Of a DNA stretch of 35,197 nucleotides, positions 1 through 35,197 are shown piece after piece. The notes beneath the pieces were generated by a model. It had not been told where the DNA came from. It searched no databases and saw only the letters and a program-made list of their open reading frames with translations. How positions within the stretch are numbered: position 1 is the first letter of the stretch; each line of letters starts with the position of its first letter. The DNA lies in IMG/VR virus record IMGVR_UViG_3300013132_002068, positions 1 to 35,197 of that record; one strand, 5' to 3'. Source of the DNA: a virus. The position numbers were made by a program, and so were the translations under genes.

Positions 1-1
1 T

Positions 2-2167
2 TACTATGTACATACTATCATTGATGGAAGTCAATTTACAATATCAGAAACAATAGGCGGCAGCGCAGTTGTATTGGTAAATGGAGTAGGTGTTTCTAAC
101 TTTATAACAAATGATTATGCAGTCACACTAGCCATTAATCAAATTAATGCTACCTTAGTATTTGCTCAACAATATAACACTAATATAGATTATATTTCAT
201 TCAGTTTCTTCAACGAAACTGAACCTGAACAATATGGATATACTATACCTGAAATACAAACATTTAATGGTAATGGTACTAGGGGTGCTTACATATTAAC
301 AAATTATGTGGGTGAAGATAACACAAATAATGCTGTAGTTGAAGTTGATGGTTTACGTATAATGCCAGATCAATATACAATTTATCAAGGATTAAACTCA
401 CTTGTATTTGACTCACTAACACCAAATTCTAATAGTGTTATAAGTGTAACTACATTTAATGATACAAAACGTCAATACCTTAACACACAGTATGAAACTA
501 CAACTAAGTATGTAACACCAATTCTTAATGTTAATAACACATACAGTTTTCCATTATTAGATACTCAGACTAGTAGTTCTGTTGGTGGTTATTTCATAGC
601 ATCATCTACAATGGGTATGGTACTAGGACAAGATATAACATTCCAAGTTGATATACCTAACTCTACACCTGTATATACAGGCTTCGGTGGTGTAGCAACA
701 GACGGAACAGTTTATACATTAACTTACGTTAATACAGTAACAGAGGAATTTCAAGTTGAAGATCAAAATGGGTTAACTTATCCTACAGTTAATGAAACTG
801 GTTTGATGCATGTTGTGGTGGGCGGACAACCTACAGTTAGAATAGAAACTGTTGATCCACATAATTTAATTACAAATGATGTTGTAAGAATAGATGGATT
901 ATCAGGATCAGTACAACTAAACAATAAAATGTTTTATGTTCATGTAATCGCAGATACTATTTTTGACATTTACATGTCTGAATATAGCCCATATGTTGAC
1001 GCTATCAATAATCCTGTAACTCTATGCGATTCGTATACCGGCGGAGGATATGCTTGGTTAGATCAAAGTTGGATGCTTGCTACAACTATAGCAACAAATA
1101 GTTCAAGTATTAATAATACAATCACAGTTGATTCAGCACTTAATTTAGTAATTAATACTCCTGTACTTTTCACTGAAGATAATGTTATAATAGGTGAACC
1201 TACAAGTATTCCAGAAATCATCGCAGGTCAAATTTATTATATTACTACTGTTGACATTGACAATAATAGATTTACTATACGTGAAACTAAGGATGGTTCA
1301 GAGTTAACATTAAGCACTACTTCAGGTAATAATATAAGAGTGTCACAATGGGAGCAAACAAACGTTGATAGATTGTGGGTAACAGTTAACGGCATGCGTG
1401 TCCCATCAAGTTCACTCAAATTAAATGCAGGTAATCAATTGAGTATATTGACTGCTATCACAAGCGGCGATGAAATAATTATCACCAGCATGATGCCTTC
1501 AGCAACTCCTGATGAGGATGTCTATATTAATATGGTAGATAAAAATAATCAGGGTGCAGTATACAGAGCGAATGCAAGCACAAGAACTTGGATAACTAAA
1601 CCATTGTCAGAATTTGATACCATCATACCAGTTAATGATGTTAATAACCTAATTATTACCAGAACACAAGATAATACAACTCCAGCAAACATTTTAGGTT
1701 ATTATTATGTTATTGTCAATAGCAGTAAAGTAGGCATCATTGATGTTAAAATCTATAACAATACAAAATCACTAACTATAGAGACAGACTATGTATCAGT
1801 GATAGTTGAATCTGCCGGAGCGGTATTGAAAATAACTGAGGGATTATGGATAGAAGCAGGAGATGTATTGACTATTGATATCACTTACGGTAATGAAATT
1901 TATATAAATGGCGAATATATGCAACTATTAAATGTTGACACCACAAATGATGAAATACTTGTAAGAAGAGGTATTTTGGGGACAAGCATACAGACATTTA
2001 TACCAAACTATACAACAGTTTATGGATTGTTAGAAAGTAATAAAATGGTCAATAAAGAATATAATGAAACTTGGAACATGATACCGGGAGTATATGACGC
2101 GACCTCAGGAGATCCATTGCAGATAGCATCAGGTAATAGCGCAGAATTCTTAAGAATGGATAATTAA
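2..2167 (+). CDS. Large virion structural protein with FCCH-like modules, 5' truncated
   Basis: The frame is open from base 2, so the gene runs off the left edge; 721 codons are visible. A TTG at 74 could start it, but that would cut a module in half: the residues before it (YYV-x-T-I-x-DG-x-x-FTIS) match a later complete module ending in YYITTV...FTIRET...LTL around base 1230. A third segment near 855-960 (H-N-L-x-T-N-D-V-V-R-I-D-G...NNKMFYVHVI) resembles the FCCH-like beta-rich modules common in phage appendage proteins. The protein is rich in Thr, Asn, Ile and Val, with no catalytic motif or membrane segment seen. Together with the virion-like genes that follow, this suggests a baseplate, neck or fibre-associated structural protein. 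The exact virion position is unknown. Confidence 0.7.
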   Translation, partial: YYVHTIIDGSQFTISETIGGSAVVLVNGVGVSNFITNDYAVTLAINQINATLVFAQQYNTNIDYISFSFFNETEPEQYGYTIPEIQTFNGNGTRGAYILTNYVGEDNTNNAVVEVDGLRIMPDQYTIYQGLNSLVFDSLTPNSNSVISVTTFNDTKRQYLNTQYETTTKYVTPILNVNNTYSFPLLDTQTSSSVGGYFIASSTMGMVLGQDITFQVDIPNSTPVYTGFGGVATDGTVYTLTYVNTVTEEFQVEDQNGLTYPTVNETGLMHVVVGGQPTVRIETVDPHNLITNDVVRIDGLSGSVQLNNKMFYVHVIADTIFDIYMSEYSPYVDAINNPVTLCDSYTGGGYAWLDQSWMLATTIATNSSSINNTITVDSALNLVINTPVLFTEDNVIIGEPTSIPEIIAGQIYYITTVDIDNNRFTIRETKDGSELTLSTTSGNNIRVSQWEQTNVDRLWVTVNGMRVPSSSLKLNAGNQLSILTAITSGDEIIITSMMPSATPDEDVYINMVDKNNQGAVYRANASTRTWITKPLSEFDTIIPVNDVNNLIITRTQDNTTPANILGYYYVIVNSSKVGIIDVKIYNNTKSLTIETDYVSVIVESAGAVLKITEGLWIEAGDVLTIDITYGNEIYINGEYMQLLNVDTTNDEILVRRGILGTSIQTFIPNYTTVYGLLESNKMVNKEYNETWNMIPGVYDATSGDPLQIASGNSAEFLRMDN

Positions 2168-2170
2168 GAT

Positions 2171-2335
2171 ATGATAAATAAGTCAACAGATAATAAATTG
2201 GAAAATAACGAGAAAAAAGAGGATAAACTAGTAAGCAAGCCCAACGAACAGTCGGGTGTTTATTACTCTAGTCACGTTAAAATTTATGATCCAAACACAA
2301 ATGAAGTTTTCGTACAAAAGAGGGCCGACGATTAA
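2171..2335 (+). CDS. Small hydrophilic protein, 54 aa, with KIYDPN motif
   Basis: A 54-residue ORF fills the gap between two structural genes. It starts ATG-ATA-AAT and its TAA overlaps the ATG of the next gene (TAATG), which suggests translational coupling. The N-terminal ~27 residues are charged and probably disordered (Lys, Glu, Asn, Asp). The C-terminal part reads HVKIYDPNTNEVFVQKRAD and is strikingly like residues 12-28 of the next protein (LKIYDPNSLEVFVDKK). This shared motif and the coupling support a real gene. I do not recognise a function; a small virion or assembly component is plausible from context. A late-promoter-like GATAAATA at 2173-2180 lies inside its first codons, so transcripts starting there would skip its start. 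Confidence 0.55.
   Translation: MINKSTDNKLENNEKKEDKLVSKPNEQSGVYYSSHVKIYDPNTNEVFVQKRADD
2173..2180 (+). promoter_or_regulatory. T4-late-like motif GATAAATA inside the start of the 54-aa ORF
   Basis: The octamer occupies codons 1-4 of the small ORF at 2171, 154 bases before the ATG at 2335. A transcript starting just downstream would carry only the 2335 gene with a long leader. It is an exact repeat of the octamers at 2952 and 3918. Confidence 0.3.
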
Positions 2336-2949
2336 TGATTACTGTAAGTTATAAAATTGAAGGATTCTTAAAAATCTACGACCCTAATAGTTTAGAAGTG
2401 TTTGTAGATAAGAAGAATGCTATCAACTATGAAAACATGAGTGAGGCTCTTGCTGACACACTTAGCAATCGCGGTTACGGTGAAATTTATCAAATGGCGT
2501 TTGGTAACGGCGGTGCTAGCGTTGACGAAACAGGTGTCATTACCTATCTACCCCCTAACACAGTAGGTCAAAATGCAGCCCTATACAATGAAACATATGC
2601 AAAGATTGTAGACGATACTAGCGTTTTCAATCTTGACCCAACACGTAATAAAATGACTGTCAATCATACATCGGGTAAACTATATTCTGACATACTTGTA
2701 CAATGTTTGTTAGATTATGGCGAGCCTTCAGGGCAGGCAGCATTTGATAATAGTACTCAATTAGACGGCACTTTTACATTTGACGAGTTGGGATTATTAG
2801 CAAATTACGGTACAGATAGCGACGGTAATGTTATTACAAGATTATTAACACATGTTATATTCCATCCTGTACAAAAATCATTGAATCGTCAGATTCAGAT
2901 TGATTATACAGTACGAATTCAGAGTTTGACAAACCTACTAACTATATAA
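2335..2949 (+). CDS. Virion-associated protein with KIYDPN motif (204 aa)
   Basis: A 204-aa protein translationally coupled to the gene before it (TAATG). Near its N terminus it has the motif KIYDPN-x-x-EVFVDK followed by NYENMSEALADTLSNRG, a pattern I associate with conserved virion proteins of T4-like phages; no enzyme motif is present. The rest is mixed alpha/beta with a beta-rich end (IQIDYTVRIQSLTNLLTI). It sits between the large structural protein and two fibre-like genes, so a tail or baseplate-region structural role is likely. The specific function is not known. Confidence 0.6.
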   Translation: MITVSYKIEGFLKIYDPNSLEVFVDKKNAINYENMSEALADTLSNRGYGEIYQMAFGNGGASVDETGVITYLPPNTVGQNAALYNETYAKIVDDTSVFNLDPTRNKMTVNHTSGKLYSDILVQCLLDYGEPSGQAAFDNSTQLDGTFTFDELGLLANYGTDSDGNVITRLLTHVIFHPVQKSLNRQIQIDYTVRIQSLTNLLTI

Positions 2950-2951
2950 GA

Positions 2952-2959
2952 GATAAATA
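2952..2959 (+). promoter_or_regulatory. T4-late-like promoter motif GATAAATA
   Basis: GATAAATA lies 18 bases before the ATG at 2978, in the short gap after the previous stop. T4-type late promoters use TATAAATA as their only strong element. The same near-consensus word recurs ahead of neighbouring virion genes, which supports function. AT-rich chance is the main alternative. Confidence 0.4.
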
Positions 2960-2977
2960 TAAAAGCGAGTTTAAAAT

Positions 2978-3922
2978 ATGGCATATACGATTGTTAAAAG
3001 TGACGGACAAGTTCTAACTACTATCGCTGACGGACAAATTAATACTACAAGTTCGTCATTAGGCCTACCTGGACGTAACTATGCAGGTTACGGTCAAGTA
3101 TTAGATGAAAACTTTGTTTACTTAACTGAAAACTTTGCGTCAACAACCCCTCCATTAAATCCGTTGCGAGGACAGTTATGGTTCAACACAAACGACAATA
3201 TTTTATATCTTTGCCCTGCTGACGGTACAACAGTAGCAGATGATTGGCTAAGCTTGACCATACAAACAGCAGAAGGAAATACAACTTTTTCTGGAGTAGT
3301 TGTTACTGGAACACTTTCGGCCAACAATTTAATTATAACTAATTCCGCATCTATTCCAACTATATCCTGCACAAATCTAAGTGTATCAAATATTGCTACT
3401 ATCCAAACTGCAAGTATCACTTCAGCAAACATAGGTACTGTTACTACACAAGTTATTACCACCGGTGGTGCAGCAGTTGCAGGTGCAATTACAGGTAATT
3501 GGACATTAACAGCAGGTTCAAGACTTCAAGCGACATATGCTGACTTGGCAGAACGTTTTGAGGCAGATCAGTCCTATGATGCAGGTACAGTTGTAGAGTT
3601 AGGCGGAAATAAAGAAATAACTGCTGTAAAATATGAATTAAGTGAAGATGTGTTTGGTGTAATTTCAAATAGCGCAGCATATCTTATGAATGCCGGTGCA
3701 GGATCAGATAAAACTCACCCTGCAGTAGCTGTAACGGGAAGAGTACATGTGAAGGTCATAGGCCCGGTCACAAAAGCACAAAGACTAGTCAGCGCAGGAA
3801 ACGGGTTAGCAAGAGCTGCAAAAGACGGGGAAGCAAACGCTTTTAACACTATAGGTCGTGCGTTAACAGATAAAATGACAGATTATATTGGTACAGTAGA
3901 AGCAATTGTAACTATAAGATAA
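2978..3922 (+). CDS. Fibre or appendage-like structural protein with C-terminal chaperone/protease-type domain
   Basis: A 314-aa protein. The N-terminal part (GLPGRNYAGYGQVLDENFVYLTENFA, then PLRGQLWFNTND) is of a kind seen in aquatic phage virion proteins. The middle (residues ~95-165) is a Ser/Thr/Ile/Asn-rich repetitive beta stretch, as in fibre shafts. The C-terminal ~130 residues begin YADLAERFEAD and continue with AGTVVELGG, VFGVIS and AVAVTGRVHVKV. From memory of the family, this resembles the intramolecular chaperone/auto-processing ends of phage fibres and tailspikes, but the cleavage residues cannot be assigned here. GATAAATA lies 18 bases upstream of the ATG. The gene is followed closely by another fibre-like gene. 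A role as a side or tail fibre subunit is inferred. Confidence 0.6.
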   Translation: MAYTIVKSDGQVLTTIADGQINTTSSSLGLPGRNYAGYGQVLDENFVYLTENFASTTPPLNPLRGQLWFNTNDNILYLCPADGTTVADDWLSLTIQTAEGNTTFSGVVVTGTLSANNLIITNSASIPTISCTNLSVSNIATIQTASITSANIGTVTTQVITTGGAAVAGAITGNWTLTAGSRLQATYADLAERFEADQSYDAGTVVELGGNKEITAVKYELSEDVFGVISNSAAYLMNAGAGSDKTHPAVAVTGRVHVKVIGPVTKAQRLVSAGNGLARAAKDGEANAFNTIGRALTDKMTDYIGTVEAIVTIR

Positions 3923-3925
3923 ATA
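3918..3925 (+). promoter_or_regulatory. T4-late-like promoter motif GATAAATA
   Basis: GATAAATA spans the stop codon of the 2978 gene and lies 23 bases before the ATG at 3949. It is the same octamer as at 2952 and 2173. Recurrence at nearly the same distance from structural-gene starts is the main support. Confidence 0.4.
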
Positions 3926-3948
3926 CATAGTCTAACGGAGATTATAAT

Positions 3949-4899
3949 ATGACATGGGCAGCAGGCGGTCTAGTACAAGCAAGTGATTTAAATACAATGC
4001 TAGGTGGTAATCCAACCACTACAACCAATACTCTTAACGCTACTTGGGCAACAGGTGGTAGTCAAGCAGGTTATGGCCAAACTGCTGTTGCAAACGTATC
4101 TGCAGGTAGTATCATTTCTGCTACCCCATGGAATGGTTTATTTTATAATACAGGTAATTCTGCTAGCCACCAAGGTACAACTATTACTTCAATTTCTAAC
4201 GTAAGTTCAAGCAATATTGTAACATTCTATTCAGCAGCACAGACTAATTTAAACAGTATCTACGCATCACGCGGTAATGCAGCAAGTCAAGGCTCAACTA
4301 GTGCAAATGCTATTACTACAGCAGCCACATGGACAGCCACTGCTACTTGGACACATACAGTTACATTTGCTAACGGCGACGCAGCACGTTATTTCTTTAA
4401 TTCAGGTGGTCAAATTAAAATGACCGCAAGTCATAGTAATAGCACTAGTGGTGTTAATGCTGCCTTGCAAACACTTTGCACGGCTACTGGAACAGTAGTA
4501 GTAAGTGGTCAAAACAGTGGGTCACGTACTATTGCTGGAACAGCATTTACTGGTGTAACAAAGATCAGTGGAAGCGGCTCAACCGAAACACTGTCAACAA
4601 ACAGTGGTTATTTTGGATTAACTACAAGCAATACTACTATATTTGATCAGAACTCTGGCACAAGCCCATATACAACATTAATGGATTTGCAATATATTGC
4701 AAAAACAAACGGTGTGCAAGGTAGCAATGCAGATAATGGAACTGTAGTTACTATCTTTACTTTAATGAGAGAAACAGGAGCGAACGGAACAGTTGGCACA
4801 GGTACTACTGTCACATGCACCTTAACTCCCCCTGCAACAACATATATTGCAAATACATGGGGAGCAGTTACTTTAGCCGGTAGCGTAACAGTATCCTAA
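3949..4899 (+). CDS. Low-complexity fibre-like structural protein
   Basis: A 316-aa protein very rich in Thr, Ser, Asn, Gly and Ala, with almost no charged residues apart from a few Asp, Lys and Arg. It begins MTWAAGGLVQASDLN and contains ISATPWNGLFYN and FANGDAARYFFNSGGQI, segments of a type I associate with short phage appendage proteins. No catalytic motif, signal peptide or membrane segment is visible. A ribosome site CGGAG (3936-3940) lies 8 bases before the ATG, and GATAAATA overlaps the upstream stop codon. It is the last virion-like gene before the enzyme cluster and is a plausible receptor-binding or decorated surface protein. It could also be a substrate for the glycosylation genes that follow; this is inference from adjacency only. 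Confidence 0.55.
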   Translation: MTWAAGGLVQASDLNTMLGGNPTTTTNTLNATWATGGSQAGYGQTAVANVSAGSIISATPWNGLFYNTGNSASHQGTTITSISNVSSSNIVTFYSAAQTNLNSIYASRGNAASQGSTSANAITTAATWTATATWTHTVTFANGDAARYFFNSGGQIKMTASHSNSTSGVNAALQTLCTATGTVVVSGQNSGSRTIAGTAFTGVTKISGSGSTETLSTNSGYFGLTTSNTTIFDQNSGTSPYTTLMDLQYIAKTNGVQGSNADNGTVVTIFTLMRETGANGTVGTGTTVTCTLTPPATTYIANTWGAVTLAGSVTVS

Positions 4900-4925
4900 T
4901 TTATTTTTGTCTAAAAGAGGGTCCA

Positions 4926-4933
4926 TCTAAATA
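4926..4933 (+). promoter_or_regulatory. Weak late-promoter-like motif TCTAAATA before the enzyme operon
   Basis: TCTAAATA lies 20 bases before the ATG at 4954, in the 54-base gap between the last fibre-like gene and the start of the long enzyme series. It differs from TATAAATA at two positions. It is the only gap of this size before 33569, so if the operon has its own promoter this is the best place for it. Confidence 0.3.
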
Positions 4934-4953
4934 CTTGGAAGAGGTATTTACCA

Positions 4954-5259
4954 ATGGACACAAAAAAATTGGTTGCTGATATGAAGGCTCGTTTTGAGCA
5001 TAATTCAGCAAAGCATTATCTTAAAGAAAAATATTCAAGTAAATTATGTACAGTAGAACAGGGTGGCTATTGGAAAGCCGATATCAATACTATATCTTTT
5101 CTAAATTCAATCAAAAGTAAAAATGTTGTAATATTAGACCTCTACGATGTTCCGGTTAGCGTAGAAGTTAAAAAGTTAAAAGAAAAATTATCTGACGTTT
5201 ATAATACTGTCATGACAGAATGGCATGACGAATATAAAGAATTGGAAAATAAAAGATGA
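4954..5259 (+). CDS. Small protein of unknown function (101 aa)
   Basis: A 101-aa, Lys-rich protein. It starts MDTKKLVADMKARFEHNSAKHY, probably helical, then has a beta-like stretch (GGYWKADINTISFLN, NVVILDLYDVPVSVEV) and ends with a charged helix. I recognise no family, and no metal-binding or catalytic motif stands out. It is preceded by TCTAAATA at 4926-4933, a weak match to a T4-type late motif, and its stop overlaps the start of the next gene (ATGA). It therefore opens the long enzyme operon. Confidence 0.55.
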   Translation: MDTKKLVADMKARFEHNSAKHYLKEKYSSKLCTVEQGGYWKADINTISFLNSIKSKNVVILDLYDVPVSVEVKKLKEKLSDVYNTVMTEWHDEYKELENKR

Positions 5260-6056
5260 CACGGGGTGTATTATTATTTGGTTTCAACAGCCCCAAAGTT
5301 AACTATTATGAGATGGCAGAATATACTGCTAAAAGAATCAATCATTTTTTAGATTTACCTGTAACAATTGTTACAGATAGTTTTTCTGTTCCAAAAAAGC
5401 CAACATATAAGTTTGATAATATAGTCATCAGCAAGCCTGATAAAGATAATCAATTTCGTAATGATATATGGATTAATAAAGGACGATATCAGGCTTATGA
5501 ATATAGTCTATATGATGAAACACTGTTGCTTGACGTTGACTACATGGTTAATAGTGATAGACTATTAAAAGTGTTTGATTTTTGTAAAGACTATGCATGC
5601 CATCAAAACATAGCACAACTAATGATACCTAAAGGTGAACAAGAATATGTCAGCCGTTTAAGTTTTCCTGTATTATGGGCAACTGTTTTAGGTTTTCGTA
5701 AAACAGAAAAAACAGAACAATTATTTGCATGTATGAAGATGATACAGAAAAATTATAATCATTATGCAAATTTGTATAACTTTAGTCCTGATGTATACCG
5801 TAACGATTTTGCATTAACTATTGCTCACAGATTAGTTAACGGACATTATTTTGATCAAACTAACATATTACCTTGGAATCTTATGCATATTTGGTTAAAG
5901 ACTAATTTATTTGTAGAAAAGAAAACAAAATTTAATACCAAATATACTGTAATATACGACCATAATAAGAATGGTAAAGTAAAAAAAGAATATACAACGA
6001 TACAAGATATGGACTTCCATGTGATTAACAAAGATGTATTTTTGGAGTTAATGTAA
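5256..6056 (+). CDS. Glycosyltransferase-like protein, GT-A type with DVD motif
   Basis: A 266-aa protein. The N-terminal part (GVLLFGFNSPKVNYYEMAEYTAKRIN, then PVTIVTDS) looks like the nucleotide-sugar-binding half of a GT-A fold. Near residue 92 the strand TLLLDVDYMV carries a D-x-D, the motif that binds the metal and nucleotide sugar in such enzymes. A later DFALTIAHRL helix and a C-terminal basic segment follow. The donor sugar and acceptor cannot be read from sequence. The next gene is a likely paralogue, and both overlap their neighbours by 1-4 bases. Its place between fibre genes and radical SAM genes suggests transfer of sugars to a phage or host surface polymer. Other nucleotide-sugar-binding functions are possible. 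Confidence 0.6.
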   Translation: MTRGVLLFGFNSPKVNYYEMAEYTAKRINHFLDLPVTIVTDSFSVPKKPTYKFDNIVISKPDKDNQFRNDIWINKGRYQAYEYSLYDETLLLDVDYMVNSDRLLKVFDFCKDYACHQNIAQLMIPKGEQEYVSRLSFPVLWATVLGFRKTEKTEQLFACMKMIQKNYNHYANLYNFSPDVYRNDFALTIAHRLVNGHYFDQTNILPWNLMHIWLKTNLFVEKKTKFNTKYTVIYDHNKNGKVKKEYTTIQDMDFHVINKDVFLELM

Positions 6057-6850
6057 TGGATAGGGGATTTGTAGTCGTAGCCAACAACACTAAAGATGTT
6101 GATTATGTTTTTATAGCAGAAGCATTAGCAAAATCTGTTAAAAATATAATGCCAGACGCTAACATCACACTCATTACTGATGATGTTGACAATAGCAAGT
6201 ACTTTGATAAAGTCGTAGCATTGCCTTACGGTGACTTAGATAAGCAAGGAGACTGGCGATTAATCAACGACTGGCAAGTATATGAAGCAAGTCCCTATGA
6301 ATATACGATTAAGTTAGAGGCAGATTTATTCATACCTGAATCTATAGAATACTGGTGGGAAACATTACAAAATCGTGATGTAGTTGTTTCTACAAAAATT
6401 AGAAATTACAAGCAGGAAATAAGTCGCAATAGGTACTATAGAAGGTTTATTGATACAAATAATTTACCTGATGTTTACAATGCAATTACTTATTTTAAAA
6501 AATCTGAGTTGGCAGAAACATTTTATCTTATCGTAAAGGATGTTTTTTTAAACTGGGAAAAATACAGGTCAGAATTAAAGTGCCCTATCAGTGAAAAGGT
6601 TAGTACAGATTGGGCCTATGCTATCGCTTGTTTGATATTAAAGGAGGAACAAACTACACTAAAAACCTTTAATGGAATGAGCATGGTACATATGAAACAA
6701 CAGATAAATGATTTAGTAACAGAGGATTGGACCGATACTCTAGTGTATGAAATTAGTAATAAAAAATTACGTGTAAATACAATACCGCAAATGTATCCTT
6801 TTCATTATCATGTTAAGAAATTTGCTAAGTTTATCCACGAAAAACTATGA
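6056..6850 (+). CDS. Glycosyltransferase-like protein, second GT-A type paralogue
   Basis: A 264-aa protein with the same plan as the preceding one: an N-terminal GFVVVANNTKDVDYVFIAEALAKSV strand-helix, then ITLITDD, then YTIKLEADLFIP near residue 83-94, where E-A-D replaces the usual D-x-D. A TDWAYAIACLI helix follows, like the FALTIAH helix of its neighbour. These shared landmarks suggest an old duplication. Catalysis with E-x-D is plausible because some GT-A enzymes vary the first position, but activity is unproven. Start and stop overlap the adjacent genes (TAATG and ATGA), so it is probably co-translated. The substrate is unknown. Confidence 0.55.
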   Translation: MDRGFVVVANNTKDVDYVFIAEALAKSVKNIMPDANITLITDDVDNSKYFDKVVALPYGDLDKQGDWRLINDWQVYEASPYEYTIKLEADLFIPESIEYWWETLQNRDVVVSTKIRNYKQEISRNRYYRRFIDTNNLPDVYNAITYFKKSELAETFYLIVKDVFLNWEKYRSELKCPISEKVSTDWAYAIACLILKEEQTTLKTFNGMSMVHMKQQINDLVTEDWTDTLVYEISNKKLRVNTIPQMYPFHYHVKKFAKFIHEKL

Positions 6851-7218
6851 ATGATAAAGAATATGTTAAAATTGGTCCTAACGGCGACCTTATTATAAAT
6901 TTTGTGTACGAGCCGCCACCTCCACCTGAATTTAGATTGTACTACGACAACAACGGTAATGTGTTATTTTATACGGGTGACAAACCTGAAGGTAAGTACA
7001 TTGTAATAGATAATCAAACATTTGCTGAGGCGCGCCCGGATATTAAGGTTATAAATGGAGTAATCATACATAATAGTAACATTACTCAAATTTATAAACT
7101 TAAACCAACCACAGAAGGAACACTTACTTACATTGATGATGTAAGTTTAATTTTAGAGGATAATGATGTTGAAGGCACTTATTGGCAGTATGATGTAAAA
7201 GAACTAATTAGGGAATAA
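6847..7218 (+). CDS. Conserved-type small phage protein with Pro stretch (123 aa)
   Basis: A 123-aa protein. Residues 22-27 form EPPPPP, followed by FRLYYDNNGNVLFYTGDKPEGKYIVID and KVINGVII. The pattern 'YYD-x-NG-x-V-L-F-Y-T-x-x-KPEG-x-YI-x-ID' is familiar to me from small uncharacterised proteins in tail or glycan regions of tailed phages. It has no enzyme motif and looks like a small beta domain after a flexible Pro hinge. It overlaps the upstream glycosyltransferase by 4 bases and sits 1 base before the next gene. A binding or adaptor role is possible, but no function should be assumed. Confidence 0.5.
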   Translation: MNDKEYVKIGPNGDLIINFVYEPPPPPEFRLYYDNNGNVLFYTGDKPEGKYIVIDNQTFAEARPDIKVINGVIIHNSNITQIYKLKPTTEGTLTYIDDVSLILEDNDVEGTYWQYDVKELIRE

Positions 7219-7219
7219 T

Positions 7220-8164
7220 ATGAGCGATATAATTGATGTTGTAGATTTAGATTGCATTTACTTAAGTTATGACGAGCCGCAAAAGGAAGAATTCTGGCTT
7301 AAGATAAAGAATATGGTCCCTTATGCTAAACGTGTTGACGGTGTAAAGGGCAGCGATGCCGCACATAAAGCAGCAGCAGAGGTTAGCGATAGTGACCGTT
7401 TTATTTTGATTGACGGCGATAACATGCCTAATGAAGATTTCTTTAATTTACAGTTAGATTTTACTAATAAAGACCCTCGCTTTCACAAAGCACAATTTCG
7501 TTGGAAAGCAATTAACAATATAAATGGACTGCGTTACGGTAATGGTGGCATGAGCAGTTGGACAAAAGAATATGCACTTAACATGAAAACACATGAGACT
7601 AGTAAGGGTGACAATGCTACGCAAGTTGACTTTTGTTTGGATAGTGCAGATAATTTATATTGGGCTATGCACGACTGCTACTCAACGACATATCCTAATT
7701 ATACTCCTTTCCAAGCATGGCGTGCTGGATTTCGTGAAGGTGTCAAGATGATTCTTGATCGCGGCGCACTACCAACAGTAGACACATTTCGTGAGAGGGT
7801 TGCTAACAGAAATTTAAATAATCTTACAATATGGCAAAATATAGGCACTGATGTTGAGAACGGCATTTGGGCAATTGCTGGTGCAAGATTAGGAACATAC
7901 AAAGCATTATTAACTGATTGGGATCATAAAAATGTAATGTGGTTTGATAACTACCCTGAAATGTGGGAAGAATATTGTGACTTAGACCCAGTAGAATTAG
8001 CAGATAAAATAGGAGAGATTCTTAAAACAAAATTGGGTTTACCTATCTGTACCTACGCACCAGAACAGAGTAAACTATTCAAACGACACTATAATGCTGA
8101 CAAGTATAACCTTGGACCATTAGTTACTGAAATGGAAGTAATACGTAAAATAGAAGGCTGGTAA
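7220..8164 (+). CDS. Glycosyltransferase-like protein with intact DGD motif; relative of the giant protein's C-terminal domain
   Basis: A 314-aa protein. Residues 10-30 (CIYLSYDEP), 38-55 (KRVDGVKGSDAAHKAAAE) and 60-68 (RFILIDGDN) follow the order of a GT-A-like domain, with D65-G-D67 as the likely metal/nucleotide-sugar motif. NGLRYGNGGM and TPFQAWRAGFREGVKM follow. The same landmarks recur in the last ~222 residues of the 26022-33194 protein (VRVDGVNG, NGLEYGHQGM, AYSTWRTAFREVIKL), but there DGD is replaced by F-A-K. This is therefore the probably active member of a paralogous pair. It lies 1 base after its upstream neighbour and overlaps the next start (TAATG). Donor and acceptor are unknown. 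Confidence 0.6.
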   Translation: MSDIIDVVDLDCIYLSYDEPQKEEFWLKIKNMVPYAKRVDGVKGSDAAHKAAAEVSDSDRFILIDGDNMPNEDFFNLQLDFTNKDPRFHKAQFRWKAINNINGLRYGNGGMSSWTKEYALNMKTHETSKGDNATQVDFCLDSADNLYWAMHDCYSTTYPNYTPFQAWRAGFREGVKMILDRGALPTVDTFRERVANRNLNNLTIWQNIGTDVENGIWAIAGARLGTYKALLTDWDHKNVMWFDNYPEMWEEYCDLDPVELADKIGEILKTKLGLPICTYAPEQSKLFKRHYNADKYNLGPLVTEMEVIRKIEGW

Positions 8165-9564
8165 TGAGTTACGAAATACAAAGAATTAAAGACATTAAAA
8201 TAAAGGTTGAAAATGAAGTAGGCCCTACTTTTTGTCTTGCTAAATGGCATCACGTAACGATGTATCTACAAAGCGGAGAGACACATAGTTGTTATCATCC
8301 ACGCCCACATAAAATCCCATTAGAAGAATTAGTTGATAATCCATCTGCACTACACAATACTAAAGAGAAGAAGCAAGAACGTAAATTGATGCTGGAAGGC
8401 GGAAAGCCAGAAGGTTGTGTATATTGTTGGAACATTGAGGGCATGGGTCCTGATTATATTAGTGATAGACATCAACGCAATGCTAGTATTTTTACTGAAG
8501 AAAGATATAATCAAACAGCATTCGGTCCTTGGGATCAAAATATCAATCCAGAATATCTTGAGATCAATTTCGGTAACGAATGCAATTTTAAATGCGGTTA
8601 CTGCCACCCCAAGTATTCAACACGATTCTATCAAGAAATCAAAGAGCATGGTCCAGTCACTAATGTAAAGAATCACCGCTGTGATATTGACTGGATGAAA
8701 TTGTATCAGCGTGAAGAAGAAAATCCATATGTTGATGCGTTCTGGAAATGGTGGCCTGAACTACGCAAAACATTAAACATCATGCGTATAACCGGCGGCG
8801 AGCCTACAATGCATAGAAGCACATACATGGTTCTTGATGAGATTGACAAAGATCCTATGCCATGGCTTGAACTGAACATTAATAGCAATCTTGGAACTAA
8901 GACAGCACTTGTTGAAAAAATGTCAAAGAGCGTTCGTAAATTAGTAGATGAAGGTAAGATACGTACATTTAAATTATTTTCAAGTATTGATACTTGGGGT
9001 CCTAGAGCAGAATATAATCGCACCGGCTTAGATATTGAGTTGTGGGAAAAGAATTTACACACATACTTAACGCTAACTAATAGTCCCGTAACATTCATGG
9101 TTACATTTAATTTGTTTAGTGTTACATCTTTTAAACTATTACTTGAAAAATTATTAGAATGGCGCAGCATGTATGACTGGTATGATGATCCAGTAAATCC
9201 ACAACATCGTATTAGATTTGATACGCCATATTTAAGAGAACCATTGCAGTATGATATGAACTTATTGCCCAAGGGGGAGTTTATGCCCTACATGCATGAT
9301 GCACTAGAGTTAATGAAAGCAAATGTTGATGATACTTCTGGTAAAAAGTTTAGTTCTATTGAATATGAACGCTTTAAAAGAGTTGTAGATTATATGGCTG
9401 AAACAAACTACGAAGAAGAAAAACTAATTGAGGGACGTAGGGACTTTTATAATTGGTTCAATGAATTAGATGAAAGACGAGACAACAATATGCTAGATGT
9501 ATTCCCAGAACTATTAAATTTCTACAGATTGTGTCAAGAAACAAATAGAACCAATCCACTTTGA
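8164..9564 (+). CDS. Radical SAM protein 1 with N-terminal Cys-rich (twitch/SPASM-like) segment
   Basis: A 466-aa protein. The [4Fe-4S]/AdoMet motif C-x3-C-x2-C is at C140, C144 and C147 (NECNFKCGYC), with GGEP at 211-214 and a 'SSIDTWG..AEYNRTG' segment typical of the radical SAM barrel. Extra Cys lie before the barrel (C24, C43, C85, C88: FCLAKWHH, HSCYHP, GCVYC) and may bind an auxiliary cluster, so the accessory domain precedes the core instead of following it. The C terminus has D-x-x-R-x5-FPEL, also present in the next four proteins. Family knowledge says such enzymes cleave AdoMet to start radical chemistry on peptides or small molecules; the substrate here is unknown. It is coupled to both neighbours by 1-base overlaps. 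Confidence 0.8.
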   Translation: MSYEIQRIKDIKIKVENEVGPTFCLAKWHHVTMYLQSGETHSCYHPRPHKIPLEELVDNPSALHNTKEKKQERKLMLEGGKPEGCVYCWNIEGMGPDYISDRHQRNASIFTEERYNQTAFGPWDQNINPEYLEINFGNECNFKCGYCHPKYSTRFYQEIKEHGPVTNVKNHRCDIDWMKLYQREEENPYVDAFWKWWPELRKTLNIMRITGGEPTMHRSTYMVLDEIDKDPMPWLELNINSNLGTKTALVEKMSKSVRKLVDEGKIRTFKLFSSIDTWGPRAEYNRTGLDIELWEKNLHTYLTLTNSPVTFMVTFNLFSVTSFKLLLEKLLEWRSMYDWYDDPVNPQHRIRFDTPYLREPLQYDMNLLPKGEFMPYMHDALELMKANVDDTSGKKFSSIEYERFKRVVDYMAETNYEEEKLIEGRRDFYNWFNELDERRDNNMLDVFPELLNFYRLCQETNRTNPL

Positions 9565-10844
9565 TGGAAGTCAACAAAGAAAATTTACTTTATAAAAGTA
9601 AAACATTTTGTATGTTGCCATGGGTGCACCTGCACACAACCCCAGAAGGAATCGCTGCCCCCTGCTGTATAGCAAAATCAGCAAATAATTATACGCCTGA
9701 TCTATCACCTATAGGTAATAGCCGTCAAAATAGATTGATGGAACTTGTTAATAGTCCAGAGATGCGTAAAATACGTATGGACATGCTGCAAGGTATAAAG
9801 TCAGATCATTGTACTAAGTGCTATATGCATGAAGATCAAGGTATTGATAGTGCTAGACAATTCGCCAATAGAGAATATAGCGATTATTTTGATAGGGCTT
9901 TCGCATACACAGATTTAGTCACTGGTCATTTAGATAAATTTGAAATGGTTTACTTTGACATACGCTTTAGTAATATCTGTAATTTTAAGTGCAGAACTTG
10001 CGGAGCAGGATGTAGCAGTCAATGGGAACAAGAAGATTTAGCCAATAACGTTTCCTATGCAAAATCAATTCCTAAAAACGATAATAAACAATTTTTACAA
10101 GATGTAGTTGATCAAATTGACTATATGAAAACTGCATACTTTGCAGGCGGTGAACCATTAATTACGGAAGAGCATTATATCATACTTGAAGAAATGATCA
10201 GGCGAGGCAAAACCGACATCGTATTAAGATATAATACTAATTTAAGCAATCTTAAATTTAAAAATAAAGATATTTTCGGTTTATGGAAACATTTTAAAAA
10301 CTCAATTACAATCAATGCTAGTATAGACCATTATGGTAAAAAAGCAGAGTACATAAGGCATGGTACAGACTGGGGTGTAGTAGAAACTAATTTTATGAAT
10401 GCAAGAAGTAAACCATACATTAGTTTACAGATAAACACAGTTATAAGTGCATTTAATTATTTGTCAATAGTGGACTTTTATAATTATTTGACTAAAAATG
10501 GTATGTTTACCCCAAATGATAAAACTTTTACTGCTTATTCTATGATGACGCCCGAATACTTAAGTGCGCATATTTTGCCCAAATCTTACAAAGTAACAGG
10601 TAAAATTAATATGGAAAAATTAGTTCGTATTTTAAAGTTCCATAATATTAAAGATTTTAATATAAAGCATATAGCAGAAAGTGTTCCCTGGGTAGAAAGC
10701 CTTAATAGCTGGCACAAACAGTCTGACAAGTTTAAAAGTGAAATTGAAAGATTAGATAAAATACGTGGAGAAAATTTTGCCAGTGTATTTCCGGAACTTG
10801 CAGATTTGCTTGATACACCAGCAAGTGTAGATGACACAGAATGA
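9564..10844 (+). CDS. Radical SAM protein 2, N-terminal twitch-like domain
   Basis: A 426-aa protein. I chose the ATG at 9564, which overlaps the upstream stop (TGATG), over a TTG one codon earlier. The N terminus has FCMLPWVHLHTTPEG (C16), PCC (C34-C35) and C-x2-C (C83, C86), a SPASM-like ligand set placed before the barrel. The core motif is C139-x3-C143-x2-C146 with an extra C150, and GGEP is at 195-198. SIDHYGKKAEYIRHGTDW matches the equivalent part of the next three proteins. It ends with DKIRGENFASVFPEL. It is the first of four clearly paralogous tandem copies. Family roles include peptide or small-molecule modification; the substrate is unknown. Confidence 0.8.
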   Translation: MEVNKENLLYKSKTFCMLPWVHLHTTPEGIAAPCCIAKSANNYTPDLSPIGNSRQNRLMELVNSPEMRKIRMDMLQGIKSDHCTKCYMHEDQGIDSARQFANREYSDYFDRAFAYTDLVTGHLDKFEMVYFDIRFSNICNFKCRTCGAGCSSQWEQEDLANNVSYAKSIPKNDNKQFLQDVVDQIDYMKTAYFAGGEPLITEEHYIILEEMIRRGKTDIVLRYNTNLSNLKFKNKDIFGLWKHFKNSITINASIDHYGKKAEYIRHGTDWGVVETNFMNARSKPYISLQINTVISAFNYLSIVDFYNYLTKNGMFTPNDKTFTAYSMMTPEYLSAHILPKSYKVTGKINMEKLVRILKFHNIKDFNIKHIAESVPWVESLNSWHKQSDKFKSEIERLDKIRGENFASVFPELADLLDTPASVDDTE

Positions 10845-12064
10845 ACAATTTAAATAAAGATTATCTACTAAAAGAAAGTAAAACATTTTGTATGTTTCCT
10901 TGGGTGCATTTATATACTAGCCCTAGAGGTAAAGTATATCCTTGCTGCACCACAGATACATCTACTACATTAGGTGACACACATAATCAGAGTCTTGAGC
11001 AAATATGGAATAGCGACCATATGAAGCAAATAAGGTTAGATATGTTAAACGATAAGCCTGTAAATTTGTGCAGACTATGCTACAAAATGGAAGAATCTAC
11101 TGCACATACGTGGAGAAGATTTAGCAATGAAAAGTTTGAAAAATACTTTGACGAAACAGTTCCGCAAACACAAGATGATGGAACTTTAGAAAACTTCAAA
11201 TTAAGGTTCATTGATGTACGATTTAGTAACATATGTAACTTTGCTTGTAGAACATGCGGCGGCGATTGTAGTTCAATGTGGGCTGCTGAAAATAAGCAAA
11301 GAGGCCTAAGCAATTACATAGTTCTTCATGCTGACGATCATAAGGGTAATTTGTTACAAGAGGTATTGTCGCAAGTTCCAAATGCTGATATGATCTATTT
11401 TGCAGGTGGTGAACCACTAATTACGGAAGAACATTATACAATACTTGAAGCCCTATTAAAACAAAACTTAACTCATATTAAATTAAGATACAATACAAAT
11501 ACAAGTACAATCAAATTTAAAAGTTTTGATTTATTAGACTTATGGAGCCGGTTTGATCAAATTGAGATTCAAGCAAGCATAGATCATTATGGTGAAAGGG
11601 CTGAATTCATACGTCATGGAACAGATTGGGCGGATGTAGAAAATAATTTAATATTATTTAGGCAACAACCTAATATTACTGTGGGTATATCTACAGTATT
11701 AAGTGTTTTCAACTACCATACAATTACAGACTTTTATCGTTATATGCTAGAAAAAAACCTGTTAGGTTATGGAGACAAGAATTTATATTTGACACTCACG
11801 AACGATCCTAAACATTTTTGTAGCAAAAACTTGCCCGGTTATATCAAGCATAGCGGCACAGACAATATAGAACGGTTCATTGATAAACTAGACTATATAC
11901 AACTCAAAGACTTTTTAATTGAGGCTCAAGAATTTACTAATAACGAAGATTATTGGCCAATTTATAAAGATAAACTTAAGATAGATATCTACAAGATAGA
12001 TAAAATAAGAAATCAAGATTTTGAAAAAACGTTCCCCGAAATTGCAAGTTTATTGGACGCATAA
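10841..12064 (+). CDS. Radical SAM protein 3, N-terminal twitch-like domain
   Basis: A 407-aa paralogue of its neighbours, overlapping the previous gene by 4 bases (ATGA). The N-terminal ligand candidates are C17 (TFCMFPWVHLYTSP), C35-C36 (YPCC), C77 and C80 (LCRLC). The radical SAM motif is C132, C136 and C139 (ICNFACRTC) with an extra C143, and YFAGGEPLITEEHYTILE follows. SIDHYGERAEFIRHGTDW and a C-terminal DKIRNQDFEKTFPEI are shared with the other copies. The copies diverge mostly in the C-terminal third, which fits different substrates or partners using the same chemistry. No substrate can be assigned. Confidence 0.8.
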   Translation: MNNLNKDYLLKESKTFCMFPWVHLYTSPRGKVYPCCTTDTSTTLGDTHNQSLEQIWNSDHMKQIRLDMLNDKPVNLCRLCYKMEESTAHTWRRFSNEKFEKYFDETVPQTQDDGTLENFKLRFIDVRFSNICNFACRTCGGDCSSMWAAENKQRGLSNYIVLHADDHKGNLLQEVLSQVPNADMIYFAGGEPLITEEHYTILEALLKQNLTHIKLRYNTNTSTIKFKSFDLLDLWSRFDQIEIQASIDHYGERAEFIRHGTDWADVENNLILFRQQPNITVGISTVLSVFNYHTITDFYRYMLEKNLLGYGDKNLYLTLTNDPKHFCSKNLPGYIKHSGTDNIERFIDKLDYIQLKDFLIEAQEFTNNEDYWPIYKDKLKIDIYKIDKIRNQDFEKTFPEIASLLDA

Positions 12065-12075
12065 GAGCATATTAA

Positions 12076-13305
12076 ATGGATAAAGAATTTTTATTAAAAG
12101 AAAGCAAAGTATTTTGTATGTTTCCTTGGTTACATTTAAACGTAACCCCTAAAGGAGATATCTATCCATGTTGTAGCAATGACTACAAGTATCCTTTCGC
12201 TAATACCAAAGACAGTACATTAAAAGAAGCATTCAATAACGACAAAATGAAGCAATTGCGTTTGGATATGCTAAACGAACGTAAGAATTCTATTTGTAAT
12301 TTTTGTTATAAGCATGAAGAAGCCGGCCCCTATAGTTTTAGAAACTACAGCAAAGACCAATTTGCTAAACATTTTGACGATATTGTACCAACTACACAAG
12401 AAGATGGTACAGTGCCAGATTTCAAAATGCGTTACTTTGATATACGATTCAGCAATATTTGCAACTTTAAATGTCGTACATGCGGCGCTGAATTTAGTAG
12501 CCAATGGGCAGCAGAGATGCGTGAGAACTTCCAGCCTGACCATCCTATTATTATACATGCTGACGATCATAAGGGTAAGTTATTAGAAGAAGTATTAACA
12601 CATGTTGAGCATATTGATTTGGCATACTTTGCAGGCGGTGAACCACTAATTACAGATGAACATTATGTGATGTTGGAAGAAATGATACGTATGAAACGTA
12701 CAGACATTACACTTAGGTATAATACCAATGCAAGCAACATTAAGTATAAAAAGCATGACATATTAGATTTATGGAAGCATTTTAAGAAAGTAGAACTCAG
12801 TTGTAGTATTGATCACTATGGTGAACGTGCTGAATGGCTACGTAAGGGAACAGACTGGGGCAAAGTAGAAAGCAATCTATTAACATTTCGTGAACTAGAT
12901 TATGTAAGTTTTCAAATTAATACAGTATTCTCACTTTTCAATTACCCTACATTAAGCGAATTTTACATGTATCTAAAGAGTAAAAATCTCATAAGACAAC
13001 ATGATTGGTGGCACAGTCTTTATCTAGCAGTACATCCTATACATTATTGCGCTAAAAGTTTACCAAAAATTCTAAAAGCAGAAGCAACTGAAAAAGCCAA
13101 AGTCTTTGTAGAAAACATTAAGGATGAAATCCCATTAATGGCAAACTTAGTCAACGATGCTATCAATTTTGCTGAGGAAAGTCATACTTGGCCAGAAGCA
13201 AAGCAGATGTTCATGCAACACACTACATCAATTGATAAAATACGTGATGAAAGTTTCTGGAAAACTTTCCCTGAATTAAATAGAATGAAGGATCTGCTGG
13301 AGTAA
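12076..13305 (+). CDS. Radical SAM protein 4, N-terminal twitch-like domain
   Basis: A 409-aa paralogue. The N-terminal Cys are C14 (VFCMFPWLHLNVTP), C32-C33 (YPCC), C74 and C77 (ICNFC). The radical SAM motif is C129, C133 and C136 (ICNFKCRTC). The fourth Cys found at C+4 in copies 2, 3 and 5 is Phe here (GAEF), so that residue is unlikely to be an essential ligand in this copy. YFAGGEPLITDEHYVMLEE and SIDHYGERAEWLRKGTDWG follow, with DKIRDESFWKTFPEL at the end. It starts 11 bases after copy 3. The function is inferred only as AdoMet radical chemistry within this cluster. Confidence 0.8.
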   Translation: MDKEFLLKESKVFCMFPWLHLNVTPKGDIYPCCSNDYKYPFANTKDSTLKEAFNNDKMKQLRLDMLNERKNSICNFCYKHEEAGPYSFRNYSKDQFAKHFDDIVPTTQEDGTVPDFKMRYFDIRFSNICNFKCRTCGAEFSSQWAAEMRENFQPDHPIIIHADDHKGKLLEEVLTHVEHIDLAYFAGGEPLITDEHYVMLEEMIRMKRTDITLRYNTNASNIKYKKHDILDLWKHFKKVELSCSIDHYGERAEWLRKGTDWGKVESNLLTFRELDYVSFQINTVFSLFNYPTLSEFYMYLKSKNLIRQHDWWHSLYLAVHPIHYCAKSLPKILKAEATEKAKVFVENIKDEIPLMANLVNDAINFAEESHTWPEAKQMFMQHTTSIDKIRDESFWKTFPELNRMKDLLE

Positions 13306-13311
13306 TCATAC

Positions 13312-14586
13312 ATGGATAAAGAAACTGTCCAAAATCTTGTTAAAGACGGAAAATATTTTTGCGTTTTGCCCTGGATTCATTTCCATGCATGGCCCGACAA
13401 GCGCATTTTACCATGCTGTGTTGCTGACAGCAACATGCCTGTAAGTGAAATTAAAGAAGATCAAAGCGTGCTAGATATGGTAAACAGCTCTGATTTTAAA
13501 AAGATCAGATTAGCCATGTTAAATGATGAACCAGTAGAAGCATGTAAGCGTTGCAACGACATTGAACAATTGGGTACATGGACGATGCGTCAAAGTCATA
13601 ACACACGCCGCGGACCCGATCTAGTAGATTATATCGTAGAATCTACTAACAAAGATGGTAGTCTAAAAGATTTTCAAATGAAATACATGGATATACGTTT
13701 TAGTAATCTATGTAACATGAAGTGTCGTAGTTGCGGTCCTGGCTGTTCAAGTCAGTGGGCGCAAGAATATGTTGAAGAACATGGTATGGAGAAATACGAA
13801 CACTTTTGGAATGCTAAAAAGATTGTTGTGAACAACAATGAAGATCAAAGGTTTATGACCAAGTTGAAGTTGCACTTGAAGGACGTAGAAGAAGTGTACT
13901 TTGCGGGCGGTGAGATCATCATTACTCCAGAACATTACGAATGTTTGGATTATTGGATTGAAAACGGATTAAACGAAAAAGTTGAACTAACTTATACAAC
14001 TAACTTCTCATCATTAAAATATAAAAAGAACGTAGATTTAATTGAATACTGGAAGAAGTTCCCTAAACTTAAGATATGGGCAAGTTTAGATGCGCATGGT
14101 GAACAAGCAGAACTAATACGTAAGGGAACAGATTGGGAACGTATCGTTGCCAATATTAAGACTGTCAAAGAACAGGTACCACACGCCGAGTTTCAAATCA
14201 CTCCAACGATTAGTATTTGGAACGTATTTACATTCCCTACTTTTTTTGACTATATGATTGAACAAGGGTTCATTGATACTAAATCTGCCCCTCGTTTTAA
14301 TATGTTAACATACCCCTGGTATGCTAATATCATGATACTACCGGGGTTCGTCAAACGTAGACTCGCAGAACTATATCGTCACTATCAAAACAAGTATGCT
14401 GACAATGTTCACATACATAATGGATTCAAAATGATCGTATACAATTTGATGCAGGGTGAAGAGAACAAAGGTGGCATTCGTGAATTTATTGAAGCCAATG
14501 ACAAGGTTGATTTAGTTAGAGGTGAAAGTCTTGTTAAGATAGTTCCAGAACTACAAGAGGTTTATGAGTGGGCCAAAGAAAATTAA
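13312..14586 (+). CDS. Radical SAM protein 5, N-terminal twitch-like domain, GGEI variant
   Basis: A 424-aa paralogue. The N-terminal ligands are C17 (YFCVLPWIHFHAWP), C35-C36 (LPCC), C78 and C81 (ACKRC). The core motif is C134, C138 and C141 (LCNMKCRSC) plus C145. The usual GGEP next to the AdoMet site reads GGEI (YFAGGEIIITPEHY), the only copy so changed. SLDAHGEQAELIRKGTDWE replaces the SIDHYG form, and the C terminus reads DLVRGESLVKIVPEL. It is the most divergent of the four tandem paralogues. An Ile at the GGEP position may not abolish AdoMet binding, so I still call it a radical SAM enzyme; altered activity is possible. Confidence 0.78.
   Translation: MDKETVQNLVKDGKYFCVLPWIHFHAWPDKRILPCCVADSNMPVSEIKEDQSVLDMVNSSDFKKIRLAMLNDEPVEACKRCNDIEQLGTWTMRQSHNTRRGPDLVDYIVESTNKDGSLKDFQMKYMDIRFSNLCNMKCRSCGPGCSSQWAQEYVEEHGMEKYEHFWNAKKIVVNNNEDQRFMTKLKLHLKDVEEVYFAGGEIIITPEHYECLDYWIENGLNEKVELTYTTNFSSLKYKKNVDLIEYWKKFPKLKIWASLDAHGEQAELIRKGTDWERIVANIKTVKEQVPHAEFQITPTISIWNVFTFPTFFDYMIEQGFIDTKSAPRFNMLTYPWYANIMILPGFVKRRLAELYRHYQNKYADNVHIHNGFKMIVYNLMQGEENKGGIREFIEANDKVDLVRGESLVKIVPELQEVYEWAKEN
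14555..14560 (+). promoter_or_regulatory. Ribosome site AAGAGG deciding a GTG start
   Basis: AAGAGG lies 7 bases before the GTG at 14568, inside the end of the preceding radical SAM gene. It supports the GTG start and the 19-base overlap. Confidence 0.5.
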
Positions 14587-15539
14587 TTGCTATAGAAGCC
14601 CCTCAACCCTACTTGAGTATAACTTGGCAAGTTAACAACTATTGTAATTACCAGTGTAGTTATTGTAATCCGGGTAACTGGGGCGGCAGTGACAAGAATG
14701 AAGGTAATACTGACAAGTATATTAAAAATCTTGAAACAATAGTCAACAAATATAAAAAAGCAGGCTATAAGAACTTTAAGTTTTTCTTTAGTGGAGGTGA
14801 ACCTACTGCCTGGAAAAATTTTATACCCATTTGTGAGTGGATTTATAATGAGCTGCCTCGCGCAACATTGGCAGTAAACACTAATCTATCACGACCGTTA
14901 GCATGGTGGGAAAAACACTATTACTTGTTTGATGATATCGTCGCTAGTTTCCATATTGAATTTGCTAATAAAAAGCGATATGAAGAAAATAACATATTTT
15001 TATGTGATAAGGTAAATTATCTTAGCACTAAGATGTTACTACATGATGAAAGATTTTGGGAAGTTGTTGAGTTTGGCAATTATCTCAAAACTGTGATGCC
15101 CAATTACTTTATTGAATGGACTCCATTGTTTGATGAAATGACTTCTAATACAGGTCCTTGGCATTATAGTGACCCTGCTAAAGTTGAATTCATCAAAAAC
15201 AATATTACAGAAATACAACAGAAAAAAAGAAAACCTACAAAGCGCACGACTATGACTGTAAGTTATAGCAAATACGATGATACTACTACAGAAGTCTGTA
15301 ATAGTAATGAAGTTATTGTTGCAGGAAACAACTTTTTTATAGGCTGGGAATGCAATGTAGGTGATTGTATATTCATAAATCCAGTAGGTGAAATGAGTTT
15401 AGCAAGTTGCGGTCAGGGAGGATTCGTAGGACATATACTTGAAGATATCGCTAGAGTAGGTCCTAGAGTTATCACCTGCGCTAAAGAACATTGCCATTGC
15501 GGTACAGATATTATAATTCCTAAATACTTACCTCAATAA
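14568..15539 (+). CDS. Radical SAM protein 6 with C-terminal SPASM-like Cys cluster
   Basis: A 323-aa protein. No ATG is available before the core motif; a GTG at 14568 has AAGAGG (14555-14560) 7 bases upstream and overlaps the previous gene by 19 bases, so I use it. The AdoMet-cluster Cys are C26, C30 and C33 (YCNYQCSYC), and SGGEP is at 75-79. In contrast to the five preceding proteins, the extra Cys are at the end: C262, C267, C281, C304, C309 and C311 (CNVGDC, SCGQGG, TCAKEHCHC), the usual SPASM-type placement. It lacks the FPEL tail. It is therefore a different subfamily recruited to the same operon. SPASM enzymes often modify peptides, though some act on other substrates; the target is unknown. 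Confidence 0.8.
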   Translation: MGQRKLIAIEAPQPYLSITWQVNNYCNYQCSYCNPGNWGGSDKNEGNTDKYIKNLETIVNKYKKAGYKNFKFFFSGGEPTAWKNFIPICEWIYNELPRATLAVNTNLSRPLAWWEKHYYLFDDIVASFHIEFANKKRYEENNIFLCDKVNYLSTKMLLHDERFWEVVEFGNYLKTVMPNYFIEWTPLFDEMTSNTGPWHYSDPAKVEFIKNNITEIQQKKRKPTKRTTMTVSYSKYDDTTTEVCNSNEVIVAGNNFFIGWECNVGDCIFINPVGEMSLASCGQGGFVGHILEDIARVGPRVITCAKEHCHCGTDIIIPKYLPQ

Positions 15540-15547
15540 ATAATCTG

Positions 15548-16927
15548 ATGTCATCAGAGATGTTTAAAGTTGTATATTCATGGTTGGGTCCTAAAGGACC
15601 GATATGGAATACAGAGGTCCCTAATTTATATTCACTAGTAAATGAAGCGGAAAAGGTTAAGCCAGAGACTTTTTTCTATTGGAGCGATCTATTATGGCAA
15701 AATGTTTTCAAAAATAAAAAAGAACAATGGTATTTATGGCCTAACAGCGAAATTACTAACGAGGACATATTTGTCTTTCCTTACTCTCTGCACTGGAGAA
15801 TTCCAGTGGAGAGATTTTTTATGGCAGGATCAGGAATAGTTGAGTTCAGTCAGATGTCAGGACACATCTTAGAACATGTAAGAAACGGTAAAGGTTTTAT
15901 TATAATTGAACTAGCGGTTGAAGCCTATATTGATGATAGAATTTTAACAAACATGCATCATTATTTTAATGGGTCGCTGCATTTACCATTAAATAAAATC
16001 ATATATCTCACTGGCTGCATGAATGCCAAACAAATTTATGATGACTGGTGCAAATATAAAAATATCCCAGATGATCCTCGACAAAGAATGCATGTAATAA
16101 CTTGGCCTAGTAGTCAAGGTATATTCAGCAGACAATATACTCAGAAACTTGTTACTGAGCCATTTTACGATGAAAATTATTACCCTGAAAAGTTATTTTT
16201 AAGTTTTAATAGAAGATTTAGAGAACACAGATTAAATTTATCCATAGCATTCAATAAACATAATTTATTAGAAAGGTCTTATTGGGCCCTTGGAAAAGTT
16301 GATCCAGAAAGTCCTAGACCCTTTTTAGAAAATGTTAACATAGGCGGTTATACTGAATTAGAATTAACCGATCAAGATGTTATGAATTTAAACAATAAAC
16401 TTCCTTTGGTTATTGACGGAGAAACAAACACCCAAAAAATGTGTGTAGATCCAGATATGGAAACAAGAAAATTCTATACAAATAGTTTACTAAGTTTAGT
16501 CACAGAAACTAACTTTAGGGAACCTAATGTTTCTCTCACAGAAAAAAGTTTTAAACCAATGAGAGAAAAACATCCATTTATAATAGTAGGTTCTCCTAAC
16601 TCATTGAGTTCATTGCGTGAATTAGGTTTTCAAACCTTCCATGAATTTTGGGATGAGGGTTACGATCAGACACAAAATCATTATAAACGCCTTGCTGCGA
16701 TTGTAAAACTATGTCAAGAAATAAGTCAATGGGATATACAAAAAACTTTAGAATTTAAACGTAAAGTTAAACCTATTATAGAACATAATTTTAAATTAAT
16801 ATTAGAAAGACCTGAATTAGGGGTAAGTCAAAAAATTGCTAAATATATCGTCGATCAGTTATTAATAACTGGTAAAATTAATCAACATACTGCTAATTTA
16901 ATGAAATTAAATAAGAGATTAACTTAA
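15548..16927 (+). CDS. GT-B-like putative glycosyltransferase (459 aa)
   Basis: A 459-aa protein. The C-terminal half has KLFLSFNRRFREHR (residues 215-228) and LVTETNFREPNVSLTEKSFKPM...PFIIVGSPNSLSSLRELGF (317-361). The 'S/T-E-K-x-x-K-P...PF-I-x-x-G' segment resembles the nucleotide-sugar-binding part of GT-B enzymes of the fucosyltransferase/exostosin kind, by memory only. The same landmarks occur in the minus-strand gene at 33756-34793, so the two are paralogues at opposite sides of the cluster. The N-terminal ~200 residues look like a separate Rossmann-like half. It starts 8 bases after radical SAM 6 and overlaps the epimerase start (TAATG). It is probably soluble, as no membrane segment is seen. 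Donor and acceptor are unknown. Confidence 0.5.
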   Translation: MSSEMFKVVYSWLGPKGPIWNTEVPNLYSLVNEAEKVKPETFFYWSDLLWQNVFKNKKEQWYLWPNSEITNEDIFVFPYSLHWRIPVERFFMAGSGIVEFSQMSGHILEHVRNGKGFIIIELAVEAYIDDRILTNMHHYFNGSLHLPLNKIIYLTGCMNAKQIYDDWCKYKNIPDDPRQRMHVITWPSSQGIFSRQYTQKLVTEPFYDENYYPEKLFLSFNRRFREHRLNLSIAFNKHNLLERSYWALGKVDPESPRPFLENVNIGGYTELELTDQDVMNLNNKLPLVIDGETNTQKMCVDPDMETRKFYTNSLLSLVTETNFREPNVSLTEKSFKPMREKHPFIIVGSPNSLSSLRELGFQTFHEFWDEGYDQTQNHYKRLAAIVKLCQEISQWDIQKTLEFKRKVKPIIEHNFKLILERPELGVSQKIAKYIVDQLLITGKINQHTANLMKLNKRLT

Positions 16928-17907
16928 TGAAAAACATTTTAGTATGCGGTGCCGGCGGTTTTATCGGTACATACTTAGTAGAAAGTCTTAAAAAGCAAGG
17001 TCATTATGTAATAGGAGCGGATTTAAAATTTCCGCTCTACAGCGAAACAGAATGTGACAAGTTTTACAAACTAGATTTGCGTGACTATCAAAATGTAAAA
17101 ACTATTTTTTTTAAGAATAGAATTGACGAGGTTTATCAACTCGCAGCCGATATGGGCGGTGCTGGATATATATTTACCGGTGAAAATGACGCTGACATTA
17201 TGCATAATAGCGCCACTATAAATTTGAATATATTAGATGTAATGGTAAAAAATCATGTTAAGAAAGTATTTTATAGTAGTAGTGCTTGCATGTATCCTGC
17301 ATATAATCAAACTGACCCAAACAATCCATTATTAACTGAAGAAAGCGCATATCCTGCCGATCCAGATAGTGAATATGGATGGGAAAAGTTGTTTAGTGAA
17401 AGATTATACCTAACATATGCACGTAATTATGGAATAGACGTAAGAGTAGCACGTTTTCATAATATATTTGGTCCTAGAGGTAGTTGGAATAACGGTAAAG
17501 AAAAAGCACCGGCAGCATTATGTCGCAAAGTTGCAATGGCTGAAGATAATGGTACAGTTGAAGTTTGGGGCCCGGGCATACAAACACGTAGTTTTTTATA
17601 TATTGATGAATGTATAGAAGGTATACATCGTATAATGGAGGGTGACTATCAAAAGCCTTTAAATTTAGGCAGCACATCAATGATCAGTATTAATGATCTA
17701 GTAAAGTTAATAGCAAGAATTTCTGGTAAAACAGTACATATTAAAAACATAGATGGTCCAATGGGTGTGATGGGACGTAATAGCGATAATACATTAATAA
17801 AAGAAAAAATTAATTGGGCTCCAGGAGAAGATTTAGAGGCCGGATTAATTAAAACTTATGCTTGGATCAAAGAACAAATAGACAAAAATATAAACGATGT
17901 AGAATGA
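16927..17907 (+). CDS. GDP-mannose 3,5-epimerase-like NAD-dependent sugar epimerase
   Basis: A 326-aa short-chain dehydrogenase-type protein. It has the NAD-binding GAGGFIG at residues 8-14, AADMGGAG at 73-80, SSSACMYP at 117-124, the catalytic pair Y150/K154 (YGWEK), then RFHNIFGPRGSWNNGKEKAPAA and QTRSFLYIDECIEG. These blocks, including the Cys after SSA (C121) and the Lys in EKAPAA (K193), match what I know of GDP-mannose 3,5-epimerases, which use Cys and Lys as the acid/base pair to make GDP-L-galactose or GDP-L-gulose. Length is normal for the family. It probably supplies an activated sugar to the neighbouring glycosyltransferases. A related C3/C5 epimerase on another GDP-sugar is possible. 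Confidence 0.82.
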   Translation: MKNILVCGAGGFIGTYLVESLKKQGHYVIGADLKFPLYSETECDKFYKLDLRDYQNVKTIFFKNRIDEVYQLAADMGGAGYIFTGENDADIMHNSATINLNILDVMVKNHVKKVFYSSSACMYPAYNQTDPNNPLLTEESAYPADPDSEYGWEKLFSERLYLTYARNYGIDVRVARFHNIFGPRGSWNNGKEKAPAALCRKVAMAEDNGTVEVWGPGIQTRSFLYIDECIEGIHRIMEGDYQKPLNLGSTSMISINDLVKLIARISGKTVHIKNIDGPMGVMGRNSDNTLIKEKINWAPGEDLEAGLIKTYAWIKEQIDKNINDVE

Positions 17908-17908
17908 C

Positions 17909-18784
17909 ATGTCTAAAAAATATATTATAGGTCTAGGCTGTAGTTGGACCCAGGGTGAAGGCGGATATCCTGACGAAATATGGCAGAGATATAACGGCAG
18001 AGTTCAATTACGTGGGGCAGATGACTATCATTTACGCAAATACGAACATGAAAATAGTTGGGTAAATGTATTAGCCAGAGATCATTTTCCAGATCATATA
18101 CCCGTTAATTTGGGGGTGCGCGGAGTAGGTAATTTCGCAGCAGTAAATCAATTAAATTTTTGTAATAGAGTAGATTGGGAAAACGGTACAGGCATAATTG
18201 TTTTGATGATGTCTGGCTTTGAGCGTTTTGATGTATTTCAACAATACCCTAAACATAATAGACACCAAGATGATTTTTATAGTAATAATGAGTATGTTCA
18301 TTATAAATGGCGTACTGCATGGCCAATCAAAACCGATAAAGGGGATTCGTCATTTTGGAGTGTTTATGCGACAGAATTGTGGTCTGAACAATTTGTTGCA
18401 TCATGGCAAATAATAAACTTATTAAATTTACAGACGTTTGCCAAGGCACATAATTTTAAAATAGTATTAGCAAATGCGTTTAATCAATCCCCGCGCGGTG
18501 TCTACGAATATCTAAAAGAAAATACAGGCTCCATGGCTTATAAGTTTGATTGGAGTACTTATGTTCATAATAAAGTTGATTATGAGTCATTTATGCAAAA
18601 ATTAGTTGATTTAGATGGCATAATTCCAAAAGAAAAATGGGGCGGATATTTTAATGTTTATAAAGAACGATCATGGCCATCAACTTATTTGACAAATTGT
18701 GAAGGGGCACATCCTACAATATTAGGATATAAAGTTATAGCAAGCGAGTTAGCCCAGTTCATAAATAGTCAAGGCTATGTCTAA
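17909..18784 (+). CDS. SGNH/GDSL hydrolase-like protein A
   Basis: A 291-aa protein. The N terminus reads KKYIIGLGCSWTQGEG, where the Ser fits block I of SGNH esterases. NLGVRGVGNFAAVN (about residues 70-83) fits the Gly block, and near the C terminus EGAHPTILGYKVIASELAQFI fits the His block, although the usual D-x-x-H reads E-G-A-H. The Asn block is less clear (VLMMSGFERFD). Family members remove or transfer acyl groups on sugars and lipids. Position between the epimerase and a B12-type radical SAM protein suggests glycan esterification or de-esterification; this is inference. Its end overlaps the next start by 8 bases. Two more SGNH-like proteins follow in the cluster. Confidence 0.6.
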   Translation: MSKKYIIGLGCSWTQGEGGYPDEIWQRYNGRVQLRGADDYHLRKYEHENSWVNVLARDHFPDHIPVNLGVRGVGNFAAVNQLNFCNRVDWENGTGIIVLMMSGFERFDVFQQYPKHNRHQDDFYSNNEYVHYKWRTAWPIKTDKGDSSFWSVYATELWSEQFVASWQIINLLNLQTFAKAHNFKIVLANAFNQSPRGVYEYLKENTGSMAYKFDWSTYVHNKVDYESFMQKLVDLDGIIPKEKWGGYFNVYKERSWPSTYLTNCEGAHPTILGYKVIASELAQFINSQGYV

Positions 18785-20708
18785 AAAAATTGTTAGTTTC
18801 GTAAATCCAAATTTTCAGCAAGGACCTAAAGAATATAATGCATATTATTTGCCTTATAGTCCCGGAGTCCTTTGGAGTTATGTAAATCAATTTGAGCCGA
18901 TTAAAAAGAATTTTGAACTAGGTGAGTTTATATGGCGTCGTGATACTATTGAAGAGGCTATTGAAAAACTTAAAGATAGTGACGTTGTAGGATTTAGCAC
19001 ATATATTTGGAATCGTAGTTATAACAACGTTCTTGCTAGAGAACTTAAAAAAAGAAATAAAGATATATTAATTTTCTTTGGTGGTCCTGAACCTCCCATA
19101 ACAGATAAGAACTTTTTTAAAAAGTTTCCCTATATTGATCTAGCAGTTAAGCAAGAAGGTGAAATTACTTTCAAAAAGATTTTAGAAACCGTTATGGTTA
19201 AGGGAGCAAGTTTTAAGGCTATACCTGGATTAATTATTAATGATGACGGCAAAGTATTTGATACTGGCCCCGGAGTCAGGATAGACAAACTAGACCAAAT
19301 ACCCAGTCCATATCTATCAGGTGTGTTTGATGACCTAATGAAAAAACATCCCGAGATACGTTGGAACGCTACACTAGAAACAAATCGTGGTTGTCCTTAT
19401 GCTTGTACATTCTGTGACTGGGGAAGTCTCACATATAATAAAGTAAAGAAGTTTGATTTACAACGAGTCTTTGATGAACTAGAATGGATAGGAAGTCATG
19501 GATTAGATTTTATAAGTTTGACTGATGCTAACTTTGGTATATTTGCTGAACGTGATAGTATGATTGCTGACAAACTAATTGAAGTACAAAAAAGATATGG
19601 TAACCCTAAGGCATATACAATTGCTTGGGCAAAGAATCAAAAGCAAGAAGTTGTTGATATTGTACGTAAATTAATATTTGAAGGCGGAAGCAAGATGGGG
19701 CTTAATCTGTCTGTGCAAAGCATGGATGATAATGTACTTGATATTATTAAGCGCAAAAATCTTGAAATGAATAAGATTGAAGAAGTATTTGAACTCTGTG
19801 AAAAGTACAGTATCCCATTATATACAGAATTAATATTAGGATTACCCGGAGAAGATTTACGTACTTGGAAAGATAACTTCTACAAATTGTTTAAAGCCGG
19901 TAATCATACCGGTATTACAGTTTATCAAGCGCAGTTACTTGAAAATGCTGAAATGAATTTAACGCAAAAAGAAGAGTTTAGATTAGAAGGTAAGATCGTA
20001 TACGATTATCTAGTCGGTACATATAATGAGCATGAATTAAAAGAAGGTATTGAAGTTGTAGTATCTACAAAAGACATGCCCAGACAGGATATGGTCAAAG
20101 CACAAGTTTGGAGTTGGTTTATTAATACATTTCATGTCAACGGTATTACTAATTATATTAGTAGAGTGCTTTACAAACTTAACAAATTAGAATATAATGA
20201 ATTTTATGAAGCCCTGTTTCACTATATACAAAAAGACGAGTGGTTTAATAAAGAAATTGAAAGAATATCAGTACATTATAATAAATGGACCGTTGAGGGC
20301 AGAATAGATCACACCCCTATCCAAGGCATGGAAATACATGGCTGGAACTTAATACATAGCACAGTGATTAATCTTCATAGCGAATATAAACATAAACATG
20401 TATTTGATTTAATTGATAGATTTTTAATTGAACATTTCAACATTGATCCAGAACTTAGAGAAGAATTAATTGAATTTCAAAAGTTATACTTAATTGATTA
20501 TAATAGAATAGGCAGTTATCCTTTAATTAAATCATTAAAATATGATATTCCTTCTTATGTTCAGGATAATAGTGTATTAACTAAACAAGAGTGCGCATAC
20601 GAATTTGACTTTCCAGAAGATAAAACACAGTCTTTACAACGTTTTTGTGAACAAATATTTTTTGCGAGACGCAGAAATTTTGGTAAATCATGGATAACTA
20701 AAAAATGA
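18777..20708 (+). CDS. B12-binding-domain radical SAM protein A
   Basis: A 643-aa protein. Residues 1-180 look like a cobalamin-binding-type Rossmann domain: DSDVVGFSTYIWNRSYNNVLARELKKR, ILIFFGGPEPP at 97-107 and DLAVKQEGE at 121-129. I see no D-x-H-x-x-G motif, so any cobalamin may bind without a lower His ligand. The radical SAM motif is C206, C210 and C213 (RGCPYACTFC). SLTDANFGIFAERD, NLSVQSMDDNVLDIIKR and ELILGLPGED are typical of the barrel in this class. The C-terminal ~230 residues are rich in aromatic and charged residues and not recognised. Known relatives include methyltransferases and ring-forming enzymes; the substrate here is unknown. Start and stop overlap both SGNH-like neighbours. 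Confidence 0.8.
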   Translation: MSKKIVSFVNPNFQQGPKEYNAYYLPYSPGVLWSYVNQFEPIKKNFELGEFIWRRDTIEEAIEKLKDSDVVGFSTYIWNRSYNNVLARELKKRNKDILIFFGGPEPPITDKNFFKKFPYIDLAVKQEGEITFKKILETVMVKGASFKAIPGLIINDDGKVFDTGPGVRIDKLDQIPSPYLSGVFDDLMKKHPEIRWNATLETNRGCPYACTFCDWGSLTYNKVKKFDLQRVFDELEWIGSHGLDFISLTDANFGIFAERDSMIADKLIEVQKRYGNPKAYTIAWAKNQKQEVVDIVRKLIFEGGSKMGLNLSVQSMDDNVLDIIKRKNLEMNKIEEVFELCEKYSIPLYTELILGLPGEDLRTWKDNFYKLFKAGNHTGITVYQAQLLENAEMNLTQKEEFRLEGKIVYDYLVGTYNEHELKEGIEVVVSTKDMPRQDMVKAQVWSWFINTFHVNGITNYISRVLYKLNKLEYNEFYEALFHYIQKDEWFNKEIERISVHYNKWTVEGRIDHTPIQGMEIHGWNLIHSTVINLHSEYKHKHVFDLIDRFLIEHFNIDPELREELIEFQKLYLIDYNRIGSYPLIKSLKYDIPSYVQDNSVLTKQECAYEFDFPEDKTQSLQRFCEQIFFARRRNFGKSWITKK

Positions 20709-21352
20709 TATTATTATCTAATGGTTGTAGTTGGACATATGGGTCAGGGCTAGATGAAGGTATAAGAGAGGAATCTGTATATTCAGCACTGATTGCTAGA
20801 ACTCTAAACCGTAAACTTGTTAATTTAAGTAAAGGGTGTGGTAGTAACCAAAGAATTTTACGCACAACGTTTGAATGGATATCAAAACAAAATAAATCTA
20901 TTTGGGATAATACACTAGCAATTATTCAATGGACTGATGAATCAAGATACGAATACTATGTTCCTAATCTAAAAAAAGACTACACTGATAATTGGGCAAG
21001 AGTTAAAGTTGATGTTGTCCTTAGTCCTAATGAGTTAGATTATATTGATAAAGCAACTGAAAGAGCGAATTTTAGGTTAGAAACATTTACTCATCAAGAA
21101 GCAGCATATCATATGCTTACCTATTCTTCTGCTATGGCATACATCTTTAAATCATATGGAATTAAATATTATTTTTGGTCGCATATATTTAATTTTAATT
21201 ACTTTAATCGTAAAGTCAATGATTTTATGCAAAAAAACCAATCATGGATAAAAGTACTGGGTGAGTATGATCGAATAGGTAACCATGATCCACATCCTAG
21301 TGTGACCGGGCATAAAGAAATTGCTGAACAGATATTGAACTTCGTTAAATAA
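20705..21352 (+). CDS. SGNH/GDSL hydrolase-like protein B
   Basis: A 215-aa protein, close to the usual single-domain SGNH length. Block I is MILLSNGCSWTYGSGLDEG, with Ser in G-C-S-W-T. Block II is NLSKGCGSNQRILRTT. Block III is probably LAIIQWTDESRYEYY. The C-terminal NHDPHPSVTGHKEIAEQIL fits the His block, with Asp two residues before His instead of three. It shares G-C-S-W-T and Q/x-x-G-x-G with the 17909 protein, so the two are related. It overlaps the upstream radical SAM gene by 4 bases (ATGA). The expected activity is acyl-ester chemistry; the target is unknown. Confidence 0.6.
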   Translation: MILLSNGCSWTYGSGLDEGIREESVYSALIARTLNRKLVNLSKGCGSNQRILRTTFEWISKQNKSIWDNTLAIIQWTDESRYEYYVPNLKKDYTDNWARVKVDVVLSPNELDYIDKATERANFRLETFTHQEAAYHMLTYSSAMAYIFKSYGIKYYFWSHIFNFNYFNRKVNDFMQKNQSWIKVLGEYDRIGNHDPHPSVTGHKEIAEQILNFVK

Positions 21353-21360
21353 GATATCAT

Positions 21361-21366
21361 AGGAGA
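21361..21366 (+). promoter_or_regulatory. Ribosome site AGGAGA deciding a TTG start
   Basis: AGGAGA lies 7 bases before the TTG at 21374. The nearest in-frame ATG is 30 codons later and has no comparable site. This fixes the start of the large B12-type radical SAM gene at TTG. Confidence 0.6.
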
Positions 21367-21373
21367 TAAGTTT

Positions 21374-23680
21374 TTGGAGTTCACGTTAAGAAGTCTAGCG
21401 GTTGATGAACTTAAACCGCATGAAAGACCAACAGAAGATATCGCTGATGTACGCCATCGTAATATGATGGAAGCGATAGCACCTTATGCCAAACCAACCG
21501 TACAAAAGAATCTAACTCCTGTATATGTAGATTATAAAACACGCAATACTAAACTTGTATTGGTCTTATGTCCTGAGTGGAGCCCTTATATGCCTCCTTT
21601 CAGTTTAGCAAGATTAAGTGGCATAGCAAAAACTGCAGGCTATGAAACTTGGCTGATTGATTTAAACGTTAAAGCATTTACTGCTTTCCGTGATGACTGG
21701 TGGCCTAGCAAAAAAATACCTTTTAGATTATGGGATCCTAGTGCTAGTTGGCGTTGGTTAGGTAATAACTATAAAGAATTCGTACATCCATTACTTGAGC
21801 CATTGCTTAATGCAGAAATAGATAACATACTTGCTAAAGAGCCAGATGTGGTCGGCTTTAGTATATATTACATCAGTGAAGAACCCGCCAAGTGGATGTG
21901 TCAAGAAATTAAACGCAGAGCACCTCACGTTAAAATTGCTGTGGGTGGACCAAACGTACACAAGAGCTGGTTTAAAGTTGAACCTTATTATGACTATGTT
22001 GTTATCGGTGAGGGTGAACTCAATCTATTACGTGTATTAGAAGATGTTGAAAATAAAGTTGAACGTACAGAACCTTGGATATTAAATCAGCCCGAAGATG
22101 AAAGACTAAACATAAATGGTTTACCGATGCCTGACTATGAAAGTTTAGATTTCAGTTTATATGAATTACCCAATGGTGTAAACACAGAAATCAGTCGCGG
22201 CTGTACAGCAAAATGTACATTCTGTGAAGAAACACACTTTTGGAAATATCGTCAAAGACAGAGCGTTGACCTTATCGGCGAAATTGAATGGCTTTACTAT
22301 AATAAAGGCACAGATGTCATTTGGTTTATTGATAGTCTTGTTAATGGTAATCTAAAAGAATTACGTGCTTTCTGTAAAGCAGTAGCAGCGAAAGGACTTA
22401 AGATTAACTGGACTGGGTATAGTCGCTGTGACGGTCGTATGGATCTTGAGTATTTTAAAGACCTAAGAGCAGGTGGTTGTATTATGTTAAACTACGGCTG
22501 CGAAAGTGGTAGCCAGAAAGTATTAGATGATATGGCTAAGGGCGTAACTATCCAAGAAATGGAAGATAACTTTAGACATGGCAAAGAAGTGGGTGTATGG
22601 GCCGCTACGAATTGGATCGTAGGATTCCCCACAGAAGATTATCAAGACTTTGCTGATACCATGGCATTTATATGGCGTATGCGTAATATGAATATCAATA
22701 ACGCCGGTCTAGGCGTAGGATATGGTCTTGGACCAGAAACTATTGTAGGACAGAACCCGCATAAATTTAATGTGTCTTATCACAAATATCAGGGCTTTTG
22801 GATATGTAATGACTTTACAAAAGGCGGAAGCCATGTCATGGCACGTGTTAAATTTATACATATGTGGCTTGATATGTTTAAAGGCTTTACTGAAGTTCCA
22901 ATTGGTTATCCGGTACGTATTAATTTAGCCAAGGAGCATTATAAAATAAATTTTGATGATCCTACATACTTAAGAGAAATTGAGTATGAAAAATTTGATT
23001 ATAATATTATTCCTCCAGTAGATCCCAACAATCCTTATGCTAATAGTTTAGTTAATGAGCCTTGGGTTTTCTTTCGTATGCTATGGAAAATCCGCGGAGG
23101 ATTTTCAGCAATAGTTCATTTTAATCCTGAAATTGATAAACGAGAATTCGGTGATAGTTACGGGGCATGTCTTTATACCGGGGTTTATAAATTTGTAATT
23201 AATAAAGAAGGTAAATGGCATGCAGATTTTTACACAAAATTTGATCAAATTGATAATCCTTTAGATGATAGAGAAAGACCGCCGGCTGGTCGTAAGGGGC
23301 CTTTCTATGCCCAAGATTATAGCCGTTGGCAAAGTAATACTGTAAAACGTGCTAGAAAATTAGCAAAACCAACATGGAGTGATGAAGAAGGACGCAGCGG
23401 TCATGACTTTTGGGAATTATTAGAAGAAGAAAGAAGATTAAATGAGACTGTTGACTGGAGTTTTGAACATCATTATCAAGGAAGTGGCCACTGGGGTAAC
23501 TACCAAGATTATGAAGTCGGAGTATCAAATACATCAACCACTGCAATTCCAGAAAAGGAAGCAATGACTGATAAAGAATCTACATCAATTAGTATTAACG
23601 TTTCAGATATACGTAAAAAACAAGATTTCCCGCATGCTTTAATGAAATTAAAAGTTCCACAATTGCCGAGCAAGTCCTAA
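21374..23680 (+). CDS. B12-binding-domain radical SAM protein B
   Basis: A 768-aa protein. The start is a TTG at 21374 with AGGAGA (21361-21366) 7 bases before it; the first in-frame ATG would lose 30 residues. Residues ~60-225 form a cobalamin-binding-type domain: PPFSLARLSGIAKTAGYE, PDVVGFSIYYISEEPA, IAVGGPNV and YVVIGEGE. The radical SAM motif is C277, C281 and C284 (RGCTAKCTFC), followed by DVIWFIDSLVNGN, NYGCESGSQKVLDDM and NWIVGFPTEDYQDF, all typical of this class. The last ~200 residues are polar, Trp- and Tyr-rich and not recognised. The reaction could be a methylation or rearrangement; this cannot be told from sequence. It is the largest radical SAM protein here. Confidence 0.82.
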   Translation: MEFTLRSLAVDELKPHERPTEDIADVRHRNMMEAIAPYAKPTVQKNLTPVYVDYKTRNTKLVLVLCPEWSPYMPPFSLARLSGIAKTAGYETWLIDLNVKAFTAFRDDWWPSKKIPFRLWDPSASWRWLGNNYKEFVHPLLEPLLNAEIDNILAKEPDVVGFSIYYISEEPAKWMCQEIKRRAPHVKIAVGGPNVHKSWFKVEPYYDYVVIGEGELNLLRVLEDVENKVERTEPWILNQPEDERLNINGLPMPDYESLDFSLYELPNGVNTEISRGCTAKCTFCEETHFWKYRQRQSVDLIGEIEWLYYNKGTDVIWFIDSLVNGNLKELRAFCKAVAAKGLKINWTGYSRCDGRMDLEYFKDLRAGGCIMLNYGCESGSQKVLDDMAKGVTIQEMEDNFRHGKEVGVWAATNWIVGFPTEDYQDFADTMAFIWRMRNMNINNAGLGVGYGLGPETIVGQNPHKFNVSYHKYQGFWICNDFTKGGSHVMARVKFIHMWLDMFKGFTEVPIGYPVRINLAKEHYKINFDDPTYLREIEYEKFDYNIIPPVDPNNPYANSLVNEPWVFFRMLWKIRGGFSAIVHFNPEIDKREFGDSYGACLYTGVYKFVINKEGKWHADFYTKFDQIDNPLDDRERPPAGRKGPFYAQDYSRWQSNTVKRARKLAKPTWSDEEGRSGHDFWELLEEERRLNETVDWSFEHHYQGSGHWGNYQDYEVGVSNTSTTAIPEKEAMTDKESTSISINVSDIRKKQDFPHALMKLKVPQLPSKS

Positions 23681-24438
23681 TGGAAAAACAAAAGATTTGT
23701 CTAGTCGCAGGAGACAGCCATAGTTCAGGATCTGAAATAGACGGCACCGAAGACAGCGCCTATAATAGATCAATGTCATTTGGCAATCAATTAGGATCAC
23801 TAATCGGTGCAGAAAAGATTATTAATATTGCTGTAGGCGGTAGTGCTAATACCGGTATATCAAGAGCAATTATGCGCTGGTTCAAAGACCATTACGATCC
23901 TAATCTTATGAAAGTTTTTGTATGTGTGGGTTGGACTGAAAATGTTAGATTAGAAGTCCCTGCATTAGCACAGGCAATGGATTATTATAGATCCAATACA
24001 ACTTCTGATTGGTTTGATTATTCTGTACATTCTTTTTATAGAGTCAACTTAGGTTGGGAAGGACTGCAACCTGAAGAGAAAGAGGTACACAAATACTTCC
24101 ATAAGTTCATAGTTGAACAAACACATTTCATTGAAATAATGACAATTAAGAACGTATTGGAATTACAATATTTTTTAAAAATGCATGATATTGATTATGT
24201 GATGTGCAATACCATGCATATGTTTACATTGCCTGATAGACACCTCGACATATATTCGGATTTTTTAGATAAAAATAGATACTTTAACTGGGATAATAAT
24301 GAAGAATCTTTCTTTTGGAAGTATAGAAATGCAGGGTATGGTAATTCTAAAGCTAAATACTGGCATCATAATGAAGAACCTCACAGGCTTCAAGCAGAAA
24401 GACTTTATAAATTTATAGGAGAGAAATCATGTTTCTAA
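23680..24438 (+). CDS. SGNH/GDSL hydrolase-like protein C
   Basis: A 252-aa protein. The N terminus reads ICLVAGDSHSSGSE, with G-D-S-H as a classic block I including Ser. NIAVGGSANTGISRAIMR fits the Gly block, and VFVCVGWTENVRLE fits the position of the Asn block. The C terminus has NEEPHRLQAERLYKFI as the His block candidate (E-E-P-H in place of D-x-x-H). It is closer to canonical GDSL than the other two but has the same layout. It is coupled to the radical SAM gene by TAATG, and its last 10 bases overlap the next small gene. Probable esterase or acyltransferase; substrate unknown. Confidence 0.6.
   Translation: MEKQKICLVAGDSHSSGSEIDGTEDSAYNRSMSFGNQLGSLIGAEKIINIAVGGSANTGISRAIMRWFKDHYDPNLMKVFVCVGWTENVRLEVPALAQAMDYYRSNTTSDWFDYSVHSFYRVNLGWEGLQPEEKEVHKYFHKFIVEQTHFIEIMTIKNVLELQYFLKMHDIDYVMCNTMHMFTLPDRHLDIYSDFLDKNRYFNWDNNEESFFWKYRNAGYGNSKAKYWHHNEEPHRLQAERLYKFIGEKSCF
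24417..24423 (+). promoter_or_regulatory. Strong ribosome site AGGAGAG for the 32-aa gene
   Basis: AGGAGAG sits 5 bases before the ATG at 24429, within the 3' end of the SGNH-like gene. It is among the best ribosome sites in the window and is the main evidence that the tiny ORF is translated. Confidence 0.55.
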
Positions 24439-24527
24439 AAAAATGGTGGCAAAAACTCAAAAGAGAAATTCAATACCGTAAGCGTTTAAAGGAATTACGT
24501 AAAAGAGATCCATTCATTTACAAATAA
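24429..24527 (+). CDS. Tiny basic protein, 32 aa
   Basis: A 32-codon ORF starts inside the end of the SGNH-like gene (10-base overlap). It has the strong ribosome site AGGAGAG (24417-24423) 5 bases before its ATG, stronger than most in this window. The product has a hydrophobic/Trp N terminus (MFLKKWWQKLKREI) and a highly basic helix, and ends KRDPFIYK, an ending I associate with small phage proteins. It ends 3 bases before the carbamoyltransferase start. The good ribosome site and exact fit in the gap support translation. It may bind membrane, RNA or a partner protein; no function can be named. Confidence 0.55.
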   Translation: MFLKKWWQKLKREIQYRKRLKELRKRDPFIYK

Positions 24528-24530
24528 TAT

Positions 24531-26012
24531 ATGATGTACGTAGGATTAAGTTGCGGCTTCCATGACGCGGGGCTTAGTATTGTTAGCGACACAGGGGATT
24601 TACTATTTGCCGCACATAGCGAAAGATATAGTAAAAAGAAGCATGATGCTAACCTATGTGAGGGCATCATCAAAGAAGCATGGACATATTTAGTCAACAG
24701 TAATTTTGAACTCCATTATTATGAAAAACCATTTTTAAAAGCAATCCGCCAATTTCGTGCAGGACAACCTATTGGTCCATTAAGTGTGAAGCAGATTGTA
24801 GGTCCTGAACTTTATGATATGTTTGGTGATAGACCAATTAAGACGCATGTTCATCATAAGACACACGCAGCAGCGGGCTTTCAAACAAGTCCATTTGAAG
24901 ATGCTACTATAGTTGTAATAGATGCTATAGGTGAGATGGATTGCATCACCATATGGGATGCATGGTATGATGATAAAGGCTATGCAAAATATAAGAAACT
25001 ATGGAGCAAGAAATATCCCAACAGTATAGGCATGTTCTATAGTGCTATGACACAGCGTGTAGGCTTGAAGCCCATGGATGAAGAATATATACTCATGGGC
25101 ATGGCTGCATATGGTAAGCCAAGTCATGCACAACGCATGGCAAGCAACTTACTTGATAATATTGAAAATGTAGATTTTAAATTAAATTTACATACAGGAT
25201 TAGAAGATAACTTTTTGAGTAAAGCAGATGACATGGACATCGCAGCAAGCGCACAACTTGTTTGTGAAACACTTATTGAAAAAGTAATGATGAGAGCAAA
25301 ACGTATAGGTCATAGCAAGAACCTTGTGTACGGCGGCGGGGTAGCATTAAATTGTCTTGCTAATAGACTGCTTGGTAAGTACTTTCATGATATGTGGATT
25401 ATGCCTAATCCCGGAGATGCAGGTAATAGTCTAGGTGCAGCAGCACTTGGTTTTGGCAAAAAAATCAATTGGCGTGATGCATTCTTGGGCACACATATTA
25501 AAGGACCATATCCAGTTGTAGAAGTTATTAAAGAATTAACAAAGAAAAAGATGGTAGGAGTTGCCAGCGGTAGAGCAGAGTTCGGGCCTCGCGCATTAGG
25601 CAATCGTAGTTTGTTAGCAGACCCACGAGGACCCGAGATAAAAGATAAAGTCAATGAAATTAAACGTAGACAAAAATTTAGACCATTTGCACCAGTCATT
25701 CTTGAGGAGCATGTACATCAGTATTTCACTATGCCTCGTGGCTGGCGTGATAGTAGGTATATGCAAGTCATCGCTACTTGCAAGCATCCTGACTTATATC
25801 CTGCTATCGTTCATCACGACGGCACTAGTCGTATACAGACAGTTCCTAAAGATGGATCTGGGATACGACAGTTATTAGAAGCATGGTATGCTAAGACAGG
25901 TTGTCCTATGTTACTAAACACAAGTTTAAACATACGCGGTGAGCCTATGGTCAATGATCGTAGTGATGCTGATCGTTTTGAAAAACTTTATAACCTAAAA
26001 GTCGTATCATAA
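24531..26012 (+). CDS. NodU/TobZ-type O-carbamoyltransferase
   Basis: A 493-aa protein matching the full plan of the carbamoyltransferase family. It has an N-terminal ASKHA-like start (YVGLSCGFHDAGLSIV), the metal-binding HHKTHAAAGF at residues 108-117, IDAIGEMD, LMGMAAYGKP, and the YGGGVALNCLANR and NPGDAGNSLGAAA blocks of the Kae1-like half. The C-terminal domain follows with EFGPRALGNRSLLADPR, RPFAPVILEE and LLNTSLNIRGEP. Family members use carbamoyl phosphate and ATP to carbamoylate a hydroxyl group, usually of a sugar, antibiotic or Nod factor. Two Met codons open the frame (24531 and 24534), and either may be used. In this operon a sugar or glycan acceptor is the likely target; a nucleotide or protein hydroxyl cannot be excluded. 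Confidence 0.87.
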   Translation: MMYVGLSCGFHDAGLSIVSDTGDLLFAAHSERYSKKKHDANLCEGIIKEAWTYLVNSNFELHYYEKPFLKAIRQFRAGQPIGPLSVKQIVGPELYDMFGDRPIKTHVHHKTHAAAGFQTSPFEDATIVVIDAIGEMDCITIWDAWYDDKGYAKYKKLWSKKYPNSIGMFYSAMTQRVGLKPMDEEYILMGMAAYGKPSHAQRMASNLLDNIENVDFKLNLHTGLEDNFLSKADDMDIAASAQLVCETLIEKVMMRAKRIGHSKNLVYGGGVALNCLANRLLGKYFHDMWIMPNPGDAGNSLGAAALGFGKKINWRDAFLGTHIKGPYPVVEVIKELTKKKMVGVASGRAEFGPRALGNRSLLADPRGPEIKDKVNEIKRRQKFRPFAPVILEEHVHQYFTMPRGWRDSRYMQVIATCKHPDLYPAIVHHDGTSRIQTVPKDGSGIRQLLEAWYAKTGCPMLLNTSLNIRGEPMVNDRSDADRFEKLYNLKVVS

Positions 26013-26021
26013 GTAAACATT

Positions 26022-29000
26022 ATGCTGAGAGACGTTTTTTATTATGGCATAAAGCCAAATGTCCATCCACGCGAACAATTCGCAAACAACTTAAATGATG
26101 CGCGTAAAAAATGTACTACCGAGCATTTTTGGATAGTCAACGAATATTGCGACTACACTAATTTTGATTGGGACTTTGATTTTGACTTTTTACCCGATGA
26201 AGATGTATGGGCTCAAGATCATAATAACGTATGGCCTAGCCAGCATCAAAAAGATAGCGGTACACGGCTATGTTCAAAAATGGAAAGCGACATCATCATT
26301 TATAGGACTGATGTTAATCCAGTAAAAAGAAAAAACGAAAAAAATAGTCATTGGAAAATCTATAGTCCTATAGATGAAAAGAAGTTTGATTTTAGTTGGC
26401 ATCCAGATCCAACTGATCCTCTGTTTATATTTGTCTGGGGTAACAAATATATTAATGCTGTATTTGAACCTACGGTAGAATATCACATGCCTGGCGCTAC
26501 AGAAAAGAAATACATGTTCCAACATGCACCTGTTTTGCCTCAATGGGAACGTTGGCATATACTTAAAGAGGTTGATAAAACAACATTTGACTTCAGTTGG
26601 AGACCTGATCCACGTGAACCTGCATACATTTATACTTGGGGTAATAAGTATGAACCAGCGGAAATCACACCTACATTGATGTATCATATGCCTACTGCTA
26701 CAGAGGTCAAATACATGACAGAACGTGTTGATGTATTACCGCAGTGGGATCGTTGGATAGAACATACACCGGTAGATAAAAAGAAAAGCACTAAGAATGG
26801 CTTTGACTTCAGTTGGAGACCTGATCCACGTGAACCTGCGTTTAATTACGTATGGGGTAATAAGTTTGAAGATGCTGAGATGGTACCTACATTAGAGTAT
26901 CGCATGCCAGATGCAACACAAGTCAAATACATGACAGAACGTGTTGATGTATTACCACAATTGGATCGTTGGATAATACCTGATAACGTTGATAAAACAA
27001 CATTTGATTTCACTTGGAGACCAGATCCACGTGAGCCTGCATTAGTATATGAGTTCGGAACACAATGGCAAAAGACTGGAGGTCCTAAATACGTTATGCC
27101 TGACGCAACTGAAGTAAAATATATAGATGTTCAGTGTGCGAAAGTATTACCTAATCCAAGTAAAGATAATTGGATAATACCTGACAATATTGATGTCACA
27201 TCATTTGATTTTAGTTGGCACCCAGATAGTACAGACGAACCTTACGTTTACCAATTTGGCACGCAACATCAAAAGACAGGCGGTCCTAAATATGTTGATA
27301 ACAACGCAACGCAGATAAAATATATTGATGTCACCAATGCGAAAGCATTACCTAATAAAGATAGATGGATAGTTCCTGATAACTTAGATGTCTCTGAATT
27401 TGATTTTAGTTGGCATCCCGATGACACAGACCCGCCATTTATTTACGATGCAGGTACACAATGGCAAAAGACAGGTGGCCCTAGATACATTGTTGAAGGT
27501 GCTACACAACTAAAATATCTAGAAAATAAAAAGGCAAAAGCATTACCTAATAAAGAAAATTGGCATATACCAGTTTATATTGATGAGGCTGCATGGGACT
27601 TTAGTTGGCATCCAGACATAACAGAACCTGCTTATATATATTATTTCCCAACTCAATGGGCTTTATCAGGTGGACCTGTATATACTGTACCCGGTGGTGC
27701 TGAAAACAAATTCTTAGAAGGTCCCGTCGCTAAAGCAGTTATCAATATGGATAATTGGGAAATACCTGACAATATTCATAGAGACAGTTTTGATTTTAGT
27801 TGGCATCCATTTGCTCAAGACGATCCTTGTATATATCAGATAGGCACACAATGGCAAAAGACAGGCGGTCCTAGATATATCACACCCGGCACTAATGAAT
27901 TAAGTCCTGTCAAATATATTGACAGACGTATTATTAAATCAAAGATACTCCCGGATAAAAGTAATTTTAAATTCTTACATCCAATTGTTGAAGAAGAGTT
28001 TGATTTTAGTTGGCATCCTGATAGTACAGAAGAACCCTACACTTATATTTTTGGTAATCAACATTGGGGTGCTGAAAAAATGCATACTATTGAGTATCAT
28101 GTAGAGGGAGCAACTCAATACAAATATGTTTATAATCTAAAAGCAAAACTTAAGCCCAATAGAGAAAACTGGCAAATAAAAATCAATATTGATGAATCTA
28201 CTTGGGATTTTAGTTGGATGCCTGACCCAGGTGAACCTGCATATATCTATGTCTTCGGCAACCAGTGGCATAATGCTGAAATAGAATCAACTGTTGAATA
28301 TCATGTTCCGGGTGCTACCGAATACAAATACATGAATGATATCAAGGCAACTGTATTGCCTGATATGACTAACTGGAAGTTCAATTATAAGATAGATAAA
28401 AAGAAATTTGATTTTAGTTGGCGTCCTGATCCAGGATCGCCCCCATATATCTATGTGTTCGGTAGCAACTTGTATCCAGCAGAAGAAATGTCAACCGTTG
28501 AATATCACGTACCTGGTGCTACAGATTATAAGTACATATCTGAACTTGTTGCACAACTTGCAGAAGATAAGTCTAACTGGGTGATACCTGACAATGTTGA
28601 TGTAACTGATTTTGATTTTACTTGGCATCCTAACCCTAAAGATCCAGCATATATTTACTATGCAGGTACACAATGGCAAAAGACAGGCGGACCTAAGTAT
28701 GTAGTGGAAGGTGCCACTGAGATTAAGTATCTGGAATGTAAGAAAGTTAAGGCTTTACCAGACAAAACAAACTGGGTATTACCAACTAATGTTGATGTTG
28801 CGGATTTTGATTTCAGTTGGCATCCAGATGAAACTGAACCTCCCTACGTTTATCAGTTTGGTACACAATGGGCATTGAGCGGCGGTCCTAAATACGTCAT
28901 GCCCGATGCTACTGAAGTTAAGTACATGGAAAATCCAGTAGCCAAAGCAATACCTGATAAGACTAACTGGATAATACCTAAGAACATAGATGCAAATAGT

Positions 29001-32000
29001 TTTGACTTCAGTTGGCATCCTTATGTAGAAGATCAACCGTATATCTATGTGTTCGGTACACAGTGGCAAAAGACTGGTGGACCTAGATATGTCACCCCGG
29101 GCAGTACTGAGATGAGCCCTGTCAAATATATTGATAGACGTATCATCAAATCAAAAAGATTACCTGATAAAACCAACTGGTCAATTCCTGATAATATTGA
29201 TCCCAATAGTGTAGATTATAGTTGGCACCCAGATGATACCGAACAGCCTTACATATATGAGTTCAGAACACAGTGGCATAATCGCGGTGGACCTAAATAC
29301 ATAGTACCTGATGCTACAGTGATGAAATATAGTAGTGACATTAAAGGTAACCTGATCAGAGAAAGAAAGAACTGGGAAGTACTTACTCCTATTATTGAAA
29401 GTAAATTTGATTTTACTTGGCACCCACACCCCGATGATCCACCCTATATTTACGTGTTCGGTAATAATTTATATCCTGCTGAAGAGATGGAAACAGTTAG
29501 ATATGTTGTTGAGGGTGCAGTACAAGTCAAATACGTCAATGACATAGTTGCGCAGTTAGCACCAGACAGGTCTAATTGGGAAGTACCTAAAGATGTTGAT
29601 GTAAGTGAATTTGACTTTAGTTGGAGACCACATCCTAAAGCACCGCCATATATCTATGAATTTGGTACACAGTGGCAAAAGACAGGTGGTCCTAGATATA
29701 TTGTTGAAGGTGCTAAAGAAGTTAATTACATATCAGGTAGTAAAGCAATTTACAAACCAAAGATTAAAAGCAAATACTGGGAAATACCTAAGAGTTTAGA
29801 TATAAAAGAATTTGACTTTAGCTGGCACCCAGACAGCACAGATAAGCCATACATTTTTCAATTTGGTACACAGTGGGCGTTGAGCGGTGGACCTCGCTTT
29901 GTTGTACCTGGCGCGACGGAAGTAAAATACATTGAAAAACCAGTAGCCAAAATGCGTGGTAGCAAGCGTAACTGGGAGATACCCGATGATGTGGATGTAA
30001 GTGAATTTGACTTTAGTTGGCACCCATATGAAGATGATAAGCCATATATCTATCAGTTTGGTACACAATGGCAAAAGACAGGCGGTCCTAGATATATTAC
30101 TCCTGGTAGTGATGAGATGAGTGCTGTCAAATATATTGACAGACGTATTTTAAAAGCAAAAAAATTACCTAACAAAAAGAACTTTACTATACTTAATAAT
30201 AACATAGTAGAAGATTTTGATTATAGTTGGCATCCGGATGATACAGATCCGCCTTATATATACATTTTCGGCAATGAAAAATATAATGCTGAAATAATGC
30301 CAACAATACAATATACTGTTGAGGGCGCGCAAACTAAAAAATATATCTCTGATGTCAAAGCAAAACTAGGCGTCAATATGTCTAACTGGAAAATTCCTAG
30401 TAACGTAGACACAAAAGATTTTGACTTTAGTTGGGTACCTGATCCTTTGAGTCCTCCTTATATCTATGAGTTTGCAACTATATGGAATGACAGGGGAGGC
30501 CCGATTTATACAGTACCTAACGCAACAGAAAAAAAATATATTACAGATATCAAAGCAAAACTATTACCAAATAGAGATAATTGGAATATTATCATACCTA
30601 TTGAAGAAAATAAATTTGACTTTAGCTGGATGCCGCATCCAGATAGTCCTCCTTACAGTTATGTATTCGGTAATCAATGGAATAGAGCAGAAAAAGAATC
30701 TACTGTAGAATATCGTGTACCCGGCGCTACAGAATACAAGTATGTTCACGACATTATAGCAACCACTCTACCGACTAAGGATAATTGGAAAATTAATATT
30801 CCAGTTGATAAATCATTTGACTTTAGTTGGAGACCGGATCCAAACGACCCGCCCTATATATATGTGTTCGGAAATCAATGGAACAAAGCAGAAAAAGAAT
30901 CAACAGTAGAATATACTATTCCAGGCGCTACTGATAAAAAATATATACAGGATATTATTGCTAATGTAGCAGAAAATCTTAATTACTGGAAAATACCTGC
31001 TGATATTGATGTTAGTGATTTTGACTTTAGTTGGAGGCCGGATAGCGGCGCACCGCCCTATATATATCAATTTGGTACACTAGAAAATGATAACGATGGC
31101 CCAATCTATCATACTCCAGAAAATAAAGGTGAAATTGTTAGGGTACGACGAGTGTATAAAAAGTATAGCGCGAATAAAACTTCGGTGGGTAAATATTTCA
31201 TAACTACAACCTTACAGGATCTTGTAGAACAACACCCAGATGAACTATTCTGGGCTTTACGTGAGAATATTGATTATACGAACTTTGATTTTGATTGGTC
31301 TCCGAACATCGAGCAAGCACGATACGTGCATGTATTTGGTAGTCCGGAATCAGAAATAACACAGACATACTTTGTATCAGGTCCTATGTGGAAAGACGGA
31401 TATAGAGATTTTAATTTTATTGAGCAAGATAAAAAGGCAAGTGAAGAATATCTTGCCGAGTTGTTTGTGCAACCAGATATATTCTTTGTAGATCGTGGCA
31501 ATCCCGAAACACAACAACGCTTTGAACAACTCAAGGCACGATTTACAAATATAAGTAAGACACGTTTCTTGAATAGTTGGGTTGATACCATCAATCGTTG
31601 CATTAACAGATCCAATACAGAACTATGTTGGATATTGAATAGTGAATTAGACTATACTGACTTTGACTTTAAGTATTACCCCAACCCTTGGCAGATGAAG
31701 ATGGTTCAAGTATTCGGAACACAATGGAGTCATTGGGGAACTACATTCATGGTCAATCGTGAAACATTCTCAGAAGATACCAAATACATTAAAATCATAG
31801 AACACTTGAGTAATCTAAACTTTGTTAAAGATCGCAGAGCCAGAGCAACAAATAATTTATATGATATCTATGTAATTAACCACGGTAATACAGAACTAAA
31901 CCAAGTGGTAGATTCTATTAAACTTGCTGCAGGAGACAAATCTGTAAATGTAGTTGATTATGATAAAACATATCTTCAGACTATAAAGAACATAGTAGAT

Positions 32001-33194
32001 AACATCAATCCTAGAAAAGAACACTATATTTGGATTTGTAGCAGTATTTGTAACTATAGTAATTTTGATTTCACTTATGTTTGTGATCCATTCGCTAGAG
32101 AAAATTTACATGTATTTCCTAGTGATATGCAGAAGTTCGGAGACACTTTCTTTATAAATGTAAACCATACTAAGAAAGTAATAAGCGAATTAGAAGTTTT
32201 ACAACAATATAATAAAGTAAACTTTAATAATACAGTTAAAACAAGACGCTTACCTGCACCTGTGGTCAAGGTTAACACTGATACTCATGTAGGTAGTATA
32301 GACACAAATTTTGATTTCCCCTATGCTATATTCACAACCGAAGAATTCAAAGCAAATGATATTGAACCTTTGAACTTATGGCAAGATGATACAAAAGAAT
32401 TATTAGTTACCAGTACGGGTGCATCAAGAATAATTGTTCCTAAAGAAGCGAAAAATTATATCAAAAATGAACTATATGATTATCCATATATAAAAACAGC
32501 AAGTAAGTTATTATCAAGTAAACCGCTTGACATCGTATTTCTCAGCAACGGTGAAAAGAATGCGGAAGAAAACTATAAGCATTTACTTGCTGTCACCGAA
32601 GGACTTAAGAATAGAATTGTTAGAGTAGACGGTGTGAATGGTCGTGTTGACGCATATCATGCTGCTGTCAAAGCAAGCGAGACTCCCTGGACGTTCACAG
32701 TATTTGCTAAGTTAAAAGTCAATGGTAAGTTTGACTGGGGTTGGCAACCAGACAGATTGCAAGTACCTAAGCATTACATTTTCCATGCTAAGAATCCTGT
32801 TAACGGATTAGAGTATGGTCACCAAGGCATGATTGCGTATAATAAGCAACTAGTATTAAACAACTTTGGTAGTGGTTTAGACTTTACACTTGACGATCCA
32901 CATGAAACTGTAGAGTTGGTGTCAGGTACTGCTAACTTTAATACAGATGCATATAGCACTTGGCGTACAGCCTTCCGTGAAGTGATTAAATTAAAAAGTG
33001 ACTACACAGAGATAAGCCAAGAACGATTAAATATATGGCTGACAGAAGCAAAAGGCAAGTTTGCCAAAGATTGTTTACAAGGCGCAAAGGATGCTGTAGA
33101 GTATTATGAACAAGTAAGCGGTGACATGGATCAACTCAAACTCAGTTATGAATGGAGTTGGTTAAAAGACTTCTACAATAGGAAATACAAATAA
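26022..33194 (+). CDS. Giant repeat protein (2390 aa): array of GT-A-like core modules, apparently DxD-less
   Basis: One intact frame. Residues 1-60 form a divergent N-terminal module (DVFYYG..., FWIVNEYCDY, NFDWDFDF). Residues ~110-1700 hold 24 tandem units averaging ~67 aa. The consensus is N-W-x-I-P-x-N-V/I-D, FDFSW-x-P-D-x-x-D-P-P-YIY-x-FG-x-Q-W, then either KTGGP or AE-x-x-T-V-E-Y, then P-G-A-T-E-x-KY and A-K-x-L-P-x-K. Further divergent copies have their FDF at residues 1755, 1881 and 2015. Residues 2169-2390 form a domain like the 7220-8164 glycosyltransferase, with a last degenerate copy at 2237 and F-A-K where DGD is expected. No signal peptide or membrane segment is seen. It lies between the carbamoyltransferase and the AdoMet decarboxylase-like gene (TAATG overlap). 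Possible roles are a lectin-like surface scaffold, a substrate of the cluster enzymes or a host-interaction protein; the role is unknown. Confidence 0.75.
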   Translation: MLRDVFYYGIKPNVHPREQFANNLNDARKKCTTEHFWIVNEYCDYTNFDWDFDFDFLPDEDVWAQDHNNVWPSQHQKDSGTRLCSKMESDIIIYRTDVNPVKRKNEKNSHWKIYSPIDEKKFDFSWHPDPTDPLFIFVWGNKYINAVFEPTVEYHMPGATEKKYMFQHAPVLPQWERWHILKEVDKTTFDFSWRPDPREPAYIYTWGNKYEPAEITPTLMYHMPTATEVKYMTERVDVLPQWDRWIEHTPVDKKKSTKNGFDFSWRPDPREPAFNYVWGNKFEDAEMVPTLEYRMPDATQVKYMTERVDVLPQLDRWIIPDNVDKTTFDFTWRPDPREPALVYEFGTQWQKTGGPKYVMPDATEVKYIDVQCAKVLPNPSKDNWIIPDNIDVTSFDFSWHPDSTDEPYVYQFGTQHQKTGGPKYVDNNATQIKYIDVTNAKALPNKDRWIVPDNLDVSEFDFSWHPDDTDPPFIYDAGTQWQKTGGPRYIVEGATQLKYLENKKAKALPNKENWHIPVYIDEAAWDFSWHPDITEPAYIYYFPTQWALSGGPVYTVPGGAENKFLEGPVAKAVINMDNWEIPDNIHRDSFDFSWHPFAQDDPCIYQIGTQWQKTGGPRYITPGTNELSPVKYIDRRIIKSKILPDKSNFKFLHPIVEEEFDFSWHPDSTEEPYTYIFGNQHWGAEKMHTIEYHVEGATQYKYVYNLKAKLKPNRENWQIKINIDESTWDFSWMPDPGEPAYIYVFGNQWHNAEIESTVEYHVPGATEYKYMNDIKATVLPDMTNWKFNYKIDKKKFDFSWRPDPGSPPYIYVFGSNLYPAEEMSTVEYHVPGATDYKYISELVAQLAEDKSNWVIPDNVDVTDFDFTWHPNPKDPAYIYYAGTQWQKTGGPKYVVEGATEIKYLECKKVKALPDKTNWVLPTNVDVADFDFSWHPDETEPPYVYQFGTQWALSGGPKYVMPDATEVKYMENPVAKAIPDKTNWIIPKNIDANSFDFSWHPYVEDQPYIYVFGTQWQKTGGPRYVTPGSTEMSPVKYIDRRIIKSKRLPDKTNWSIPDNIDPNSVDYSWHPDDTEQPYIYEFRTQWHNRGGPKYIVPDATVMKYSSDIKGNLIRERKNWEVLTPIIESKFDFTWHPHPDDPPYIYVFGNNLYPAEEMETVRYVVEGAVQVKYVNDIVAQLAPDRSNWEVPKDVDVSEFDFSWRPHPKAPPYIYEFGTQWQKTGGPRYIVEGAKEVNYISGSKAIYKPKIKSKYWEIPKSLDIKEFDFSWHPDSTDKPYIFQFGTQWALSGGPRFVVPGATEVKYIEKPVAKMRGSKRNWEIPDDVDVSEFDFSWHPYEDDKPYIYQFGTQWQKTGGPRYITPGSDEMSAVKYIDRRILKAKKLPNKKNFTILNNNIVEDFDYSWHPDDTDPPYIYIFGNEKYNAEIMPTIQYTVEGAQTKKYISDVKAKLGVNMSNWKIPSNVDTKDFDFSWVPDPLSPPYIYEFATIWNDRGGPIYTVPNATEKKYITDIKAKLLPNRDNWNIIIPIEENKFDFSWMPHPDSPPYSYVFGNQWNRAEKESTVEYRVPGATEYKYVHDIIATTLPTKDNWKINIPVDKSFDFSWRPDPNDPPYIYVFGNQWNKAEKESTVEYTIPGATDKKYIQDIIANVAENLNYWKIPADIDVSDFDFSWRPDSGAPPYIYQFGTLENDNDGPIYHTPENKGEIVRVRRVYKKYSANKTSVGKYFITTTLQDLVEQHPDELFWALRENIDYTNFDFDWSPNIEQARYVHVFGSPESEITQTYFVSGPMWKDGYRDFNFIEQDKKASEEYLAELFVQPDIFFVDRGNPETQQRFEQLKARFTNISKTRFLNSWVDTINRCINRSNTELCWILNSELDYTDFDFKYYPNPWQMKMVQVFGTQWSHWGTTFMVNRETFSEDTKYIKIIEHLSNLNFVKDRRARATNNLYDIYVINHGNTELNQVVDSIKLAAGDKSVNVVDYDKTYLQTIKNIVDNINPRKEHYIWICSSICNYSNFDFTYVCDPFARENLHVFPSDMQKFGDTFFINVNHTKKVISELEVLQQYNKVNFNNTVKTRRLPAPVVKVNTDTHVGSIDTNFDFPYAIFTTEEFKANDIEPLNLWQDDTKELLVTSTGASRIIVPKEAKNYIKNELYDYPYIKTASKLLSSKPLDIVFLSNGEKNAEENYKHLLAVTEGLKNRIVRVDGVNGRVDAYHAAVKASETPWTFTVFAKLKVNGKFDWGWQPDRLQVPKHYIFHAKNPVNGLEYGHQGMIAYNKQLVLNNFGSGLDFTLDDPHETVELVSGTANFNTDAYSTWRTAFREVIKLKSDYTEISQERLNIWLTEAKGKFAKDCLQGAKDAVEYYEQVSGDMDQLKLSYEWSWLKDFYNRKYK
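26349..31122 (+). repeat. 24 tandem in-frame repeats (~200 bp each) within the giant gene
   Basis: The units fall into two types: a 'TQW-x-K-T/S-GGP' type and a 'GNQW-x-x-AE-x-x-T-V-E-Y' type. FDF cores run from residue 122 (base 26385) to residue 1667 (base 31020), which gives 23 spacings averaging 67.2 aa. Unit length varies (about 64-72 aa, with insertions such as SPVKYIDRR). Copies share short identical DNA words such as ACAATGGCAAAAGACAGG but differ at many silent positions, so they are not recent identical duplications. One unit, near base 29215, has VDYSW instead of FDFSW. Confidence 0.9.
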
Positions 33195-33568
33195 TGGCTG
33201 TAGTACATAAACATTTAATCATACGCGCAGAAGTAGGACGTCCTATTACTGAAGAACAAGTTGCAATTGATTGGATGAACAAATTAGTAGACAAGATTGG
33301 TATGAAGGTCATGATGGGTCCTTTTGCTAAGTATCTTGATGTAGTAGGTAATCGCGGATTAACAGCAGTGGCAATTATTGAGACAAGTCATATAGCATTA
33401 CATGTTTGGGATGAAGATAAGCCAGCATTATTACAACTTGATGTTTATACATGTGGACCACTTGATCCATATGACGTAGTAGAAGCATTACGTGATTTTC
33501 ATCCTGTCAAGATTGAGATGAAATATCTTGATCGTGAAAACAAACTTATTGAGTTACCTTTAGAGTAA
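33194..33568 (+). CDS. S-adenosylmethionine decarboxylase-family (SpeD-like) pyruvoyl enzyme
   Basis: A 124-aa protein, the normal length of the small bacterial AdoMet decarboxylase proenzyme. The core reads IIETSHIALHVWDEDKPALL and LDVYTCG. S65 would become the pyruvoyl group by self-cleavage, H70 (five residues later) matches the processing His, and C87 matches the catalytic Cys. The residue before the cleavage Ser is Thr where the family usually has Glu (E-S-H). Family function is AdoMet decarboxylation for spermidine synthesis; some relatives, including phage ones, are reported to decarboxylate arginine or ornithine instead. No spermidine synthase gene is in the window. It overlaps the giant gene by TAATG and ends the long plus-strand series. 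Its link to the radical SAM genes, which also use AdoMet, may be chance. Confidence 0.8.
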   Translation: MAVVHKHLIIRAEVGRPITEEQVAIDWMNKLVDKIGMKVMMGPFAKYLDVVGNRGLTAVAIIETSHIALHVWDEDKPALLQLDVYTCGPLDPYDVVEALRDFHPVKIEMKYLDRENKLIELPLE

Positions 33569-33572
33569 AAAG

Positions 33573-33580
33573 TATAAATA
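33573..33580 (+). promoter_or_regulatory. Exact T4-late-type motif TATAAATA before the structured RNA region
   Basis: TATAAATA is the exact T4 late consensus and the best match in the window. It lies just after the AdoMet decarboxylase-like stop codon, and no plus-strand protein gene begins within the next 1.2 kb. If used, it would make a transcript covering the structured region at 33590-33755 and antisense to the 33756-34793 gene. Confidence 0.4.
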
Positions 33581-33589
33581 ACATCTAGC

Positions 33590-33755
33590 CGCACAACCTT
33601 CTGGTGTAGTGTTTGTCGCATAGCGATGGCAGTGTTGTAGGGTCAAGTAGTTTCCGGAACTATAGAGACAAACCAGAAAAAACGCTTCGGCCAGTACTGT
33701 GGGAAGTGCAGATCGACAAGACTAGGACAAGGTTCGAATCCAAGCCGAAGTGAAT
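33590..33755 (+). ncRNA. Candidate structured RNA, tRNA-like 3' half
   Basis: This is the only non-coding gap over 100 bases and shows clear pairing. TTCTGG (33599-33604) plus TTTGTC (33612-33617) can pair with GACAAA plus CCAGAA (33667-33678). Inside lie the hairpins TCGC-ATA-GCGA (33616-33626) and TAGTT-TCCGG-AACTA (33648-33662); the first overlaps the long stem by two bases. The second half has an acceptor-like stem, GCTTCGG (33684-33690) with CCGAAGT (33745-33751). It also has a possible D-arm (GTAC/GTGC, 33694-33697 with 33706-33709) and the exact T-loop word GGTTCGAATCC (33731-33741). The T stem beyond 2 bp and the anticodon stem do not form well, and the span is only 68 bases, so this is not a normal tRNA. 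It may be a decayed tRNA or a phage regulatory RNA. Read by eye. Confidence 0.35.
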
Positions 33756-34793
33756 CTATTGTATTGCTTGAGGCCAATCTAAAATACGCCTATGATCAAG
33801 ATTACAAATATCTATCAATCTTTGCCTGTTAGACTGTAACATCGGCAGTTGTTTTAAATAAAGTTCATGTAATTCTGTTTTACTAAAATTACGCAAATTA
33901 TTAAGTAAACGTATGATAGATTCAACTGATCCATCACATATACTAAAATCATTAAAAAAATCTTTGGTTGTATAGAACCCTAATCGTTGTAAAACATTGT
34001 AAATATTACCATGTCCATTTAAAATAAAGGGTCGTAATCCTATGATAGGCTTGTATGTTTTCTCTGTGATCTGGTAGGGGTCAACATTTGTTGTTTCATT
34101 AATAATGTTTAAGTAACAACTATTCCAGATATCTAAATTTCCTAGTGTAGTAGCATCTTCAGGACGTGAGAATCTTAAATCAAGATCCTGCTCGTATACC
34201 TTATGAAAATAAGGTTGAATTTCTATTATACGTTTATAATAATCTGACTCAGTATTTCCTGTTCTATTGTCAATCTGCGGAAAGATGCCTTGTTGAAAAG
34301 TCACATAACCTAAATCAAGTAAATTATTTTGTATTAAATTTTGAACTAATCGGTATCTATGTTCATGTGGTTTTCTATTATAATTTAAATACAAAAATTT
34401 TATATCTTTAAGAGTAACATCTGAATTTATATTGTGTTTATGAACCCAGTAGGGAAACCAACTGCTCCAGTGTTCTTCACTAAATCCTACAGTTGAAATT
34501 GTATAGCCCTTTTGAATTAGATTACTATAAATTTTGCGCGCCGAATCCATGCTGTCAACACTTCCCGATAACCAAATTTTAGTAGTATTTGGATCATCTT
34601 GGTCTGTATAAAATTCAAAGTCTTGTTTGTCTTTTTGTAAATCTATCCAGGTTAGATTGATGAGATGATTTTTTGGGTATATGCTTTTACATGCGATATC
34701 AGAATATAAGTTCATCAACCAATCACGCTCATATTGTCCCATATCTTTTGGGTGACATGTATAAAGCCTACCATGTAGCATCACTTGTTGCAT
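33756..34793 (-). CDS. GT-B-like putative glycosyltransferase, minus strand (345 aa)
   Basis: A 345-aa protein and the only minus-strand gene. Residues 132-146 (KFLYLNYNRKPHEHR) and 232-273 (NETTNVDPYQITEKTYKPI...RPFILNGHGNIYNVLQRLGF) match landmarks of the plus-strand 15548-16927 protein (LFLSFNRRFREHR, SLTEKSFKPM, PFIIVG, LRELGF). The two are paralogues, this one ~110 residues shorter at the N terminus. The motif set suggests the C-terminal half of a GT-B-type glycosyltransferase, unconfirmed. The start at 34793 lies only 5 bases from an AATAAATA on the same strand; the in-frame ATG four codons later could be used instead. It converges on the structured-RNA region and diverges from the next plus-strand gene. 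Confidence 0.5.
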   Translation of the reverse strand: MQQVMLHGRLYTCHPKDMGQYERDWLMNLYSDIACKSIYPKNHLINLTWIDLQKDKQDFEFYTDQDDPNTTKIWLSGSVDSMDSARKIYSNLIQKGYTISTVGFSEEHWSSWFPYWVHKHNINSDVTLKDIKFLYLNYNRKPHEHRYRLVQNLIQNNLLDLGYVTFQQGIFPQIDNRTGNTESDYYKRIIEIQPYFHKVYEQDLDLRFSRPEDATTLGNLDIWNSCYLNIINETTNVDPYQITEKTYKPIIGLRPFILNGHGNIYNVLQRLGFYTTKDFFNDFSICDGSVESIIRLLNNLRNFSKTELHELYLKQLPMLQSNRQRLIDICNLDHRRILDWPQAIQ

Positions 34794-34839
34794 GCCTTTA
34801 TTTATTGACTCATGATAAGGTCTAATATATAATACTAGA

Positions 34840-35197
34840 ATGTCTAATCAAGACCTGATAAAATATTTTCACTTTCTCAGCGATAGCAGGGGCATACCCT
34901 ATATCCCTAATAGTGAATGGAATAGTCTTATTAAAAATCATGACAAGGACGAAATCAAACTAAGCCTAGCAGAATATGTAATTAATAATCAAGTTTCTTT
35001 CCCATTACGTAAAATTCCCTATCACGACCTCGTAGACTTGTTTAACAGATTTTGTCAAACATCTATGCTAGATGAATATAAAACCTTTGATACTGTATTA
35101 GAAAAGTTTGATTACAAATACAAGTATAGTGATAAACCTCTTGGCGTTGTAGACAAGTCGCATACTTATAATAGCGTCAGCAATTACTTCCAACAAA
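34840..35197 (+). CDS. Unknown protein, 3' truncated by the window edge
   Basis: A new plus-strand frame opens at ATG 34840 (MSNQDLIKYFHFLSD) and stays open for 119 codons to the right edge. The visible part is hydrophilic and probably helical: RGIPYIPNSEWNSLI, LSLAEYVINNQVSFPLRKIPYHDLVDLFNRF, then EKFDYKYKYSDKPLGVVDKSHTYNSVSNYF. It shows no motif I can assign. The sequence TATATAATA at 34825-34833 lies 6 bases upstream and could be part of a promoter. The long uninterrupted frame and the protein-like composition support a real gene. It begins a new transcription unit divergent from the minus-strand glycosyltransferase-like gene. Confidence 0.6.
   Translation, partial: MSNQDLIKYFHFLSDSRGIPYIPNSEWNSLIKNHDKDEIKLSLAEYVINNQVSFPLRKIPYHDLVDLFNRFCQTSMLDEYKTFDTVLEKFDYKYKYSDKPLGVVDKSHTYNSVSNYFQQ

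Follow-up and report, generated by a model that had tools for sequence, protein, structure and literature searches.

The DNA analysed here, hereafter the window, is a 35,197-nt stretch from a 35-kb virus record. On its plus strand, an ORF at 26022..33194 encodes, according to the ORF list and its translation, a 2390-residue giant repeat protein, for which whole-protein queries find ~130 related contigs. The array gene, as we call it, is the last of a glycan cluster whose radical-SAM, nucleotide-sugar epimerase, glycosyltransferase (GT)-like, and SGNH-like genes lie at 8164..24438 (+); the GT-like and SGNH labels, at 15548 and 17909, are sequence readings. Five consecutive radical-SAM paralogues, at least one of them with a SPASM domain, fill 8164-14586, a sixth radical-SAM gene is located at 14568, and B12-binding radical-SAM proteins are encoded at 18777 and 21374. 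A weak Asp/Arg β-hydroxylase-like domain is seen at L004:6613-8385, fused to a domain that also occurs in the window protein at 15548. At 7220..8164 (+) is the gene for a separate single-domain GT, P0002, and the nearest virion-like genes in the window lie ~22 kb upstream of the array gene.

Directly upstream of the array gene is a NodU/Nol-like carbamoyltransferase gene (24531..26012, +; PHROG 1601, E 1e-94), which is its usual neighbor (60 loci) and which, in most related loci, is itself preceded by the 32-residue ORF MFLKKWWQKLKREIQYRKRLKELRKRDPFIYK (24429-24527, +, in the window). DegT-type aminotransferase and UDP-glucose dehydrogenase-like genes are found near the array in related loci. 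In 38 of 51 distinct loci, the array gene's start codon directly follows the sequence ATAAGTA (26005-26021 here), even where no carbamoyltransferase precedes the gene. The end of the array gene is overlapped by an S-adenosylmethionine decarboxylase-like gene (33194-33568). Just past the array operon, at 33573-33580 (+), is the only T4 late-promoter octamer TATAAATA in the window, against 8.3 expected; the idea of such a promoter upstream of the operon was dropped, as it applied to one group of loci only.

An HMM made from the protein's own units locates 24 canonical copies in tandem in residues 110-1720 (26349..31181, +), each of 65-72 residues and scoring 73-107 bits, with weaker copies at residues 1744-1782, 1870-1924, and 2235-2265. 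Among 60 units, no variation is seen at D14 and W17, and conservation is ≥90% at W2, F13, P19, Y28, Y42, K51, and Y52. These positions fit the motif order W-I, FDF-S-W-x-P-D, YIY that had been proposed for the repeat. Matching stretches of the array are ~65-73% alike when it is compared with itself at the DNA level, and the best partners of certain units lie 5-6 or 11-12 units away, which argues that multi-unit blocks have been copied.

The array is preceded by a truncated GT-like N-terminal module (residues 1-109; 26022..26348, +; identified by hhalign), in which a mostly conserved NE[FY] stands at the DxD place. It is followed by M1 (residues 1725-1815; 31194..31466, +), which consists of a helix, the DxD-place strand, and the FDF segment and matches the unit at 98% in hhalign. 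Next come M2 (residues 1818-1945; 31473..31856, +) and M3 (residues 1946-2070; 31857..32231, +), assigned by hhalign, which share one layout: the Rossmann half from the N-terminus of a GT-A domain, then the FDF segment. The DxD place is occupied by NSE in M2 and by [CATV]S[ST] in most copies of M3. A linking segment that is conserved among relatives (residues 2071-2166; 32232..32519, +) leads to the GT-A-like C-terminal domain (residues 2167-2390; 32520..33191, +). The 24 units, the N-terminal module, M1-M3, and the C-terminal domain add up to 29, in agreement with the ~29 modules counted in the sequence-only reading of this DNA. That reading also took the larger flanking modules to be nearly complete, which is correct for the C-terminal domain; in the others, the C-terminal half of the enzyme is missing.

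The C-terminal domain aligns with P0002 over 188 columns (hhalign 97.9%, E 4e-13), bearing out a match that had been claimed, and FAK-type residues are found opposite the invariant DGD (62/62). P0002 itself matches the intact GT family introduced below (hhalign 99.8%), has relatives in at least 542 contig stretches and, with its DxD intact, may be regarded as a putative active paralogue. Comparison of the C-terminal domain with a phage GT family that has an intact DxD gives 100% in hhalign over 221 columns (E 3.5e-44), and the DGD is directly opposite FAK (32703..32711, +), as the residue table also records. For a test of the fold, L073, a homologue with four units, was modeled (pLDDT 77, pTM 0.43). 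Residues 812-952 of the model match GT-A enzymes, with Z scores of 12.0 to B4GALNT1 and 11.3 to a Leptospira GT. With LH3, mimivirus R699, and CHSY3-CHPF, each of which has two GT-A domains, the alignment starts at residue 468 and covers ~250 residues rather than ~140, and this longer alignment suggests that the larger modules may be GT-A-like as well. The C-terminal domain is predicted, on the basis of the model and the alignments, to have kept the whole GT-A fold with FAK in place of DGD.

No D-x-D is present at the DxD place in any of 797 units, as had been asserted for the copies. The C-terminal domains mostly read FAK at this place, the remaining variants likewise being without D-x-D, while M2 reads NSE in 63 of 67 cases and the N-terminal module NE[FY]; indeed, all array-family members examined are without DxD. 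An NXN of the GT6 type was not found in the C-terminal domain, which has FAK, or in M2, which has NSE. The loss of the motif should not be taken as proof of inactivity because some GT-A enzymes are active without it. The Bacteroides ovatus GT6 enzyme is active with NXN in place of DXD (PMC3961637), and GT14, in which the DxD motif is absent and basic residues occur instead, is still active (PMC7185993). The latter paper also names an xED base, a G-loop, and a C-His among the features of GT-A enzymes. The earlier statement that none of the copies can bind donor is thus unproven.

These precedents bear on the possibility that the array protein is an active, metal-independent GT, in which the C-terminal domain would transfer sugar with a Lys standing in for the metal and the array would position the acceptor, its length setting the reach or the chain length. 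The C-terminal domain retains the full length of the DxD enzymes together with their conserved motifs on the nucleotide side (RVDG..G) and on the acceptor side (NGL.YG, TWR.AFRE), it has an invariant Lys at the DxD place, and the C-terminal domain of the sister family described below retains DxD. However, neither Asp is left, Phe and Lys being the usual substitutes, and nearly all array contigs encode a DxD enzyme separately (a P0002 relative at E < 1e-150 in 23 of 24), so that the activity need not be in the array protein. We consider an active array protein unlikely.

A search of the array contigs for relatives of P0002 returned a 528-residue protein with two tandem GT domains, both of which have DGD. 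The second domain reads KMVWIVDGDAVINKNFNFDYIVHPDKMDWVYVW, with its motifs in the same order as in the repeat unit (NWIIPDNIDVTSFDFSWHPD..YVYQFG), and when the two are anchored on the W, the PDN of the repeat unit aligns with the DGD of the enzyme. The family of this second domain, here the intact GT family, has DGD or DAD in 53 of 53 members. Two-domain tandem GTs with two intact D-x-D motifs are encoded at L316:726-2309 and L315:557-2095. In a sister family, 1-16 half-length modules of ~95-110 residues, all without DxD, are placed ahead of one intact DxD domain in most members; 175 viral contig stretches match this half-length-module array. The half-module table contains D-x-D in 33 of 342 entries, every one of them DGD or DAD; a module profile that matches the terminal intact domain as well would give this result.

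The half-length modules match the intact GT family (hhalign 97.6%) as well as the larger modules of the array protein (N-terminal module 94.6%, M1 94.8%, M3 85.8%; 86-96% across M1, M2, M3, and the N-terminal module). The larger modules in turn match the intact GT: M2 at 96.2% over 87 columns (E 2e-9), the N-terminal module with a score of 31.6 against a shuffle maximum of 19.8, M1 with 30.4 against 21.5, and M3 with 31.4 against 23.6, all four above 40 column shuffles and in a common register. Direct comparisons of M2, M3, and the N-terminal module with the C-terminal domain or P0002 do not rise above shuffles; a direct match of M2 to the C-terminal domain was dropped for this reason, and the link runs via the intact GT family. 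For the unit, the score with the half-length modules is 25.4 against a shuffle maximum of 17.1, and the unit HMM alone reaches up to 18.7 bits on half-length-module arrays, where the decoy maximum is 9.3. In L419, the stretch aligned with this HMM runs W, IP, FDFS, PD, HVFG. With the C-terminal domain, the unit scores 33.8, compared with maxima of 29.7 in 300 shuffles and 19.7 among 16 unrelated families.

Compared directly with the intact GT, the unit gives a weak score of 17.9 against a shuffle maximum of 16.2, and compared directly with P0002 it gives no match. Since the direct score only just exceeds shuffles, the derivation of the unit from a GT is transitive, each step being supported by profile alignment. 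With this qualification, the proposal that the repeat originates in a GT-A enzyme, namely in its DxD strand and the core that follows, is supported through a series that leads in one register from the intact enzyme to the half-length modules, the larger modules, and the unit.

The 65-residue unit keeps just the former DxD strand and the next β segment. A five-unit stretch (units 4-8; 26967..27962, +) was modeled with AF2 at a pLDDT of 95.8 and a pTM of 0.84; the model is almost all β, and the units are predicted to pack as a well-ordered array. Searched against the PDB, it has no Foldseek match (best E 8.1) and none by VIA-align, and in BFVD it retrieves, at low E-value, two uncharacterised proteins of uncultured phages only. 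The description of the short units as glycosyltransferase cores is not supported by this analysis: the Rossmann (nucleotide-binding) half is absent, and the suggested comparison of a predicted unit stretch with GT-A folds, once run, matched no GT or other solved fold. As to known tandem-repeat folds (β-propeller, Ig-like, BACON), the five-unit model has no PDB match and no Pfam family scores above cut-off, although a fold of one of these kinds may escape such searches. A compact repeat from a GT fragment, rather than a string of GT cores, is the best description of the array.

An array fold that matches no GT-A, a direct score to the intact GT that barely clears shuffles, and a unit that does not match P0002 could all be accommodated by an unrelated β repeat fused to a GT, with the common FDF-W-PD segment a product of local convergence. 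We regard this as very improbable. The intermediates are graded and share one register, the unit HMM matches half-length-module arrays above decoys, and the unit scores above both sets of controls with the C-terminal domain. The array protein is, very probably, what these comparisons make it: a tandem of GT-A fragments that ends in a GT-A-like domain without DxD, its array defined by the unit HMM, the five-unit model, and the direct matches in half-length-module arrays.

Viral contigs were searched with whole proteins, which matched 121 and 81 stretches, and with three units, which matched 267. Among 57 distinct complete proteins, the number of canonical units ranges from 1 to 33 (median 16), the N-terminal part measures 108-112 residues, and the C-terminal part is near-constant too. 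Pairs whose C-terminal parts are 91-92% identical have 33 vs 21 or 9 vs 4 units, and how far copy numbers differ does not follow from C-terminal similarity. Purifying selection acts on all parts: dN/dS is mostly 0.03-0.2, and the array usually lies somewhat above the ends. The low dN/dS and the variable unit counts together indicate a functional protein whose unit number is changing rapidly. A 777-residue variant (L314:1602-3935) combines the C-terminal domain with seven units and lacks M1-M3 as well as the N-terminal module.

Nine of 10 large contigs, which reach 364 kb, contain gp23, and the phages that carry the array are therefore T4-like. In tblastn searches of cultured phages (INPHARED), no match came up for the array protein or its C-terminus, for P0002, or for the tandem GT, single GT, and half-module array queries, and the carbamoyltransferase, used as a control, found 139 records. 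No member was found in GTDB genomes scanned with the family alignment. Pfam and PHROGs return nothing usable for the array protein and P0002, and PDB sequence searches with the single protein and with profiles return no match.

The genomic setting bears on what the protein may do. Of 20 contigs with a P0002-type enzyme, there are 14 in which the C-terminal part of the array protein also has a close match over its full length, and in some phages sister arrays sit between tail-fiber and sheath or neck genes. This last observation, the rapid change in copy number between conserved ends, and the high confidence with which an ordered array is predicted would also suit a virion stalk or fiber, in which the array forms a rigid shaft of variable length and the N-terminal module and the GT-like C-terminal domain serve as anchor and glycan-binding tip. 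Tandem BACON repeats in crAssphage offer a precedent (PMC6949934). Yet both ends are highly conserved, whereas receptor-binding tips usually diversify, and the closest constant neighbors are sugar enzymes; a virion component is in our view improbable.

From the glycan neighbors, the co-occurrence with P0002, and the position of sister arrays by tail genes, we infer a role as a scaffold in making or placing a phage glycan. In line with the support from profile chains and graded homologues, a phage GT would have been duplicated in tandem, and the N-terminal copies would have lost the DxD and their own C-terminal half. In the array lineage, the Rossmann half would have been lost too, leaving the 65-residue β unit, which was then multiplied to 1-33 copies. 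The array protein itself would transfer no sugar and would act as a scaffold of variable length with two invariant ends, holding an acceptor (a growing glycan or a virion protein), partnering P0002, or both. The glycan cluster would make a decorated glycan, probably placed on virion parts such as tail fibers. An enzyme thus appears to have become a scaffold of variable length, a reading based on copy numbers of 1-33, the missing DxD, and a sister family that still ends in an intact enzyme. As an overall explanation, we give a GT-A fragment array serving as a non-catalytic, length-variable scaffold for phage glycan machinery an even chance of being right; how such a protein would work is the more tentative part.

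If the reading is correct, these phages preserve a rare stepwise natural record of an enzyme domain reduced to a structural repeat, with the intermediates surviving in relatives. The five-unit array, predicted very confidently and without a solved match, would be well worth solving experimentally, and the findings also point to uncultured jumbo phages as owners of a large glycan system that is so far uncharacterised. More broadly, it is conceivable, though we would not yet call it probable, that large aquatic T4-like phages have a previously undescribed class of repeat proteins that arose by serial GT truncation and tandem amplification, with half-length arrays that end in an intact enzyme in one lineage, fully compacted 65-residue arrays and a dead terminal domain in another, and both serving as scaffolds of variable length for virion glycosylation.

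Full-text literature searches, whose scope was literature outside subscription journals, returned no description of such arrays. A 2025 paper on a large aquatic phage lineage lists, in the passages searched, several putative GT families among the core genes and no such array (PMC12619734). The half-length arrays found here in uncultured T4-like phages (for example L383, L347, and L466), for which Pfam, PHROGs, and the literature searched hold no name, resemble the array protein in their truncated GT modules without DxD, C-terminal GT, variable copies, and radical-SAM neighbors, but their modules are ~95-110 residues long with the helix retained and their terminal GT has DGD or DAD. E. coli K4 chondroitin polymerase, LH3, CHSY3-CHPF, and mimivirus R699 likewise have more than one GT-A-like domain per chain, aligned over residues 468-954 of the L073 model; they differ in having two domains and no fragment array. 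The BACON repeats of crAssphage are tandem repeated domains in a phage protein as well, but BACON is not GT-derived (PMC6949934 for the repeats), and the array protein has no BACON match in a Pfam scan. Bacterial GT6 (NXN) and GT14 enzymes share the GT-A fold and the loss of DxD, and differ in being active single-domain enzymes with other replacement residues than the FAK seen here. Finally, COSMC (C1GALT1C1) is a GT31/GT-A relative that has lost its motifs and acts as chaperone of its active paralogue, T-synthase (PMC7185993). Like the array protein, it has lost DxD and exists beside an active paralogue, the counterpart here being P0002, whose activity is putative; unlike the array protein, it is single-domain, eukaryotic, and without repeats. 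COSMC may thus be regarded as the closest functional analogy, one of likeness rather than of family membership.
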